Source: Actinokineospora enzanensis DSM 44649 (GTDB lineage: Bacteria > Actinomycetota > Actinomycetes > Mycobacteriales > Pseudonocardiaceae). Taken from it: a stretch of DNA of 64,000 nt. This document shows, piece after piece, positions 1 to 64,000 of this stretch. Location: contig NZ_KB894417.1 of NCBI RefSeq assembly GCF_000374445.1, positions 1-64,000 on the forward strand, written 5' to 3'. Positions within the stretch are counted from its first letter, which is position 1; each line of letters opens with the position of its first letter. Under the pieces are notes generated by a model. It saw only the letters and a list, made by a program, of their open reading frames with translations, was not told the DNA's origin and made no database searches. The position numbers and the translations under genes are program-made.

Positions 1-210
1 CGCCGCCGCGGCCAACGCCAGCAACGACCCCACCGGATACCGCACACCCCGCCGATCCCGCGGATCAGGCACCCGAGCCAGATAATCCCGCAGGTCAGCC
101 ACCCACTCCACACCCCGCCCCGGCACCACACCCAGGGCCAGACGATCGAACGCAGCAGGCATCAGGCAGGATTCCACCACGGGCACGGCTCTCCAACGAT
201 CATGCGACAT
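1..210 (-). CDS. Transposase N-terminus, ISAs1-like, cut by window edge
   Basis: Minus-strand reading frame open from an ATG at 210 to the left edge. The translation contains VADLRDYLARVPDPRDRRGV followed by RYPVGSLLALAAA, which matches the N-terminal domain (DDE_Tnp_1-associated) of ISAs1-type transposases, where a PDPRxxRGxRY motif precedes a small hydrophobic helix. Only the first 70 codons are visible, so the DDE catalytic residues cannot be checked. An internal ATG at 162 is an equally possible start. Whether the element is intact depends on sequence to the left of the window. Confidence 0.6.
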   Translation of the reverse strand, partial: MSHDRWRAVPVVESCLMPAAFDRLALGVVPGRGVEWVADLRDYLARVPDPRDRRGVRYPVGSLLALAAAA

Positions 211-679
211 CAGCAATCACATGATCAACGAGACCGTGCCCGACCCATACACCGGGCAACCGACTTTGCCGACCCCCTGCCGGGAGGGAGGGGGCGTGCC
301 CTGGGGCGGCTCGCGCGGGGGAGAGATCGAATTCGCCGGGGCAGGGCGGGCCGCTGGTCGCGGAGGCTTGGCGTGGGTTGTCCACAAGGGGGCGAACTCG
401 TCCACAGGGGCGACCGAGGGGTATTGACAGGGCGGCGTGATCGTTAATCTTCCTATGGGCCCGCCCCCGGGTGGGTGGGGGCGTGTTTTGCGGTGCGGGG
501 ATGGGCGGGAAAAGAGACCGGGGTCATTCGATTGTGTGAGTGGGATCGAGTTGTGCACAGGGCTGCGGAGTTGTCCACAGGCATGGACGGAAGGCGTCGA
601 CCGGGCGGCGGAATCGGTAGCGTCGGCGGGGTGGGGTGTTCGCGGCGAAAAACAGGGGGCGGGCGTGGACTGGTCGGGG
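211..679. other. Intergenic region with DnaA-box-like 9-mers
   Basis: No convincing gene; the open frames here are shadows without homology that I recognise. It holds TTGTCCACA at 378-386 and 571-579, a one-mismatch TTGTGCACA at 551-559, a CGTCCACAGG variant near 399 and TTGACA at 425-430. These are the same word types that build the repeat array at 30.7-31.8 kb, so this looks like a degenerate copy of that element. Confidence 0.5.
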
Positions 680-1708
680 TCAGCGGAGTGCGGCGATGAG
701 GAGTACCGGGTTGACACCCGCAGCTTCGGCGAGGTCGCGGACTATCTGGGGCATGGGGACCAGTGGGTGGGTCTCGCGGGTCGGGGGCATGGCCTCGTCG
801 CCGCCGAAGAGGGTCAACGGGGTGCTGGCGGGGCCCAAGTGATAGACGCGCCAGCGGGGGACGGTGGACTCGGCAATCGCGATCCGGGAGTCGGCCACCA
901 GGATCACGGTGGACTTCTTGGCGTTGCGGGCGATGACGACGCACGGGGCGCCCGCGATCGTGGCGGCGCGGGCGGCGAAGCGGCGGGGGTTGCGGAACTC
1001 GCCGTCGACGACCCAGGCGCCGTCGTGACGTTCGGCGGGGATCTCGGCGTCGGTGAACTTCTCGCGCAGGAGCGCGTCGGGGTCGTCCTCCGCGGTCAGT
1101 GCCAGGTCGATCAGGGCGCGCAGCTCGCCGTCGCCGACGGTGCTGGCCTGGGGGTGGTGGGCGGTGTGGAAGCGGTCGACGAGAGCCGGGTCGGCGAGGG
1201 CGATCCGGTCGCGGGTGTCGCGCCAGACGTCGGCGGCGACGTGGTCGCGTTCCGCGACACCGTCGGGTTTGGTGTCCTGGCGCAGCAGGGCGACGCACAG
1301 GGCGCCCAGCGCGACCGCGAACTCGGTCACCGGACCGGGCAGGGCGGCGTACTCGTCGTCGGTCGGCAGCAGCACGGTCACCAGGGCCGCGAGCTCGGCG
1401 CGCCAGCTCTCGTCGCGTTCCCAGACGCCGTGCGCGAGGAGTTCGACGTAGAGGACGGTGACGAGGGTGCGCAGCTCCATCGGCTGCGGGTCGGCGACGA
1501 CCGCGCGGCCCAGCTTGCCGGTGCGGCGCCGCCACGCGGCCGCGTCGGTCGGAGTCGGGATGGTCGTGCCGCGGTACACGAGGTCGGTCAGGCCGGGGCC
1601 GAGGGACGAGTCGGGTTCGGCCAGCGCGCGCAGCAGGTCGGTCTCGAACTGCCTGCCCAGGGTGTCGTCGGTGAACAGGAGCGCGGGATCAAGATCGGGC
1701 AGACGCAT
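680..1708 (-). CDS. Conserved-looking protein of unknown function
   Basis: 342 residues starting at ATG 1708 with a weak GCGGGA site upstream. I do not recognise the family. The protein is soluble, without a signal peptide or membrane segment. The N-terminal half is helical and acidic; the C-terminal half (about residues 225-310) alternates hydrophobic strands such as PCVVIARNAKKSTVILVADS. It ends in LLIAALR. It lies 82 bp downstream of the sigma-factor/integrase fusion on the same strand and might be cotranscribed. Codon use fits the neighbourhood, so the frame is very likely real. Confidence 0.7.
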   Translation of the reverse strand: MRLPDLDPALLFTDDTLGRQFETDLLRALAEPDSSLGPGLTDLVYRGTTIPTPTDAAAWRRRTGKLGRAVVADPQPMELRTLVTVLYVELLAHGVWERDESWRAELAALVTVLLPTDDEYAALPGPVTEFAVALGALCVALLRQDTKPDGVAERDHVAADVWRDTRDRIALADPALVDRFHTAHHPQASTVGDGELRALIDLALTAEDDPDALLREKFTDAEIPAERHDGAWVVDGEFRNPRRFAARAATIAGAPCVVIARNAKKSTVILVADSRIAIAESTVPRWRVYHLGPASTPLTLFGGDEAMPPTRETHPLVPMPQIVRDLAEAAGVNPVLLIAALR

Positions 1709-1790
1709 TCCCGCATCGTGTCCTCCCCGGGGCCCCGCTGTGCGGCATCAGTGAGGAACTCCACTCGAAGATGGGGCGTAGCTCGTACGC

Positions 1791-3707
1791 TCACGTCTCC
1801 CGCGGCCTCAGCTGTCGGAGCGTGTACCCGTTGGGGTGTAAGGCTTTGGTGGATTGTTTGAACAGATACTCAGCACGCTCGTAGGACAGACGGGTGTGAC
1901 CTGTGTCGGGGCAGCGGTCGCGCGCGTTCGTGGAGCGGCGTTCGGTGACGAACACCGGACCGCGGGTGCGAGCGCCGAGGAGTGCGGGGAGCAAGCGGGC
2001 AGTCCCGGCACGCCAGGCAATCCACCCCGACCCGGTACGCGCGCGCCGGTCGTCCAGATCGAGGTCCTCGATATCCAGCGACAGCACTGCCCGGACAGGA
2101 GCGGCGGACTCACGCAACAGCAACCACAACACACGCTCGCGCACCGGCAGGTCGCGGTCGAACAGCGCGGCCAGCCGGTCGTCGGGGATGGACTCGGTGG
2201 GCGCGCCGGTCTCGGCAAGCCGGGGCAGGTCGTCGGCCAGGTGTGCGGCGTCCGCCCACAGCGCGAACATCCGCAACGCCGAGCGGTGCCGGTTCCAGGT
2301 CTTCGGCGAGGCGGTCCCCCACGCGGACCGGAACGCCCGGTGCACCTCCGCGGCCGTCATCGCCGACAGCGGGACCCGCTCCCCCACCGTGAGCCGCAAC
2401 CGCCGCAGGGTCTGGCCGTACGAGCGGAGCGTGTCGGGCCCGAGGTCGTCGCGGGCGAGAAAGGCGTCCGCGGTCGCGCCGAGAGTCGGACCCGCGGTCT
2501 CGTCGGCGGCGAGGTCGTCCGCGCGGCGCAGCAGGAACGCGCGCTCAGCGGCGTTCACGGTCAGACCCGCGGCGCGTTCGAACTCACGGCGGGCATCGAC
2601 CGTGCGTCCCAGCCGCACCAGAAGATCGCCGCGCACGCCCGGGAGCAGGTGGTACTCACGCAGCGCCGGATCGTCGGCCAGCGTGTCGACCAACGCCAGC
2701 CCCGCCGCGGGCCCGTGCGCCATGCCGACCGCGACGGCCTGGTTGAGCCGCACGACCGGCGTGGGCACCTGCCGCGCCAACGCCTCGTAGAGCGCGGCGA
2801 TCTGCGCCCAGTCGGTGTCCTCGGCCCGGCTCGCCCGCGCATGGCACACCGCGATGGCGGCCTGCAGCACATACGGGCCGGGCGGGCCGCCGATCTCACG
2901 CGCCCGCAGCAACGCGGTGAAACCCCGCCGGATCAGCAGCGGATCCCACCGGCCCCGGTTCTGCTCGTGCAGCTGGACCGGCTCCCCCGACGGCCCGGTG
3001 CGCGCCGCCGAGCGGGAGGCCTGGATCTCCATCAACGCGACCAGCCCGTGCGCCTCGGCGGCGTCCGGCACGAGATCGGCGAGCAACCGCCCGAGCCGCA
3101 ACGCCTCCAGGCACAGGCCGGGGCGCAGCAGGTCGTCGCCGGAGGTCGCCGAGTAGCCCTCGTTGAACACGAGGTAGACGACCTCCAGCACCGATGACAA
3201 CCGCTCGGCCGGGTCCGCGGGCAGGTCGAACCCGACCCCGGCCAGCGCCCGCTTGGCGGCGGCGACCCGGCGCGCGATCACCGGCGGGTCGACCAGGAAG
3301 GCGCGGGCGATCTCCTCCACGGTGAGCCCACCCACGAGCCGCAGCGTCAACGCGACGCGCTCGCGGGTGGGCAGCACCGGGTGGCAGGACAGGAACATCA
3401 GCCGCAGCACGTCGTCCGGCGCCTCGGCGGGCGCGGACTCCGGTTCGCGGGCCAACTCCTCCTGCTTGCGGGCCAGCCGCTCGGCCCGCCGGAGGTGGTC
3501 GACGGCGCGCCGCTTGGCAACGGCGGTCAACCAGGCCCCGGGGTTGTCCGAGATCCCGGACTCCGGCCACTGTTCGAGGGCCGCGACCAGGGTGTCGTGG
3601 GCCAGCTCCTCGGCCAGGCCGACATCGCGCACCAGCCGGGTCAGCGCGCCGACCACCTTGGCGGCCTCCAGCCTCCAGACGGCCTCCACCGCCCGGCGGA
3701 CGTCCAT
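1791..3707 (-). CDS. ECF42-type sigma factor fused to a truncated tyrosine-recombinase domain
   Basis: 638 residues. Residues 1 to about 400 read as a complete ECF42-type sigma factor: sigma-2 region with NPGAWLTAVAKRRAVDHLRR, sigma-4 region with LTVEEIARAFLVDPPVIARR, and the long SnoaL-free C-terminal TPR-like extension (VVYLVFNEGYSA, PVVRLNQAVAVG) typical of ECF42. From about residue 410 a second module begins: a SAM-like core-binding segment (DTLRSYGQTLRRL), the arm around the first catalytic Arg (APVRAVLSLDIEDLDL), TARLLPALLGARTRGPVF, and LSYERAEYLF. The frame stops at TLRQLRPRET, exactly where tyrosine recombinases have HxLRH, so the His-x-x-Arg, His/Trp and Tyr residues are missing. The sigma half is probably functional; the recombinase half cannot be catalytic. 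Its start ATG immediately follows the TAG of the DGPF partner gene. Confidence 0.85.
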   Translation of the reverse strand: MDVRRAVEAVWRLEAAKVVGALTRLVRDVGLAEELAHDTLVAALEQWPESGISDNPGAWLTAVAKRRAVDHLRRAERLARKQEELAREPESAPAEAPDDVLRLMFLSCHPVLPTRERVALTLRLVGGLTVEEIARAFLVDPPVIARRVAAAKRALAGVGFDLPADPAERLSSVLEVVYLVFNEGYSATSGDDLLRPGLCLEALRLGRLLADLVPDAAEAHGLVALMEIQASRSAARTGPSGEPVQLHEQNRGRWDPLLIRRGFTALLRAREIGGPPGPYVLQAAIAVCHARASRAEDTDWAQIAALYEALARQVPTPVVRLNQAVAVGMAHGPAAGLALVDTLADDPALREYHLLPGVRGDLLVRLGRTVDARREFERAAGLTVNAAERAFLLRRADDLAADETAGPTLGATADAFLARDDLGPDTLRSYGQTLRRLRLTVGERVPLSAMTAAEVHRAFRSAWGTASPKTWNRHRSALRMFALWADAAHLADDLPRLAETGAPTESIPDDRLAALFDRDLPVRERVLWLLLRESAAPVRAVLSLDIEDLDLDDRRARTGSGWIAWRAGTARLLPALLGARTRGPVFVTERRSTNARDRCPDTGHTRLSYERAEYLFKQSTKALHPNGYTLRQLRPRET

Positions 3708-4037
3708 CTACGGGCCGAAGACCTGCTGGACGACGCTCACCCCGTCACCGACGATCCGGCGGAAGCGGCGGGCCAGCTCCAGGGCCTCCTCCTCGGAGCG
3801 CACCTCGATCAGGGCGAACCCGGCGACGACCTCCTTGGCCTCGGTGAACGGGCCGTCGGTGACGGTGATCTCGTCGCCCGTGGAGGTGAGCCGCAGGCCG
3901 GTCGGGGCGAGCCCGCCGGTGGCGAGCAGGACACCGGTCGCGGTCATCTCCTCGATGAACTTGCCCATCTCGGTGAACAGGCGCTCGTCGGGCGGGGTCT
4001 CGGCGCCGGTGGCCAGGGACGTCATCAGGTAACGCAT
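3708..4037 (-). CDS. YCII-related DGPF-domain protein (ECF42 partner)
   Basis: 109 residues, ATG at 4037 preceded by GGAGCG. It contains the signature DGPFTEAKEVVAGFALIEV that names the DGPF/YCII family, plus a GGLAP loop. Genes of this family are regularly found next to ECF42 sigma factors, and here the TAG stop abuts the ATG of the sigma factor, so the two are one transcriptional and translational unit. The molecular role of DGPF proteins is not settled; small-molecule binding or a simple catalytic role has been proposed by analogy with YciI. Divergent from the DUF998 gene across a palindrome at 4101-4134. Confidence 0.9.
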   Translation of the reverse strand: MRYLMTSLATGAETPPDERLFTEMGKFIEEMTATGVLLATGGLAPTGLRLTSTGDEITVTDGPFTEAKEVVAGFALIEVRSEEEALELARRFRRIVGDGVSVVQQVFGP

Positions 4038-4100
4038 GGGTCGCTCCGCTCTCTCGGGTGTCCGGCGTGGCTGCCGCACACCCCGACGTCGAACGAGTGT

Positions 4101-4134
4101 ATGTGACAGGGAATGGCCGCATTCCCTGTCACAT
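4101..4134. promoter_or_regulatory. Perfect 15-bp inverted repeat in a divergent promoter region
   Basis: ATGTGACAGGGAATG (4101-4115) and its exact complement (4120-4134) are separated by GCCG. It lies midway in the 146-bp gap between two divergent genes (starts at 4037 minus and 4184 plus), so it cannot be a terminator of either and is best read as an operator controlling one or both promoters. The binding protein is unknown. Confidence 0.6.
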
Positions 4135-4183
4135 GAGCCAGGGCGACGTGTGGGCAGATCCCCACCTGGAAGGAACCGACCCC

Positions 4184-4783
4184 ATGACCGCCATCGCCAC
4201 CCCCACCCCCGTTCGCGTCGCCCCACTGGCGGGCGTGCTCGCCGCGCCGCTCTGGTCGATCGTGTCGCTGACCCAGGCGGCGACGCGGGAGGGTTTCGAC
4301 CTGACCCGCCACCCGCTCAGCGCGTTGAGCAACGGCTCGCCGGGCTGGCTCCAGATCGCCAACTTCGTCGTCGCGGGCGTGCTGATGTTCGTCGGCGCGA
4401 GCGCGCTACCCGGCACCTGGGCACCGCGCCTGGTGCGGCTGGCGGGCGTCGGCATGGTCGCCGCGGGCGTGTTCACCATGGACGCGGGCGGCGGCTTCCC
4501 CGTCGGCACCCCCACCCCGACCACACTGAGCTGGCACGGCTACGGCCACATGGCCGCGGGCACGCTCACGTTCGCCACCCTGATCGCCGCCTGCTACGTC
4601 CTCGCCCGCCACCTGCCCGGCCGCGCGGCGTGGCTCGCCCGCGCCGCGGGTACGGCCCTGCTGATCGGCGACCTGTGGGCGATGTCGGGTGCCCCGGCGG
4701 GTTCTCTGACCCTCGCCATCGGAGCAATCGCCGCGATGGCCTGCGTGTCAGTCGTGACCGCCCGCTACCGCACCGGTTCCTGA
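4184..4783 (+). CDS. DUF998 integral membrane protein
   Basis: 199 residues, ATG 4184 with GGAAGGA ten bases upstream. Hydropathy by eye gives six membrane spans; the pattern (APLWSIVSLTQAATREGFDLTRHPLSAL near the N-terminus, a lumen-facing His in WHGYGHMAAG, repeated AGV/MVAAG spans) matches the DUF998 family. Function of the family is unknown. Divergent from the ECF42/DGPF pair, with which it may share an operator. A 13-bp perfect hairpin follows seven bases after the stop. Confidence 0.85.
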   Translation: MTAIATPTPVRVAPLAGVLAAPLWSIVSLTQAATREGFDLTRHPLSALSNGSPGWLQIANFVVAGVLMFVGASALPGTWAPRLVRLAGVGMVAAGVFTMDAGGGFPVGTPTPTTLSWHGYGHMAAGTLTFATLIAACYVLARHLPGRAAWLARAAGTALLIGDLWAMSGAPAGSLTLAIGAIAAMACVSVVTARYRTGS

Positions 4784-4789
4784 CCCCGC

Positions 4790-4817
4790 TACGGCCTGCT
4801 CGCCCGAGCAGGCCGTA
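4790..4817 (+). terminator. Hairpin terminator after the DUF998 gene
   Basis: TACGGCCTGCTCG (4790-4802) pairs perfectly with CGAGCAGGCCGTA (4805-4817) across a CC loop centre, seven bases after the stop codon. There is no T-run, as is usual for actinomycete terminators. Confidence 0.7.
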
Positions 4818-4915
4818 CACGATCTCGATGACGACCGAGAAACCCGGTCCCACGAACAACACCACCCGCCACACGGGCAGTCGCCTGGACCCCGCAGCGG
4901 GCGACACCCTCATGA

Positions 4916-5755
4916 TCACCCGATCAGCCCGGTCACCCCGCACACTTCGCCGATCAACGCGAGCGAGTCGAGCGGCGGCAACGCCCGGTGCCGGACCGAC
5001 CGGGCGTCCCGCTCGTGGCCGCGCACGTCGTCCGGCCGATGCACCCACATCCCGACGAACCGGTTGTCGACCAATGCCGTTCGCAGCCCCAGGGAATCGA
5101 GAATCGCGGTATCCCCGCCCAGACCGGGATGCCAGCCCGCTTCCAGCGGAAGAACCCGGAGGTCGACGTCGGGCAGGCGCGCGACCTCGGCCAGGTATTC
5201 CAGCTGTGCGGTCGCGATAGCGTCGCCACCGATGCGCTGCCGGAGCGCGGCCTCACCGAGCACCACGGTCAACGCGACTGCTTGATGCCTGGTGAGAACC
5301 TTCTGCCGTTCGGTCTGCGCGGCCGCACCCACGCTGATCTCCTGATCCGATTTCCCCTCGGCCCGGAGAACCACGGCGGTGGTCGCGGGAGTCCGCAACA
5401 GGTCGGGAATCATCTCGCAACAGACATACGTGATCCGCGTGGCAACACGCTCGAACTCACGACGCGCCGCACGCTGGACCTCCCGCTCCCCCGCCGACGC
5501 GGCGATCCAACAACCCCCGTCGGACTCCCGCGCCAACGCCATGGCCTGGGCGAACACCGACCGCCGCGCCCCGAGCGCCCCCAACACATACCCGGCGTGC
5601 TCCGGCGCGGGCACCCGTTCCCCACTTTCCCACCGCGACAACGTCGGCGCGTCCCGCCCCACCATCAACCCGAGCTTGTGCAGCGAAAGCCCACTCTCCT
5701 TCCGCGCCTGCCGCAACAACAATCCCAACGCGATCGCTTGAGGTGTCCTCGCCAC
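4916..5755 (-). CDS. XRE-family regulator with DUF5753 (Scr1-type)
   Basis: 279 residues from GTG 5755, preceded by GGTGAGG. An N-terminal helix-turn-helix (LLLRQARKESGLSLHKLGLM, then VGRDAPTLSRWESGERVP) is followed by a DUF5753 domain from about residue 95 (ITYVCCEMIPDLLRTPATT, VVLGEAALRQRIGG, LRVLPLEAGWHPGL). Such proteins are abundant in actinomycetes, often paired with a small DUF397 gene; none is visible beside this one. Likely a local or developmental transcription regulator. The 130 bp between it and the DUF998 gene hold only the hairpin. Confidence 0.88.
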   Translation of the reverse strand: MARTPQAIALGLLLRQARKESGLSLHKLGLMVGRDAPTLSRWESGERVPAPEHAGYVLGALGARRSVFAQAMALARESDGGCWIAASAGEREVQRAARREFERVATRITYVCCEMIPDLLRTPATTAVVLRAEGKSDQEISVGAAAQTERQKVLTRHQAVALTVVLGEAALRQRIGGDAIATAQLEYLAEVARLPDVDLRVLPLEAGWHPGLGGDTAILDSLGLRTALVDNRFVGMWVHRPDDVRGHERDARSVRHRALPPLDSLALIGEVCGVTGLIG

Positions 5756-5888
5756 GCATCCTCACCAAGGCTCTCATTCCTGAAGACCCGTTCGCGGGCC
5801 CGATTCCGGGGCCGACCGCCCGGGAATCAGAGTGGCGCGTGGCCGCCAACAGGTGAAGCGACACGGCTTCATAGCCGCCACGAACGCG

Positions 5889-5923
5889 CAAGCGGCCTAG
5901 GACACATTGTCCTAGGCCGCTTG
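5889..5923 (-). terminator. Strong hairpin terminator of the XRE-TPR gene
   Basis: CAAGCGGCCTAGGACA (5889-5904) and its perfect 16-base complement (5908-5923) enclose a 3-base loop. It sits just downstream of the minus-strand stop at 5934. Confidence 0.75.
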
Positions 5924-5933
5924 TTCCTGTCCG

Positions 5934-7154
5934 TCAGACCTCGATTTCGAGGCGGTCCGCCAGTTGCTGGACCGGCGCCCGGCGCCTTTTGGCTCGTTCG
6001 GCGAGTTCACGAACGGTCTGACGCCCGAGCGTGTGGTACCGGAGCCATTCCGGGGTGACGCGTTCGGCTTCGAGCAACCGGTCCACGGCCGCCTCGTCCT
6101 GATCGAGTTCGCTGTGCGCGATGGCCAGGTCCAGCAGGTAGCGGGACCGCCAGGTGGGCGGCACCCAGCCATCGGCGGGCACGTCGTCCGCCAACACCAG
6201 TGCCCGGTCGAACCGCTCGGTCTCCACCGCGGCGTTAACCGCGGCGATGCCCGCGTTGGTGGGGCCGAACGGGGTGGCGTAGAGGTTGTGATCACGGCCG
6301 ACCCGGGCGGCCGCCATCCGGGCCAGTCCCAGGTGCTCCTCGCCGCGATCGGCGTGCTTGTCCCGCACGGCCGCGCTCGCCGCCCGCAGCATCAGGATTC
6401 CCCATACCGCCACGCGGCGCGGCGCGTCCCGGATGAAGTCGGGGTCCAACGCCGCGGCCTGCCGCAACGCCGCCGCCTCCGCGTCGGCCAGGCGTCCCTG
6501 TTTGAGGAAGACCCACGACAACGCCGAGACGTTCATGGCGTGCAGCAGCTCATCGTCCGACCGCTCGGCGGCTTCCTGGGCCCGAACCAGGCCGAGGTAG
6601 CCCAGGTCGGGCTTCCCGAGCCCGGTCATCATGGTCGACGCGATCTGCAGGACCTCCGACAACAGACCGAAGGCGGCGACCTGGTCGGCTCCGGACAGGG
6701 CGTGCGTGGCCGCGCGCGCTTCGGCCAGCAGTCCGGGCAACATCGCCCCGAGCTGGGCGAAGCTGCCGTGCTGCCGGATCCGCTCCGCCTCGACCAGCGC
6801 CACCCTCAGCTGCCCGATGTCCGGCGGCTGGTCGTCGAAGACGTTGTCATCGCCCAATCCCGGGAAATAGTCCAGCGCGCTCAGCTCGTCGCGGATGGCC
6901 AGGATGCCGACCGCTTCCTCGTCCACGCCCGCCTGGATGGCGCCCACCTGGCCGAGCAACTGGGAGAGCTCGATGTCGAGCGCCCGCGCCATCCGGGTCA
7001 GCGAGCTCATACTCGCGGTGTGCCGGACCTCCTGCTCCAGCTTTCGCACCAGATCGGCGCTGACCTCGGCCCGTTCGGCCAGCTGCTCCTGGGTGAGCTG
7101 GCGCCGTTTGCGCGCCCGTTTGATCCGCACGCCCAGACTCGCATCGTCACTCAC
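5934..7154 (-). CDS. XRE-family regulator with TPR-like C-terminal domain
   Basis: 406 residues when started at GTG 7154, which has GGAGGTG upstream; longer starts would run into the divergent gene. The HTH lies at residues 8-62 (IKRARKRRQLTQEQLAERAE, VSADLVRKLEQEVRH). The remainder is an all-helical array resembling the TPR domains of signal-responsive XRE regulators (LVRAQEAAERSDDELLHAMN, VFLKQGRLADAEAAALRQAA). Divergently transcribed from another TPR protein at 7309, with which it shares a 154-bp promoter region; the pairing suggests a common circuit. Regulated genes are not evident from sequence. Confidence 0.85.
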   Translation of the reverse strand: MSDDASLGVRIKRARKRRQLTQEQLAERAEVSADLVRKLEQEVRHTASMSSLTRMARALDIELSQLLGQVGAIQAGVDEEAVGILAIRDELSALDYFPGLGDDNVFDDQPPDIGQLRVALVEAERIRQHGSFAQLGAMLPGLLAEARAATHALSGADQVAAFGLLSEVLQIASTMMTGLGKPDLGYLGLVRAQEAAERSDDELLHAMNVSALSWVFLKQGRLADAEAAALRQAAALDPDFIRDAPRRVAVWGILMLRAASAAVRDKHADRGEEHLGLARMAAARVGRDHNLYATPFGPTNAGIAAVNAAVETERFDRALVLADDVPADGWVPPTWRSRYLLDLAIAHSELDQDEAAVDRLLEAERVTPEWLRYHTLGRQTVRELAERAKRRRAPVQQLADRLEIEV

Positions 7155-7308
7155 GGCGTTGTTCACCTCCGAAGGAGACACGGCCGTCACCTCACGGTAC
7201 GGGTTCACCGGGCTCCGGCAAGCCTGCCGACGCGGATCAGACTTCTCCGGCACGCGGGCTCGTGCCGCTACCGTGGGCTCATCCCACCCGTTCGAAGGGG
7301 GTGACGAC

Positions 7309-8307
7309 GTGGAACGGCAGATGTTTCTGCGGCTGCTCGCGGGATCCGTCGCCGGGGCGGCATTCATCGATGCGCCTGACCTGAGCGCAGCACGACCGTC
7401 TCGGCTCGGGCAGACCGACGTGGATCAGGTGCGCGGGATGGCGCGCGTGTTCGCCGGGCTCGACCACCAGGTAGGCAGCGGGCTGTCCGCGCAGGCGGTC
7501 GTGGCGCAGCTCGACAGCTCGGCACAGTTGTTGCACGGCCGGTTCGGCGCCGAGACGACCCGGCTTCGGTTGTTCTCCGCCGTCGCCGATCTCGCCGATG
7601 TCGCGGGTGGAATGTGTTTCGACGCGGGCAGACACACCGAGGCCGAGCGTTGTTTCCGGTTCGCCGTCGGTGCCGCCGTCGAGGCCGGCGACTGGGACAT
7701 GCGAGCCAAGGCGCTGTCCGGGTTGGCGAATCTCGCCGTGCATCAGGAACGGCCAGACGACGCGTTGAGCTACGCCGAGGCCGCGCTGGTGCGGGCCGAC
7801 CGGCTCGACCCGGTGGTGCGGGCAGTCACGCACTCGCGACATGCCCGAGCCCTCGGATCGGCCGGTCGGCACCGGGAGAACGACTGTCTGGCCGCCGTGG
7901 ACCGGGCGAGGGGGGCGTTCACCCGCACCGGCGACGAGCCGGAGTGGGTCTCCTACTACAGCCCCGCTCACCTCGACCGCGATCTCGGTCGGGCCTTCCT
8001 GAACCTGGCCCTGGAAGGCGGCGACCACACCGCCGCCCAGGCACATCTCACCGCCGCGGTCGCGGGCTTCCCGGACACGGCCTCCCGGGGCAGGACCCTG
8101 GCCATCGCCAACCTCGCGCACCTCACCATGGTGCGCGACGACCCGCGCCACGCCGCCGCGCTCGGTCATAGCGCGCTCGACGGGCTCGGTTCAATCCGGT
8201 CGGACCGCGTCGCCGAGGCGCTGCGTCGGATGCGGCGAGCGGGCGCCAGGCACAACGACATCCCCGCGGTGCGGGAACTGAACCACCGTGTCCTGAGCGC
8301 GGTATAG
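7309..8307 (+). CDS. TPR-like regulatory protein lacking a DNA-binding domain
   Basis: 332 residues from GTG 7309 (GAAGGGGGTG upstream). It begins MERQMFLRLLAGSVAGAAF, a Tat-like or single-span N-terminus often seen directly after the HTH in actinomycete XRE-TPR proteins, then four to five helical repeats (ALSGLANLAVHQERPDDALS, AVTHSRHARALGSAGRHREN, FPDTASRGRTLAIANLAHLT). There is no helix-turn-helix. It may act as a partner or sensor for the divergent XRE-TPR protein. Function is inferred only from domain resemblance. Confidence 0.8.
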   Translation: MERQMFLRLLAGSVAGAAFIDAPDLSAARPSRLGQTDVDQVRGMARVFAGLDHQVGSGLSAQAVVAQLDSSAQLLHGRFGAETTRLRLFSAVADLADVAGGMCFDAGRHTEAERCFRFAVGAAVEAGDWDMRAKALSGLANLAVHQERPDDALSYAEAALVRADRLDPVVRAVTHSRHARALGSAGRHRENDCLAAVDRARGAFTRTGDEPEWVSYYSPAHLDRDLGRAFLNLALEGGDHTAAQAHLTAAVAGFPDTASRGRTLAIANLAHLTMVRDDPRHAAALGHSALDGLGSIRSDRVAEALRRMRRAGARHNDIPAVRELNHRVLSAV

Positions 8308-8309
8308 CG

Positions 8310-9044
8310 TCAGGCGGTCTGGCCGCCGTCGACGGTGATCGTGGTGCCGGTGATGTGGCCGCCCGCCGGGCCTGCCAGGTGGACGACCGTGTCGGCGATG
8401 TCGGTGGCCGTTCCGTAATGCCCCAGGGCACTCGTCACCAGCTGTCCCGGCGCCTGGGGTCCGGCGGCCGGGTTCATGTCGGTGTCCGTCGATCCCGGCT
8501 GGACCAGGTTCACGGTGATCCCCCTCGGCCCGAGATCCCGGGCCAACCCCCTGGTCAGCCCGGACAACGCCGCCTTCGTCATGGTGTAGAGGGTCTTGCC
8601 CGGCACCGCCCGGTCGGCCAGGTTGCTGCCGATGTTGACGATCCGGCCGCCCGACCCCAGCAGCGGGATGGCCGCGCGGATGGCCGTGAACACCGCTCGG
8701 ACGTTCACGTCCAGCACCCGGTCGTACTCCTCGTCGGTCACCTCTTCGAGTGGTCCCGCGACGAAGACGCCCGCGTTGTTGACCACCACGTCCAGGCGGC
8801 CCAGGTCCGCGGCGACGGACCGGACCGCGTCCGCCACCGCGCCATGATCGTCGGCGGGGGTCTTGCAGACCAGGGCCCGCCTGCCCAGTGCGGTGATGTC
8901 GTCGGCGACCGCGTTCGCCCGGTCGGCCGCCGCGTGGTAGGTCAGCGCCACGTCGGCGCCCGCCGCCGCGAGGCCGCGGGCGATGGCGGCGCCGATTCCC
9001 CGGCTCCCGCCGGTGACCAGCGCGACCCGTCCGTCCAGTGTCAT
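8310..9044 (-). CDS. SDR-family oxidoreductase
   Basis: 244 residues, ATG 9044. Classical short-chain dehydrogenase: TGGSRGIGAAIARGL nucleotide loop at residues 11-25, NNAG near residue 90, IVNIGS followed by the catalytic YTMTK pair (Tyr and Lys four apart) and a C-terminal TVDGGQTA. The Rossmann fold and length fit NAD(P)-dependent reductases such as FabG homologues; the substrate is unknown. It is divergent from a TetR-type regulator 89 bp away, a common arrangement in which the regulator represses the SDR. The stop lies only two bases from the stop of the convergent upstream gene. Confidence 0.9.
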   Translation of the reverse strand: MTLDGRVALVTGGSRGIGAAIARGLAAAGADVALTYHAAADRANAVADDITALGRRALVCKTPADDHGAVADAVRSVAADLGRLDVVVNNAGVFVAGPLEEVTDEEYDRVLDVNVRAVFTAIRAAIPLLGSGGRIVNIGSNLADRAVPGKTLYTMTKAALSGLTRGLARDLGPRGITVNLVQPGSTDTDMNPAAGPQAPGQLVTSALGHYGTATDIADTVVHLAGPAGGHITGTTITVDGGQTA

Positions 9045-9133
9045 GGCCTACCCCCTGATGAATTGTGCATCGAACGCTGCTTAATACCCTCGCACGGGTA
9101 CGCTCGGCGTGTCAACGCGCGGGAGGAGGCGGC

Positions 9134-9727
9134 ATGCCGGGCCGGGGACGTCCGCGCGGCTTCGACCGGGACGCCGCGTTGCGGACCGCGATGCGCCTGT
9201 TCTGGGCGCGCGGGTACGAGGGCGTGGCGATCAGCGACCTCACCGCCGAGATGGGCATCGGCACGCGCAGCCTCTACACCGCGTTCGGCAGCAAGGAACG
9301 CCTCTTCCGCGAGGCCGTCGACCTCTACGCCGCCCTCGACGACACCGCGGGCTACTGCGACCTGCCCACCGCCCGCGACACCGTCGAGCGCCTGCTGCGC
9401 GCCCGCGCCGCCGCCTACGTCGACCCGGCCACCCCGCCCGGCTGCATGATCGTCCTCGCGGCCACCAACACCAGCCAGGACAACGACGCGGTGCGCGACT
9501 TCCTCGCCGGGATCCGCGCCCGCGACCGGGACCTGCTCACCACCCGCCTGGCCAAGGCCAGGGCCGACGGCGAGGTGCCGACGGCCACGGACCCGGACAC
9601 CGTCGTCGCCTTCTATCTCTCCGTCCTGTATGGATTGTCGATGCACGCCAAGGACGGCCGGTCCGCCGCCGAGCTCGACGCCGTGGTCGACACCGCCATG
9701 GCCGTCTGGGACATGGTCGTCGGCTGA
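9134..9727 (+). CDS. TetR-family regulator
   Basis: 197 residues from ATG 9134 with GGGAGGAGG upstream. The N-terminal HTH is typical: GRPRGFDRDAALRTAMRLFW, ARGYEGVAISDLTAEMGIGT, RSLYTAFGSKERLFREAV. The C-terminal half matches the TetR_C ligand domain of AefR/YcdC-like members (PPGCMIVLAATNTSQDNDAV). Divergent from the SDR gene, its probable target. Confidence 0.92.
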   Translation: MPGRGRPRGFDRDAALRTAMRLFWARGYEGVAISDLTAEMGIGTRSLYTAFGSKERLFREAVDLYAALDDTAGYCDLPTARDTVERLLRARAAAYVDPATPPGCMIVLAATNTSQDNDAVRDFLAGIRARDRDLLTTRLAKARADGEVPTATDPDTVVAFYLSVLYGLSMHAKDGRSAAELDAVVDTAMAVWDMVVG

Positions 9728-9916
9728 TCGGCCGCCACCCGCTGTCGATCGAGTTTGACACCTCCATCGGACCGATCGAGGTCGTGCCAGGGTTCCGGTG
9801 CGGCCCACCAGCAAGATTCCACCATCCGGGACGCCGCTCCCCCACCGTGGAACCGACGAATCCCTTGTCGATTAAGGACATCCGCGTCAAGGACGACCAC
9901 AGTGTGGACGGCGGGT

Positions 9917-9955
9917 ACCAGCACGGTTGATCGCGGTTAGCGTGGCCGTGCTGGT
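9917..9955. promoter_or_regulatory. Inverted repeat upstream of the peptide-importer operon
   Basis: ACCAGCACGG (9917-9926) and CCGTGCTGGT (9946-9955) form a 10-bp perfect inverted repeat with 19 bases between, 29 bases before the binding-protein start. It could be an operator or the end of the upstream transcript. The 9728-9916 stretch holds nothing else I recognise. Confidence 0.4.
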
Positions 9956-9983
9956 CCGCTGTTCCACCGCTGGAGGGTCTCCC

Positions 9984-11591
9984 GTGTTCACTCGCGCGCG
10001 CCGGGTCGTCGGTCTCGGTTCGGTGCTCCTGTTCGCCGCCGCCTGCGGCACGACCGGTGCGGCGACGACCGCCGTCGACGCGGGGCCGCCGCGGTCGGGC
10101 GGCACGCTGCGGCTGGGCATCTCGTCCAATCCGGACTGCCTGGACCCGCAGCAGGTCGGCACCAACGCCGCGCTCAACGTCGGGCGGCAGCTGGTGGACT
10201 CGCTCACCGACCAGGACCCGGCCGACGGCGCGATCAAGCCGTGGCTGGCCGAGAAGTGGGAGGTCAACGCCGACTCGACCGCATTCACCTTCCACCTCCG
10301 AGCAGGCGCCACGTTCTCCGACGGCGCACCGGTCGACGCGAACGCGGTGAAATCCAGTCTCGACGGTGCCAAAGCGCTCGGTGCGAAGGGGCCACTCGCG
10401 TCGAGTTACCTCGCGGCCTACAAGGGTTCGGAGATCGTCGACCCGCTCACCGTGCGGGTGGACTTCTCCGCGCCGAGCGCCCAGTTCCTCCAGGCATCGT
10501 CCACGATGTCGCTCGGCCTGCTCTCCCCCGCCGCGTACAAGAAGACACCGGAGCAGCGTTGCCAGGGTGACGGGCTCATCGGGTCCGGGCCGTTCGTGTT
10601 CGAGAGCTTCAAGCAGAACCAGCAGGTCGTCATCACCAAACGCAAGGGCTACGCCTGGGGCTCGCCGCTGTGGCAGCACCCCGGTGATGCCTATCTCGAC
10701 CGCGTCGAGTACCGCATCGTGCCCGAGCCGGGGGTGCGCAGCGGCAGTCTCGCCTCGGGGCAGCTGGACGCGATCACCGACGTGCAACCGGTGGACGAGC
10801 CTCAGTTCACTGGCAACGGTTTCACCGAGCCGGTCCGCGCCAACCCGGGCATCGTGTTCAACCTGACCGCGAACACCACGCGCGGCGTGCTGACCGACGC
10901 GAGGGTGCGCCAGGCCGTGTCCAAGGGCATCAACCGGCAGGAGGTCACCGACACCGTCCTGACCAAGAACTACAAGCCCGCCACCAGCGTCCTGGGCGCC
11001 GCCACCCCGCTGCACCTCGACCTCGCCAAGGAGCTGGCCCACGACCCGGCGGGCGCGGCCGCGCTGCTGGACTCGGCGGGCTGGCGGCCGGGCCCGGACG
11101 GCATCCGGGTCAGGGACGGGCAGCGACTGTCCGCGGCCGTGATCTTCTCCGCGGTGTTCAACCAGAACCAGAGCGCGCTGGAGCTGATCCAGCAGCAGCT
11201 CCGCAAGATCGGGTTCGACCTGCGGATCGAGCTGCACACCAACGCCGAGACCACCCAGCTGCAGATCGCGGGCGACTACGACTTCCTCTGGTACAACGTG
11301 ACCCGCGCCGACCCGGACATCCTGCGGCAGACGTTCTCCACCAAGGCTTCCAACCGCAGCAAGCTCGCCCAGGGCGGTCCGCTGGACGCGGCGCTGGACA
11401 AGCAGTCCGCCACCGTCGACCCGGCCGAGCGCAAACCGGCGGCCGAGGAGGCGCAGCGGATCATCGTCGAGCAGGCCTACTCGATCCCGGTGTTCGAGCT
11501 GACGCAGGTGTGGGGCATCGGGCCGAAGGCGCACGGGGTGGCGTTCGAGGCGTCGTCGCGGCTGCGGCTGTTCGACGCCTGGGTGTCATGA
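9984..11591 (+). CDS. ABC transporter substrate-binding lipoprotein, peptide/nickel family
   Basis: 535 residues from GTG 9984 (TGGAGGG site upstream). Signal peptide with lipobox ending FAAAC, so the mature protein is lipid-anchored at Cys24 or so. The body matches SBP family 5: GGTLRLGISSNPDCLDPQQ, LVDSLTDQDPADGAIKPWLA, WEVNADSTAFTFHLRAGATF. These bind oligopeptides, dipeptides, nickel chelates or similar. First gene of a four-gene operon; its TGA overlaps the permease ATG. Confidence 0.93.
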   Translation: MFTRARRVVGLGSVLLFAAACGTTGAATTAVDAGPPRSGGTLRLGISSNPDCLDPQQVGTNAALNVGRQLVDSLTDQDPADGAIKPWLAEKWEVNADSTAFTFHLRAGATFSDGAPVDANAVKSSLDGAKALGAKGPLASSYLAAYKGSEIVDPLTVRVDFSAPSAQFLQASSTMSLGLLSPAAYKKTPEQRCQGDGLIGSGPFVFESFKQNQQVVITKRKGYAWGSPLWQHPGDAYLDRVEYRIVPEPGVRSGSLASGQLDAITDVQPVDEPQFTGNGFTEPVRANPGIVFNLTANTTRGVLTDARVRQAVSKGINRQEVTDTVLTKNYKPATSVLGAATPLHLDLAKELAHDPAGAAALLDSAGWRPGPDGIRVRDGQRLSAAVIFSAVFNQNQSALELIQQQLRKIGFDLRIELHTNAETTQLQIAGDYDFLWYNVTRADPDILRQTFSTKASNRSKLAQGGPLDAALDKQSATVDPAERKPAAEEAQRIIVEQAYSIPVFELTQVWGIGPKAHGVAFEASSRLRLFDAWVS

Positions 11592-12526
11592 CCGGGGTGC
11601 CGCGCCGGTTGGCGCAGGCGGTGGTCGTGCTGTGGGCGGCGTTCACGCTGTCGTTCGTGATCCTCTACCTGCTGCCCGGCGACGCCGCGCTGGCCAGGCT
11701 GGGCGGCGGCGAGGGCGTGACGGCGACGCCCGCGGAGATCGCCGCCGTCCGGGCCGAGTACGGGCTGGACGACTCGCTGGTGGTGCAGTACGGCAAGCGT
11801 TTGCTGGCCGCACTGCACGGTGACTTCGGCACGTCGGTGATCACCGGGGACACCGCGACGCACATGGTGTTCGGCGCGCTGCCGTCGACGTTGGCGCTCA
11901 CCGGTCTGGCGTTGGTGCTCGCGGTCGTCTTCGGCGCGGGCGTGGCCGTCCTCGGCACCTACACGCGGGTGCGGTGGCTGGGCAACCTGTTGCTGTCGCT
12001 GCCGCCGCTGGGCACGTCGCTGCCGTCCTTCTGGGTGGGACTGGTGCTCATCCAGGTGTTCTCCTTCCAGCTGCGGTGGGTGCCCGCGATCGGGTCGGAC
12101 GGGTTCGTGTCGGTGGTGCTGCCCGCGATCACGCTGGCCCTGCCGACCGGCGCGGTGATCGGGCAGGTGTTGGCCAAGAGCCTGCGCACCCAGCTCGGCG
12201 AGTCCTATGTGGAGATCGTACTGGCGAAGGGCGCGAGCCGCCGTCGAGTCCATTTCGGACACGCGCTGCGGAACGCCGCGCTGCCCGCGGTGACGCTGGT
12301 CGGCGTGGTGTTGGGGAACCTGTTGGCGGGCACGGTGGTGACCGAGGCGGTGTTCTCCCGGGACGGTGTCGGGCGGGTCACGGCCGCGGCGGTCGGGACC
12401 CAGGACATCCCGGTGGTACAGGCGGTGATCGTGCTGTCGGCGTTCTTCTTCGTACTGATCAACCTCGCGGTCGACCTGCTCTACCCGCTGCTGGACCCGC
12501 GACTTCGGGCGGTGACCCGTGGCTGA
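11588..12526 (+). CDS. ABC transporter permease, DppB/OppB-like
   Basis: 312 residues, ATG overlapping the preceding stop (ATGA). Six membrane spans, N-terminal ALARLGGGEG loop after span 1 and the EAA-type cytoplasmic loop (YVEIVLAKGASRRRVHFGHA, LRNAALPAVT) contacting the ATPase. Order and lengths match the first permease of peptide importers. Confidence 0.93.
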   Translation: MTGVPRRLAQAVVVLWAAFTLSFVILYLLPGDAALARLGGGEGVTATPAEIAAVRAEYGLDDSLVVQYGKRLLAALHGDFGTSVITGDTATHMVFGALPSTLALTGLALVLAVVFGAGVAVLGTYTRVRWLGNLLLSLPPLGTSLPSFWVGLVLIQVFSFQLRWVPAIGSDGFVSVVLPAITLALPTGAVIGQVLAKSLRTQLGESYVEIVLAKGASRRRVHFGHALRNAALPAVTLVGVVLGNLLAGTVVTEAVFSRDGVGRVTAAAVGTQDIPVVQAVIVLSAFFFVLINLAVDLLYPLLDPRLRAVTRG

Positions 12527-13355
12527 CGTGCTCACCCGGGCGAACACCCGGTTCGTGTTGCGCCGTCCCGGTCTCGTGCTGGCGGTGGTGGTGTTGGCGG
12601 GCGCGTTGCTCGCGGCGATCGCGCCGACGTTGTTCACCGGACAGGACCCGATCTCCGGCGTACCCGCCGAACGGTTACAGGGTCCGTCGGCGGCTCACCT
12701 GTTCGGAACAGACGAAACAGGCCGGGACGTGTTCACGCGGGTGGTGCACGGCGCGGCACTGTCGTTGTGGGCCACTGTTCTCGCGGTGGTGGTGTCACTG
12801 GTCGTCGGCGCGGCGTTCGGGCTCCTCGCGGGCTTCCGGGGCGGGGTACCGGACGCGGTCGTGATGCGGATCGTCGATGTGGTGCAGGCGATCCCGGCGG
12901 TGCTGCTGTCGCTCGCGCTCGTCACCGCGCTGGGGTTCGGCACCACGAACGTGGCCATCGCGGTCGGGCTGGCGAACCTGGCCACGTTCGCCCGGTTGAT
13001 GCGCGCCGAGGTGCTGCGGGTGCGGTCGGGCGTGTTCGTGGAGGCCGCCCGCGCGGGTGGCGTGCGGTGGTCGGGTGTGCTGGCGCGGCACGTGCTGCCG
13101 AACGCGCTGGGGCCGGTGCTGGTGCTGGCCACGATCAACTTCGGCACGGCGGTGCTGGAGGTGTCCGCGCTGAGCTTCCTCGGCTACGGCGCGCCGCCGC
13201 CGACGCCCGAGTGGGGGTCGCTGGTGGCGGGCGGCCGGAGCTTCCTGGCCACCGCGTGGTGGATGACGACGTTCCCGGGCCTGGTCGTGGCGGCGGTCGT
13301 GCTGTCGGCGAACCGGGTGGCGCGGGCGCTGGACGGCGAACGGAGGCAGGCGTGA
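12519..13355 (+). CDS. ABC transporter permease, DppC/OppC-like
   Basis: 278 residues from GTG 12519, overlapping the upstream gene by eight bases. It has the N-terminal OppC segment with [20 protein letters not shown], five to six membrane spans and an EAA loop ([30 protein letters not shown]). Second inner-membrane subunit of the importer. A TTA codon lies in [10 protein letters not shown]. Confidence 0.93.
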
Positions 13356-14959
13356 GCCCGCTGCTGGAGATCCGCGGCCTGGCCGTGTCCTACCGCGCCC
13401 GGCGCGGTGTGCTGCCCGCGGTGCGCGGGGTCGACCTGACCGTCCACACCGGAGAGATCGTCGCGGTGGTCGGCGAGTCCGGGTCGGGCAAGAGCACGAC
13501 CGCGCACGCCGCCATCGGATTGTTGCCGCGCGGCGGGACGATCGAGGCGGGCACCATCACCTTCGACGGCCAAGACCTGACGCGGCTGTCGGAACGCGGC
13601 TGGCAGGCGGTTCGTGGGACCGGCATCGCGTTGGTCCCGCAGGATCCGACGGTGTCGTTGAACCCGGTGCGACGCATCGGCGACCAGGTCGCGGAAGTGT
13701 TGCTCGTGCACCGGTTGGCCGCCGGCCGGGACGCGGCGACCCGGGCCGTCGAATTGTTGCGACGCGCCGGGATCGGTGAGCCGGAGCGGCGGGCGCGGCA
13801 GTACCCGCACGAGCTGTCCGGTGGTCTGCGGCAGCGGGTGCTGATCGCGATCGCGCTGGCGGGCGACCCGCGCCTGATCATCGCGGACGAGCCGACGAGC
13901 GCGCTGGACGTGACCGTGCAGCGGGAGATCCTCGACCACTTGGAGCACTTGGCCGCCGAGTCGGGTACGGCCGTCTTACTGATCACGCACGACCTGGGCG
14001 TTGCGGCGGACCGGGCCCGGCGGATCGCGGTCATGTCCGAGGGGCGGGTGGTCGAGGAGGGGCCGACGCGGGAAATCCTGGGCGCGCCGCGACAGCCGTA
14101 CACGCGGGCGTTGTTGTCGGCGGCTCCCAGTCTGTCCCGGGAGCCGTTGCGGCCCCGGCGACCGGCCGGTTCCGACGTGTTGCTGTCGGTGTCGGGACTG
14201 GGCAAGTCGTTCCGGGATACGCGGGCGGTGGACGACGTCTCGTTCACGGTCGCCCGCGGCCGGACGCTGGCGCTGGTCGGCGAGTCGGGTTCGGGGAAGA
14301 CGACGACCGCGCGCATGGTGGTCGGCCTGGAGACCCCGTCGGCCGGGACGGTGACCTTCGACGGGCGAGAGATCACCGCGTTGGCGGGCGAGGAGTTGCG
14401 TTTGTTGCGGAAACGGTTCCAGATCGTCTACCAGAACCCGTACGCCTCGCTGAACCCCCGGTTCAGCATCGCGGACGTCATCACCGAGCCGTTGCGCGCC
14501 TTCGGCATCGGCTCGCGGGCCGAACGTCGTGCCCGCGCGGCCGAGCTGCTCGACCAGGTGGCGCTGCCCGCGTCGACGCTGGACCGCAGACCGGCGGAGC
14601 TGTCCGGCGGTCAACGGCAGCGAACCGCGATCGCCCGCGCCCTCGCGTTGCGCCCGGACCTGGTCGTGTACGACGAGCCGGTCTCGGCGCTGGACGTCTC
14701 GGTGCAGGCGCAGATCCTGGCGCTGCTGGTGTCGTTGCAGGAGGAACTGGGACTGACCTACCTGTTCATCACGCACGACCTGGCCGTGGTCCGCGAGATC
14801 GCCGACCACGTGGGCGTGATGCACGCGGGACGGCTGGTGGAACTGGGACCGGCCGACGAGGTGCTGACCCGGCCGCGCGAGCCGTACACGCGGGCACTGC
14901 TGGACGCCATCCCGGGACAGGAGTGGGACAGCGTCCCGGAACGTCCCGTGTCCGCATAG
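13352..14959 (+). CDS. Fused double ATPase of the peptide importer (DppD-DppF type)
   Basis: 535 residues from GTG 13352, overlapping the upstream stop. Two complete ABC modules in tandem: module 1 Walker [11 protein letters not shown] (about residue 45), signature LSGGLRQR, Walker [13 protein letters not shown]; module 2 Walker [11 protein letters not shown] (about residue 310), signature LSGGQRQR, Walker [13 protein letters not shown]. Each ends in the QPYTRALL / EPYTRALL motif of oligopeptide ATPases. Fusion of the two normally separate subunits is common in actinomycetes. A TTA codon is at 13976-13978. Confidence 0.95.
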
Positions 14960-15026
14960 CGACGCGTTTTCAACCTGGCACTCGCCGGGTGTGTCACAGG
15001 GCCCGCGCGGCGGGGACACTGGGGCC

Positions 15027-15887
15027 ATGGACACCGAGCTGGGCGCCTTCCTCCGCACCCGCCGGGCCCGCCTGCGGCCCGCCGACGTGGGTCTGACCTC
15101 GTACGGCGCGCGCCGCGTGCCCGGACTGCGCCGGGAGGAGCTGGCCCAGCTGGCCGGGGTCAGCGCCACCTACTACACCCGGTTGGAGCAGGGGCAGAGC
15201 CAGAACGCCTCCGACGACGTCCTCGACGCCATCGCCCGCGCGCTGCGGCTGGACGCCGACGAGACCGCCCACCTGCGCGACCTGGCCCGCCCGACCCGCA
15301 AGCGCCGCAGGCAGGCCCCGCGCCCGGAGGCGGCCCGGCCGGGCCTGGCCCACCTGGTCGAGTCGATGGCCGGGGTGGCGGCGCTGGTGCTCGACCGGCG
15401 CAACGACGTGCTCGCCTGGAACCGCCTGGGGCACCGCCTGCTGGCGGGCCACCACGACGTGCGCGCCCCCTCACGCGCGGCGGCCCGGCCCAACCTGATC
15501 CGGATGCTGTTCCTGGACCCGCACACGCGCGACCTGTACGCGCGGTGGAACGAGGAGGCCCGGCGCGCGGTGGCGTCCCTGCGGCTGATCGCCGGGCGGC
15601 ATCCGGAGGACCGGCACCTCGCGGAGCTGGTCGGAGAACTGTGCGTGAAGAGCCCGGAGTTCAGTGCGTTGTGGACTCGCCATCCGGTGCTGAACTGCGT
15701 GCACGGAGTGAAGCATCTCGCCCATCCGGTGGTCGGGGCGATGGAGTTGCACTACGAGGTCGTGCACACGCACGACGAGACCGGTCACCGGTTGATGCTG
15801 TTCAGCGCCGAGCCGTGCACCCCGTCGGAGGCGGCTCTGCGATTACTGGAGCACGAGCCGGTGTTCGAGGAACTCCCGCAATCCTGA
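15027..15887 (+). CDS. MmyB-like XRE-family regulator
   Basis: 286 residues from ATG 15027. N-terminal HTH (FLRTRRARLRPADVGL, RRVPGLRREELAQLAGVSAT, YYTRLEQG) and a C-terminal ligand-binding domain of the MmyB type (VLDRRNDVLAWNRLGHRLLA, NLIRMLFLDPHTRDLYARWN, WTRHPVL, and a terminal LMLFSAEP). Such proteins usually repress an adjacent oxidoreductase or exporter. The MFS gene 142 bp downstream on the same strand is the likeliest target; XRE autoregulation is also plausible. Confidence 0.9.
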   Translation: MDTELGAFLRTRRARLRPADVGLTSYGARRVPGLRREELAQLAGVSATYYTRLEQGQSQNASDDVLDAIARALRLDADETAHLRDLARPTRKRRRQAPRPEAARPGLAHLVESMAGVAALVLDRRNDVLAWNRLGHRLLAGHHDVRAPSRAAARPNLIRMLFLDPHTRDLYARWNEEARRAVASLRLIAGRHPEDRHLAELVGELCVKSPEFSALWTRHPVLNCVHGVKHLAHPVVGAMELHYEVVHTHDETGHRLMLFSAEPCTPSEAALRLLEHEPVFEELPQS

Positions 15888-16029
15888 CACCATCGTCCAC
15901 TGGACGGCACGCGCGAGCCTGTCCCTGCCAGTGCCAGTCACGCCGGGAGTAGGCAGCACGGGATTCTGGTTGGCCACGCGGACAACGGCGAGTCTGGGAG
16001 CAGAAACCCGGACCCGCAAAGGAATCCCG

Positions 16030-17430
16030 ATGACCACCGTCGAAGCCCCGACCACCCGGCAGCGGCTCACCCTCGCGCTCCTGCTCACCGCGAGTTTCAC
16101 CCTCGCCGTCGATTTCTCCATCCTCACCGTCGCGCTTCCCGAGATCGGCGCGGACGTCGGGTTCGCCCTCGACGACCTGCAATGGATCGCCACCGCGTTC
16201 GCCCTCTGCGCGGCGGGCTGCACGCTGTTGTTCGGCCGGGTCGCCGACCTGTTCGGCAGGCGGCGCCTGTTCCTTTCCGGCATGGCCCTGCTCGGCGCGG
16301 GATCACTCGCGGGCGGCCTGGCCACCGACCCCGTGCTGCTGCTCGCCGCCCGCGTCGCGCAGGGTCTGGCGACGGCGGCGGTCACCCCGGCCGCGCTGTC
16401 GCTGCTCACCACCGCGTTCCCCGAGGGCCGCCTGCGCGACCGCGCCCTCGGCCTCAACGGCGCGCTCATGGCCGCCGGGTTCACCACCGGCGCGGTGCTC
16501 GGCGGCCTGCTCACCGACCTGCTGAGCTGGCGGTGGGCGTTCCTGGTCAACGTCCCGGTCGCCGTCGCGGTCCTCGTCCTCGGCCCCTCGGTGCTCAAGG
16601 AGAGCCGTCCCGCCACGCGCCCGCGCCTGGACGTGCCCGGCGCCGTCACCGTCACGCTCGGCCTGCTGGCGCTGGTGTTCGGCCTGACCAGGGCGGGTGC
16701 CCACGGCTGGACGGACACGCTCGCGCTCGTCTCGGTGGCCGCGGGCCTCGTCCTGGTGACCCTCTTCCAGGCGATCGAACGGCGGGTCCAGGCACCGCTG
16801 CTGCCGGTCCGCGTGCTGCGCCTTGGCTCGGTCCGCACCGCCAACCTGGCCGGGCTGCTGGCGTTCGCGACCGAGACGTCCCTGGTGTTCCTGCTGACCC
16901 TCTACCTGCAGAAGGTCCTCGGCTTCCCGCCGCTCGCCGCCGGTCTGGCGTTCGCGGTCCTGGGCATCGGCACGGTTCTCGGCGGCGTCCGCGCGCCCAA
17001 GGTGATCGCCCGGGTGGGCGCGCGGCGCGCCGTCGTGCTCGGCATGACCGCCCAGGCGGTGGCCACGGTGCCGCTGGTCCTGCTGGGCGAGTCGCGGACG
17101 TGGCTGGTCCTGCTGCTGGTGGCCACGTTCGTGGGCGGCGTGGCCAACCTGGTCGCCATCGTGGGCTTCATGGTGCTGGCCACCGCGGGCGTGCCGGACG
17201 CCGACCAGGGCCTGGCCACCGGGCTGGCGACGCTGAGCCAGCAGATCGGCATCACGCTCGGCATCCCGGTGCTCAGCGCGGTCGCCACCGCCGCCATGCC
17301 CGCCGCGACCGGCGCCGGGATCCTGTCCGGCGTGACGACCGCGATCTGGGTGAACGCCGCCCTGTGCGCGGCTACGGCGGTGTTGATGGCCTCGGATCGT
17401 AGTGCGCGTCCGGACAGTGCGGGCGCGTGA
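16030..17430 (+). CDS. MFS drug-exporter, DHA2 family (14 spans)
   Basis: 466 residues, ATG 16030 with AAAGGA upstream. Motifs of the 14-span proton antiporters are present: LAVDFSILTVALPEIGADVG, the loop 2-3 signature GRVADLFGRRRLFLSG, and motif C-like GAVLGGLLTDLLSWRW. Likely exports a toxic or self-made compound. It lies at the left flank of the biosynthetic operon but is separated from it by a terminator and a minus-strand gene, so assignment to the cluster is uncertain. Confidence 0.9.
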   Translation: MTTVEAPTTRQRLTLALLLTASFTLAVDFSILTVALPEIGADVGFALDDLQWIATAFALCAAGCTLLFGRVADLFGRRRLFLSGMALLGAGSLAGGLATDPVLLLAARVAQGLATAAVTPAALSLLTTAFPEGRLRDRALGLNGALMAAGFTTGAVLGGLLTDLLSWRWAFLVNVPVAVAVLVLGPSVLKESRPATRPRLDVPGAVTVTLGLLALVFGLTRAGAHGWTDTLALVSVAAGLVLVTLFQAIERRVQAPLLPVRVLRLGSVRTANLAGLLAFATETSLVFLLTLYLQKVLGFPPLAAGLAFAVLGIGTVLGGVRAPKVIARVGARRAVVLGMTAQAVATVPLVLLGESRTWLVLLLVATFVGGVANLVAIVGFMVLATAGVPDADQGLATGLATLSQQIGITLGIPVLSAVATAAMPAATGAGILSGVTTAIWVNAALCAATAVLMASDRSARPDSAGA

Positions 17431-17480
17431 TCCAGATAGTGGATTCCCGCCAACCGGCACCCCGGATATCCGACACTGAT

Positions 17481-17513
17481 ACGGCGGCCGCGTCCCCGGG
17501 ACACGGCCGCCGT
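17481..17513. terminator. Bidirectional hairpin between convergent genes
   Basis: ACGGCGGCCG (17481-17490) pairs with CGGCCGCCGT (17504-17513); inner bases GTCC/GGAC extend the stem past one mismatch. It lies between the MFS gene (plus) and the tautomerase (minus). Confidence 0.65.
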
Positions 17514-17560
17514 CGTGTGCCGGATAACGGGAGGTGGGAATGCGAACGCGCGCGTACCGA

Positions 17561-17764
17561 TTATCGGGGTCGGTCTGTCCGGGAATCCGACGCCAGTGTC
17601 CCGCCGCTGCCCCAGTAGCCGGGATCGGTGTCGCGGATGATGACGGTCACCGCCTCCCGCGGGCAGCCTGCCGCCGCCACGAGCGCGTCGGTTATCCCGC
17701 GCACGGCCTCGGCGCGCGCGGTTTCCGAGTTCCCCGTCCACCAGTCGACGGTCACCACCGGCAT
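17561..17764 (-). CDS. Tautomerase-family protein (4-oxalocrotonate tautomerase-like)
   Basis: 67 residues, ATG 17764 after GAGGGAG. The protein starts MPVVTVDWW, giving the catalytic Pro1 after Met removal, then the helix TARAEAVRGITDALVAAAGC and strand AVTVIIRDTDPGYWGSGG, as in small tautomerases. Acts on keto-enol chemistry of unsaturated acids; the substrate is unknown. Divergent from the LuxR-type regulator, 110 bp away, and near the C-nucleoside-like cluster, where a tautomerase could be relevant. Confidence 0.85.
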   Translation of the reverse strand: MPVVTVDWWTGNSETARAEAVRGITDALVAAAGCPREAVTVIIRDTDPGYWGSGGTLASDSRTDRPR

Positions 17765-17874
17765 CGTCGTTCTCCCTCTATTCCGCGAATATGTTGTGAT
17801 CCGAACCACATCAGGGAAGGATTCGCCGCCGCTCGTCGTCCTGAACCGACGAGCCGCCACCCGGAGGGACGACC

Positions 17875-18744
17875 ATGACCAGTGGGGCCATCGCACCAGA
17901 GGGCCGCGACCAGGGCACCCGGCGGGTGCTGCGCGACCTCGCCGACGCCCGCCGCGGCGACCCGACCGGCCCCGGCCTGGCGCTGGCCAGCCAGCTGGAC
18001 GCGGTCGAGGCGGCGATCCAGTACGCCGAGCGGTTGCAGCAGGGGCAGTTGAGCCTGCGCCAGCAGCTGAGCCGGGCACGCACCGCGATCCGGTCCGCGC
18101 TGGCGGAGAGCACGGTCCCGGACTCCGGCCCGCCACGCCCGCGCCGGTCCGGCGACGACGTGTTCACCCACGCGCGCACCGAGGTCTGCTTCACGCTCAC
18201 CCTGCCCGCCACGGCCGAATGCCTGCGCACCGCCGCGGAGCAATACCGATCGCTGGCGGCACAGGGCATCGCGTTGCGCGCCATCTACCCGCTGCCGGTC
18301 ATCGCCGCGCCCGGGGTCGCCGAACACCTGGAACTGGCCGACGAGCTGGGCGTCCGCTACCGCTTCGCCCCCGCCGCCCCGGTGTTCATGGCGGTGATCG
18401 ACCGCGCGGTGGCCTTCGTGGCCGCGGGCCAGACCCCGACCGAACGCACCGAACTCGTCTTCCGCGACCGGGACGAGGTGGGACTGCTGGCCGCCGCGTT
18501 CGAACAGTCCTGGTCGGCGGCGGGTCGTTCTTCCGCGGCCACGCCCGGGGTACGGCTCACCGCCGAACAGCTGACCGTGCTGCGCACCATGAGCTCCGGC
18601 GCCAAGGACGAGGCGATCGCCCGCGAGCTGGGCATCTCGCCACGCACCCTGACCCGCGTCATCTCGTCGATCATGGACGCCCTGGACGCCCGCAGCCGCT
18701 TCGAGGCAGGCGCCCGCGCCTCCCGCCTCGGCCTGCTCGACTGA
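17875..18744 (+). CDS. LuxR-type HTH regulator, candidate cluster regulator
   Basis: 289 residues, ATG 17875 with CCGGAGGGAC upstream. The C-terminus carries a LuxR/GerE helix-turn-helix (LTAEQLTVLRTMSSGAKDEA, IARELGISPRTLTRVISSIM). The middle (about residues 100-200) resembles the TrmB/PLD-like sensor region of actinomycete regulators (TAAEQYRSLAAQGIALRAIY, ADELGVRYRFA). The N-terminus is a helical coiled segment with LQQGQLSLRQQLSRAR. Next plus-strand gene is psuG, 633 bp downstream, where tandem 21-bp repeats suggest an activator site. Confidence 0.85.
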   Translation: MTSGAIAPEGRDQGTRRVLRDLADARRGDPTGPGLALASQLDAVEAAIQYAERLQQGQLSLRQQLSRARTAIRSALAESTVPDSGPPRPRRSGDDVFTHARTEVCFTLTLPATAECLRTAAEQYRSLAAQGIALRAIYPLPVIAAPGVAEHLELADELGVRYRFAPAAPVFMAVIDRAVAFVAAGQTPTERTELVFRDRDEVGLLAAAFEQSWSAAGRSSAATPGVRLTAEQLTVLRTMSSGAKDEAIARELGISPRTLTRVISSIMDALDARSRFEAGARASRLGLLD

Positions 18745-18985
18745 GTCTTTTCGTCCCGCCACCCGTCCCCTCATTCCCGCCCGACACGGTTCCCGACCTG
18801 GCAACCGCACCGTTACCAGGGCACCGCGACCGTCGCGGGACAGACCGTGACAGGCAGGCGAGACACCGCCCGTCAACTCGTTCCGGGACCAGGAGAACGC
18901 AACAACCCGGTCGGACCCGGTAGTTCCACGGAAAAAACGGAACACGACCGGTGCCCAGGAACGGGCCGCAGGCTTCCCGACACAC

Positions 18986-19018
18986 GCCGCCCGGGTGGGG
19001 ATCCGCCACCCGGGCGGC
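18986..19018. terminator. Strong hairpin downstream of the LuxR-type gene
   Basis: GCCGCCCGGGTGG (18986-18998) and its perfect complement (19006-19018) enclose GGATCCG. It is 240 bases after the regulator stop and 360 before psuG, so it is either a terminator or an attenuating structure. Confidence 0.6.
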
Positions 19019-19302
19019 GGCGGGTGTCCGGACCGGGCACCGCGACCGCCGGGCCGACGGCACCGGAAAGCGCCCGTTCCCATGCCGTCCCTCCTCATGT
19101 CGCGGTGTCCCGACCGACCTGGCGGCACGACCCACCAGCGGGTCGAACCACCGATTCCGAGGCAACCACACCCGCGCGCGCCCGCGGACCATCGTGGCGA
19201 CTTCTGGTCAGGCGAGTTGTGGCCACCGTTTCACCTGGACTCGCGGCGCGCCGGTCGATCACGATGGGTGTCGACCCGCGACGACCCGGTGTCCCACGGG
19301 AC

Positions 19303-19336
19303 TCCCGGAAATCCCGGCCCGAGTCCCGGAAATCCC
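19303..19336 (+). promoter_or_regulatory. Tandem 21-bp direct repeats upstream of psuG
   Basis: TCCCGGAAATCCC occurs at 19303-19315 and again at 19324-19336, exactly 21 bp apart, that is two helical turns. A third, partial GAGAATCCC follows at about 19346. They end about 42 bases before the GTG of psuG. Same-face tandem sites of this kind are typical of activator binding. Confidence 0.5.
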
Positions 19337-19377
19337 ACACCGGGCGAGAATCCCAGCGAGGAAGCCGAGGAACCACC

Positions 19378-20298
19378 GTGTCCGAGTTGCTCGACATCAG
19401 CGAGGAAGTGCGCGACGCCCTGGCGGACGGCCTGCCCGTGGTGGCCCTGGAGTCCACCGTGATCGCGCACGGCATGGCCTACCCGGGGAACGTGGAGACC
19501 GCGCTGGCGATCGAGAAGGCGGTGCGGGACGCCGGTGCCGTGCCCGCCACCGTCGCCATCGCCGACGGCCGGTTCGCGGTCGGCCTGGACGAGTCCGCCA
19601 TCGAGCGGTTCGCCACCACCGCGGGCATTCCCAAGGTCAGCAGCCGCGACATCGGGCCGCGCCTGGCGGGCGGCGGCCTCGGCGCGACGACCGTGGCGTC
19701 CACTGTGGTCGCCGCGGACCTGGCGGGCATCCCGGTGTTCTCGACCGCGGGCATCGGCGGCGTACACCGGGGCGTGACCGAGACGCTGGACATCTCCGCC
19801 GATCTCGTGCAGTTCACCCGCAGCCGGGTCGCTGTCGTCTGCGCGGGTGCCAAGAGCATCCTCGACCTCGGGCTCACCCTGGAGTACCTGGAGACCCTGG
19901 GCGTCCCGGTCGTCGGCTACCGCTACGACGACTTCCCCGCGTTCTACGTCCGTTCGTCGGGATTCAAGGTGCCGCAACGGATCGACGACCTCGCCGACAT
20001 CGCCCGCGCCATCCGGCTGCACTGGGCGGCTGGCCTACCGGGCGGCCTGCTGGTCACCGCGCCGATCGACGAGGCCGACGCGCTCGACGGCGGCGAGATC
20101 GAGCAGGTCATCCAGCACGCGCTGACCAGCGCCGACGAGGCGGGCGTCACCGGCCCGGCGATCACCCCGTTCCTGATGAAGGCCGTGTCGAAGGCGACCC
20201 AGGGCCGCAGCGCGACCGCGAACCGGGCCGTGCTGATCAGCACCGCGCGGCTCGCCGGGCAGCTCGCCGTCGCCTACGCCGAGGGCGGTGCCGCGTGA
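19378..20298 (+). CDS. psuG: PsuG-type pseudouridine-5-phosphate glycosidase / C-glycosynthase
   Basis: 306 residues from GTG 19378 with GAGGAAGCCGAGGAACC upstream. Full-length PsuG/YeiN family: [16 protein letters not shown] with the catalytic Glu25, GGVHRG at 127-132, the Asp of TLDISADL at 138, and the ring-opening Lys159 in [18 protein letters not shown]. The family reversibly joins ribose-5-phosphate and uracil through a C-C bond. In catabolic loci psuG is paired with the kinase psuK; here a HAD phosphatase follows instead, overlapping by four bases, as in AlnA/AlnB of alnumycin biosynthesis. I therefore infer a synthetic C-ribosylating role in the downstream cluster. The nucleobase-like acceptor is unknown. 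Confidence 0.9.
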
Positions 20299-20987
20299 GC
20301 GAACACGTCTTCGGCGCCGTCTTCGACCTCGACGGCACGCTCGCCGACACCCCCGCCGCCATCTCCGGCCTGTTGCGACGCGTCTCGGACGAGTTCGGCC
20401 GCCCACGCACCGAGGACGAGGTCCGCCCGACCATCGGGAAACCGCTGGAACCGGCGGTGGCCGGGCTGATCGACCGCCCGGTCGACCACGCGGACACCAC
20501 CTCCGCCGTCGCCCGCTACCGCGAGCTGTTCGAACGCGAGGTGCTCGGCCGAGGCCCGGACCTGCTGTTCCCCGGTGTCACCGACGGCCTGCACGAGCTG
20601 CGCGCGCGAGGCATCGGCCTGGCCGTCGGCACGTCGAAGATCACCCGCTCGGCCGAGCAGCTGCTGACCGCGACCAACATCCGCCACCTGTTCCACCCGG
20701 TGATCGGCAACGACCAGGTGGAACATCCGAAACCCCATCCGGACATGGGACTGCGCGCCGCGGCGGAACTGGGACTGCGGCCGGAGTCCTGTGCCTACAT
20801 CGGCGACACCGAGACCGACATGCGCATGGCGTCCGCCGCCGGGTTGCGCCCGGTCGCGGTCACCTACGGCGTCGCCCCGGCCGCCGCGCTGGCCGCCGAG
20901 CCGGAGGTGGTGCTGTGCCACACCTTCACCGACGTGGTGAGCACCCTGCTCGACCTCGTCTACACCCCGGTCGCCACCCGCGGCTGA
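20295..20987 (+). CDS. HAD-family phosphatase (AlnB-like, candidate 5-phosphatase)
   Basis: 230 residues from GTG 20295, overlapping the psuG stop (GTGA). HAD motifs: [11 protein letters not shown] with nucleophile Asp11 and acid Asp13, motif II Thr in [12 protein letters not shown], motif III Lys in HPKPHPDMG, and motif [11 protein letters not shown]. The C1 cap resembles phosphoglycolate phosphatase and pseudouridine-5-phosphatases. Tight coupling to PsuG suggests removal of the 5-phosphate from the C-ribosylated product. A simple phosphoglycolate phosphatase role is less likely given the context. Confidence 0.88.
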
Positions 20988-21020
20988 CCGGCCTCCACCC
21001 ACCGCGAGAAGAAGAAAGCC

Positions 21021-22439
21021 ATGACCAGCGAATCCATCGCGAGTACACATGAGACAGCCGTGCCGGAGGAATCCGGTGCCATCCGGGGCAAGAAGGCCTG
21101 GGCGTTGGCCCTGCTCGGCACCGGGCTGTTCCTGGCCACATTGGACTTCTCCATCGTCTACGTCGCCCTGCCCAGCATCGGCGACGGTCTGGCGTTGTCG
21201 GAGGCGAACCTGCAATGGGTCGTGAGCGGGTATGCCATCTTCTTCGCCGGGTTCCTGCTGATCGGCGGCCGCGCGGGTGACCGGTTCGGCGCCCGGCGGG
21301 TGTTCATCCTGGCCACCGCCCTGTTCGGGATCAGCTCGCTGGCGGCGGGACTCTCGGACAACTTCACCCTCCTGGTGATCGCCCGCGCGGTCCAGGGAAT
21401 CGGGGCGGGACTGCTCGACCCGTCCACCCTCGGTCTCATCCAGCGGATCTTCCCGGCCGGGCCGCAACGCAACCGGGCCATGTCGGTATGGGGCGCGGTC
21501 GGCGCGATCGGCCTGGTCGGCGGCGTGGTCCTGGGCGGGCTGCTGGCGTCGATCTCCTGGCAGTGGGTGTTCTTCGCGACCGTTCCGGTGGCGGCGATCG
21601 CCGTGGTCAGCGCGTTCTTCCTACTGCCAAGCGACAAGGACTCCCCGCAGGGGACAGGTTCGCTCAACGTGCTGTCCGGGGTACTCGGGACCGGCGCGAT
21701 CCTGTTGCTGGTACTGGGACTGACCCGGCTGGCCGACGTCGGGCTCACCAGCACGACCGCGGCCTCGTTCGGCGGGTTCGTGGTGCTGGCCGTCGCCTGG
21801 GTCATCCGGGAACGCACCAGTTCCAACCCGTTGATCGCCCGCGCGCTGTTGCGGACCCGTTCCCTGGTGGTCGCCTGCGCGGTCGACGCCTGCTACGCGC
21901 TGAGCGTGGGCGTGCAGTTCTTCGTGGTCACACTGTTCCTGCAGGAGCAGGCGGGCTACAGCGCGCTGGCGGCGGGGCTCGGGTTCCTGCCGCTGACCGT
22001 CAGCGTCATCGTCGGCAACATCATCGGCGACCGGTTCATCGGCAACCGCGGCCCGCGCGCAATGATCATCGTCGGGCTGTCCACCGCCGCGGTGGGCATG
22101 ATCCTGCTGGCGCTCAGCACCCATCTCGACGGCTACCTCGCCGGTCAGCTGCCCGGCCTGCTGCTGTCCGGTCTGGGCAACGGCATCGCGTTCCCGGCCA
22201 TGTTCCTCTACGCGACATCCCAGGTGGAACCGGAGAACCAGGGCGTCGGCGCGGCACTGATCACCACGACCCAGTACGTGTTCAGCGCACTCGGCCTGGC
22301 CTTGCTGGTGATCGTCCTCGGGGTCCACCCGGACCTGGGCGACTACACCACCGCGTTCGCGGGCATCGGCGCGCTGGCATTGCTCGGCGCGGTCATCGGC
22401 GCGGTGGCCATCCGCCGCCCGGCCGCGCAACCCGTCTGA
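21021..22439 (+). CDS. MFS exporter, DHA2 family, within the cluster
   Basis: 472 residues, ATG 21021. Fourteen predicted spans; LATLDFSIVYVALPSIGDGL, the GRAGDRFGARRVFIL loop and GAVGAIGLVGGVVLGGLLAS match DHA2 antiporters. It lies 33 bp after the phosphatase in the same operon, so it likely exports the pathway product and gives self-resistance. A hairpin follows at 22469-22500. Confidence 0.9.
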   Translation: MTSESIASTHETAVPEESGAIRGKKAWALALLGTGLFLATLDFSIVYVALPSIGDGLALSEANLQWVVSGYAIFFAGFLLIGGRAGDRFGARRVFILATALFGISSLAAGLSDNFTLLVIARAVQGIGAGLLDPSTLGLIQRIFPAGPQRNRAMSVWGAVGAIGLVGGVVLGGLLASISWQWVFFATVPVAAIAVVSAFFLLPSDKDSPQGTGSLNVLSGVLGTGAILLLVLGLTRLADVGLTSTTAASFGGFVVLAVAWVIRERTSSNPLIARALLRTRSLVVACAVDACYALSVGVQFFVVTLFLQEQAGYSALAAGLGFLPLTVSVIVGNIIGDRFIGNRGPRAMIIVGLSTAAVGMILLALSTHLDGYLAGQLPGLLLSGLGNGIAFPAMFLYATSQVEPENQGVGAALITTTQYVFSALGLALLVIVLGVHPDLGDYTTAFAGIGALALLGAVIGAVAIRRPAAQPV

Positions 22440-22468
22440 CCCTAAACCACTGCTCCACCCCCACGGCG

Positions 22469-22500
22469 CCTGCCGTCGGGCCATCCGGCCCGGCGGCAGG
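22469..22500 (+). terminator. Hairpin inside the operon, between exporter and VOC gene
   Basis: CCTGCCGTCGGGCC (22469-22482) pairs with GGCCCGGCGGCAGG (22487-22500) with one T-G pair and an ATCC loop. It may end part of the transcripts and divide the operon into two expression units. Confidence 0.55.
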
Positions 22501-22564
22501 TTCCGCATGCCCGGACCTTTTCGCACACGCCGAAAAGAAATCCCGCGAAAGAAACGGAACTCCG

Positions 22565-23029
22565 ATGGAAATCCTGGCCAGCAGGCTCGTCATCCGCCCC
22601 ACCGACCCGGAGGCGAGCCGGGTCTTCTACCGCGACCGCCTCGGTTTACCGGTGTTCCAGGAGTTCGGGACCGGCCCGGAACGCGGCACCGTGTTCCACC
22701 TCGGCGGCGGGTTCCTGGAACTGGTGGGACGCTCGCCGGTCCCGGTGGCGGACCGGCCCGCGCTCTGGCTGCAGGTGCGGAACCTGGCAGCCACCAGGGC
22801 GGACCTGCTGGCCAACGGCGTGACACCGGTCCGCGACGCCCGCGTGGAGCCCTGGGGGTTGTGGGAGCTGCACATCGCGGACCCGGACGGGGTGCTGATC
22901 TACGTCGTGGAGGTCCCGCGCGACCATCGGTTCCGGCACGGCGTCCCGGTACCCGAGTTCGAGGCGCCGGTGCCGTTGGCGGAACAGATCCGGAACACCG
23001 GGAAAGAATATGCGGAGAGCCGGTCATGA
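22565..23029 (+). CDS. VOC-superfamily protein (glyoxalase/bleomycin-resistance fold)
   Basis: 154 residues, ATG 22565. Two beta-alpha-beta-beta-beta modules: LVIRPTDPEASRVFYRDRLG with GTVFHLGGGFLELVG, and LWLQVRNLAATRADLLANGV with WGLWELHIADPDGVLIYVVE. Metal ligands expected in the family are partly visible (His in VFHLGG, Glu in LWELHI, Glu in YVVE). It could be a metal-dependent tailoring enzyme or a binding protein for self-protection. A TTA codon lies at 22646-22648. The stop overlaps the next start. Confidence 0.85.
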   Translation: MEILASRLVIRPTDPEASRVFYRDRLGLPVFQEFGTGPERGTVFHLGGGFLELVGRSPVPVADRPALWLQVRNLAATRADLLANGVTPVRDARVEPWGLWELHIADPDGVLIYVVEVPRDHRFRHGVPVPEFEAPVPLAEQIRNTGKEYAESRS

Positions 23030-23499
23030 CCCTCTATGTCGAGGGCGCCGACTCCTATCTCGGTATCCGGGAGACCGCGGAATCGGTGCGCATCGGGGCG
23101 AACGAATGCCGCATGCTCATCCCTACCGACGCGACCGGCGACCGCCTGGGACTGTTCTCGCTCTCCCTGGCGCCGAACGGGCCGCACGCCCGGCCGCACT
23201 ACCACCGGGTGATGACCGAGCTGTTCATCGTCCACTCCGGAGAGGTCCGGCTGACCAGGGGCGACGAGGAGGTCACCGGGACCGCGGGCACCGCGCTCTA
23301 CGTCCCGCCCGGCGCCCCGCACGGGTTCGCCAACACCTCCGGCGAGCAGGCCGAGCTGTTGATCGCGTTCGTCCCCGGCCTGCACCGGGAGCGGTTCTTC
23401 CGCGGCCTGGCCGATCTGATCGACCTCGACACCGCGCCGACCCCGGCCGAGCTGGCGGAGTTCGCCACCCGGTTCGACCAATACACCGTACGAGAGTAG
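23026..23499 (+). CDS. Cupin-domain protein
   Basis: 157 residues, ATG overlapping the VOC stop. Single cupin: motif 1 GPHARPHYHRVMTELFIVHS with two His and a Glu, motif 2 YVPPGAPHGFANTS with a His, enough to bind a metal. C-terminal helices (AELAEFATRFDQYTV) resemble the quercetin 2,3-dioxygenase-like cupin family. The reaction is unknown; small cupins in biosynthetic clusters act as isomerases, cyclases or dioxygenases. Confidence 0.87.
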   Translation: MTLYVEGADSYLGIRETAESVRIGANECRMLIPTDATGDRLGLFSLSLAPNGPHARPHYHRVMTELFIVHSGEVRLTRGDEEVTGTAGTALYVPPGAPHGFANTSGEQAELLIAFVPGLHRERFFRGLADLIDLDTAPTPAELAEFATRFDQYTVRE

Positions 23500-23522
23500 C
23501 ACCACCCGACCCCTGGGGAGCC

Positions 23523-24656
23523 ATGTTATCCAGCGACCGGACCAGTACAGTCCACACCAGACAGCCGACCGGCAGCCTGGACACCCTCACCGGCCTGCGT
23601 TTCGCGGCCGCGATCCTGGTTTTCGCCACGCACATCTCGGCCAACCGCATGTTCGGCAGCCAGGCCGTCGACGACGCGCTCTTCCTCGTGTTCGGCCGCA
23701 TCGGCTGGTTCAGCGTCACGTTCTTCTTCGTGCTCAGCGGGTTCATCATGGCCTGGTCGCCGCGCGCCGGTGACACCGCCCGTTCGTTCTGGCGCAGGCG
23801 GGCGGCCAAGGTCTTCCCCAACCACCTGGTGACGATGTTCGCCGCGGTGATCCTGATGCTGGCCACCGCGCGGATGGTGAACCCGTCGGCGCTGTGCGCC
23901 AACACCTTCCTGCTCAGCACCTGGTTCCCCAGCCTGCCGATCTACGACTCGCCCAACGGGCTGAGCTGGTCGCTGTGCTGCGAGGCGTTCTTCTACCTCG
24001 CGTTCCCGCTGCTGCACAAGGTGATCCGGCGCATTCCCAGCCGGTGGCTGTGGACCTGCGCGGGCCTGGTCGTGGCTGCCATCATGGTCATACCGGCCGT
24101 GGCGATGACCCTGCCGACCACGCCGGTGACGCCGTGGGCGAGCACGATCCCGTTCTGGCACTACTGGTTGGTCTACAGCCTGCCGCCGGTGCGCGCGCTG
24201 GACTTCGTGCTCGGCATCCTACTGGCCCGGATCGTCCACACCGGACGCTGGATCCCGCTCGGGCTGGGCCCGGCCGCGCTGCTGATGGTGCCCGCGTACG
24301 TGGTGATGCTGGTGGTCCCGCCGCAGTTCGCGATGAACGCGGTCTGCGTGGTGCCGATGGGCCTGCTGGTCGCGGCGGGCGCGGTCGGCGACACCCGGGG
24401 CGCGCGCTCGCCGTTCCGCGCGCGGACCTGGGTACAGCTCGGTGAGCTGTCGTTCGCCTTCTACATGGTGCACGAACTGGTCATCCGCTATGGGCTGCGG
24501 GTGCTCAACGAGAACAAGTACGTGCTGGGCGGGGTGGTGCTGACGGTGTTCTTCTTCGTCACCTCGCTGCTGCTGGCCCGCTTGCTGTACCGGCACGTCG
24601 AGGTGCCCGCGCAGCGCTTCTTCGGCCGACCGCGCGCCGCGCGGACCCTGACCTGA
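23523..24656 (+). CDS. Membrane acyltransferase, acyltransferase-3 family
   Basis: 377 residues, ATG 23523. About ten membrane spans. The N-terminal LDTLTGLRFAAAILVFATHI supplies the family His, followed by VTFFFVLSGFIMAWSPR and the mid-protein SWSLCCEAFFYLAFPLL motif with the conserved Glu; C-terminal LGELSFAFYMVHELVIRY completes the pattern. Members O-acylate sugars or antibiotics such as macrolides. Here it could acylate the product or an intermediate. The second codon is TTA (23526-23528), a possible bldA checkpoint. Confidence 0.9.
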   Translation: MLSSDRTSTVHTRQPTGSLDTLTGLRFAAAILVFATHISANRMFGSQAVDDALFLVFGRIGWFSVTFFFVLSGFIMAWSPRAGDTARSFWRRRAAKVFPNHLVTMFAAVILMLATARMVNPSALCANTFLLSTWFPSLPIYDSPNGLSWSLCCEAFFYLAFPLLHKVIRRIPSRWLWTCAGLVVAAIMVIPAVAMTLPTTPVTPWASTIPFWHYWLVYSLPPVRALDFVLGILLARIVHTGRWIPLGLGPAALLMVPAYVVMLVVPPQFAMNAVCVVPMGLLVAAGAVGDTRGARSPFRARTWVQLGELSFAFYMVHELVIRYGLRVLNENKYVLGGVVLTVFFFVTSLLLARLLYRHVEVPAQRFFGRPRAARTLT

Positions 24657-24668
24657 GGAGATCCCCCG

Positions 24669-25457
24669 ATGATCAAGACCAGAACGCTGGGCGCGGTGCT
24701 CCCGGCCGCCGAGTTCCGGTTCCGTACCGGCCCGGACGGCGTGGCCGTGGCGACCCCGGTGGGCCCGGAGGTGGACGCCCGGATCGTCCGGCTGGACGTG
24801 GTGCGCGTGCCCGCGGGTCGCGTGTGGACCGCGGCGGACGCGCCCGGCGAGGAGAACGTCGCGGTCGTGTTCGCCGGGCACGGCCTGGCCACGTCCGGTC
24901 CCGACACGTCGGCCGTCACCCGCGCCGACACCGTCTACTCCCCCACCGGCGACGGTCTGGCGCTGGCGGCGGGCGGCGAGGGCCTGACCGCGTACGTGTG
25001 GCGGACGGTGCTGCTCGACGGGAGCCGTCCCGGAACCGCTCCCGCCCGGTTCTCCCGGTTGTGGAACGGGACGACCCGGCTGACCGGGTTCGCCGGGACC
25101 GGGCAGGCCGAGGCGTCCGCGCGGACGGCGACGATGAACTTCCTGTTCTGGCCGGGCACCGGCAGCCCGCAGCTGTGCCTGCACTGCGGATACATGCGGC
25201 CGGGCGAGTACTTCAACGTCCACGTGCACCCGGACAGCGAGGAGGCGTTCTTCGTCTTCGAGGGCACCGGACAGCTGCACCTGGACGGCGAGTGGATCGA
25301 CGCCGGGCCCGGGGACGTGCTGTTCGCCGCGCCGGGCGTGCCGCACGGCACCCGGCACCCCGGCGCGCACGACGGCCGGTTCGCCACCTGCGGCGGTCCG
25401 ACGCCGTTCGATCCCGTCCTGTACCGGCGCGCGGGCGTGTCCCCGGAGGTGATCTGA
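24669..25457 (+). CDS. Bicupin-like protein
   Basis: 262 residues, ATG 24669, RBS GAGGAG at 24656-24661. The N-terminal half is a degenerate beta-barrel (RLDVVRVPAGRVWTAADAPG, VAVVFAGHGLA) without obvious metal ligands. The C-terminal half is a full cupin: GEYFNVHVHPDSEEAFFVFE with two His and Glu, and FAAPGVPHGTRHPG with a further His. The layout recalls ureidoglycine aminohydrolase-type bicupins, which would be interesting beside a dihydroorotase/allantoinase-like gene, but similarity is too loose to assign that reaction. Confidence 0.8.
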   Translation: MIKTRTLGAVLPAAEFRFRTGPDGVAVATPVGPEVDARIVRLDVVRVPAGRVWTAADAPGEENVAVVFAGHGLATSGPDTSAVTRADTVYSPTGDGLALAAGGEGLTAYVWRTVLLDGSRPGTAPARFSRLWNGTTRLTGFAGTGQAEASARTATMNFLFWPGTGSPQLCLHCGYMRPGEYFNVHVHPDSEEAFFVFEGTGQLHLDGEWIDAGPGDVLFAAPGVPHGTRHPGAHDGRFATCGGPTPFDPVLYRRAGVSPEVI

Positions 25458-25459
25458 CC

Positions 25460-27262
25460 ATGTGCCGGATCTTCGGCCAGTTCGACGCGGAGACCACGCC
25501 GCACGAGTTGCGTACCGTCTCGGCCCTGTTGCGGCACGGCGGCCCGGACGCGCAGACGCGGCTGGACGGGCCGGGCTGGGGGCTGGGCGCCACCCGGCTG
25601 GCGATCATGGACCTGGACGGCGGCAGCCAGCCGTACGTGCTGGGCGACATCGTGGCGGTGTTCAACGGCGAGATCTACAACCACCGGGCGCTGCGCCGCA
25701 CGCTGCTCGAACGCGGCTACCCGATCCCGGACGAGTGCGACGGGTCGATCATTCCCGCGCTCTACGCCGAGTACGGGCCGGACCTGACCGCGCACCTGGA
25801 CGGCATGTACGCGCTGGCGATCGTGGACCTGCGCGGGGAGCCGCGGCTACTGCTGGCGACCGACGACGTCGGGATGAAACCGCTGTACTACCGGTGGGAC
25901 GCGGTGGGACGACGGTTGCATTTCGCGTCGGAACTGCCCGCGTTGCTGTCGTTCCGGGACGTGGACGCGGTCCCGTCCGAGACGGGACTGGACGACTACC
26001 TGGCGACCAAGACCCCGTTCGGGGAGAACACCCAGTTCCGGGGGATCCACGTGCTACCGCCCGCCGCGACCGCGACGGTGACCCGCGCGGACGGCCTGCG
26101 GGTGGGCAGGCGGACTGCCCGGGTCGGGGCCGCCGAAACGCACACTGTGCATACGACGGATGCGGTGGCAGCGGCGAAGCAGTTGCAGGAGCTGCTGCGG
26201 GAGGAGGTCCGGCGGCTGACGCTGGCGGACGTGCCGATCAGCGTGGTCACCAGCGGCGGCCTGGACTCCAGCCTGGTCACCGCGCTCGCCTCGGAGCATG
26301 TCCCGGAGTTGCACTCGTTCAACATCGCCTACCGGGGCACCTGGCCGCACGACGAACGCGGGTTCGCCACCGAGGTGGCGCGGCGGCACGGCACGCGGCA
26401 CCACCAGGTGGAGATCGATCCGCGCACATTCCCCGAGTTGCTCTCCGACGTGGTGTGGCACCTGGGTCAGCCCAATGCCGACCCGATCACCCTGAGCACC
26501 TACGCCTTGTTCCGAGCGGTGCGGGACGCGGGGTTCAAGGTCGCCCTGACCGGGGACGCGGCCGACGAGCTGTTCGGCGGCTACGACCGCGTCCGCGCAG
26601 CCCTGCGCGCGGACGACTGGATCCCCGACTACGTGCGCTCCCTGTCCGCGATCCCCCGCGTGCGGCGACTCGCCCTCTACACACCGGACTATCGGGCGTT
26701 CGTCACCGAGCAGGGCACTGCCGAGGACCGCATTACCCAACACCTGCGCTCGTCGACACTGTCTCGTCTGGACACGATCACCGAGTTCGAGATCGGTGCC
26801 CGACTCCCCGCCTACCACCTGCGCCGGGTGGACCACCTCAGCATGGCTTCCTCGGTGGAGGTCAGGCTGCCGTTCTGCCAGCCCTCCGTCGTCTCCTACG
26901 CGCGGTCCCTCCCCGCCACACTGAAGGTGACGCCCGAGCGCGGCAAACAGGTCCTCTACGACGCGGCGGCGGGTCTGCTGCCGGACTCGGTCCTGAACCG
27001 GCCCAAGCAGCCGTTCACCCTGCCGATCACCGCGATGCTCACCCCCGGCGAGCCGCTGTGGGACCTCGCCGTCGACCTGCTGACACCGCACCGGATACGG
27101 GCAGGCGGGCAGCTCGACCCGGACGCGGTCGCGGGACTGTTCCGGGACCAGGTGGAACGTCCGGCGGACGACTCGGCGCTGGCGATCTGGTCGCTGCTGA
27201 TCCACGAGCTGTGGCTGGACCAGTTCACCGGTTCCGCCCGTCTGTCCGGGGTGACGGCGTGA
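25460..27262 (+). CDS. Asparagine-synthetase-like glutamine amidotransferase
   Basis: 600 residues, ATG 25460. N-terminal class II glutaminase domain with nucleophile Cys2 (MCRIFGQF), RHGGPDAQT and NGEIYNHRALRR. C-terminal synthetase domain with the pyrophosphate loop SGGLDSSLVTALAS near residue 265 and LTGDAADELFGGYDRVRAAL. Both active sites look intact, so it should use glutamine ammonia and ATP to amidate a carboxylate. In a biosynthetic operon this typically makes an amide on a pathway acid rather than asparagine. Confidence 0.92.
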   Translation: MCRIFGQFDAETTPHELRTVSALLRHGGPDAQTRLDGPGWGLGATRLAIMDLDGGSQPYVLGDIVAVFNGEIYNHRALRRTLLERGYPIPDECDGSIIPALYAEYGPDLTAHLDGMYALAIVDLRGEPRLLLATDDVGMKPLYYRWDAVGRRLHFASELPALLSFRDVDAVPSETGLDDYLATKTPFGENTQFRGIHVLPPAATATVTRADGLRVGRRTARVGAAETHTVHTTDAVAAAKQLQELLREEVRRLTLADVPISVVTSGGLDSSLVTALASEHVPELHSFNIAYRGTWPHDERGFATEVARRHGTRHHQVEIDPRTFPELLSDVVWHLGQPNADPITLSTYALFRAVRDAGFKVALTGDAADELFGGYDRVRAALRADDWIPDYVRSLSAIPRVRRLALYTPDYRAFVTEQGTAEDRITQHLRSSTLSRLDTITEFEIGARLPAYHLRRVDHLSMASSVEVRLPFCQPSVVSYARSLPATLKVTPERGKQVLYDAAAGLLPDSVLNRPKQPFTLPITAMLTPGEPLWDLAVDLLTPHRIRAGGQLDPDAVAGLFRDQVERPADDSALAIWSLLIHELWLDQFTGSARLSGVTA

Positions 27263-28260
27263 TCGCGCACATCGCCGAGGCGGTCGGGGCGCCGACACCG
27301 ACCGTGGTGCTGGACGCGGAGACGCTGCCGGAGTCGGAGGAGCGGCTACGGCCGGTGCTGACGGAGATCCGGCGGGAACTGATCGCGCGCGGGCAGGGGC
27401 AGGTGCTGAAGTTCGCATTGGTCCGACCGTCGGAGCATCCATTGTTCGACTTGGATTACCGGTTCGTCCAGGCATTGCCCGGCGGCCCGGATCGGTTCGA
27501 TTTCCTGGGCAGCTGCGGGCATTCGATCCTGTCATCAGTGCTGGTGGCCGCGGAAATCAACTGGTTGCCCCGATTGGCGCCGGGCAGCCGCGTGCGGGTG
27601 CGGGTACTCAACAACGGCGACCACGTGGTGTGCGAGGTCGACGAGGCCCGGCACGGCGGCGGGTCGTTCACGGTGCACTTCCTCCAGGGCCCGAACGCCG
27701 CACTGTCCCGGCTGCTGGTCACCGGCGCGGCTGCGGACTCGCTGCCGACCCCGGCCGGGGTGACCGAGGTGTCGATCGTGGACGTCGGCAACCCGTACGT
27801 GTTCGTGGCTGCGACCGAACTGGGGCTGCGCAGCCGGGAGGAGCTGTTCGACGCGGGCGAGGACGTGTTCGCCCGGCTGGCGGGCATCCGCGCGGCCGCC
27901 GCGACCCACCTGGGCAGGCCCGCGGGCAGTGTGTTCCCCAAGATCGCGGCCGTCGGCGGCTACCAGCCGGGACGGCTCGCGGCGCGGGCGATCTCCGTCC
28001 CGCACTGGCACCCGACCCTGGCGCTCACCGGCGCCACCTGCCTGGCGGCCGCCGCCGCGATTCCCGGGACGGTCCCGTTCCGGTTGTTGCGCCGGGGTGG
28101 GGACTTCGCGATCGACACGCCGGGCGGAACGACGTCGGTGTCCGCGTCGGTGGACCGCTCGACCTTGCAATGGGTCAGCGTGCGCGGCAAACGCGCGCAC
28201 CTGCACGGCCCGATCCGCATCGACCGGGAGGTAGCCGCATGGCAACCGTTGAGCGTGTAG
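27259..28260 (+). CDS. PrpF-like isomerase (diaminopimelate-epimerase fold)
   Basis: 333 residues from GTG 27259, overlapping the previous stop. Two-lobed DapF-like protein; FDFLGSCGHSILSSVLVAAE supplies a Cys and PTPAGVTEVSIVDVGNPYVF the GNP signature of the PrpF/AcnD-accessory family. Family members isomerise the double bond of aconitate-type unsaturated acids. In this cluster it may move or isomerise a double bond in a dicarboxylate precursor of the heterocycle. That role is inference. Confidence 0.8.
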   Translation: MIAHIAEAVGAPTPTVVLDAETLPESEERLRPVLTEIRRELIARGQGQVLKFALVRPSEHPLFDLDYRFVQALPGGPDRFDFLGSCGHSILSSVLVAAEINWLPRLAPGSRVRVRVLNNGDHVVCEVDEARHGGGSFTVHFLQGPNAALSRLLVTGAAADSLPTPAGVTEVSIVDVGNPYVFVAATELGLRSREELFDAGEDVFARLAGIRAAAATHLGRPAGSVFPKIAAVGGYQPGRLAARAISVPHWHPTLALTGATCLAAAAAIPGTVPFRLLRRGGDFAIDTPGGTTSVSASVDRSTLQWVSVRGKRAHLHGPIRIDREVAAWQPLSV

Positions 28261-29336
28261 CGCTGTTGCACGACGAACTCGCCCGCGCCGCAGCCGAGGC
28301 CGACCGCACGGGCGCGCTACCGGAGCCGGTTCTGACCGCGTTGCGTTCCTCGGGTGTGCTCGGTCTCGCGATCCCGGTCGAGTACGGCGGTTCCGGCGGC
28401 GATGCGCTTGCCACGAACACAGTGGTGGCGGAGGTGGCGTCGCTGGATCCGTCGGTGGCGATCATCCTGTTCCAGCATTACGCGGTGAGTGCCCGTATCG
28501 CCGAGTGGGGCACGCCGTCCCAGAAATCCCACTACCTGTCCCGTCTGGCGAGCGGCGACTGGCTGGCGGCGTCGGCGTGGAGCGAGAGCGGCGGCGGGGC
28601 GGACAAACGCAACATCGCAACACGCGCGCAACGAGTCCCGGACGGCTGGGTGCTCGACGGCGCCAAGTCGTTCACGACCGGCGCCGGGCTGGCCCAGGTG
28701 TACCTGGTGCTGGCGCAGTCGTCGGCCCCCACCGGGGACTCGCTGACCTACGGTGCGAGCGGCCAGACGTTCTTCCTGGTCGACGCCACCGCCCCGGGAC
28801 TGGTGGCGGACACCGGCATGGACCTGGTCGGTATGCGCGCCTCCGCCACCGGTTTCGTCGAGCTGCACGACTGCCGCGTCCCGGCCGGGGCCGTCCTGGG
28901 CCCGGAGGGCTCGGCCCCCCGGATCATCGCGGGCGTCCGCGAGTCCGGCGCGACGCTGGGCGCGGTGTCCGTGGGCATCGCCAGGGCCGCGTACCAGTTG
29001 GCGTTGCACCACGCCCGCAAACGGGACCTGGGCCCGGCCCAGGCATTGCGCCACCGCCTGGTCGACCTCGCGGGCCAGGTCGAGGCCGCGAACGCCGTGG
29101 TCGAACGCGCGGGCCGCCGCGACAGCCCCGACCCCGGCATCGCGACCCTGCTGAGCAAGATCGTCGCGTCCGGCATCGGCGAGTCCGTGTGCGCGGAAGT
29201 GCAGCGCCTGTTGGGAAGCAGCGCGTACCTGCACGACCACCCGATCAACCGGCTGGCCCGGGACGCGCGCGCGGTCGGCCTGATGGGCCCGACCAACGAC
29301 CTCTGCCGAGAGCTGGTGAGCACTCCGTGGACCTGA
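28239..29336 (+). CDS. Acyl-CoA dehydrogenase-like flavoprotein
   Basis: 365 residues, ATG 28239, overlapping the upstream gene by 22 bases. ACAD layout: N-terminal helices, LGLAIPVEYGGSGGDALATN, the FAD-contacting SAWSESGGGADKRNIATRAQ, and GWVLDGAKSFTTGAGLAQVY. The C-terminal domain has QRLLGSSAYLHDHPINRLAR with a family Arg and GPTNDLCRELV. The usual catalytic Glu cannot be placed confidently. Could desaturate a non-CoA substrate or act as an N-oxidising flavoenzyme, as ACAD homologues do in several natural-product pathways. Confidence 0.88.
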   Translation: MATVERVALLHDELARAAAEADRTGALPEPVLTALRSSGVLGLAIPVEYGGSGGDALATNTVVAEVASLDPSVAIILFQHYAVSARIAEWGTPSQKSHYLSRLASGDWLAASAWSESGGGADKRNIATRAQRVPDGWVLDGAKSFTTGAGLAQVYLVLAQSSAPTGDSLTYGASGQTFFLVDATAPGLVADTGMDLVGMRASATGFVELHDCRVPAGAVLGPEGSAPRIIAGVRESGATLGAVSVGIARAAYQLALHHARKRDLGPAQALRHRLVDLAGQVEAANAVVERAGRRDSPDPGIATLLSKIVASGIGESVCAEVQRLLGSSAYLHDHPINRLARDARAVGLMGPTNDLCRELVSTPWT

Positions 29337-30676
29337 TCATCACCAACGCCCGCCTGGTGACCCCGGACGGCGTGCGTCCGGGCGGCATCGCCGTCCAGGA
29401 CGGCAGGATCGCCCGCCTGTTACCCCCGGACGTGACCGTTCCCGCGACACAGACCATCGACGCGGAAGGGAAGTACGCCCTCCCCGGCCTGATCGACTCC
29501 CACGTCCACTTCCGCACCCCCGGCCTAACCCACAAGGAGGACTGGGCGCACGCCGGCCGCGCCGCCGCCGCGGGCGGTGTCACCACGGTGATCGACATGC
29601 CCAACACCCGTCCCGCCCTGCACAGGGTGGAACAGGCCTACGAGAAAGCGGAACTGATCGAGGGCAACTCCCTGGTCGACTACCGGTTCCACTTCGGCGT
29701 GGTCGCCGAGACCGTCTCGGAACTGGAGTCCCTCCCGCCGCGAGTCGCGACCTCCGTCAAGGTCTTCATGACCGGCCACCACACGGCCCCCGACGTGGTG
29801 CGCGACCCCGCGGTCCTGGAACGGATCTTCATCACCGCCGCCGCCCGCGACCTCCGAGTGATCCTGCACGCCGAGGACGACGCCATCTTCAGCCTGCTGG
29901 ACCTGGGCACCACCGCCCCCACCACGTACACGGACTACGAACCCCGGCGCCCCCGCAGCGCGGCCATCGTCGCCGTCGCCAAGGTCATCGAACTGGCCCG
30001 CCGCCACAACACGTCGACCCACGTACTGCACGTCTCCTCCGCCGAGGAAGCCCACCTCCTGACGGCGGCCCGCGCGGCAGGCATCCCCATCACGTTCGAG
30101 ACCACCCCGCACCACCTGTCCTTCGTCGCCGAGGACGCCGCCCGCCTCGGCGCCCGCATCCGCCTCAGCCCCGCCATCCGCCAACCCCACGACCGAGGCA
30201 CCCTCTGGTCCGCCCTCGTCGCGGGCCACATCGCCACCATCGGCAGCGACCACGCCCCACACACCCTGGAAGAGAAGTCCCGCCCCGTCCCGGACGCCCC
30301 ACCCGGCCTCCCCGGCGTCCAGGAACTCCTCCCGGCCGTCTTCACCGGCCTCCGCCGCCGCTACCCCGACACCCCGATCGACGACCACCTCTCCCTCCTG
30401 TCCCGCGTCGCCGCCGCCGAACCCGCCCGCCTGTTCCACATCGACCACCGCAAGGGCTCCCTGGCGGAAGGCAAGGACGCCGACATAGTCCTGTTCGACC
30501 CCCACGACACCTGGCCCCTCACCACCCCCCACACCAAGTCCGCCTGGTCCGCCTACGAAGGCTGGACCTTCACCGGCCGCCCCCATCTCACTCTCCGTCG
30601 CGGCACCCCCATCCACACCCTCGCCACCAACACCTTCGGCCCACCCACCGGCGAATGGCTCCCCGCCCGCCCCTGA
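29327..30676 (+). CDS. Dihydroorotase/allantoinase-like cyclic amidohydrolase
   Basis: 449 residues from GTG 29327, overlapping the upstream gene by ten bases. Amidohydrolase fold with the binuclear metal motif DSHVHFRTPGLTHKEDW, bridging Lys in TSVKVFMTG, later His in LHAEDDA and VLHVSS, and IGSDHAPHTLEEK with the catalytic Asp. Pairing with PsuG suggests closing or opening a six- or five-membered ureide ring that becomes the base. Housekeeping pyrC is unlikely, because no other pyrimidine genes are nearby. TTA codon at 29420-29422. Last gene of the operon. Confidence 0.9.
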   Translation: MDLIITNARLVTPDGVRPGGIAVQDGRIARLLPPDVTVPATQTIDAEGKYALPGLIDSHVHFRTPGLTHKEDWAHAGRAAAAGGVTTVIDMPNTRPALHRVEQAYEKAELIEGNSLVDYRFHFGVVAETVSELESLPPRVATSVKVFMTGHHTAPDVVRDPAVLERIFITAAARDLRVILHAEDDAIFSLLDLGTTAPTTYTDYEPRRPRSAAIVAVAKVIELARRHNTSTHVLHVSSAEEAHLLTAARAAGIPITFETTPHHLSFVAEDAARLGARIRLSPAIRQPHDRGTLWSALVAGHIATIGSDHAPHTLEEKSRPVPDAPPGLPGVQELLPAVFTGLRRRYPDTPIDDHLSLLSRVAAAEPARLFHIDHRKGSLAEGKDADIVLFDPHDTWPLTTPHTKSAWSAYEGWTFTGRPHLTLRRGTPIHTLATNTFGPPTGEWLPARP

Positions 30677-31800
30677 GTTATCCACACCCCCGACTCGCCA
30701 TCCATTCGACTGTCACCCTTCCCCGGTAAAATGGACTTCGGGGGCCCTCACGGTTATCCACATCCCCGAAATCCATCCCCACCCCCACAATCCCACTTGA
30801 CAGGGCCACGCCCTCCGCCGCCACCCATCCACAGCCCAGCGACATCCCCCTGGCCCAACACCCCTCACCTCCTAGCCTCGGACTCGGGGGATCCCGGCGA
30901 GTTATCCACATTCCCCCAAATCATCCACATTCCTCTCCCCACATTTGACACCCTGATCCATCCACACCTTGACCTCGACCGGTCATCGCGCCACCGTGTT
31001 TGACCAGGGGTTCGTTGAGGTTCTCGACGGGTCTGTACCAGCCGAGGGTCTGGCGAGGGCGGCCGTCGAGTTCGCGGGCGACTTCACGAGCCACCACCGA
31101 ATGACGCCAACGATCCTCCGATGGAACGAACCGACCGTCCCGCCCGCAATTCCCGCGAGATCGTCTCCCACCCCTCAAACCCAACACCACAGACACGATC
31201 CGGCGCATCGACCAGTCGAGGCCAAGCCCCCCACAACAACCTCCTTGCCCACCCCGCCCCTCAAGCCGTAACGTTGAAATCGGGGGTCCCCGCAGGTTGT
31301 CCACATCCCCCTAAACCATCCACAGCCACCACGAGAACCTTGACAACACCGCAGCCCGGGTTATCCACAAGCATGATCACTCGCGTATCCACGCACGACC
31401 CAACCCCGGTAGAATTGAACTCGGGGGATCCCAGGCGAGTTGTCCACAACGCCCGGATTCATCCACAGGCACCCGACAGCGCTTGACAACCCCGACACCG
31501 ACCCGTTGTCCACAGCGCATCCCAGGCCGTGCTTGCTCCCACCTCACCCAGGCCCTGGCCTCGAACTCGGGGGTCCCTGGGCCAGTTATCCACAAACCCC
31601 GAAACCATCCACAGGGCACCGGCACAGCCTTGACACCACACAGCCCCGTGATGTCGAAGTTGTCCACAGCCCGACGCCAGCCACGTTTGCCTGCCACACT
31701 CCCCCAGCCCTAACCTCGGACTCGGGGGATCCTCCGGCCAGTTGTGCACAACCGCCGAAACCATCCACAAGCCCGACCGGCCACTTGACGGCGCACGCCC
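30677..31800 (+). repeat. Array of about 145-bp intergenic repeats rich in DnaA-box-like 9-mers
   Basis: Non-coding. A core TCGGGGG(A)TCCC recurs at 30738, 30884, 31280, 31421, 31567 and 31722, giving spacings of 146, 396, 141, 146 and 155 bp. Each core is followed within 20 bp by TTRTCCACA or a close variant, then about 10-15 bases later by CATCCACA, then TTGACA. Perfect TTATCCACA or TTGTCCACA words start at 30678, 30754, 30902, 31297, 31361, 31440, 31506, 31586 and 31660. The 396-bp gap contains an IS30-type remnant. TTGTCCACA is the actinobacterial DnaA-box consensus; there is no dnaA or dnaN nearby. Confidence 0.8.
30990..31109 (-). pseudogene. IS30-type transposase C-terminal remnant
   Basis: The minus strand encodes WRHSVVAREVAR, ELDGRPRQTLGWYRPVENLN and EPLVKHGG, which matches the C-terminal end of IS30-family transposases (ELN-x-RPRKTLGW-x-TPAE pattern). 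Nothing resembling the catalytic DDE core precedes it, so this is a roughly 40-codon scar. It sits inside the repeat array. Confidence 0.65.
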
Positions 31801-31854
31801 GGCGAGTGAGCGCAGGCACGTTGACGTGCGCGGATGATGAGGCAGGCTGGGATC

Positions 31855-32511
31855 GTGCGGATAGCGACAGCGCGGACGGTCGACCTCTCACGGGTGCTGG
31901 CCGAGTTGGCCGACCGACCGGTCAACTACGTGATGGCCGAGGTCGGACCGGACTGGCACCGCGAGGACCACACGCACCCGCTGGGCCGCGAGTCACCAGG
32001 CGAGCCCGTGGTCGGCGGCCTGTTCGAACAGGCCTGTGACCTGGTCCGCGACTACCGGTTCGCCCCACCCGAGCTGATCCACGCCCACTACCGGCACGAC
32101 GCGCCGCTACTCGGCCGGGACATGCTGCTCGAAGGCCACTTCGGCCCGCTGCATTTCCTCATGGGCGTCCGCGTCACCGCCGTTCTCGACGAACAGACCC
32201 CCACCCACACCCGCTGGGGCTGGAGCTACGAGACCCTCACCGGCCATCTCGAACGCGGCCGCCTGGACTACGAGGTCCGCAAGAACCACCGCACCGGCAC
32301 GATCGACTTCCTCGCCGCCTCGTACTCCCGACCCACCCGCCGCACCAACCCGCTGTTCCGCCTCGGCTGGCACATGTTCGGCCGCCGGATCCAACGCCGC
32401 TTCTACCGCCGCGTAGGCGAACAACTCCGCGCCGCCCTCACCACCGGCACACCCACATCCGCCCCGGGCCGACGCCGTGGACTGTCGATTGTGGACCCCG
32501 CAACCGGATGA
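31855..32511 (+). CDS. DUF1990-family protein
   Basis: 218 residues from GTG 31855; an in-frame ATG at 31834 is the alternative. I prefer the GTG because a TTGACG (31821-31826) and CAGGCT (31843-31848) with 16-bp spacing place transcription start at the GTG itself, giving a leaderless mRNA. The protein matches DUF1990: VVGGLFEQACDLVRDYRFAP, the Gly-rich HFGPLHFLMGVRVTAVLDE, and WGWSYETLTGHLERGRLDYE. Function unknown; the fold is related to lipid/START-like barrels. Confidence 0.85.
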   Translation: MRIATARTVDLSRVLAELADRPVNYVMAEVGPDWHREDHTHPLGRESPGEPVVGGLFEQACDLVRDYRFAPPELIHAHYRHDAPLLGRDMLLEGHFGPLHFLMGVRVTAVLDEQTPTHTRWGWSYETLTGHLERGRLDYEVRKNHRTGTIDFLAASYSRPTRRTNPLFRLGWHMFGRRIQRRFYRRVGEQLRAALTTGTPTSAPGRRRGLSIVDPATG

Positions 32512-32656
32512 CCATCCCCTGTGGATGGATCGCACAACCCACCATGGCTCTTCTACGCGGCCCACCGGGCACGAGAGTTCATGACAGCGCAAGGGATCTC
32601 GGCCGTCCGATACGGACGATGGACCGCGCCACAACGGATCTCCGGCGCGGACGAAC

Positions 32657-33610
32657 TCACCGCTTGCCGGACACGGCAAGGCGGGCGAGGCGTTGCGGTG
32701 TCGGCCAGCGCACGTCCCACACCCAGCCGAGTCTCTCGAACACCCAGATGAACCGGGCGGAGATGTCCACCTGGCCGCGCCGGACGCCATGCCGGGCCGA
32801 CGAGGGGTCGGCGTGGTGGGAGTTGTGCCAGGACTCCCCCATGGACAGGATCGCCAGCGGCCAGAAGTTGGCCGAGCGGTCCCGGCTGCGGAAGGGCCGG
32901 TCGCCGATCATGTGGCAGATCGAGTTGACCGACCAGGTGACGTGGTGTTGGAAGGCCACCCGGGCGAGGCCCGCCCACAGGAACCCGGTGAGCGCGCCCC
33001 ACCACGACAGCGTCAGCACGCCGCCGAGCACCGCGGGCAGCAACACCGACAGCGACACCCAGAGCGGGAAGAGCCGGTCCACCATCCTGATGTCCGCGTC
33101 GGCCGCCAGGTCCGGCGCGAACCGGTCGATGTTGGTGCGGTCGCGGCCGAACAGCCAGCCCATGTGCGCGTGCCAGAAACCCTTGGCCAGCGCGAGCGGG
33201 GACGTGCCGAACAGCCAGGGCGAGTGCGGGTCGCCCTCGCGGTCGGAGAAGGCGTGGTGGCGGCGGTGGTCGGCGACCCAGCCGATGACCGAGCCCTGCG
33301 CCGCCATCGCGCCCATGATCGCCAACGCGATGTGGACCGCGCGGTTCGCCTTGAACGCGCCATGGGTGAAGTAGCGGTGGTACCCGACCGTGATACCGAG
33401 GGTCGAGACGGTGTAGAAGACCGCGGCGATGGCGAGATCCACCCAGCTCACGCCCCAACCCCAGGTCAGCGGCACCGCGCTGACGAGGGCGAGGAACGGG
33501 ATCAGCAGGAACGCGCGGATCGTCACCATCTCCAGCCGCCCGGCCCGCGCGGCGAGCAGGGGTTTCGGCCGGGGGCGGTCGTCGGGAGGCAGGAGCGTGG
33601 CACTGGACAT
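32657..33610 (-). CDS. Fatty acyl-CoA desaturase (delta-9 type)
   Basis: 317 residues, ATG 33610. The three histidine boxes of membrane desaturases are intact: HRYFTH, HRRHH and HNSHH, with four membrane spans around them and WSVNSICHMIGDRPF before the third. It inserts a double bond into a saturated acyl chain using di-iron, oxygen and an electron-transfer chain. Convergent with the DUF1990 gene. No ferredoxin or reductase is adjacent. 33611-33690 is a short promoter gap. Confidence 0.95.
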   Translation of the reverse strand: MSSATLLPPDDRPRPKPLLAARAGRLEMVTIRAFLLIPFLALVSAVPLTWGWGVSWVDLAIAAVFYTVSTLGITVGYHRYFTHGAFKANRAVHIALAIMGAMAAQGSVIGWVADHRRHHAFSDREGDPHSPWLFGTSPLALAKGFWHAHMGWLFGRDRTNIDRFAPDLAADADIRMVDRLFPLWVSLSVLLPAVLGGVLTLSWWGALTGFLWAGLARVAFQHHVTWSVNSICHMIGDRPFRSRDRSANFWPLAILSMGESWHNSHHADPSSARHGVRRGQVDISARFIWVFERLGWVWDVRWPTPQRLARLAVSGKR

Positions 33611-33690
33611 GCGTTACCTCGCGGTGATGAGGGCGGCGTTGTTCGGGCGCGACGGCGCCGAGGTGAACACGCGCGTTCGAACGGACTCGG

Positions 33691-34074
33691 TCACGCGGGA
33701 CGCGCGGCCATGCACGCCGCCATCGCCGGGCGGTCGAGCAGGGGCGGGAAGACGCGGAGCCGGTCCGGGGGGAGTCCGGCGACGACATCGGTGACGAACC
33801 GGGCCACCTCGGCCGGGGTGGGTACGACGTGGCCGCCCAGGTATCCGACCACCGACGGCCGGTCGTCCCCGCGGGGCTCGGTCCCGACATACCACCCGAG
33901 CCGCTCGTCCCAGACGAGCATCAGGTCCCGGCCGGGCAGGCGCGGGAGGCGCTCGCTCAGGCCGAGGTAGGCCGTGGCCGTGTCGGTGACCTCGTACGCC
34001 ACCGCCTCGGCGGGTACCCCGATCCGGGCCGCGACCTGGTGAACGTAGACCCCTAACGCGATGTCGAGCCCCAC
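33691..34074 (-). CDS. DUF6292-family protein
   Basis: 127 residues from GTG 34074. The core VGLDIALGVYVHQVAARIGV, RLPGRDLMLVWDERLGWYVG and VVGYLGGHVVPTPAEVARFV matches DUF6292, small Pseudonocardiaceae-type proteins of unknown role. No convincing ATG lies upstream before the frame enters the cold-shock gene, and the ribosome site is weak, so the start is uncertain. A rare TTA codon occurs at residue 8 or so (IALGV), which may make expression bldA-dependent. Lies 149 bp downstream of cspA. Confidence 0.7.
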   Translation of the reverse strand: MGLDIALGVYVHQVAARIGVPAEAVAYEVTDTATAYLGLSERLPRLPGRDLMLVWDERLGWYVGTEPRGDDRPSVVGYLGGHVVPTPAEVARFVTDVVAGLPPDRLRVFPPLLDRPAMAACMAARPA

Positions 34075-34223
34075 CGGCTCGCCCGTCCGCCCGGCTGTTC
34101 GCGCGCCCTCGCCAAGGGAGTCGCTCCCGCGGCAAGCGGGGGATCCCAGGGTCGCGACGGTCGTGCGTCCGAGGCCGCGGATGTCCGCGGCGAGGTGGGT
34201 GCTCGTGAGCCGCTCCGCGGGGA

Positions 34224-34427
34224 TCAGAGGGCCGACACCGCCGTGGCCTGCGGGCCCCGGTTGCCCTGTCCGACCTCGAACCGGACCCGGGCATTCTCCT
34301 CCAGGCCGCGGAAACCGCCACCGGAGATCTCGGAGTAGTGGACGAACAGGTCGGCGCCTCCGCCGTCCGGGCTGATGAACCCGAACCCCTTCTCGGAGTT
34401 GAACCACTTCACAGTGCCCTCGGCCAT
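34224..34427 (-). CDS. cspA: Cold-shock protein, CspA family
   Basis: 67 residues, ATG 34427 with AAGGAGA upstream. OB-fold single-strand nucleic-acid binder with RNP1 KGFGFISP and RNP2 DLFVHYSEI; typical length for the family. Works as an RNA chaperone. It has a promoter about 160 bases upstream, giving a long 5-prime leader, usual in cold-shock genes. Confidence 0.95.
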
Positions 34428-34592
34428 GCGGGATCTCCTTGTCGCGTGGGATGTCTCGGCACGACCTCGGACGAGGCGGCCGGGCCGCGAGCGTGAACCG
34501 AGGAGTCGGAGAGGTGACACCGGGGAACGGCTCGCCAAAAACTTCTGCGAGCGTCCAGGGAACAACGAACACAAAAATCTTCAACCACAACC

Positions 34593-34621
34593 AGTAGAGC
34601 ACGCGCCGCGCCGAGCGTCAA
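34593..34621 (-). promoter_or_regulatory. Predicted sigma-70-type promoter of cspA
   Basis: Minus strand: -35 TTGACG at 34621-34616, 17-bp spacer, -10 TCTACT at 34598-34593. Transcription would begin near 34586, leaving a leader of about 158 bases that is unusually AT-rich for this window (around 34560-34590). Confidence 0.5.
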
Positions 34622-34918
34622 CCAAGCCCGGCCGACCGCACCCGGACAGCGGTGCGCGCCCCGCCGTGCCAGGAAAGTCCTTAATGGACATTTTGGGTCC
34701 GGACAGCCCGTGTCCCGCCTCGTTGCGGTAGTGTCGGCGGAGTTGGTGACCTCAGCGCAGGCAACAGGCCGTCGCGGGGTCGCCCGACCCATTCCGGTCC
34801 GATGGTGATCGACCGGGGACAGGAGCACCGGCTTGCCGCCGGATCGCCAGCACGCACAGCCCGGCACCGACCACCCCGGCCACGTTCGGCTCACCGTCCA
34901 CTGTCGACCGGACCGCCG

Positions 34919-35155
34919 ATGAGAGCGGCCGGGCGGCCGAGCCGGGCACGCGACGCCGAGAACTCCTTCACCGAGAACCGGATCGCCTTCGAGCTGGGGC
35001 AGGCCACCCAGCAGGCCCAGGCCGCGCGCACCGTGGCAGGCCATTCGCTCGACGCCACCGACTGCCGCGAGCTGCTGTCCATGCTGGGCCTGTCGGCGCG
35101 GACGCCCGACAAGCACACCGATGAGGCGGGGAACGGTCACATGGTCCAGCGGTAG
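34919..35155 (+). CDS. Small protein of unknown function
   Basis: 78 residues from ATG 34919. The helical core FELGQATQQAQAARTVAGHS followed by LDATDCRELLSMLGLS resembles short proteins with a DADDCRELLxMLGL motif that I recall from related actinomycetes, though I cannot name the family. The start is uncertain. A 15-bp hairpin follows. The stretch 34622-34918 upstream holds nothing else recognisable. Confidence 0.5.
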   Translation: MRAAGRPSRARDAENSFTENRIAFELGQATQQAQAARTVAGHSLDATDCRELLSMLGLSARTPDKHTDEAGNGHMVQR

Positions 35156-35220
35156 CAAGGAGTTCCAGGCCGGGCAGGGCCATCGAGGACCACGGTCCTG
35201 CGCCGTCAGAGGATTCTTTG

Positions 35221-35266
35221 ATCACATCGCCTGACCGGGCTCCCGTGCCCCGTCAGGCGATGTGAT
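35221..35266. terminator. Long hairpin between convergent genes
   Basis: ATCACATCGCCTGAC (35221-35235) and its exact complement (35252-35266) surround a 16-base GC-rich loop. It lies between the small plus-strand gene and the minus-strand NTPase, so it can serve both. Confidence 0.7.
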
Positions 35267-35455
35267 GACGCTGTCGCGGCCGGTCGAGAGCGATCGGCGT
35301 CGCGCTATGTCGTCAAAGTCACCGCATGACCAGACAACCCCCGCACGCCCGGCCTCGCCCGAGGTGAGCCCGAAAGGACCCAGGCGGGCCGGAATCGGCG
35401 CGCGCCCACCGCGTCTCGGTGCGGCGGTATGCGCGCCGCCCTGGGCCGCCGACGC

Positions 35456-37795
35456 TCAGGCGAGAGCCGCACGCAGACGAGCGCGCACGTCCTCGCCGTC
35501 GGCGCGAACCGCCAGGTCGTGCCGGGTCGGCGCCGGGATCAGGTCGATCAGCTCCAGTGACCGTTCGATCGCCAGCAGGGCCTCCGGCAACCGCTCGCCC
35601 AGGTCGAGGAGGAGGCCGCCGTGGGTGTTGAGGACGTGGGCGGCCAGGCCGCGACGGGCAGGCGGCACGGCGGTGGCCGACGTGGACGGGGTCAGCTGCA
35701 GGATGGTCATCGCGGTGGCGATGTCGGCGAGAGCTGCCGGGATGCGGTCGAGACCCGCGAGGCACAGGGCGCGGTTGATCAGGACGAGGACGCGTTCACC
35801 GGGTGAGTCCGCCGACGCGAGGGCGGCCAGCGCGCGATCGGCGGCGGCCAGGCCCGCGGCGTGGTCGCCGGTCTCCCAGCACAGTTCCGCGACCTGGTTC
35901 GCCGTCCGCGCAGCGGCAGCGCCGCCGGTCGTTGCATGGAGTTGTTCGGCTTCCCGGGCGAGTCCCAGGGCTGTGACGGGGTCGCCGGAGACCGAGTGGG
36001 CGACGGCGAGGTTGACCAGGGCGGCGGCGAGTGCGGACGGGTCGGTCGTGGGCACCGCTCGGTAGCGGGTCACGGATTCGGCGGCGGTGACGGCCATCGT
36101 CGCCACGTCCCCGACACGCCAGGCGACGGAGGCGGCGTTGGCGAGCGCGGCGGCCAACGCGGCCGGGTCGTCGAGTTCGCGATGTCGTTCTACGGCTTCC
36201 AGACTCGCGGCGGTCGCACGGTCGAGCAGTCCGGCACCCGCGAGAATCCACCCCTGATTGGTCAGTGCAAACGCGAGTTCCGCACTGGACAGTTCCCGAT
36301 AGAGCCGGACGGACTCATCCGCCGCCACTACCGCCTCATCCCACCGTTCAGCGTGCGCGAGCCGATAAGCCAACAGGTTCAACACACGTGCACGCGTACC
36401 CCCACTCGGGTAATGCGAAGCGAGCTTGCGCGCAACCGCAGCAGCAGCGATATCCAGATCGGCCCCACCACCGAACGGCAGATGAGCCTCCAGAGCCGTC
36501 AGCAACCCCACGTCAAGATCCACCGCGTCGACCAACCGCGCCACCGCGCGTCCACCGCGTGCGGCAAGACCCGGATCTGCACGCAACGCGGGTTCCACCA
36601 GTTCCGTCAAGACCGCCGACGACCGCGTCGCCGTCTCCACCAGAACCGTCAACACATGGGCGTTCCACGGTGCACGATCCAATAGCGCGCGCACCGCGCC
36701 TGGTAACCACGGATCAGTGCTCAGCGCGACCAGGTCCTCCCCCAACCGGTCAGGCCGCAACGGCGTCAGCACCACACCATCACCGTTCGGATAGCACTTC
36801 GCGTGGTCGGCGAGCAGCGCGTCAGCCGAGTGGGACTCCGTCAAGTCAGTGGCCCGCAGCGCGGCCCGCGCGTCCGCATAGGCCAACGGACCGGTCAGGG
36901 TCGCGAGCGTGACGAGCCGGTTCATCAACCACGGCGGCGTCGCCATCGGCTCGGCCACGCGGGTGTGCAGACCGTGCCAGTAGGCGCGTTCACGCTCGAT
37001 GAGGTGCGCGGCGAAATCACGCGGCAGCTCGCCGCCGGTGTCCACCCCGACCAAGGCCGCCATGAGCACGGACAGCACCGAGTCGAACCGGGACGACGAT
37101 AGGTCCACCGGCAACGGTATGTCCGCCGGACGGTCGAGCACGGCCCCGAACCGCGCGCAGGCCAACCGGAACAGTTCGGAACGATCGACCGCGACCTCGC
37201 CCAGCGCGGTCTCCGTCGCCGGGATCCCGTCCACGGAGGACAACCTCCGGGACAACGCGGACCACCAGAAGTCCGCCGAACGGGCCAACGCGAGCACCCG
37301 TACGCGCGGCCCACGCCGTTCGCGCGCCAGCTCCACCAGCCGCGCCGACGGCCACCGATCGGCGTAGTCCACGACGTACAGGACACCCGCGACCTCGCCC
37401 GACCTCGGCGCGGGCGCCCGGCCGGGATCCAGGTCGGCCGCCAGCACCAGCCAACCCCGGTCGGTCAACCGACGCGCGAACTCGGCCGCCAGCCGGGTCT
37501 TGCCCGCGCCGCCCGCCGCGTGCACGAGCCGGACCGAGACCTCGTCGGGACCGTCGGCCCAGGCGCCCAGCCCGGCCAGCACGTCGTCCCGGCCGGTGAG
37601 CGGGACGACCGCGAACCGCTCCTCCAGCAGCAGGCCGGGCCGTTCCCGCACGAGCCCAGGGGCCACATCCACCCGCCGCGGCCACGGTGCCAGGTGGAAC
37701 CGGGACGGGATGGGAATCCCGTTCCCGCCGATCTGGAACACGTCGCCGAACACGGTCCCCGCGTGCAGCGAGTTGACCACGCGCGGGTCGCCCAT
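35456..37795 (-). CDS. P-loop NTPase with TPR array (STAND-like)
   Basis: 779 residues from ATG 37795. It begins MGDPRVVNSLHAGTVFGDVF, the short glycine-patterned leader seen in many actinomycete signalling NTPases. Walker A is HAAGGAGKTRLAAEF (near residue 80) and Walker B-like LYVVDYAD follows. Residues from about 500 form helical TPR-type repeats (LTNQGWILAGAGLLDRATAA, LAAALANAASVAWRVGDVAT, ALAAALVNLAVAHSVSGDPV). The architecture resembles STAND ATPases that sense a signal through repeats; no effector domain is fused. A small gene is divergent at 37890. Function unknown. Confidence 0.8.
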   Translation of the reverse strand: MGDPRVVNSLHAGTVFGDVFQIGGNGIPIPSRFHLAPWPRRVDVAPGLVRERPGLLLEERFAVVPLTGRDDVLAGLGAWADGPDEVSVRLVHAAGGAGKTRLAAEFARRLTDRGWLVLAADLDPGRAPAPRSGEVAGVLYVVDYADRWPSARLVELARERRGPRVRVLALARSADFWWSALSRRLSSVDGIPATETALGEVAVDRSELFRLACARFGAVLDRPADIPLPVDLSSSRFDSVLSVLMAALVGVDTGGELPRDFAAHLIERERAYWHGLHTRVAEPMATPPWLMNRLVTLATLTGPLAYADARAALRATDLTESHSADALLADHAKCYPNGDGVVLTPLRPDRLGEDLVALSTDPWLPGAVRALLDRAPWNAHVLTVLVETATRSSAVLTELVEPALRADPGLAARGGRAVARLVDAVDLDVGLLTALEAHLPFGGGADLDIAAAAVARKLASHYPSGGTRARVLNLLAYRLAHAERWDEAVVAADESVRLYRELSSAELAFALTNQGWILAGAGLLDRATAASLEAVERHRELDDPAALAAALANAASVAWRVGDVATMAVTAAESVTRYRAVPTTDPSALAAALVNLAVAHSVSGDPVTALGLAREAEQLHATTGGAAAARTANQVAELCWETGDHAAGLAAADRALAALASADSPGERVLVLINRALCLAGLDRIPAALADIATAMTILQLTPSTSATAVPPARRGLAAHVLNTHGGLLLDLGERLPEALLAIERSLELIDLIPAPTRHDLAVRADGEDVRARLRAALA

Positions 37796-37889
37796 CCGCC
37801 ACCTCCCACCGGTAACGGTCCCGATTCTCCCTGCCCGTCCCGGTCGCGGGCACGTACATTGGTGATCAGGTTCCGGGAGGGAGACCGTC

Positions 37890-38072
37890 ATGGGCTCGAA
37901 CGGGCACGACAACGACTGGATCGACGACTCCGCCTCCGTCATCGGCGCGCAACGGACCCAGGACGTGCCCGCGGTCATCCCCGAGATCGTGCGCGCCACC
38001 CTGCGCGCGGTCTCGACGGCCGCAGGCGTGCCACCGCTGCCGCCCCCGCCCACCGACCAACAGCCCCGCTGA
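37890..38072 (+). CDS. Small hypothetical protein
   Basis: 60 residues, ATG 37890 with an excellent GGGAGGGAG site six bases upstream. Acidic N-terminus (NGHDNDWIDDSASVIGAQRT), a central helix (IPEIVRATLRAVSTAAGV) and a proline-rich tail. Divergent from the NTPase-TPR gene 94 bp away, with which it may be functionally linked. No family recognised. Confidence 0.6.
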   Translation: MGSNGHDNDWIDDSASVIGAQRTQDVPAVIPEIVRATLRAVSTAAGVPPLPPPPTDQQPR

Positions 38073-38196
38073 GCACCAGCGGTCCGGCCGCGTCGGGTTC
38101 CACGAAACACCGGTGACATCACCGCGGTTGTCCCGGCCAAGTCCCGGGACAACCGCGGTGCCGGTCCACATCACGCGGGAAATGTCCCGCCCTGGG

Positions 38197-38382
38197 TCAC
38201 CGCTGGTCGTCGTCCGGGACCGGGACGAACCGGTGCTGGTCGACCACGTCCGCCGGGTCCGCCTCGGCCGTGGCCTGCTCCGCCTCGAACCCGCCGTCCA
38301 GATCGTCCTCCGGCTCGTCCGGGTCGAGACCGGGACTGAGCTGGTCGGCGACGTCGTTCCACGGCTTGTCCCACTCGGTCAT
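38197..38382 (-). CDS. Small acidic hypothetical protein
   Basis: 61 residues, ATG 38382 with GAGGGAGCGGGG upstream. Extremely acidic (DPDEPEDDLDGGFEAEQATA) with few hydrophobic residues, probably disordered. Upstream of it, 38383-38830 contains no further gene that I can support. Confidence 0.55.
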   Translation of the reverse strand: MTEWDKPWNDVADQLSPGLDPDEPEDDLDGGFEAEQATAEADPADVVDQHRFVPVPDDDQR

Positions 38383-38830
38383 CCCCGCTCCCTCGCGTCG
38401 ACGTGACGGTCTCGTCGTCAGGAGGTTCCCACGCGGTGCGCGGCTACACCTGTCGGCGAACGGCGATGTGCCGGGCCATTCGATTCCCGCGGGCCGCGTG
38501 ATTGTCCGAACAATGCGGCCGCGGCGGGCAGGCCGAATGGCCGAATCGCGCACGGGGTGGCCGGAATAGTCAGTCACTCTTTCGAGTGAACCCAAGCCTG
38601 CCGAACATCTCACTCCGGCACTTCGACGCTCAAAGAGGTACCAGGCCAGGACCACCGAACCGGCGACCGAACCGGAACCGGTCCGCGCCCTCCCCGGCTG
38701 AGCTGCGCCTATAGCCGCGACAACGGAAACAGGCGAACCCAGGACACGCCGGACATTGTTCGGACATGGATCATGAAAGTCGAGATTTTACCGTTTGTGG
38801 AAATCATGTCGTGTCCCGGAGGCTTTGCGC

Positions 38831-39991
38831 ATGACGATGACGAAGCCCTCCGCGAGCGGGAGATGGGTCCCGGTTCCGGAGGGCGAGGGGGACGCCATTC
38901 CCGGGTGGCTGCGCGCGGAGGGCGCGTTCGCGCCCCGCCCGCTGCCCTCGGAGCTCGCGCTCTCGCAGCGCACCAACCGCCTGCTCGCCGACGGCCAGGA
39001 GAAGCTGGGCAGGCTCGACGAGGCGGCGGCCCGGATGCTCGACCTGTCCCCGCTGGTGCGGTCCACCCAGGTGCGCGAGGTGCAGCGCTCGGCGCAGCTG
39101 GACGGGGTGAGCGCGGCGCTGCTGGAGGTGCTGGTCTCGCAGTTGCCCGGGGTCAAGCCAGGAACCTACGTCGAGCCCGCGGTCACCCGGTACCTCCGGG
39201 CGAGCGACACCGGTTTCGCCGCGTTGCGGGACGGCGCGGCCATCGACGGCGAGCTGATGTCGCGGGTGGCGGCCGCGTTCGACGACACCGCCACCGACCA
39301 GGTGTGGCGCACCGACCACACCTGGCTGGGCGGGCCTGCGCCTGCGGACGCGTTTCTGGTGGCCAGCCCGCCCGGCGCCGAGACGCGGGCGGCGTTCGAG
39401 CAGTTCGTGACCTGGTCGGCGGCCGACACCGAGCTGACCGTGCTGGCCAAGGTCGCGCTCGGCACGTTCCTGCTGGAGGTGTTGCGCCCGTTCCGTTTCG
39501 GCAACGGCCACATCGCCCGGCTCTATGTCGGTCTGGAACTGGCCCGGTCGCGGGTGTTGCGCGGGCAGGTGCTGCCGATCTCGACCTGGATCAACCGCAA
39601 TCTCACCGCCTACCGCGAGCACCTGCGCGCGGTGGCGGTCACCGGCGACTACGAGAGCTGGGTGGCGTTCTTCGCGGCCGGGGTGATCGAGGTGTGCGCG
39701 GACGAGCTGGCGCTGATCCGCAAGCTGGAGGGCGCGCACCGGCGGTTGCAGGACCGGCTGGGACGGCGGACCGGGAACGTGCGGAAGGTGTTCAACAGCC
39801 TGCTCGCCACCCCGGTCACCAACCACCGGCAGATCGCCGAGCTGCACCGCATATCGAACAAGAACGCCAACGACGTGTGCGGTCGGCTGGTCGACGCGGG
39901 CATCCTGGAGAGCCTCGGCGACTACGGCAAGGTCTACTACAGCCCGGAACTGGTGCGGCTGCTCAGCCTCACCGACCCGCGCGCCACCTGA
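38831..39991 (+). CDS. Fic-domain protein with degenerate active site
   Basis: 386 residues, ATG 38831 with GGAGG ten bases upstream. Fic_N-like segment (LADGQEKLGRLDEAAARMLD, REVQRSAQLDGVSAALLEVL), a Fic core (around residues 215-240) and a C-terminal winged helix (TNHRQIAELHRISNKNANDV). The signature HPFxDGNGRxxR reads RPFRFGNGHIARL here: the catalytic His is Arg, the acidic residue is Phe and the first motif Arg is His. The inhibitory-helix Glu is also changed (LDG for IEG). It should not AMPylate; a regulatory or antagonist role is possible. The 3-prime end overlaps the convergent exporter gene by 55 bp. Confidence 0.88.
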   Translation: MTMTKPSASGRWVPVPEGEGDAIPGWLRAEGAFAPRPLPSELALSQRTNRLLADGQEKLGRLDEAAARMLDLSPLVRSTQVREVQRSAQLDGVSAALLEVLVSQLPGVKPGTYVEPAVTRYLRASDTGFAALRDGAAIDGELMSRVAAAFDDTATDQVWRTDHTWLGGPAPADAFLVASPPGAETRAAFEQFVTWSAADTELTVLAKVALGTFLLEVLRPFRFGNGHIARLYVGLELARSRVLRGQVLPISTWINRNLTAYREHLRAVAVTGDYESWVAFFAAGVIEVCADELALIRKLEGAHRRLQDRLGRRTGNVRKVFNSLLATPVTNHRQIAELHRISNKNANDVCGRLVDAGILESLGDYGKVYYSPELVRLLSLTDPRAT

Positions 39992-41322
39992 GCCCGCGTC
40001 CCGAGCGCGACGAGGATCAGCAGTGCGGCGAGGGCGAAGGTGACGCGCATGCCGGTGGTGACGGCGCCCGGCCCCGCGGTGGTGATGTCCGTCGTGGACG
40101 AGGCGAGGGCGAACACCGCGCCCATCACGGCGGTCCCGGTGACGAGACCGAGGTTCCGGGACAGGGTGAGCATGCCCGAGACGACCCCGCGCCGGTCGGC
40201 GGCCACGTCGGCCATGACGGCGGTGTTGTTGGCGGTCTGGAACGTGGCGTAGCCCATGGTGGTGACGACGATCGGGACGAGGTAGCCCGCGACGGTCCCG
40301 GGAAGTGCCGCCAGCAGGGCGGTTCCCACCGCGATACCGACCAGGCCGATCACCGTCATCCGCTGCGCACCGAGCCGGTCCACGATCCGGCCTGCCGGGA
40401 TCCCGCTCAGCGCGGTGACGAGCGGGCCTGCGGACATGACGAGCCCGACGAGCGCGGGACCGAGTCCGAGACCGCGGGACAGGTAGAAGGGACCGACGAC
40501 CAGGGTCGCCATCATCACCGTGGAGACCAGCGCGCTCATCACCAGACTCGCGTTGCGCATCGGGTCCCGGAACATCTCGGGACGGAGCAACGGCTCCCGC
40601 GTCCGCCCCTCCACCCGGACGAACACCACGACCCCGGCGGCGGCCACCACCAGCAAGGCGATGCTGAGTGGCCCGAACCGGCCGAGCGTCATCGCGAGCG
40701 CGTAGGCCATGAGGGTCCCGGCGAGCAACAACGTGCCGACGTTGTCGAACCGGACCCGCTCGGCACCGGGCCGGTCGGCGGACAGGTACCGGTATCCGAG
40801 CAGCAGGGCCACCAGCCCCAGCGGCAGGTTGACCAGGAAGATCGCCTGCCAGCCGAGCCACGAGACCAGCACGCCGCCCAGGGACGGGCCGAGCGCGGTG
40901 CCGACGGCGGACATCGTGCCGAGCAGGCCCATCGCGCTGCCGGTCCGCTCCCTCGGCACGGTCTCGCCGACGAACGCCATGGTCAGCGCCATCATGACGG
41001 CCGCGCCGAGCCCCTGCCCGGCGCGCGCCGCGATCAACACCCACAGCGCGGGCGCGACCCCGCACAGCACCGAGGAGACCGTGAACAGGGCGGTCCCGCC
41101 CAACAACAATCGGCGACGCCCGACGAGGTCGCCCAGCCGTCCCACGCTGACGACCAGGGTGGTGCTGGCCAGCAGGTAGGCCAGGACGACCCACTGCACC
41201 TGGCCGAACGAGGCGGTGAACGCCTCCGCCAGCGTCGGCAGCGCGACGTTGGCGATGCTGGTCCCGAGCGAGGACAACAACATCGACAACGACAACGCCG
41301 TCAGAACCCATCTGATCCGCAT
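39937..41322 (-). CDS. MFS exporter, DHA2 family
   Basis: 461 residues from ATG 41322. Spans and motifs of 14-span antiporters: LGTSIANVALPTLAEAFTAS, VGRLGDLVGRRRLLLGG, GTMSAVGTALGPSLGGVLVS. Substrate unknown. Its 3-prime end runs 55 bp into the end of the Fic gene on the other strand. Divergent upstream lies the short leaderless frame at 41455. Confidence 0.9.
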   Translation of the reverse strand: MRIRWVLTALSLSMLLSSLGTSIANVALPTLAEAFTASFGQVQWVVLAYLLASTTLVVSVGRLGDLVGRRRLLLGGTALFTVSSVLCGVAPALWVLIAARAGQGLGAAVMMALTMAFVGETVPRERTGSAMGLLGTMSAVGTALGPSLGGVLVSWLGWQAIFLVNLPLGLVALLLGYRYLSADRPGAERVRFDNVGTLLLAGTLMAYALAMTLGRFGPLSIALLVVAAAGVVVFVRVEGRTREPLLRPEMFRDPMRNASLVMSALVSTVMMATLVVGPFYLSRGLGLGPALVGLVMSAGPLVTALSGIPAGRIVDRLGAQRMTVIGLVGIAVGTALLAALPGTVAGYLVPIVVTTMGYATFQTANNTAVMADVAADRRGVVSGMLTLSRNLGLVTGTAVMGAVFALASSTTDITTAGPGAVTTGMRVTFALAALLILVALGTRAQVARGSVRLSSRTSSGL

Positions 41323-41454
41323 CCGCGCCCCCGTTCCACTGTGGACATCCCGCTGTCTGCACCCAGCATGGGACAGGCGGGACGGCGGAGGGAAACGATG
41401 TTGCCGACTCGGCAAACCCACCTGGGTGATCGACAACCCGCTATCCTGGACCAC

Positions 41455-41517
41455 GTGACGACGTTCAAGCTGCCGCTCTACGGCTGCGACACCGAACGCG
41501 GCGACCTCGCTCCCTGA
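41455..41517 (+). CDS. Twenty-codon leaderless frame ahead of the deaminase
   Basis: GTG at 41455 to TGA at 41515-41517 encodes VTTFKLPLYGCDTERGDLAP. TATCCT at about 41442-41447 sits at -10 distance, so the mRNA could begin at the GTG. The frame ends 53 bp before the adenosine deaminase start. It could be a leader peptide coupling translation to expression, or chance. Confidence 0.35.
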   Translation: MTTFKLPLYGCDTERGDLAP

Positions 41518-41570
41518 GCCCGCCGATCGACCCGCGTTCCGTTCCGTCACGTCCTGTCCCGGGAGCACCC

Positions 41571-42581
41571 ATGTCAGATCCGCGCGCGTTCATCCATGCC
41601 CTGCCCAAGGTCGAACTGCACGTCCACCTGGTCGGCTCGGCAGGCGTCGACACCGTGCTGGCCCTCGCCCGACGCCACCCGGGGTCCGGTGTACCGACCG
41701 ACCGGGCGGAGCTGGCCCGATTCTTCGAGTTCCGGGACTTCCCACATTTCCTGAAGGTCTACTGGGCGGTCCAGTCCATGCTCGTCGACCGGCACGACAT
41801 CCGAACCCTCGTCACCGGCCTCGCACGCGAGCTGGCGCGGCAGAACGTCCGCTACGCCGAGGTCACGGTCACCCCGTACAACCACCTCCTCGACGGCATG
41901 CCCGCCGACGAACTGCTCACCGGCCTCGCCGAGGGCCGCGCCACCGCCACCGACCTGGGCGTCTCCCTCGCCTGGTGCTTCGACATCCCGGGCGAGAAGG
42001 GCCCCGAGGCAGGCCGGGAGACACTCGCGTTCGCCCTGCGCGAGCGCCCCGAGGGCCTGGTCTCGTTCGGTCTCGGAGGCCCTGAGGTCGGCGTCCCACG
42101 CGCCCAGTTCACCCCCTACTTCGACCAGGCCCGGGAGGCGGGCCTGCACAGCGTCCCGCACGCGGGCGAGACCACCGGCCCGGAGACGATCTGGTCGGCC
42201 GTGCGCGACCTGGGCGCCGAACGGGTCGGACACGGGACGAGCGCGACCGAGGACCCGGCATTGCTGACGCACCTGGTGGAACACGGAATCCCGCTGGAAG
42301 TCTGTCCCACATCGAACCTGCGCACCCGACAGGTCGAGTCGATCGAGAAGCACCCGGTGGGCCTGCTGCTCGCGGCGGGCGCGGTGGTCACACTCAACAC
42401 GGACGACCCGCCGATGTTCGGGACCACGCTGGAAGCCGAGTACCTGGCCGTGGCCACGACATTCGGCCTGGACCCGGCCGGACTGGCGCGACTGGCGTCG
42501 AACGCGGTACGCGCGTCATTCCTGGACGCTGCCGCCCAAGCGACACTACTCGCGGAAATCGCCACCCTCACAACCGAGTAG
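41571..42581 (+). CDS. add: Adenosine deaminase
   Basis: 336 residues, ATG 41571. Zinc amidohydrolase of the ADA family: metal-binding PKVELHVHLVGSA, catalytic HAGE followed by GHG, and NTDDPPMFGTTLEAEY. It deaminates adenosine or 2-deoxyadenosine to inosine; some close homologues act on adenine or modified nucleosides. The gene is monocistronic apart from the short upstream frame. Downstream lies the repeat-bearing gap 42582-42900. Confidence 0.92.
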   Translation: MSDPRAFIHALPKVELHVHLVGSAGVDTVLALARRHPGSGVPTDRAELARFFEFRDFPHFLKVYWAVQSMLVDRHDIRTLVTGLARELARQNVRYAEVTVTPYNHLLDGMPADELLTGLAEGRATATDLGVSLAWCFDIPGEKGPEAGRETLAFALRERPEGLVSFGLGGPEVGVPRAQFTPYFDQAREAGLHSVPHAGETTGPETIWSAVRDLGAERVGHGTSATEDPALLTHLVEHGIPLEVCPTSNLRTRQVESIEKHPVGLLLAAGAVVTLNTDDPPMFGTTLEAEYLAVATTFGLDPAGLARLASNAVRASFLDAAAQATLLAEIATLTTE

Positions 42582-42900
42582 CGCCCCCTCGCGTCAACCC
42601 GACGCGACTCTCTGTGGACCGCCCACCCCGCTGTGGACAACTCGCAGGGGACCCCCGAAATCCACTCTACCAGCGCAAACGGCCCACAAGCCCGATGTCG
42701 ATCATGCCTGTGGACAACCGACGACGCCAAGAGCCACGGGACGCCACGTCAAGGCGACCAACGGAAGCTGTGGATGGTCCGACACATTGGGGACAACCCC
42801 GGAGGGACCCCCGAAATCCATTCTACCTGCGTAAACGCTGCGGCACGCGGCTGTCGATCCTGGCTGTGGACAACCGGAGGACGGGCCCGCCAAAGGGGGC
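42582..42900 (-). repeat. Two inverted-orientation copies of the DnaA-box repeat
   Basis: The core, read here as ACCCCCGAAATCCA, occurs at 42651 and 42807, 156 bp apart, each followed by TCTACC and preceded by TGTGGACAA or a variant. Perfect TGTGGACAA words lie at 42632-42640, 42709-42717 and 42865-42873. The unit is the reverse of the one in the 30.7-31.8 kb array. The gap separates two convergent genes and has no coding frame. Confidence 0.75.
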
Positions 42901-43881
42901 TCAGATCGAGGGCAGGGCCACGCCGTCGGCTGTCTGGAGCAGGGCGCGGACCTCGGTGGCACGGGCGTCATCGGCGACCACCAGCACAGCCAGCGCCTTG
43001 TGGAACACGCGGCGGGCGGCCGGGAAAGCACCCGTCGTCCAGTAGTGCCGCCCCAGGGAGAGCAGCACGTCGACATGAACCGCGTCAGGTGCGGCATCGA
43101 ACGCGGCGTCCGCCTGTTCCAGGTAGTGCACCCCGGAATCGGCCCGCCCGGCGGCGATCATCAGGTCACCGAGCAGCCCCAGCGTAGCCGCGGCGGCGAC
43201 GTCCGAGCCGCGCCTGCGATGTTCGGCGAGCAGTTCGAAGGCCGCGTCCAGTGCCCGGTGCCACCGACGGCCCTGCCGGAACAGGCTCACCAGGGCAGTC
43301 AGTGTCGCGATCACATGCGGCTCGTCCGCGAGGTCGTGCCACAGTTCCAGCGCGCGCACGAACTGCGACTCCGCCACCAGGTCGTCTCCCACCGCGGCCG
43401 CGACCCGGCCCGACCGGTCCAGCAACACGGCCAGCGCCACCCGGTTGCCCCAGGTCCGCGCGGCCCGCTCCCCTGCGACCATCAGCGTCGACCGCCACTC
43501 GGCGTCCACGGCCAGCGGCGACCCGGCGGTGACCCGCCACAGCGACCGCGCCAGCGCGCACACCGCCTGACCGTCCGTGGCGTCGAGGGCGGCGGCCACC
43601 ACGTCCCGATGTGCCGTCACCCAGTCCGGGGTCAGGTCGAGGGTGAGCAGATGGTCGACCAGGCGTGCGCGGGCGTCACCGCGGACCGGTGGCCGGGTCG
43701 GCGCCGCCCGCACCCAGCCGGGACGGGGCGACTCGACGTCCAGGGACGCGACCAGGTCGGCCGTGGTCTGCGGCGGCAGTCGCACCAGCGCGGCCAGCAG
43801 CGGTACCGGCAGGCCGACCCGGAGGTCGTCCAGGCACCGCAGGACCTCGTCCGCGGGCGCGGATACCCCATCCGACGGCAC
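42901..43881 (-). CDS. TPR-containing protein of unknown function
   Basis: 326 residues from GTG 43881, chosen because GAGGAGA lies five bases upstream; an in-frame ATG at 43941 is possible. N-terminal region (LRCLDDLRVGLPVPLLAALV, RLPPQTTADLVASLDVE) resembles a winged-helix or NTPase-associated segment. The rest is helical repeats (ESQFVRALELWHDLADEPHV, AGRADSGVHYLEQADAAFDA, GRHYWTTGAFPAARRVFHKA). Resembles the C-terminal part of AfsR/SARP-type regulators without DNA-binding or NTPase domains. Lies downstream of the toxin-immunity genes on the same strand. Confidence 0.75.
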   Translation of the reverse strand: MPSDGVSAPADEVLRCLDDLRVGLPVPLLAALVRLPPQTTADLVASLDVESPRPGWVRAAPTRPPVRGDARARLVDHLLTLDLTPDWVTAHRDVVAAALDATDGQAVCALARSLWRVTAGSPLAVDAEWRSTLMVAGERAARTWGNRVALAVLLDRSGRVAAAVGDDLVAESQFVRALELWHDLADEPHVIATLTALVSLFRQGRRWHRALDAAFELLAEHRRRGSDVAAAATLGLLGDLMIAAGRADSGVHYLEQADAAFDAAPDAVHVDVLLSLGRHYWTTGAFPAARRVFHKALAVLVVADDARATEVRALLQTADGVALPSI

Positions 43882-44040
43882 GTTGTCTCCTCGGTCGACC
43901 CGACGTGGCGCGCGCTCCTCTTCGCCGATCCGGCCCACCATGATGAGCGATCACGTTGGCGCCACGGCAACATGGGGACGCCAACACCGCCCATTCGGAC
44001 GCATCACGCCGGGAGTTCCACAATGGAACAACCGGTGTTT

Positions 44041-44829
44041 CTACTGCACAGTGGACGGTGCGGTCACCACGGCGAGCGCGCGGTCCCTGGCCGTCTCGTC
44101 GACCTCCGCCAGCACGAACCCGCGGGCGCGAATGTGCGCCAGCAGCTCGGGATCCGGGGCCAGGTCGTGCTCGCGCAGGTAGTAGGGCACCGCGCCGGGC
44201 CACACCCACAGCCCATCGGTCCGGAACACGAGCGGGACAGCCGGTTCCCGTTCCGGGTCGTACACGTCCTTGTCGTGGCTGCGCGCGGCGAGCACGGCGG
44301 GCGCGTCCTCCAGGTAGGCCAGCACCAACGATCGCTCGGCCGCGGGCACCGGCGGCCGCGGCACCGGTTTCCCATCCGTCCCGAGCCCGTCCCACACCCG
44401 CGGCGATCGCACCGCGGGCTCGACCCGCTTCCGCCACCACGGCGGGACGTTGTGGTCCGCCCGGGGGAACAACCGCAACTCGTCCTGGAACCCCACCGGC
44501 GGCGGCACCACCCGCCACCGCGGCTCCTCGTCCAGCACGAACCGGGTGCGCACACCCCCGGCCGGGTCGACCTCCACCTCCCCGGCCAACCAGGTCCCCC
44601 GCCCCGGCTGGTACATGGCCGCCCGCACCTGCCCGAGCAACCGCACGACCTCCGGATGCGGCCGCACCGGGTGCGTGAACCCATCCGGCCCGGTGACCAC
44701 CACATCGACCTCGACGTGCTGCCCCGCCGCCCGCAGCTCGGCCCGCACATGCCGCCACCCCGGCGCCACCGAACCGGCAAGCACCTGGGCGATCCGGTGC
44801 ACATGGTCACCGGCCGGTGGTTGGCTCAC
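44041..44829 (-). CDS. YezG-like immunity protein with extra C-terminal domain
   Basis: 262 residues, ATG 44829. The first half parallels the two genes upstream: YQPGRGTWLAGEVEVDPAGG, FVLDEEPRWRVVPPPVGFQD, ELRLFPRADHNVPPWW. This is the YezG/DUF600-like pattern (strand, acidic DxDPRW turn, LxxFPRxxxxxPxW). The second half (LVLAYLEDAPAVLAARSHDK, GLWVWPGAVPYYLREHDLAP) is a separate domain that I do not recognise by name. Third of three immunity-like genes after the toxin; probably binds a nuclease domain. Confidence 0.75.
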   Translation of the reverse strand: MSQPPAGDHVHRIAQVLAGSVAPGWRHVRAELRAAGQHVEVDVVVTGPDGFTHPVRPHPEVVRLLGQVRAAMYQPGRGTWLAGEVEVDPAGGVRTRFVLDEEPRWRVVPPPVGFQDELRLFPRADHNVPPWWRKRVEPAVRSPRVWDGLGTDGKPVPRPPVPAAERSLVLAYLEDAPAVLAARSHDKDVYDPEREPAVPLVFRTDGLWVWPGAVPYYLREHDLAPDPELLAHIRARGFVLAEVDETARDRALAVVTAPSTVQ

Positions 44830-44914
44830 ACACTCCCCCTACGAAACCTGTTCCACAACAAGCGGGACGACGAACCACGACGCGAAGTCGACAAGCGCCT
44901 CGTCGCGGCGGCGG

Positions 44915-45367
44915 TCACGCACCGCCCTGCGCGGCACCATCCAGACCCCGGCGGAACCACTCCGGCGTGTTCTCCGGCGAGCGCGGGAACCACTTGAACT
45001 CCGTCTCGTAGTCCTTGGGAGCAGGTGGCGTGGCGAAATCCGGCTCGTGGTCGCGGTTGTAGTTGATCTGGAACTTCGCAGGCGCGTCCACAATGTACTT
45101 GCATTCGACCCAGGTGCCGATGTCATCGGCATACATACCGGTGCGCAGCTTCAGGAACTTCTTCCACACGCTCTCCGGGAGGTCGAACCCGCCGGAAGAG
45201 CCGTCCTCCATGCGCAAGCCCACGCGCAGTCGGTTGCTGTTGCCCAGCTTGGCGATCTCCACCTGCAGGCGCAGCCATCCCGAGGGCAGCACGGCGACGA
45301 GTTCCTCGGTGATCTCGAACAGCAGACCCTGCTGTTCGACCGGGTTCAGCTGCGGCCAGTTCGCCAT
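44915..45367 (-). CDS. YezG-like immunity protein
   Basis: 150 residues, ATG 45367 with GGAAGGA upstream. It carries NYNRDHEPDF and ETEFKWFPRSPENTPEWFRR, the DUF600/YezG signature of immunity proteins to nuclease toxins. Second in the immunity series; 42 bp from the previous gene. Sequence differs substantially from the other two, so it may protect against a different toxin variant. Confidence 0.8.
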   Translation of the reverse strand: MANWPQLNPVEQQGLLFEITEELVAVLPSGWLRLQVEIAKLGNSNRLRVGLRMEDGSSGGFDLPESVWKKFLKLRTGMYADDIGTWVECKYIVDAPAKFQINYNRDHEPDFATPPAPKDYETEFKWFPRSPENTPEWFRRGLDGAAQGGA

Positions 45368-45409
45368 GGTGTCCGGTTCCTTCCTCTTCGGTTCGCCTCG
45401 CCGCGAAGC

Positions 45410-45892
45410 CTACAGTCGCCCATCCGTGCCCGGATCGGACTCGTGCGCGCGCTCCAGTTCCATTCCTTCTTCGAGGATGCGACGCAACCATTCCGGGATG
45501 TGCTTGTCGTCACGAGGGTAGGTTTCGAGGTCTCGCACGAACGTCGTGGGGTGCAACTCGGGCAGCCATCTCGGGTCGTCGTCGTAGTCGAACGACGGCT
45601 GCGGGGCCGATCCCTGTTCCAGCACCAACTTCGCCGAGAACCAGGTGCCCCGACCAGGCTCGTATCCCAAGTCCCGCAACTCCTGGTATCCCTCGGACAC
45701 GGCGGCCGGAATGGGCCCCACGTCACCGAAACCACCGAATCGGTCACGCACCTCGACGGCGAAGTCCCAGGCCAGCACCGTCGCGGAGACGGTGAGCGTG
45801 ATCCGGGCCCAACCCGGCGTGACCTCCCCGGCCAGCGCCTCGGCTGCCGCGGCGACCAGCTCATCGGCCCTTGTACGGTGTGTTCGGTCCAT
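45410..45892 (-). CDS. YezG-like immunity protein, cognate to the toxin
   Basis: 160 residues, ATG 45892, overlapping the 3-prime end of the toxin gene by 32 bp, which marks it as the cognate immunity gene. Signature: GYEPGRGTWFSAKLVLEQGS, FDYDDDPRWLPELHP and DLETYPRDDKHIPEWLRRIL. Expected to bind and block the C-terminal nuclease of the toxin in the cytoplasm. Confidence 0.85.
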   Translation of the reverse strand: MDRTHRTRADELVAAAAEALAGEVTPGWARITLTVSATVLAWDFAVEVRDRFGGFGDVGPIPAAVSEGYQELRDLGYEPGRGTWFSAKLVLEQGSAPQPSFDYDDDPRWLPELHPTTFVRDLETYPRDDKHIPEWLRRILEEGMELERAHESDPGTDGRL

Positions 45893-48800
45893 AGTTCACT
45901 CCAGGTCGGTTCGGGAACACGCGTTGCTTGGTCACCGTCGACTCGACGATGGGGTTGCCCGCGTTGTCGAGCAGCGGTTTTCCGTCCGGCCCCGCCTTGT
46001 ACTCGACCTCTCGCCACCGCGCGGTGACCTCGGATGGTACGCCGTCCTCGCCGCGAGTCATCCGCACCTGGTAGTCGCGGACGTCATGCAAGGGATCCCT
46101 GGACAGGTCGGACAGGCCCATCTCCATTCTGCGCCAACTGGCCTCGTGCACCCAGCCGTCGCGGAAGTTGCCCGAGTTGGACGCCGCCATCTGCGGATGC
46201 ATGTTGAGATACTCGCCCAAACCGCCGAGCTCATTGGCCACCAGGTGCCCACCGGCCCATTTCGCGCGGGCGTCGGCGGCCTCCTGCGGCGTCAGGGCGC
46301 GGTTGGGCGGATCAGCGGGATAGGCCGCCTCGCCTTCCATCTGAGCCCGCCGCTGTGCTCCCTTGTCCTTGTGGTCGTCGCGGTGGGCGGCATCCTGACC
46401 GCCGTGGTGGAGATCGCCGCTGACCGCGTCCGGCTGACCGTGGTGGTCGGTGTGGAAGTTCAGCGCCAGATCCCCATTGTGGAAATTGGGCACGCGGTAC
46501 TTGACGTCCGGCAGCAAGGGTTTGCCGAGGTCCGGGTTGAAACCGTTCCACTCGCCCTCGCTGGCACTCCGACCGGGCAGTGCGTTCGACTTGGCTCCCG
46601 GCTCGGCCTCGACCCACTTGACCGTACCGTTCTCGTCGGTATGGAAAGTGGTTCGGGTGCCGTTCTCGTTGATCACCGGGTACGCGGTGTTCGGGTGCAA
46701 CGGGGTGTGGCCGGGCAGATCCCGGAGGGGTGCCGGAACCGGGTTCGGCTCGGTCGGGCGGAAATAGTCGGGATCCCTGTTCCCGTCGGGGATTCGGTCC
46801 CGGTCACGATGCGGAGCCTGGATCGGCGGATCGTAGACGTGCTGGGGCGCCGGACGATCCCAGTCCACGAAACGCTCGCCGTGTCGAGGATCGTCCGCCT
46901 CGATGGTCTCCGTGTCCGGGCTGGGGTCGTGCTCGGGGTGGTCGGGATGCCGGGGATCGGACGGATCGATGGAACCGCTGTCATCGTCGTGGGTGTCGGG
47001 CTGGTCGTCGTCACCGCGGGCGCGGGCGTCGTCGCCTGTGACGTCGTGTTTGTCGGCGTCGTGGGTGCCTGGGGTGAACGCGTCGTCGCCCGCGCTGTGG
47101 TGGGTTCCGTCGGGGTAGTGGGTGTCCCACTCGCCGTTCGGGGGGATGCGGGGGCGGACCTTGCCGTCCGGGCCGATCTCGTAGTCGGAGGAGAAGACTC
47201 GGCCGTGCTGGTCGGTCCAGGCGGGCTTGTTCGGTGCCAGGACGGGGGTGTCGAGCTCGTTGGCCAGGCGGGGGGCGAAGTCGTTCGCGCCCGCGTCGCA
47301 GCCGATCAGGCGGATCGGCCTGCCGTCGTAGTTCGGGTCCCGGCGCAGGATGTCGGCGAACTCCTCCGGGGTGTAGAGGTGCCCGCCGACGCGCGCGTGC
47401 CCGTCCGGGGTGACGTGCACGTCGACCGTGTACCGACCGTCCGGATCGGGACGCACGCGCTGCGGCAGGTCGCCCATCTCCGGGTCGCCACGGTGGAAGG
47501 ACGCGCCCGCCGGGGTGCTCTCGGCATGTCGGTTGTGCACCTCGTCCGGGCCCGGCCGGTCGTGCGGTTCACCGTGGTCGACCGAACCGTCGTTCGGGGC
47601 ACCGTGGTCCCGGGGGTGCTCTCCCGGCGCGCTGTGCTCGTGGTACGGATCTGCTCCACTGTGGACATCGCCGTGCGCGTGCGGCGGCGCGTCCGCAGGT
47701 GCGGCACCCCGACTGACCGGACCGGGTGTCGAATGCGGCTGTCCGGGACGCGAGTCGCCAGGGCGCGTCGAACCATGCGAATCACCTGAACCGGGACGAG
47801 AACCGGGACCGTCGGAACGTCCGGGACCGGAACCACGCGGATCACCACCCGGACGAGCCGTGCCGTGCGACCCGTCCGCCGAATGCGGCGCCCCACCGGG
47901 ACGTGCCGGATCGGAACCATGCGGACCGCCTGCCGAGGGGTGCGCAGGCCCAGGTCGGGACGGAACGGGACCGTTGGGACCACCTGCCGGTGATTGCGAA
48001 CCTGGCCGACCGGCTTCATTCGAACCGTGTGTCGCAGGCCGTGCGGGCCCCTCACCGCCGGGACGGGACGGACCGGAACCACCAGGCGACGGGTGACCGC
48101 CAGGATCCGGACGAACGGGACCGGCCGGTGGCCGGGACGAACCGGGACCGCCGCCGTCGGCACCAGTACGCGACGGGCCGGAACCACCGGCCTGCGGATG
48201 AGCACCAGAGTCTGGGCGGGCGGGACCGGTCTGCGGTCGGGATGAGCCAGGGCCGCCGGTGTCGGAACCGGGACGAGACGGGCCGGAACCGTGCGGGCCG
48301 GACGATGGGGGCCTGCCGCCGGGAGGCGTGGATGTCGGGCCTGCCGAGCCTGGGCGGGAGGTGCTGAGGCCGCTGGTGGAAGGGCCCGAACCGGGACGGG
48401 TGGGAGTCGGGGAGTTCGGAGCTCCCGGGCCGGGGCGGGACGGGGTGCCGCCGGATGGGGAGCCTGCATTGGGGCGGGACGGGGAGCCTGAGGCGTGGGC
48501 GGGTGACGGGCCGGACATCGGCATGCCACCCGAGGCGGGCGGACGAGATCCCGTGGACGGGCTGTTCGGTGCGCCGGTGCCCTGGGGACCGAAGCCCCCC
48601 ACGGGGCGCGGGTCGGCGCCGGTGCGGGCTGGGGGTGACGCTGTCGAGGCGGCTGGGGCCGAGCCGCGCGGGTCGGGTGTGCGACTCGGGGCGCTTCCGG
48701 GGGCGCTGCCTGCGGGTCCAGAACCACCCGAACCGCCAGGGGTTCCGGTCCAGCCTGCGGAACGCGGGGCGGCGGAACCGGGAGTCCCACCGGTCGGACC

Positions 48801-50495
48801 ACCGCCGGAACCGCCCTGCATCCCGCCCGGCGAGCCGCCGAAGGGCTGCTGGGCCGACGGGCTTGCGTCGCTGCGTGGTTGCGGTACCTGGCTGTTGCTC
48901 GGTGGTGCGTCGACGCGCGGTGGTGCCGCGGCGGACGCGCTCGACGACGAGTCCGGTGGTGCGTAGTGGGACGGGGTGGACGCGTCCGACCTCGGTGGGC
49001 TGTATGAGCCGCCACCGGAATGCGAGGCGGAACCGCCGTAGTTCGCGGCCGGGATGTCCGCGGGTTCGGCGCGGAAGCTCGATGGGGTGCCAGAGCCGCC
49101 ACCGGAGTGTGTCGGCGCGGACGAACCCCCGGTGCCGGATGGCGAGCCGTTCCCACCGGCGGAACCGGAACCACCGGAGTGGGATCCGGAACCGCCCGTC
49201 AAGCCGCCGGAACCGGAGTCACCGCCAGCGCCGGAACCCGAACCGCTGTCCGAGCCGTTCCCGCCACCCGACCCGTTCCCACGACCGGAGCCGGAACCAT
49301 TCCCGCTGCCGGATCCATTCCCTCCTCCGGATCCGTTCCCCGTGCCGGACCCGTTGCCGGTCCCGGAACCGTCACCCGTCCCGCTGCCGGTTCCGGAACC
49401 ACCGCCTGAGCCACTGCCGGTCCCGGAACCGCCACCCGAGCCGTTGCCAGTTCCGGAACCATCACCGGATCCGTCGCCTGTCCCGGATCCGTCGCCGGAA
49501 CCACGACCGGAACCGTCCCTCGATCCCGAACCGTCCCCGGTTCCGGAACCGTCACCGGAACCCGAGCCGTCACCCGAACCGCCGTGACCGGAACCGCCAT
49601 GTCCGCCCGCGCGCACGGCATGCGGGTCGTGCATGAAGCCGCCGGGCTTGATGTGCTTGGGGTTGATCACGTCCAGGCCGGTGGCCTTGCCCGCCAGCTT
49701 GCCCAGCACCTTGATGATCTTGACGAAGACGTCCGCGATCTTGCCGAGGGCGGGCGCCACGCGGTGGATGGTGCGCAGCAGCCTGCGCAGCAAGTCGGTG
49801 ATCTTGGTAGCCCACTTGCCGATCGCGGTGACCGCCTGGGCGACCACCAGCGGGGTGCCGAAGCCGAGTGTGAAGACCTCCTCCAGCACCCAGGAGATCA
49901 GCTTGCCGACCAGGTCGGCGATCAGGTCGCGGACCGTCTCGCGGACAAACGAGACCACCTGCCCCATGATCATCACAACGGTGCCGATGGCGCCCGCCAC
50001 CGTGGACGCGCCGCCGATGGCCTCGCACTGCTCGGCCGAGGACTGCCGGTACGCGTCGGCCGCCGCGCCCTCCCAGCCCGCGGTGCCGTTCTTGACCGCG
50101 TTGTCGTAGTTGGACTTGGTGTCCTCCAACAACTTCGCGATGTTGTCCCAGGTGTTGGCGTAGGACTGGATCGCGGGCGGGTTGCCCGCCAGCGAGTCGA
50201 GCATGTCCTTGAGCGGCTGCACGTGCTCCATCAGGAACGACGCGGCCGACGACAGCAGCCAGCCGAACGGGTCGATCGCGGCGGCCGCTGCCTCGGCGGC
50301 GAAGCTGACCACGCCGAGGCCGCCCTCGACCCAGTTGCCGTCCTTGATGCCGTTGTAGGCGTCCATCGCGGACTCGGCGATGCCGATGCCGCCCATCCAG
50401 CCGTAGTCGCCGTTGCCCTCGGTGAGGATTCCCGGGCCGTCCGGGTCCTCCTTGGGCTTGTCGACGAGATCCGGCGGCGCGCTGCCCTCGGGCAT
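45861..50495 (-). CDS. Type VII secretion polymorphic toxin with predicted nuclease C-terminus
   Basis: 1544 residues, ATG 50495, whose TGATG overlaps the stop of the EspC-like gene. Residues 1-300: helical, WXG100/PPE-like leader with [20 protein letters not shown] and [20 protein letters not shown], then hydrophobic helices. About 310-450: Gly-Ser-Asp repeats. About 450-960: a Pro/Gly/Ser-rich linker. About 1040-1140: a domain with [20 protein letters not shown]. About 1380-1480: the toxic tip, [20 protein letters not shown] and [19 protein letters not shown], resembling the DNA/RNA non-specific endonuclease (NS_2) family. Followed by three YezG-like immunity genes. Secretion is expected through an ESX apparatus encoded elsewhere. 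Confidence 0.85.
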
Positions 50496-50800
50496 CAGTC
50501 ACCCGCCGTCAGGTTCGAGGTGTTGGTGTCCTCGGTCTCCCGGTAGGCCCTCGCGGTCTCGCGCACGCGGCCGGAGACGGCCTCCATCGCCTCGACGGTC
50601 TTGGTGAGCGTGTCGATGCCGTACTGCTCCACCGGGTCGAGCATCATCCGGAACGGCTGGCAGAGGATGCCGTACGCGTCGGTCGGCATGCTCACCTGGT
50701 TGGCCGCGTCGACCGTGCGGTGCAGGTCCGAGGTGAACTGGTCGAGTTGCCCGGCGTGCGCGGTCAGGTCCGCGCCGATGTCGAAGCCACCCTGGGTCAT
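50495..50800 (-). CDS. EspC-like type VII secretion-associated protein
   Basis: 101 residues, ATG 50800 with GAGGCGAG upstream. Two-helix protein (LTAHAGQLDQFTSDLHRTVD, GIDTLTKTVEAMEAVSGRVR) with a polar tail, matching the ESX EspC/WXG-like small substrates. It probably pairs with the helical leader of the downstream toxin for secretion; the two genes are translationally coupled. Confidence 0.82.
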   Translation of the reverse strand: MTQGGFDIGADLTAHAGQLDQFTSDLHRTVDAANQVSMPTDAYGILCQPFRMMLDPVEQYGIDTLTKTVEAMEAVSGRVRETARAYRETEDTNTSNLTAGD

Positions 50801-50811
50801 GGTCTCGCCTC

Positions 50812-51321
50812 TCAGGACAGGATGGAGCCGCCGAAGTCGTCGTCCTCGCCGTGGTCACGCGCCCGACGCCGAGGCGGAGGCGATGACGGCTGCTCGTCCT
50901 CCTCGTTCGCGCCGATCCGCAGGTGCCGCGGCCGCTCTGCCTGCTCCTCCTCGACGAACTGCGGGAACTGGTCGCGGGCGTCGGCGAGGATCTTGTTGGC
51001 GGTCTGGTCGGTGGTGCCGATGGTCTCGGCCATGACCTCTTCGAGCAGCTCGGGGATTCGCGCCTGCGCCCGCTGCATGGTCGCCATGACCAGCGCGGCC
51101 ACCTCGCCCATCCGCCGCCCGTTGACGTTCTCGGCGATGTCCAGCCCGGTGAGCACTCCCCGCGCGGACACGGTCACCTCGACGACCCGATCCGCGGACC
51201 GCTCGGTGACCGACAGCTCCTCGACCCGGTCGGCCATGGCCTGGTAGCGCACCACGCGCTGCTGAATGGTCCGGTTCCAGTCCTCGACCATCCGCTCACT
51301 GGCCGCGAGATCCTCAGGCAC
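50812..51321 (-). CDS. YbaB/EbfC-family DNA-binding-like protein of the T7SS locus
   Basis: 169 residues from GTG 51321; a longer in-frame start at 51396 exists but adds a basic, unconserved stretch. The core ADRVVEVTVSARGVLTGLDI followed by RRMGEVAALVMATMQRAQAR has the YbaB topology (helix, three strands, helix). The C-terminus is acidic and disordered (HGEDDDFGGSILS). YbaB-like proteins commonly open ESX toxin operons in actinomycetes. Eleven bases separate it from the EspC-like gene. Confidence 0.82.
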   Translation of the reverse strand: MPEDLAASERMVEDWNRTIQQRVVRYQAMADRVEELSVTERSADRVVEVTVSARGVLTGLDIAENVNGRRMGEVAALVMATMQRAQARIPELLEEVMAETIGTTDQTANKILADARDQFPQFVEEEQAERPRHLRIGANEEDEQPSSPPPRRRARDHGEDDDFGGSILS

Positions 51322-51780
51322 GCCCAGCCCCCGATCCGTTCTCCACGTCCGCCCCCGACGGGCGACCACGCGCCATCCGACGCAAGTGTGGTCCACCCGG
51401 TTCCCGAACGGGTGAATGGTCTGGACAAATTTGTCACGGATCGGAGTCCGCGCAGATCAGGCCGCTAAAGATCCACACGACGTCTGGGGCGTGCAGTCAT
51501 GGGACGTCCGCACCGCCGCACCGACCACACACGCCCGAAGAACCGGCCACCCCACCCCAGGACTCGACCCACCCAGCCCAGTAAACCGCCCACGCCTCAC
51601 CCGAGGAGCCGCTCCCCCACGAACCCGATCACGTTCACCGGAGAAGTCGATCATCCCGCGGACATGGCCCCTCCCACCCGGGGGCTGGCCCGCGCGTGAG
51701 TCTATCTGCCCAGGTCAGGAGCCCGGAAGGGGTGGCCTTGGGGCGGTGGATGGTTTTCGGGGGATGTGGACAACCCACCG

Positions 51781-51816
<36 letters not shown>

Positions 51817-51833
51817 AGATCATTCCCGTCGCA

Positions 51834-51957
51834 GCGCCCCCACAACAAAACCCACCGCTCCCAGGGGGATCCCCCTCGGCCATCTTACCAGGTGGGAGGC
51901 ACAGTCGGGACGTCTTCGATCTTGGTGGGTGGGGGTCTGTGGATAACTTCTGTCGCT
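51834..51957 (-). repeat. 124-bp intergenic repeat, copy A
   Basis: On the minus strand: AGCGACAGAAGTTATCCACA, later CCAAGATC, GGTAAGATGGCC, then the palindrome GGGGGATCCCCC followed by TGGGAGCGG and a T-rich GGGTTTTGTTGTGGGG. A second copy in opposite orientation lies at 58482-58606 with nearly identical length and order of blocks. Confidence 0.75.
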
Positions 51958-52069
51958 GGGATGGGTGAAGTTTCGAGGCAGACGGGAGCGTGGTGCCAGG
52001 TCGGGGCGGGATCGGTCGCGTTGGTGATCGACAGTCGGGAAGTCGGGCGGTGGGGAGTGGTGGCCGGGG

Positions 52070-53116
52070 TCAGCGGGTCGGTGGGGGCGAGAGGAGGCCC
52101 AGGCGGATGAGGCTTTCGGCGGTGGCGACGATGGTGTCCTCGTTGGAGCGGGGGCTCCAGCCCAGGACTCGGCGGGCCTTGGCGTTGGAGACGCGGCGGG
52201 TGCGGCCGAGTTGGGGGGTGATCTCGCGCAGGGAGCGGTCGGTGAGCGCGGCGACGCGGATGACCCAGTTGGGGACGATCCGTTTCGGGACGCGGGCGGC
52301 GGCGTCGCCGAGGCGGGCGCGGAGGGCTCGGGCCATGTCGGGCATGGTGAAGTACTCGCCCGCGGCCGCCAGGAAGCGCTCGCCTGCGGCGGCCGGGTCG
52401 ATCATCGCACGCAGGTGCAGGTCGGCGACGTCTCGGACGTCGACCACCGAGGTCGACAGGTGCGGGACACCGGTCAGCTCGCCCGCCAGCAGTCGGCGGA
52501 CCAGGTCGATGGACGAGGCGAAGTTCGGGCCCAGGACCGGGCCGAACACGCCGACCGGGTTCACGACCGCGAGTTCCATCCCGTCCCCCTCGTGTTCCGC
52601 GAAGTCCCATGCGGCGCGCTCGGCCAGCGTCGTGGACCGCACGTGCGGGGTGACGGCCGGGCCGTCCAGGTCGGACCAGTCCTCCTCCTCGAACGGCCGG
52701 TCCGTGCGCGGGTGCCCATAGCCCACCGCCGCGAAGGACGACGTCAGCACGACCCGCCGGACGCCTGCGGCACGGGCGGCACGCAGGACCCGGAGCGCGC
52801 CGTCGCGGGCGGGCGTGACCAGGTCGTCCTCGGTCGTCGGTTGCCGGGGTGGGAGCGGCGCGGCGACGTGCAACACGTAGTCGCAGCCTTCGACCGCTTC
52901 AGCCCACCCATCGTCGGCAGTCAGATCGGCGACGGCGAAGGTCAGGCGGTCGTCGGGGCCGGTGCCGCCGACGCGGACCATGCCGCGGGCGTCGTCCACC
53001 CGGTCGGGCGAGCGCACGGACGCGCGCACCTGGTAGCCGGCGTCCAGGAGTCGGACCAGACAGTGCGCGCCGACGAACCCGGATCCGCCGGTGACCAGCA
53101 CCGTCTCGCCGCCCAC
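52070..53116 (-). CDS. Extended SDR (dihydroflavonol-reductase-like) with altered catalytic pair
   Basis: 348 residues from GTG 53116 (AGGGAGG six bases upstream); an ATG at 53188 lacks a ribosome site. Rossmann motif LVTGGSGFVGAHCLVRLLDA, DLTADDGW, VLHVAAP and VVLTSSFAAVGYG are normal. At the YxxxK position, where relatives read YxRSKTLAERAAWDF, this protein reads HVRSTTLAERAAWDF: Tyr is His and Lys is Thr, each explained by one base change. Catalysis by the standard mechanism should fail, so it may bind NAD(P) in a regulatory role or use other residues. Confidence 0.88.
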   Translation of the reverse strand: MGGETVLVTGGSGFVGAHCLVRLLDAGYQVRASVRSPDRVDDARGMVRVGGTGPDDRLTFAVADLTADDGWAEAVEGCDYVLHVAAPLPPRQPTTEDDLVTPARDGALRVLRAARAAGVRRVVLTSSFAAVGYGHPRTDRPFEEEDWSDLDGPAVTPHVRSTTLAERAAWDFAEHEGDGMELAVVNPVGVFGPVLGPNFASSIDLVRRLLAGELTGVPHLSTSVVDVRDVADLHLRAMIDPAAAGERFLAAAGEYFTMPDMARALRARLGDAAARVPKRIVPNWVIRVAALTDRSLREITPQLGRTRRVSNAKARRVLGWSPRSNEDTIVATAESLIRLGLLSPPPTR

Positions 53117-53194
53117 TTGGCCTCCCTGCCGGTCACGATCCGTGTCGCTGTCGACGCAGATCGTGCTCACCGGGGCGGGACCCGGCAACTCGAC

Positions 53195-53767
53195 TCACCC
53201 GCGCGCGTAGCGCAGCACCACCACCCCGTTGCCGAACGTCCTGGTCTCCAGCAACCGCATCGGGACGTGCGCGCCGTCCAGCGGGAACAGCGGCTTGCCG
53301 CCGCCGATCAGGATCGGGTGGACGTAGATGTCGAACTCGTCCACCAGCCCCAGCCGCAGGAACGACGCGGCCAGGTCCGGACCGCCCAGAGAGAGGTCGC
53401 CGTCGACCCGTGCGCGCAGGTTCTCGATCTCGGACGCGGTCACGTCGCGGATCAGCTCGCTGTTCCATCGCAGGCTCGGGTGGTCCGGGGGCAGCGTGCG
53501 GGAGAAGACGAACTTGGGCATGTCCAGCCAGATCCGGGCGAACTCGCGCATGGCTTCGGGGGCGGCCGGATCGTCATCGATGTCCGGCCAGGCCCCGGCC
53601 ATCAGCTCGTGCGTGACCCGGCCGGTGAGGAACCCGGCCAGCGCGCCGAGCCGCCGGTTGAAGTGACGGTGCAGTTCGTCGTCGACCAGGTGCCAGTCGA
53701 TCTCGCGGTTCGGACCCTCGATGAAACCGTCCAGCGAGATGGATATCGAGAGCAGGATCTTTCCCAT
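53195..53767 (-). CDS. DHFR/RibD C-terminal-like reductase
   Basis: 190 residues, ATG 53767. MGKILLSISISLDGFIEGPN, FLTGRVTHELMAGAWPDIDD, and DGDLSLGGPDLAASFLRLGL followed by VDEFDIYVHPILIGGGKPLF match the RibD_C dihydrofolate reductase-like family (yyaP group). Such proteins bind NADPH; the substrate is usually unknown. Same strand as the SDR 78 bp downstream. Confidence 0.9.
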   Translation of the reverse strand: MGKILLSISISLDGFIEGPNREIDWHLVDDELHRHFNRRLGALAGFLTGRVTHELMAGAWPDIDDDPAAPEAMREFARIWLDMPKFVFSRTLPPDHPSLRWNSELIRDVTASEIENLRARVDGDLSLGGPDLAASFLRLGLVDEFDIYVHPILIGGGKPLFPLDGAHVPMRLLETRTFGNGVVVLRYARG

Positions 53768-53869
53768 CCCCGGATTATGCGCCCCGACACCGGCAGCCAC
53801 GACGCCCGGACTGGCCGCGAGCCGACCTCTTTCGTCCATAGTAGATAGTCGGCCTGCTTTGGCACCCAA

Positions 53870-54390
53870 CCTGTCAAGCCCGGTCCGCACCTGTGGATGA
53901 TCCGCAGCCATGTGGACAGCCGCCCGGGGAACCCCCGAAATCCACACTACCCGGCCAGGGCACACCGCCGCGCCGAGTTGTCCACAGGCCGCGACGAACC
54001 GGCCCCACGCATGGCTTTGCCGGAGCAGCAGGGACAACACGGCACCGGCACCGGAAGCCGACCTTCGACATGTCAAGCGCCGGTTCGTGCCTGTGGATGA
54101 TTCACGGCCCTGTGGACAACCGGCAGGGGACCCCCGAGATCAACGCTACCCCAGCAGGCTGTCGGAGCTGGGCAAGTTGTCCACAGGCGACTGTGCAATG
54201 ACCTGCGACAAGGCTTTGGGAGCCGAGTGAGCAGACGACGTGCGACTGAGGTCGGACTCGGCCTGTCAAGCGGTGAACCACGCCTATGGATGATCTGCAG
54301 CCTTGTGGACAACCGGCAGGGGGACCCCGAAATCAACGCTACCCGGGCAGGTCGTCGGGGCGGGAGAAGTTGTCCACAGGCACGGAAGAA
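53870..54390 (-). repeat. Three copies of the DnaA-box repeat, period about 195 bp
   Basis: Each copy, in plus-strand order, has TGTCAAGC (about 53873, 54071, 54264), CTGTGGATGAT or variant (53891, 54091, 54282), TGTGGACAA or variant, a core CCCCCGAAATC, CTACCC, and then TTGTCCACAGGC (53978, 54177, 54370). Perfect TGTGGACAA words are at 54111 and 54304. It is the reverse of the 30.7-31.8 kb unit with a longer spacer. No coding frame is supported between 53768 and 54425. Confidence 0.78.
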
Positions 54391-54425
54391 CAGCGAGTGC
54401 AGGAGAACAGGGACGAAAACGCCCA

Positions 54426-54456
54426 TCGCGGCCGGACCGTGAGGGTCCGGCCGCGA
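54426..54456 (-). terminator. Hairpin terminator of the chemotaxis receptor gene
   Basis: TCGCGGCCGGACC (54426-54438) pairs perfectly with GGTCCGGCCGCGA (54444-54456) across GTGAG, 28 bases past the minus-strand stop. Confidence 0.75.
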
Positions 54457-54483
54457 CGGGGGTCGGGCGGCGCGTTGGGCAGA

Positions 54484-56118
54484 TCAGAGGTTGAAGCGGT
54501 TGACCTGCAACTGCAGTTCGGTCGACAGGCGGGTCAGGCCTTCCAGGACCTCGGCCGTCTTGGTGACCGTGCCGGTGGTGTTGCCCGCGCTCTCGGCGAC
54601 GCCGCCGATGTTGGCCGCGATCTCGGAGACGCCCGCGGAGGCCTCGCCGACGTTGCGGTTCATCTCGGTGGTGGTCGCGGTCTGCTCCTCGACGGCGGAG
54701 GCGATGGTGAGCTGGAAGTCGTTGATCCGGCCGATGATCTCGGAGATCTCGTCGATCGCGTTCACCGCGTTGGCGGTGTCGGCCTGGATCATCTCGACGC
54801 GGCGGGAGATGTCCTCGGTGGCCTTCGCGGTCTCCTGGGCCAGGTCCTTGACCTCGTTCGCGACGACCGCGAAGCCCTTGCCCGCGTCACCGGCACGGGC
54901 GGCCTCGATGGTGGCGTTCAACGCCAGCAGGTTGGTCTGCTCGGCGATCGAGGTGATGACCTTGACCACGTTGCCGATCTCCATCGACGACTCGCCCAGC
55001 TTGGCGACGGTGCCGTTGGTGGCGGCGGCCACGGACACGGCCTGACCGGCGACACCGGCGGCCTCGTTGGCCGACTGCGCGATCTCCTTGATCGAGGCGG
55101 ACATCTCGTCGGCGCCGGTGGCGACCGTCTGCACGTTCTTGGCGACCTGCTCGGCGGCGGCGGTGACGACACCGGCCTGGGCGCTGGTCTCCTCGGCGCT
55201 GGAGGTGACCTGGGTGGACATGTCCGACATCTGCTGGGTGGAGTTCTTCAGCGAGCCGACACCGCGGGAGATGGTGCCGACGATCTCGCGCATGGAGTCC
55301 ACGGCCTTGTTCAGCGCGGTGGCCATGCGGCCGACCTCGTCGCGCGAGCTGACCTCGACGTTCTGGGTGAGGTCGCCGTCGGCCACGCCCTCCAGGGCGG
55401 CGGACAGGCCGCGCATCGGCTTGGTGATGGAGCGGGTGATCAGCAGGCCCACCGCGACGGAGGCGACCAGGCCGACGGACAGCAGGATGATCGCGACGAC
55501 GACGCTGCGGTCGCGCTCGGTGGTGACCTTCTCGATCTCGGTCAGCGTGCGCTGGCGCTCGGCCTCCAGCATCCGGGCGGAGACCTCGTTGAACTTGACC
55601 AGCTGCGGCAGGCCGTCCTTGTAGAAGGCCTGCACGCCGAGGGTGTTGCCCGCGGTAGCGTTCGGGATGACCTCGGTGCCCAGGACCTGGCCGAACGCCG
55701 CGCTCGCCGCGTTCCACTCGTCGATCAGCTTCTGGTCGAAGGTGCCCCGGGACTGGTAGGCCTTGTAGGCGGCGAAGGACGCGTCGATCTTCTTGTTGGC
55801 CTCGGCCAGGATCGTGCCCGCGTCGGCCGGGTTGCCGATCGCGCTGGCCAGCAGCATGTACAGGGTGCCGCCGGAGCCGTCGGCGTTCAGCGCGTTCAGG
55901 TCGTTGAGCGCGGCGACGTTGTTGTCGATGCGCTTGGTGGACTCCGCGGCGGAGTTCAGTGCGATGATCCCGACGATGCCGACCGCGATCGTGATCAGGC
56001 TGGAGAACACGACAACGGACAGGATCTTGCTGGTGAGCGAGCGGCCGATGAACAGCCCTCGCGCCCCCTTGCGCCGGCCCGAAGCCGATACGGGATCAGC
56101 GGTGGTGGACTCGGTCAT
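54484..56118 (-). CDS. Methyl-accepting chemotaxis protein
   Basis: 544 residues from ATG 56118. Layout: cytoplasmic N-tail, span 1 at about 32-54 ([20 protein letters not shown]), a four-helix-bundle-type periplasmic sensor (about 55-205), span 2 at about 208-228 ([20 protein letters not shown]), HAMP with [20 protein letters not shown], and a long coiled-coil signalling domain whose hairpin tip reads [18 protein letters not shown], with [20 protein letters not shown]. It signals ligand changes to CheA/CheW. No other che gene is in the window. Its presence implies motility in at least one life stage. The 56119-56389 stretch upstream holds only promoter sequence. Confidence 0.95.
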
Positions 56119-56389
56119 AGCCTTCGCGCCCTTCGTCGTGTGTCAGCCGCGCGCCCGGCCCGGGTGGCGGTTTCCTGCTTCAACGGCCAGCACATCGGCT
56201 CGGCAAGTCCACACCTGAACGTTTTGCGCCACTCGTTCGGATGACCCTGCGACGCTCCGGAGACATCCCCTGATCAGGGCAGACGGATGGCAGGCCGGAC
56301 CGTGTTCTGCTGGGCTGGCGGGAGGCGACCGGTCGGGGCCCGGCCGTCCGCGACAGGCGAGGAGACCGGACGAGCGATTGGAGCGGGCG

Positions 56390-57814
56390 ATGTTCCCGGA
56401 CGCACCGATGATGGTCCTGCCCGAGGAGCGGCTGCGGGCACGGGTCCACGACCTGATGCCGCGGCTGTGGGAGAGCCTCGCCGAGCTGGTCACGCACCAG
56501 TCGGTGTACGGGGACCCGGAGCCGCCGCTGGAGGTGACCGCGCAGACGATCGCCGAGATGTTCCACGACGTCGGCATCACCACCGCGCAGGTGGATCACG
56601 TCACGCACAACGGCCGCACGTCCGCGCCGCTGGTGCTGGCCGACCAGGTGGCGCACGAGGGCCTGACGACCGTGTTGTTGTACGCGCACTACGACGTGCA
56701 GCCCGCCGACGAGTCGGGGTGGCGGACCAAGCCGTTCAAGCCGGAGACGATCGACGACGAGAACCACGACCCGCGCATGTACGGGCGGGGCGCGGCCGAC
56801 GACAAGTCCGGCGTGATGATGCACCTGGGCGCGATCCAGGCGCTGCGCGGCAACCTGGGGCAGCTGCCGTTGAACATCAAGGTGGTGCTGGAGGGCGAGG
56901 AGGAGACCGGCGGCAGCGTGCTGGAGCAGTTCCTGGCGGCGAACGAGGACGACAAGCGGTTCCACGCCGACCTGATCATCATCGCGGACACCGGGAACGT
57001 GCGGGTGGGCGCGCCGACGCTGACCGAGACGCTGCGCGGGATCGTGGTGGCCGACGTGGAGGTCGAGACGCTGGCGCACAAGGTGCACAGCGGCATGTAC
57101 GGCGGCCCGATCCCGGACGCGTTCATGGCGCTGGTGCAGATGCTGGCGTCGTTGCAGGATCCGAGCACCGGTGACGTGTCGGTGGCGGGCCTGAAGGACT
57201 ACGACCACCCGGGCTGGCCGACGGTGTCCGAGGCGGAGCTGCGCGCCGCGGCCGGCGTGCTGCCGCGTACGAACCTCATCGGCAGCGGCACCCTGCAGAA
57301 GCTGCTGTACGGCAAGTCGTCGGTGAACGTCATCGGCCTGAGCGGATTGCCGCTGGTCAGCGGCGCGTCGAGCGCGTTGTGCCCGAAGGCGAAGGCGCGG
57401 GTGAGCCTGCGGTTGGCGCCGAACCAGGACCCGGGCGAGGCGTTCGCGCACCTGCGTGACCACCTCGTGGCGGCCGCGCCGTGGGGCCTGGAGGCGGACG
57501 TGCGGCAGGTCGGCGAGGGCGCCGGGTTCATCACCGGGGAGGGCGAGCACCAGCGCGAGATCGAGGAGGCGCTGTGCGAGGCCTACCAGGTGGACGCGGT
57601 GGTGCGGTCCGGTCAGGGCGGGTCGATCCCGCTGGTCAACGCGTTCCGCGGGGCCAACCCGACCTCGGACGTCGTGCTGTGGGGCTGTGAGGAGCCGCGC
57701 GCGAACATCCACGGCAAGAACGAGAGCGTCAGCTGGTCGGAGCTGGAGCATATGACGTTGGCGGAGGCGCTGCTGCTGCAGTCGGTGATGAGCCCGATCC
57801 CGCTGCAGCAGTGA
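56390..57814 (+). CDS. M20-family dipeptidase
   Basis: 474 residues, ATG 56390 with GGAG seven bases upstream. Zinc peptidase of the M20 family: LLYAHYDVQPADESGW (metal His and catalytic Asp), MYGRGAADDKSGVMMHLGAI (bridging Asp), VLEGEEETGGSVLEQFL (catalytic Glu and metal Glu), IADTGN, then the dimerisation domain and final HGKNESVSW with a metal His. Hydrolyses dipeptides in the cytoplasm. A 15-bp hairpin follows the stop. Confidence 0.95.
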   Translation: MFPDAPMMVLPEERLRARVHDLMPRLWESLAELVTHQSVYGDPEPPLEVTAQTIAEMFHDVGITTAQVDHVTHNGRTSAPLVLADQVAHEGLTTVLLYAHYDVQPADESGWRTKPFKPETIDDENHDPRMYGRGAADDKSGVMMHLGAIQALRGNLGQLPLNIKVVLEGEEETGGSVLEQFLAANEDDKRFHADLIIIADTGNVRVGAPTLTETLRGIVVADVEVETLAHKVHSGMYGGPIPDAFMALVQMLASLQDPSTGDVSVAGLKDYDHPGWPTVSEAELRAAAGVLPRTNLIGSGTLQKLLYGKSSVNVIGLSGLPLVSGASSALCPKAKARVSLRLAPNQDPGEAFAHLRDHLVAAAPWGLEADVRQVGEGAGFITGEGEHQREIEEALCEAYQVDAVVRSGQGGSIPLVNAFRGANPTSDVVLWGCEEPRANIHGKNESVSWSELEHMTLAEALLLQSVMSPIPLQQ

Positions 57815-57836
57815 CGCCGCCCTATCCTGCTTCCGG

Positions 57837-57877
57837 GTGAATCGAGGGCGTCGATAGAGTGAACGCCCTCGATTCAC
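57837..57877 (+). terminator. Hairpin terminator after the dipeptidase gene
   Basis: GTGAATCGAGGGCGT (57837-57851) and its exact complement (57863-57877) enclose 11 bases; 22 bases past the stop codon. Confidence 0.75.
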
Positions 57878-57937
57878 GAGCCGCTGGGGGCAGGGGATGC
57901 GGGACACGATCGATGCACGCGGGCCGGGCTGATCCCG

Positions 57938-58381
57938 GTGTGGAGGACGAACGTCGCGGCGGTGCTGGTCGGCCTGCTCGCCGCGGCCGCGATGACCGGT
58001 CTGCGCCTGCTCCTCGGCGACGGCGCCATCCCGGTCGGGCACGCGACCGTAGCGCCCACGATCGACCTGACCGACCGGCCGGACCACGGGCGGACGGTGC
58101 TCCCACCGTCCCAGGTGGATGATGACCGGGACTGGACGCCGCGCCCGCGCGTGGACGACGGCGGTCGCACGCTGTTCGTGCCGGTGATCCAGTCGTCGTG
58201 CGTGGCCGACGAGGTCCGGCTGCTCGACGAACACGAGGACGAGGTGGACGTCAAGGTCCGCCGGGTCTCCACGGATTTCGGCACACTCGCCTGCCTCGGC
58301 TCCATGACCGGCTCCCTCGTCGCGGTGGTACACCTCGACGACCCGCTGGACGACCGCACCGTCGTCATCCGCCACGAATGA
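57938..58381 (+). CDS. Membrane-anchored hypothetical protein
   Basis: 147 residues from GTG 57938. One N-terminal membrane segment (NVAAVLVGLLAAAAMTGLRL) followed by an extracytoplasmic domain with two Cys (IQSSCVADEVRL, FGTLACLGSMTG) that could form a disulfide. No family recognised. Isolated between the dipeptidase and a repeat-bearing gap. Confidence 0.6.
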   Translation: MWRTNVAAVLVGLLAAAAMTGLRLLLGDGAIPVGHATVAPTIDLTDRPDHGRTVLPPSQVDDDRDWTPRPRVDDGGRTLFVPVIQSSCVADEVRLLDEHEDEVDVKVRRVSTDFGTLACLGSMTGSLVAVVHLDDPLDDRTVVIRHE

Positions 58382-58481
58382 CGCCGCGACACAACATTTC
58401 CGGCAACCGCCCGCCCACACCACCGATCCCGCTCCCGACCTGCAGACCGAATCGCGCGCCTTCCCGCGTTTCACCCGTCTC

Positions 58482-58606
58482 AGCGACAGAAGTTGTCCAC
58501 AGGCAAGATCGACAACCCGCCAACCAAGATCCACTGTCGGCACCGACCGGTAGAATGGCCCTCGGGGGATCCCCCTGGGAGCGGCGGGTTTTTGTTGTGG
58601 GGGCGC
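58482..58606 (+). repeat. 125-bp intergenic repeat, copy B
   Basis: AGCGACAGAAGTTGTCCACA, CCAAGATC, GGTAGAATGGCC, the palindrome GGGGGATCCCCC, TGGGAGCGG and GGGTTTTTGTTGTGGGGG occur in the same order and spacing as in the inverted copy at 51834-51957. The two copies bracket the block 52.0-58.4 kb in opposite orientation. The remainder of 58382-58721 holds no supported gene. Confidence 0.75.
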
Positions 58607-58721
58607 CGGGGCGGAGTGGTCTTCAGGGCCGGCGGCCGGTGGGCGGTTTCCGGCAGCCTGACCATGGCGAGCGGGCCGACCCTTGCCAGTAGTCCATAGT
58701 GGGATAAACGTCGCGGCGTGG

Positions 58722-59924
58722 TCAGTGCAGCAGGGACGCGATCATCGGGCCGAAGGCGCCGCCGAGTTGGAAGCACAGGGTGAACAGGCCGACGGCGACC
58801 GGGCGATGTTCCGGGGTCAGCCGGGACGTCCCGATGACCATCAGCGTCGCCTGACCGCCCACCGATGCCAGCACCGCGACCCCGAGTGCGGCGGCAGGCA
58901 CCACTCCCCCGAGCAATGCCAACACCTGCGCGCCGAGCGCCAGTGTCGCCAGCGCGATAGTGACGCGTCCCCGGCCAAGCCGGTCAAGGTTGGTCGTGAC
59001 CAGCAAAGCCAGCAGTGAACCGCTGAGCAGCACGATCAGTTGCGTGACACCGATCCGCGCGTCCGCCCAACCGGCGCCGCGCAGCAGTGTCGGGACGTGG
59101 TAGAGCAGGTAGAAGTACCCGGTCGCGAGAACCAGGATCGTCACGCACGACGCCAGGTACTCGCGGTTGCGGACCAGGGCCAGTGGCACGAACCCCTCCG
59201 GCCGCGACCGTACCCACGGCACCAACGCCACCGCCGTGACGCCCACGACCAGCAGCGCGATCGTCCAGTGTGTACTCAAGACCAGCGCCGACACCAGGCC
59301 CACGAACAGCACGGCGCCGATGGCGTCGAACCGGGTGGGTTCCACCATCCGGTCGACGCGCGGCAGCCTGCGGGCCAGCACGGGTACCGCGACCAGGTTC
59401 ACCGCCGACAGCGCCATGGCCACGTGCCAGCTCGACACACTGGTCACCGCCAGACCCACCACCGGACCCAGTGCGCCCCCGACTCCCGCGCCCACGGACA
59501 CGAGGCCCGCGCGTCCCGGGGTTCCGGCGGCGTTGATGGCCAGGACCATCAGGCCGACACCACCCAGCGCCAGCACGACCCGGCCTGCGACCACCAGGCC
59601 CAGTGTCGGTGCAAGCAGGACGCCGAGTGCTCCGATCACACTGAGCACCGCACTGACGAGCAATGTCATCCGCGGTCCACGCCTGCGGATCAGGTGCCCG
59701 GCCAACGGCGTGCTCACCGCGAGTCCCAGCCCGAACGCGGTGACCACCCAGGTCACCGCGGGAATCCCGGCGCCGAGTTCGGAGGACAATGTGCCGAGCA
59801 CCAAGCCGGGCGCGTTCGACCCCATCGCCACCGGCGCGGCGAGCAACGGCAGCCACACCGACGGGATGGCGTCCGAGTCGACCCGGCGCCGTCCGACGGC
59901 CGCGGGCTGGTCCACGACTGCCAC
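58722..59924 (-). CDS. MFS transporter
   Basis: 400 residues from GTG 59924 with GGGGGC upstream. Twelve predicted spans; LAVSTPLAGHLIRRRGPRMT is the loop 2-3 motif and GAGVGGALGPVVGLAVTSVS the motif C region. Substrate unknown. Divergent from the ArsR-rhodanese regulator across 153 bp, which suggests control by that protein. Confidence 0.88.
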   Translation of the reverse strand: MAVVDQPAAVGRRRVDSDAIPSVWLPLLAAPVAMGSNAPGLVLGTLSSELGAGIPAVTWVVTAFGLGLAVSTPLAGHLIRRRGPRMTLLVSAVLSVIGALGVLLAPTLGLVVAGRVVLALGGVGLMVLAINAAGTPGRAGLVSVGAGVGGALGPVVGLAVTSVSSWHVAMALSAVNLVAVPVLARRLPRVDRMVEPTRFDAIGAVLFVGLVSALVLSTHWTIALLVVGVTAVALVPWVRSRPEGFVPLALVRNREYLASCVTILVLATGYFYLLYHVPTLLRGAGWADARIGVTQLIVLLSGSLLALLVTTNLDRLGRGRVTIALATLALGAQVLALLGGVVPAAALGVAVLASVGGQATLMVIGTSRLTPEHRPVAVGLFTLCFQLGGAFGPMIASLLH

Positions 59925-60077
59925 GGTTGCCCCCTTTTCCGCAGATCTTTAGAATAATCGGCAGACGGTGGACAGGGACAACGGCGAACGGGCCCCGATT
60001 CCCAGTGAAGACGCCGACCGACGCGTTACAGCACGTCAAAGCCGGTTGTGACATCGACCACGAGGAGGAGAACAGCG

Positions 60078-60749
60078 GTGACGGAGTTCGCGGGGGCGCG
60101 GATCTACGACCAGCTCGCCCGCATCGGCAAGGCGCTGGCCAACCCGGTGCGCCTCCGGCTGCTCGACCTGCTGGACGCGGGCGAGCGCTCGGTGGAGGAG
60201 CTGTCGGAATGCTCCGAGGTGCCGGTGAAGAACACCTCGGCCCAGTTGCGACACCTGCTCGCCGCGAACCTGGTCACGTGCCGCCGCGAGGGCACCAGGT
60301 CCTACTACCGGATCGCCGACCCCGAGGTGTCCCGCTTCCTCGGCCGGTTCGCCGACCTCGCCGAGCACCGGCTGGCCGACCTGCGCGTGGAGGTCACCGC
60401 CTACCTGGACGACGCCGACCTGGAACCCGTCTCGGTCACCGAGCTGCGCGACCGCCTGCACGCCGGGGGCACAATGCTGGTGGACGTCCGCCCGGAGGCG
60501 GAGTACCGCGCGGGCCACCTCCCCGAGGCCCGCTCGATCCCGCTGGCGCGCCTGCGCGACCACCTCGACGAGCTGCCCACCGATACCGAGATCGTCGCCT
60601 ACTGCGCGGGCCCCTACTGCGCCACGTCCACCCGCGCCGTCCGCCTCCTGCGCGACGCCGGTCGTCCCGCACGCGTCCTCGCGGGCGGTCTCACCAGGTG
60701 GCGGCGGGCGGGCAACCACGTCACCCGGCAGGCAGGAACGCCCGCGTGA
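60078..60749 (+). CDS. ArsR-type regulator fused to a rhodanese domain
   Basis: 223 residues from GTG 60078 (GAGGAGGAG upstream). Residues 1-95: ArsR winged helix (ALANPVRLRLLDLLDAGERS, SAQLRHLLAANLVTCRREGT). Residues 120-215: rhodanese with LVDVRPEAEYRAGHLPEARS and the active loop YCAGPYCATS supplying the persulfide Cys. Such fusions sense sulfur or redox species. The divergent MFS gene is the likely target. The 3-prime end overlaps the convergent PPOX gene by 29 bp. Confidence 0.92.
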   Translation: MTEFAGARIYDQLARIGKALANPVRLRLLDLLDAGERSVEELSECSEVPVKNTSAQLRHLLAANLVTCRREGTRSYYRIADPEVSRFLGRFADLAEHRLADLRVEVTAYLDDADLEPVSVTELRDRLHAGGTMLVDVRPEAEYRAGHLPEARSIPLARLRDHLDELPTDTEIVAYCAGPYCATSTRAVRLLRDAGRPARVLAGGLTRWRRAGNHVTRQAGTPA

Positions 60750-61188
60750 GCCACCGGTCCGGCCGCACCTCGACGAACTCCGGCGACCCCGCCGGATTGC
60801 CCCCGCCCGCCTCCCACGCCACCCACTCGTCCAGGGCCTCGGCGGGCACGTACCGCCCCAGCACCCTCGCCAGCTCCCCCGGTGTCGCCGCCCCTTGCCG
60901 CACCACGGTCCCCTCGACGGTCACATACCGGTAGGGCTGCTCGGCAACCTGAACCGACAGCGTCAACTGCCCCGCCGCCCGGATCAACCGCGACTTCTTC
61001 TTCCCCGACCGAGTAATCAGTCCCACCGTTCCGCCGGGTTCATAGGCGTACCAGGTAGGCACCGCGAGCGGCGGCCGTTCCTCCCCACTCTCCACGACCA
61101 CGACGGCGACATGCGGCAACGCCAGGAACTCCTCGCGCTCCGCCACCGTCAACTTCCGCACTCCCGGCACCTTCGGTGTCCCGCTCAC
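60721..61188 (-). CDS. PPOX-class flavin/F420-type protein
   Basis: 155 residues from GTG 61188 with GGGAG upstream. Split beta-barrel typical of pyridoxamine-phosphate-oxidase-like proteins: LALPHVAVVVVESGEERPPL, VPTWYAYEPGGTVGLITRSG, KKKSRLIRAAGQLTLSVQVA, and YRYVTVEGTVV. Binds FMN or F420; the reaction is unknown. Convergent overlap with the ArsR-rhodanese gene. Confidence 0.85.
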   Translation of the reverse strand: MSGTPKVPGVRKLTVAEREEFLALPHVAVVVVESGEERPPLAVPTWYAYEPGGTVGLITRSGKKKSRLIRAAGQLTLSVQVAEQPYRYVTVEGTVVRQGAATPGELARVLGRYVPAEALDEWVAWEAGGGNPAGSPEFVEVRPDRWLTRAFLPAG

Positions 61189-61308
61189 GACCACTCCCGA
61201 GTAGACAGTCGACCTCCCTCCACCCTGCCCGCCCGACGCGCGTGGTCCACCCACTGGGAACCCCCAAACACCACCGATCGATACGGCCGGTCAGCCGCTC
61301 CCGGGCCG

Positions 61309-63027
61309 CTATCGCGGCTCGTCCGCCCGAGCCCCGACCGGAACATCCACCGGCACCACGCTCCGGCTTCCCGCCTGCGTCTGGAAACTGGCCGTCACCG
61401 CCGGACGCACGCTCGGATCCGTCCGCGGATCAGGCCGTTCCGCGGACGGCCGTGGCGTGTGGTGAAAATCCGCCTGAACCCGCTCCGGCGTCACATCCAC
61501 CACCACGAACCCGTGCCCGATCCCGTCCAGGTACCGCACTCCCGGATTCGCCCCCACCACCGCAGCCGACAACCGCTCGGTCGCCGCCAACACCGCGTCC
61601 GTGGGCGTCCCCGCGGGCAATGCCCCTCGGACCAGCTCGTAGAACCCGTCGCTGGTGATCGACGGGCAGACGAACTCCACCCCGGCCGACCCGGGCAGGT
61701 CCGACGCCCACGACGAGTGGATGTCACCGGTCAGGACCACGGCGTCCCCCGACCTGATCGCACCGAGATGTCCGAGCAGCGCGGACTGGTCGGCCCGATA
61801 CCCGTCCCATTGATCCGAGTTGACCATCAACTCCTGATCCGGGAATCCCACCGCCGCACCCGGGAACCGCACCGGCGCCAACACGGTCTGGTTCGCCACC
61901 AGGTGCCACGGTCCCGGTCGTTCCACCCTGTCCCGCAACCATGCCAGCTGTTCCGGTTCCATGATGTGCCGTCCCGGATCCGACAGCCGCGCCGCCACCG
62001 CCGGGTCCCCGAGCGGCACGAACCCGCCCCCGCGCCCGCTGAACGGCGGCACCTCGACCTGGACGTCCCGGTTCTGCCGGGTCTCCAGCACCGACAGGTC
62101 GCCCAACGGACCGAACCCGAAACCCCGGAAGAACCGCGTCCCGCGATGCGGCACCCGTTGCTGCTCGGGCAACCGGAACGGCATCCATTCCAGATACGCC
62201 TGGTACGCGTCCCGCCGCCGTTGCGCGAAGTCCCCATCCGTCCCGGGAGTGTGGTTTCCCGCCCCGGTGGACCAGGCGTTGTCGGCCACCTCGTGGTCGT
62301 CGAAGATCGTGACCCAGGGGTGGCGCAGGTGCGCGAGCCGCAGGTGCGGGTCGGCCTTGTGCAGGGCGTGCCGCAGCCGGTAGCCGGTCAGGTCGCGCGC
62401 CTCGATCGGCTCCCCGGGCGGGGCGGCGTCGCTTGACTCGTAGATGTAGTCGCCGACGTGCAGGACGAAGTCGAGGTCGGCGCGCTCGGCGATGGCCTGG
62501 TAGGCGGTGAACAGGCCCGCCGGGTAGTTGCTGCACGACACCAACGCGAACCGCAACGCGTGCAGGCGGTCGCCGTCGTCGGGCGCGGTGCGGGTCATGC
62601 CGACATCGCTGGTCTGTCCCGCCGCGTGGAAGCGGTAGTGATAGCGCGTGTACGGGCGCAGGCCGCGCACGTCCACCTTCACCGTGTGGTCGGAGTCCGG
62701 GCTGGTCCACACCGTTCCCGCGCGCACCACGTGCCGGAACGACGGGTCGCGTGCCAGTTCCCAGCGCACCGGCAGCGGATGTCCCAGACCGCTCCCGGGC
62801 GTCGCCAGGGGCGCGCCCCGGCGGATCGGCGGCGGCGTGGCGCGGGTCCAGATCACCACGGCGTCACCGGTCGGGTCGCCGCTGGCGACCCCGTAGCCGA
62901 ACACGCCGTCGGCCGCCGGTGCCGCCGCGGCCGTCCCGTTCACCAGTCTCGTTCCCATTCCCAGTACCGCCGCGGTGAGCGCGGCCCCCTTCAACACCAG
63001 GCGTCGGCCCGGCAGCCCCAGTTCCAT
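61309..63027 (-). CDS. phoD: Secreted PhoD-like alkaline phosphatase
   Basis: 572 residues from ATG 63027. Tat signal GRRLVLKGAALTAAVLGMGT followed by an Ala-rich cleavage region. PhoD N-terminal domain (YGVASGDPTGDAVVIWTRAT, VKVDVRGLRPYTRYHYRFHA), then the metallophosphatase: SCSNYPAGLFTAYQAIAERA, LHVGDYIYES, TIFDDHEVADNAWS, and VVLTGDIHSSWASDL. Cleaves phosphodiesters outside the cell after Tat export with calcium/iron cofactors. Confidence 0.93.
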   Translation of the reverse strand: MELGLPGRRLVLKGAALTAAVLGMGTRLVNGTAAAAPAADGVFGYGVASGDPTGDAVVIWTRATPPPIRRGAPLATPGSGLGHPLPVRWELARDPSFRHVVRAGTVWTSPDSDHTVKVDVRGLRPYTRYHYRFHAAGQTSDVGMTRTAPDDGDRLHALRFALVSCSNYPAGLFTAYQAIAERADLDFVLHVGDYIYESSDAAPPGEPIEARDLTGYRLRHALHKADPHLRLAHLRHPWVTIFDDHEVADNAWSTGAGNHTPGTDGDFAQRRRDAYQAYLEWMPFRLPEQQRVPHRGTRFFRGFGFGPLGDLSVLETRQNRDVQVEVPPFSGRGGGFVPLGDPAVAARLSDPGRHIMEPEQLAWLRDRVERPGPWHLVANQTVLAPVRFPGAAVGFPDQELMVNSDQWDGYRADQSALLGHLGAIRSGDAVVLTGDIHSSWASDLPGSAGVEFVCPSITSDGFYELVRGALPAGTPTDAVLAATERLSAAVVGANPGVRYLDGIGHGFVVVDVTPERVQADFHHTPRPSAERPDPRTDPSVRPAVTASFQTQAGSRSVVPVDVPVGARADEPR

Positions 63028-63122
63028 CCCGCCAGCATGGCCCAGCCTCCGAGCATGATCAACGAGCCGGATTCCGGGCGTTCCGGGACAACCCGGGACC
63101 CCCCGGGTTCCGTCCTGGATAC

Positions 63123-63917
63123 ATGCGCACCCGACACCTGACCCCGGCCGTCCTGGCGGCACTCGTGCTTGCGGGCTGCGGTCAGTCCGGCGGGAGTACC
63201 ACTCCCGCAGGTCAGCCGCCCGCCGCGCTGGACGGTCCCATCCCGCAGGGCCGGTTCACCGCCGAGACGGCCACCGACAACGGCGCCCCGCACGCCCTCG
63301 TGCCCGGCTCCTCGGTCACCCTCGACTTCCAGGACGGCGGCAGGCTCTCCGCCGCAGCGGGCTGCAACACGATCGGCGGCTCGGTGAGCCTCGCGGGCGG
63401 CACCCTGCAGACCGCCGAGCTCAGCTCCACCGAGATGGCCTGCGACGAGGCCCGGCACCGACAGGACGAGTGGCTGTCCGCGCTGCTGACCGCCAAACCG
63501 GTGTGGAAGCTCGCCGACGACCGGCTCACGCTCACCTCGGCGACCACCGAACTGGTGCTCGGCAAGGCCAAGCCAGCCAACCTGGTCGGACCGAAGTGGG
63601 CGCTGGAGTCCTTGCTGGACGGCCAATCCGCTTCGTCCACACCGGACACCGGCAAGGCGTCGCTGACGTTCGAGAAGGACCAGGTCATGATCCGGACGGG
63701 CTGCAACTCCGGGTCCGCCCCCTACACCGTCGAGGGCACCACACTGCGCTTCGAGCCGCCGATGCTGACCAAGATGGCCTGCGCGGACGGATCCGCCGCG
63801 GTCGAGTCGGCGGTCGTGGCCGTGCTCGGCGAGAAGGTCGAGTACGCCATCGACGGCCAGTCGCTCACCCTCACCAACGGCGCCAAGGCCCTCCAGCTAC
63901 GCGCCACCACTCCCTAG
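63123..63917 (+). CDS. META-domain lipoprotein
   Basis: 264 residues, ATG 63123. Lipoprotein signal MRTRHLTPAVLAALVLAGCG with lipobox LAGC (Cys19). Two META domains: SSVTLDFQDGGRLSAAAGCN with TAELSSTEMAC, and KASLTFEKDQVMIRTGCNSG with MLTKMAC, each with the paired Cys typical of HslJ-like folds. Role unknown; HslJ-like proteins are linked to stress and drug tolerance. The extreme 3-prime end overlaps a minus-strand partial gene. Confidence 0.9.
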   Translation: MRTRHLTPAVLAALVLAGCGQSGGSTTPAGQPPAALDGPIPQGRFTAETATDNGAPHALVPGSSVTLDFQDGGRLSAAAGCNTIGGSVSLAGGTLQTAELSSTEMACDEARHRQDEWLSALLTAKPVWKLADDRLTLTSATTELVLGKAKPANLVGPKWALESLLDGQSASSTPDTGKASLTFEKDQVMIRTGCNSGSAPYTVEGTTLRFEPPMLTKMACADGSAAVESAVVAVLGEKVEYAIDGQSLTLTNGAKALQLRATTP

Positions 63918-64000
63918 CGCCGCGGCGGCCCGTCTCGCGTGGCGGGCCGCCGCAGGATCGCCACTCACCGCGGCGGTCACGATCGCCCCCTCCACCAGGA
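63897..64000 (-). CDS. TetR-family regulator C-terminus, cut by window edge
   Basis: The minus strand encodes LVEGAIVTAAVSGDPAAARH followed by ARRAAAALGSGGA and a TAG at 63899-63897. LVEGAIVTAxxxGDP is typical of the last helices of LmrA/YxaF-type TetR regulators. It overlaps the META gene by 21 bp. Confidence 0.5.
   Translation of the reverse strand, partial: LVEGAIVTAAVSGDPAAARHARRAAAALGSGGA
63922..63953. terminator. Hairpin after the META lipoprotein gene
   Basis: GCGGCGGCCCG (63922-63932) pairs with CGGGCCGCCGC (63943-63953), five bases after the stop. It also lies inside the partial TetR-like frame, so it may be coincidental coding sequence. Confidence 0.5.

Follow-up and report, generated by a model that had tools for sequence, protein, structure and literature searches.

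In the minimycin (oxazinomycin) and indigoidine systems (MinA-MinB-MinC and IndC-IndA-IndB), a PsuG-type C-glycosynthase is accompanied by a HAD phosphatase, an exporter and an NRPS of the A-Ox-T-TE-Tau type. The last is present in our comparison loci, and the two IndC-like examples scanned, both from other PsuG clusters, have a PF01361 tautomerase match at the end. According to PMC8724604, the tautomerase domain of MinA makes the tautomer accepted by MinB. Showdomycin genes (SdmA-SdmE) combine PsuG, HAD and MFS proteins with an acyl-CoA-dehydrogenase-fold enzyme (ACAD), and alnumycin biosynthesis uses AlnA/AlnB, a PsuG homologue and a HAD phosphatase. Here we analyse a stretch of 64,000 nucleotides of Actinokineospora enzanensis DSM 44649 (the window; contig NZ_KB894417.1, positions 1 to 64,000), in which a PsuG/HAD pair is followed by AsnB-like, PrpF-like, ACAD-like and dihydroorotase-like (DHOase-like) genes. 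We consider it likely that these genes form a biosynthetic cluster for a candidate C-nucleoside, the base of which would come from these four enzymes without an NRPS; following a so far undescribed route, the cluster probably builds a uridine-like compound.

Gene calls give eleven co-directional plus-strand genes from psuG (19378) to the DHOase-like gene (end 30676), with gaps of at most 125 bases or small overlaps (Table 1). All eleven family names are backed by Pfam matches, and NCBIfam gave no match for PsuG, the VOC protein and the acyltransferase. An earlier sequence-only reading of this DNA had listed the same eleven genes and the pairing of psuG with a HAD gene, and both are borne out. 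It had also let psuG start at 17875, which is ruled out by a GerE match (E 5.9e-08) there; this position belongs to a LuxR-type regulator, separated from psuG by a gap of 633 bp. Homologues of the regulator stand at the equivalent place in S. eurythermus, S. niger and plasmid NZ_CP108116.1, and it probably governs the cluster. A divergent tautomerase gene, overlooked in that reading, lies on the other strand and is conserved in relatives.

Table 1. Genes of the locus in the window, with the matches on which their names are based
Feature	Position	Strand	Evidence
4-oxalocrotonate-tautomerase-like protein, 67 aa	17561..17764	-	tblastn 57%, frame read, PF01361 E 1.8e-11; divergent from LuxR gene
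LuxR-type (GerE) transcriptional regulator	17875..18744	+	Pfam GerE E 5.9e-08
PsuG-type C-glycosynthase	19378..20298	+	PF04227 E 4.2e-114; AlnA 4ex8 nearest solved structure by sequence; trees
HAD phosphatase, 4-base overlap with psuG	20295..20987	+	HAD_2 E 2.4e-35
MFS exporter	21060..22439	+	MFS_1 E 1.1e-50
VOC/glyoxalase-fold protein	22565..23029	+	PF00903 E 7.9e-11
Single cupin	23026..23499	+	Cupin_2 E 2.9e-18; complete HxH-E-H metal site H58, H60, E65, H99
Membrane O-acyltransferase (Acyl_transf_3)	23523..24656	+	PF01757 E 1.7e-27
Two-domain cupin (bicupin)	24669..25457	+	Cupin_2 E 6.8e-15; C-terminal metal site H185, H187, E192, H226
AsnB-like glutamine-dependent amidotransferase (quartet)	25460..27262	+	TIGR01536 345.6 bits, cut-off 267.1
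PrpF-like isomerase (quartet)	27259..28260	+	PF04303 E 2.4e-22
Acyl-CoA-dehydrogenase-fold flavoprotein (quartet)	28239..29336	+	PF02771/02770/00441
Dihydroorotase-like amidohydrolase (quartet)	29327..30676	+	dihydroorotase 2gwn best solved structure by sequence

The Pfam scan found no NRPS among the cluster genes, as that reading had stated, and the matches include no MinC-type DUF4243 domain and no uracil phosphoribosyltransferase. In this the locus differs from the minimycin and indigoidine systems, and also in its extra cupins, VOC protein and acyltransferase. A free A domain and a peptidyl carrier protein, known from showdomycin, are likewise absent from the Pfam matches. The PF01361 function is an NRPS domain there and a free protein here, and the small tautomerase is, by analogy, possibly the counterpart of that domain. 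The PsuGs of showdomycin-like loci form a separate clade; moreover, the window ACAD lacks the catalytic glutamate and is only 25-27% identical to the ACADs of these loci, which were named from gene content and not by comparison with the sdm cluster itself. The 88-aa protein of one such locus (L195) had no Pfam match at 1e-4 and was dropped as a proven carrier protein. Unlike alnumycin, the cluster genes include no aromatic polyketide genes.

The AsnB-like, PrpF-like, ACAD-like and DHOase-like genes form one unit, here called the quartet; 75 of 84 distinct loci contain all four. Three of the enzymes keep both the fold by sequence and the key residues of their relatives, namely asparagine synthase B, PrpF/3-methylitaconate isomerase and dihydroorotase; what differs is the combination of all four in one operon unit. 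The SGGLDS motif of the AsnB-like enzyme occurs in 79/79 aligned sequences. By profile, the PrpF-like enzyme comes nearest to 3-methylitaconate isomerase 3g7k (E 3.4e-30), and K51 (82/83 aligned) and C86 (83/83) occupy what we take to be the positions of the catalytic Lys and Cys. In the DHOase-like enzyme, H59, H61, R63, N93, K145, H181, H235, D308 and H312 are found in 80/80 aligned sequences; these are presumably metal ligands, together with the Arg, Asn and His (R63, N93, H312) that hold the substrate carboxylate. Among the best 25 of 66 models for this enzyme, only TIGR00857 reaches its cut-off (286.9 bits against 279.05). The ACAD-like protein keeps the fold by sequence, but the position of the catalytic glutamate, which we take to be that of MCAD E376 or IVD E254, is Gly350 in 75/75 sequences, and position 236 is Ser (63) or Thr (12). 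We therefore rejected a plain dehydrogenase, and the family name given to this gene in the sequence-only reading should not be taken to mean a normal one.

A pathway may be proposed from these residues. PrpF would isomerise an unsaturated di- or tricarboxylate, for example aconitate, AsnB would turn one carboxylate into an amide, and the DHOase-like enzyme, working in the ring-closing direction with the second carboxylate held by Arg/Asn/His, would give a cyclic imide of the 2,6-dihydroxypyridine type. The ACAD-like flavoprotein, having lost the acyl-CoA base, may then oxidise or hydroxylate the ring, and the small tautomerase may present the reactive tautomer. PsuG would form a Schiff base with ribose 5-phosphate via Lys159 and then the C-C bond, and the HAD enzyme would strip the phosphate. 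Tailoring of the product may fall to the cupins, VOC protein and acyltransferase, and its export to the MFS protein. The metal-site residues of the single cupin are kept in 20/20 aligned sequences; in the bicupin the three His are kept in 43/43, and the E192 position is E in 38 and D in 5. We infer all chemical steps, the identity of the ring and the PsuG reaction from sequence, and the aconitate start and the ring size would follow from residue arguments. In a wider and doubtful version, the quartet may be a not-yet-described NRPS-free path from cis-aconitate via trans-aconitate to citrazinate or a related 2,6-dihydroxypyridine. Actinobacteria would share this ring, coupling it by PsuG to ribose for C-nucleosides and by CysE/CysK-type enzymes to alanine for heterocyclic amino acids, with both couplings in S. 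dioscori-type clusters.

The ring may also be five-membered, although we find this rather unlikely. PrpF would then yield a maleate-type diacid, AsnB maleamate, and the DHOase-like enzyme would close a maleimide or pyrroline for ribosylation by PsuG. The product of 3-methylitaconate isomerase, the nearest profile to PrpF, is indeed maleate-type. In dihydroorotases, however, the carboxylate held by Arg/Asn/His is presumably beta to the scissile carbonyl, and the retained Arg63/Asn93/His312 fit a six-membered ring of this kind; maleimide is, in addition, a poor carbon nucleophile. PMC8724604 describes showdomycin as a PsuG-type C-nucleoside with a maleimide, but showdomycin-like loci carry a free A domain (PF00501) and a RedW/PigA-like dehydrogenase (checked on L195 only), and the four showdomycin-like PsuGs form their own clade (UFBoot 99).

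A ureide or pyrimidine base is improbable; here a carbamoylated acid would be cyclised by the DHOase-like enzyme, with the ACAD in the role of a dihydroorotate or dihydropyrimidine dehydrogenase. The sequence-only reading had the four enzymes assembling a ureide or amide heterocycle; the unit itself stands, and the ureide ring is unsupported because the Pfam and NCBIfam scans of the twelve cluster genes, counting the LuxR gene, revealed none that supplies a carbamoyl group. The strong sequence likeness to dihydroorotases speaks for such a ring, as does the catabolic relative YeiN, which couples uracil (PMC7722734), but AsnB-type enzymes yield amides from carboxylates. In addition, the quartet-type ACAD is missing from four loci (L064, L092, L093, L094) that carry AsnB, PrpF and DHOase-like genes.

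The quartet as the source of the base can also be examined through its distribution. All twelve plus-strand genes from LuxR to DHOase-like occur in identical order in S. eurythermus, S. niger and Streptomyces sp. NBC_00212 (plasmid NZ_CP108116.1), which is more than chance. A fourth genome (L165) keeps the order for eleven of twelve, from LuxR to ACAD, where the sequence examined stops. A point against the reading is that in the three complete relatives a flavin reductase follows the DHOase-like gene, but not in the window. Including the window, psuG and quartet share one contig in 13 genomes or records (L165 only up to ACAD), and a PF01361 tautomerase lies near psuG in ten of these; it was not found in the stretches examined of S. 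chumphonensis, Actinopolyspora and S. griseoruber, and among 74 quartet loci it turned up in only 23. A 975-aa protein of L167 was rejected as a synthase, being a regulator with a BTAD domain (of the homologues in L166 to L169, that of L167 was scanned).

Among 392 Streptomyces genomes, assigned to the genus through contigs that they share with named records, PsuG of at least 73% identity was found in 7 and quartet-type PrpF in 43 (11%), the cut having been placed afterwards at a gap in the identities (73% against 67%) of this one sample of one genus. All seven fall among the 43 (Fisher p 1.2e-7, ignoring relatedness and the chosen cut), and psuG and PrpF share a contig in six, the seventh (G830) being split over two. 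The quartet-linked PsuG of S. chumphonensis, 62% identical, lies under this cut. Conversely, gene calls give 74 complete quartet loci, and 70 of them lack psuG within the stretch examined (3 of the 70 have one further upstream); the quartet is hence not reserved for C-nucleosides. Quartets without psuG often stand beside cysteine-synthase-like genes, and other actinobacteria use the quartet with other partners too. Our search of open-licence PMC papers returned nothing on the quartet or a matching product.

PsuG might instead act on a substrate from outside the quartet, just as the substrate of AlnA is an aromatic polyketide, the locus being shared with an unrelated pathway; this seems very unlikely to us. 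AlnA is the nearest solved structure by sequence (56% identical to the window PsuG), and in S. chumphonensis (L024) KS- and carrier-type genes adjoin psuG and quartet (families checked on the L019 homologues). However, the Pfam scan of the cluster genes revealed no PKS gene, and psuG is joined to the quartet in three or more separate lineages of the latter, as expected if PsuG uses the quartet product. PMC7722734 assigns binding of uracil O2 to Asn289 of E. coli PsuG. This residue is kept in 12/13 quartet-linked PsuGs (window Asn282) and in the kinase-, NRPS- and showdomycin-type groups, whereas the four alnumycin-type enzymes, one of them 98.6% identical to AlnA, have Gly. The acceptor of alnumycin-type enzymes is a naphthoquinone.

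The window PsuG keeps the catalytic Glu, Asp and Lys: E25, D142 and K159 correspond to E. coli E31, D149 and K166. Of the residues Glu25, Asp138 and Lys159 named in the sequence-only reading, the first and last hold; Asp138 aligns with Asp145, and it is Asp149, counterpart of the likewise conserved Asp142, to which we take the catalytic role to belong. In IQ-TREE the window PsuG clusters with quartet-linked PsuGs (clade UFBoot 85), apart from kinase-linked catabolic ones (UFBoot 100), and FastTree agrees that it lies outside the kinase-linked clade. Alnumycin-, showdomycin- and quartet-type tip labels were assigned by hand from gene neighbours, that of tip L136 (genome G830) relying on a PrpF from a different contig. 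In 44 comparison loci a member of one kinase family stands no more than three genes away from psuG, and in 42 it is the immediate neighbour; the one member scanned matches PF00294. NRPS-linked (IndC-linked) PsuGs are the sister group in FastTree (1.0). IQ-TREE did not recover this relation, so a robust NRPS-sister position was dropped and phylogeny does not settle the analogy to pyridine-type bases.

The position of E. coli Gly131 is Gly in 41/41 kinase-linked and Ala in 13/13 quartet-linked PsuGs, and Ala in 50/50 when NRPS-, alnumycin- and showdomycin-type and HAD-only enzymes are included, while Asn296 (41/41 kinase-linked) becomes Thr (13/13 quartet-linked). The clean Gly/Ala split of the labelled groups offers a simple test of biosynthetic versus catabolic PsuG, with one exception, the unlabelled tip L141, which has Gly yet lies on the biosynthetic side of the tree. 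The genome's sole other PsuG (C22:93200-94078) falls with the kinase-linked enzymes. A catabolic pseudouridine phosphate glycosidase operon, for which it might speak that the window PsuG shares the fold and catalytic residues of kinase-linked PsuGs and is roughly 45-50% identical to them, is almost certainly wrong and was rejected, given the tree split, the Gly131-to-Ala and Asn296-to-Thr changes, the separate catabolic-type PsuG and a Pfam scan that found no PfkB/psuK-type kinase among the cluster genes. The sequence-only reading had taken psuG as biosynthetic and proposed a phylogeny as its check; the trees built here group the window PsuG with biosynthetic enzymes and do not refute it.

The reading as a biosynthetic C-nucleoside cluster is thus drawn from conserved gene order, the quartet-linked PsuG clade and the co-occurrence of psuG and quartet. 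Sequence comparisons show the gene set, its conserved order, the PsuG clade, the quartet-PsuG link and the active-site residues retained or lost. If this reading is true, it would add a further natural way to a C-nucleoside base, in which ordinary amide- and ring-forming enzymes take the place of an NRPS. With quartet-type PrpF in 43 of the 392 sampled Streptomyces genomes, the quartet would also serve as a marker by which further uridine-like compounds and heterocyclic amino acids can be sought.

Our main reading is that the window holds a C-nucleoside cluster whose base would come from a quartet of AsnB, PrpF-like, ACAD-like and dihydroorotase-like (DHOase-like) enzymes, without an NRPS. As a PsuG/HAD C-nucleoside cluster it is of an already known kind. 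No paper on the quartet was found in the open-licence PMC literature; because the search was restricted to such papers, this is weak evidence of novelty. The sequence-only reading had begun an eleven-gene cluster with psuG at 17875; all eleven genes were correctly recognized, and that coordinate belongs to a LuxR-type regulator. NRPS, DUF4243, carrier protein and psuK genes were sought among the cluster genes and none was found.

Genes of the window cluster, those on the plus strand called by a codon-usage gene finder, with families from Pfam/NCBIfam scans
Gene	Coordinates	Strand
Tautomerase (PF01361)	17561-17764	divergent from plus-strand cluster genes
LuxR-type regulator	17875-18744	+
psuG	19378-20298	+
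HAD phosphatase	20295-20987	+
MFS	21060-22439	+
VOC	22565-23029	+
Cupin	23026-23499	+
Acyl_transf_3	23523-24656	+
Two-domain cupin	24669-25457	+
AsnB	25460-27262	+
PrpF	27259-28260	+
ACAD-fold flavoprotein	28239-29336	+
Dihydroorotase-like amidohydrolase	29327-30676	+

All twelve plus-strand genes are kept in order, at 45-80% identity, in S. eurythermus (L018), S. niger (L232) and the linear plasmid of Streptomyces sp. NBC_00212 (L233), where transposase genes flank both sides. These three also carry the tautomerase and have a flavin reductase after the last cluster gene; none follows the last gene in the window. A further locus, L165, has eleven of the twelve genes, from LuxR to ACAD, after which the stretch examined ends. 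Quartet-type PrpF is absent from all seven other sampled genomes of the genus, and hence the distribution is patchy; across the order, the PrpF search gave matches in 6 of 397 genomes, the window genome included. Downstream of the cluster, about 1 kb (30677-31800) contains nine copies of the DnaA-box-like TTRTCCACA, which occurs 22 times in the window against 0.24 expected. The copies sit in imperfect repeats spaced by about 145-155 bases or multiples, and a fuller pattern of the element was found at five places on four contigs of the genome (reversed control, 0).

In a 95-tip PsuG tree labelled by gene neighbours, kinase-linked PsuGs, the catabolic ones with a psuK-type kinase nearby, were split from all others with UFBoot 100; their side held 41 labelled tips, the second PsuG of the window genome and two unlabelled tips. 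The 13 quartet-linked PsuGs formed one clade (UFBoot 85), counting one genome (G830) in which psuG and PrpF lie on different contigs. The 26 NRPS-linked PsuGs (UFBoot 100) are its sister group in FastTree (1.0) but not in IQ-TREE. At the position of E. coli (Ec) Gly131, Gly is present in 41/41 kinase-linked and Ala in 13/13 quartet-linked enzymes; at Ec Asn296 these groups have Asn (41/41) and Thr (13/13), and the NRPS-linked group has Thr (20) or Cys (6). As judged from its sequence, the window PsuG is biosynthetic rather than kinase-linked catabolic. A passage in PMC7722734 describes hydrogen bonding of Ec Asn289 to uracil O2. Since this Asn is kept in 12 of 13 quartet-linked PsuGs (His in the other; Gly in 4/4 alnumycin-type), the base probably carries a carbonyl at the place of uracil C2=O.

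Of 87 PrpF relatives found in the named genome collection 80 were kept, and 84 distinct loci (86 minus two duplicates, window locus excluded) were compared. All four quartet genes occur together in 75 of them. Four (L064, L092, L093 and L094) have AsnB, PrpF and the DHOase-like gene without quartet-type ACAD, which suggests that these three form the minimal ring-making set. L012 lacks AsnB, L076 is cut off by the end of its contig, and PrpF is the only one of the four in L015, L091 and L097. According to gene calls on 74 complete loci, partner genes encode cysteine-synthase-like proteins (46), two-domain cupins (37), PHBH-type FAD monooxygenases (33), PF01613-type flavin reductases (28), TauD and HpcH (24) and FMN_red (21); psuG lies inside the stretch in four and just upstream in three more. 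One of the PHBH-type monooxygenases resembles urate hydroxylase HpxO and 6-hydroxynicotinate 3-monooxygenase, whose substrates are electron-rich N-heterocycles. On contig C4 the window genome carries another quartet (L011, G000:C4:75500-95000; 7399-16130). It is accompanied by a methyltransferase, a cysteine-synthase-like protein and a fusion of a CysE-like hexapeptide transferase to an FAD monooxygenase, and it probably leads from the same ring to another product. Ketosynthase, carrier, DegT aminotransferase and epimerase genes accompany the quartet in L019, L020, L021, L023, L024 and L095 (families scanned on L019, others by homology), with psuG in L024 only. Proteins resembling DsbA turn up repeatedly in quartet clusters and also in one showdomycin-like psuG cluster (L072:19421-20164, L019:14304-15002, L187:7120-7767).

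Active sites of the quartet are well kept: the SGGLDS motif of AsnB in 79/79 and its Cys2 in 70/79 (the remainder may be start-site errors), Lys51 (82/83) and Cys86 (83/83) of PrpF, and, in 80/80 DHOase-like enzymes, all metal ligands with Arg63/Asn93/His312, equivalents of which hold the substrate carboxylate in dihydroorotase. In 75/75 ACAD-like sequences, Gly stands where the glutamate would be and the alternative position holds Ser/Thr. Given this loss and the presence, in 61 of 74 loci, of a gene for a flavin reductase or an FAD monooxygenase, the protein is likelier to act as a flavin monooxygenase or oxidase than as an acyl-CoA dehydrogenase. From these sequences we infer, as the simplest reading, that AsnB would amidate an unsaturated polycarboxylate, which would then close to an imide. 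Aconitate would fit best as the start: ring closure of its trans isomer, formed by PrpF-type isomerisation, would give citrazinate, a six-membered imide whose carboxylate is placed as in dihydroorotate.

A pyridine-type ring would be preferred mainly by analogy with minimycin, for which a passage in PMC8724604 describes a MinA tautomerase domain making the tautomer that MinB ribosylates. In two IndC-like NRPSs encoded in PsuG loci, the C-terminal part matches PF01361 (L194 above the cut-off, L175 just below), and the window encodes PF01361 as a free protein. The parallel is weakened, because the tautomerase, present in 23 of 74 quartet loci, also occurs in loci without psuG and is missing near psuG in 3 of 13 psuG-quartet clusters.

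These thirteen distinct clusters, with psuG and quartet on one contig, are those of the window, S. eurythermus, S. niger, L165 (DHOase gene beyond the stretch examined), NBC_00212, S. chumphonensis, Actinopolyspora xinjiangensis, S. griseoruber, S. dioscori, S. tauricus, Streptomyces sp. M41, G946 and G851. In a sample of 392 genomes, assigned to Streptomyces by contigs also present in named records (e.g. L164 and L018), 43 had quartet-type PrpF (E 1e-60 or better) and seven had PsuG of at least 73% identity, a cut chosen afterwards at a gap in the matches; all seven fell among the 43 (Fisher p 1.2e-7, kinship ignored). In 48 quartet genomes, PsuG at this identity was found only in genomes that already appear in this account. 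In a concatenated quartet tree (71 tips) psuG appears at no fewer than three separate places, while the quartet-linked PsuGs stay in a single clade of their own tree. Taken together, the two trees suggest transfer of the PsuG module from one quartet to another, which would be expected if the quartet product is the substrate of PsuG.

Five genomes (G946, G851, S. dioscori, S. tauricus and M41) have a psuG-HAD-MFS-cupin-tautomerase module upstream of a CysE-CysK-cupin-EamA-bicupin-quartet cluster, and therefore ribose- and alanine-coupling genes share one locus in these five genomes. Both modules surround a single quartet in S. dioscori (L065/L168/L231), S. tauricus (L069/L230) and M41 (L071/L228/L229). 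Such loci may yield one hybrid product, or one base may give rise to two products.
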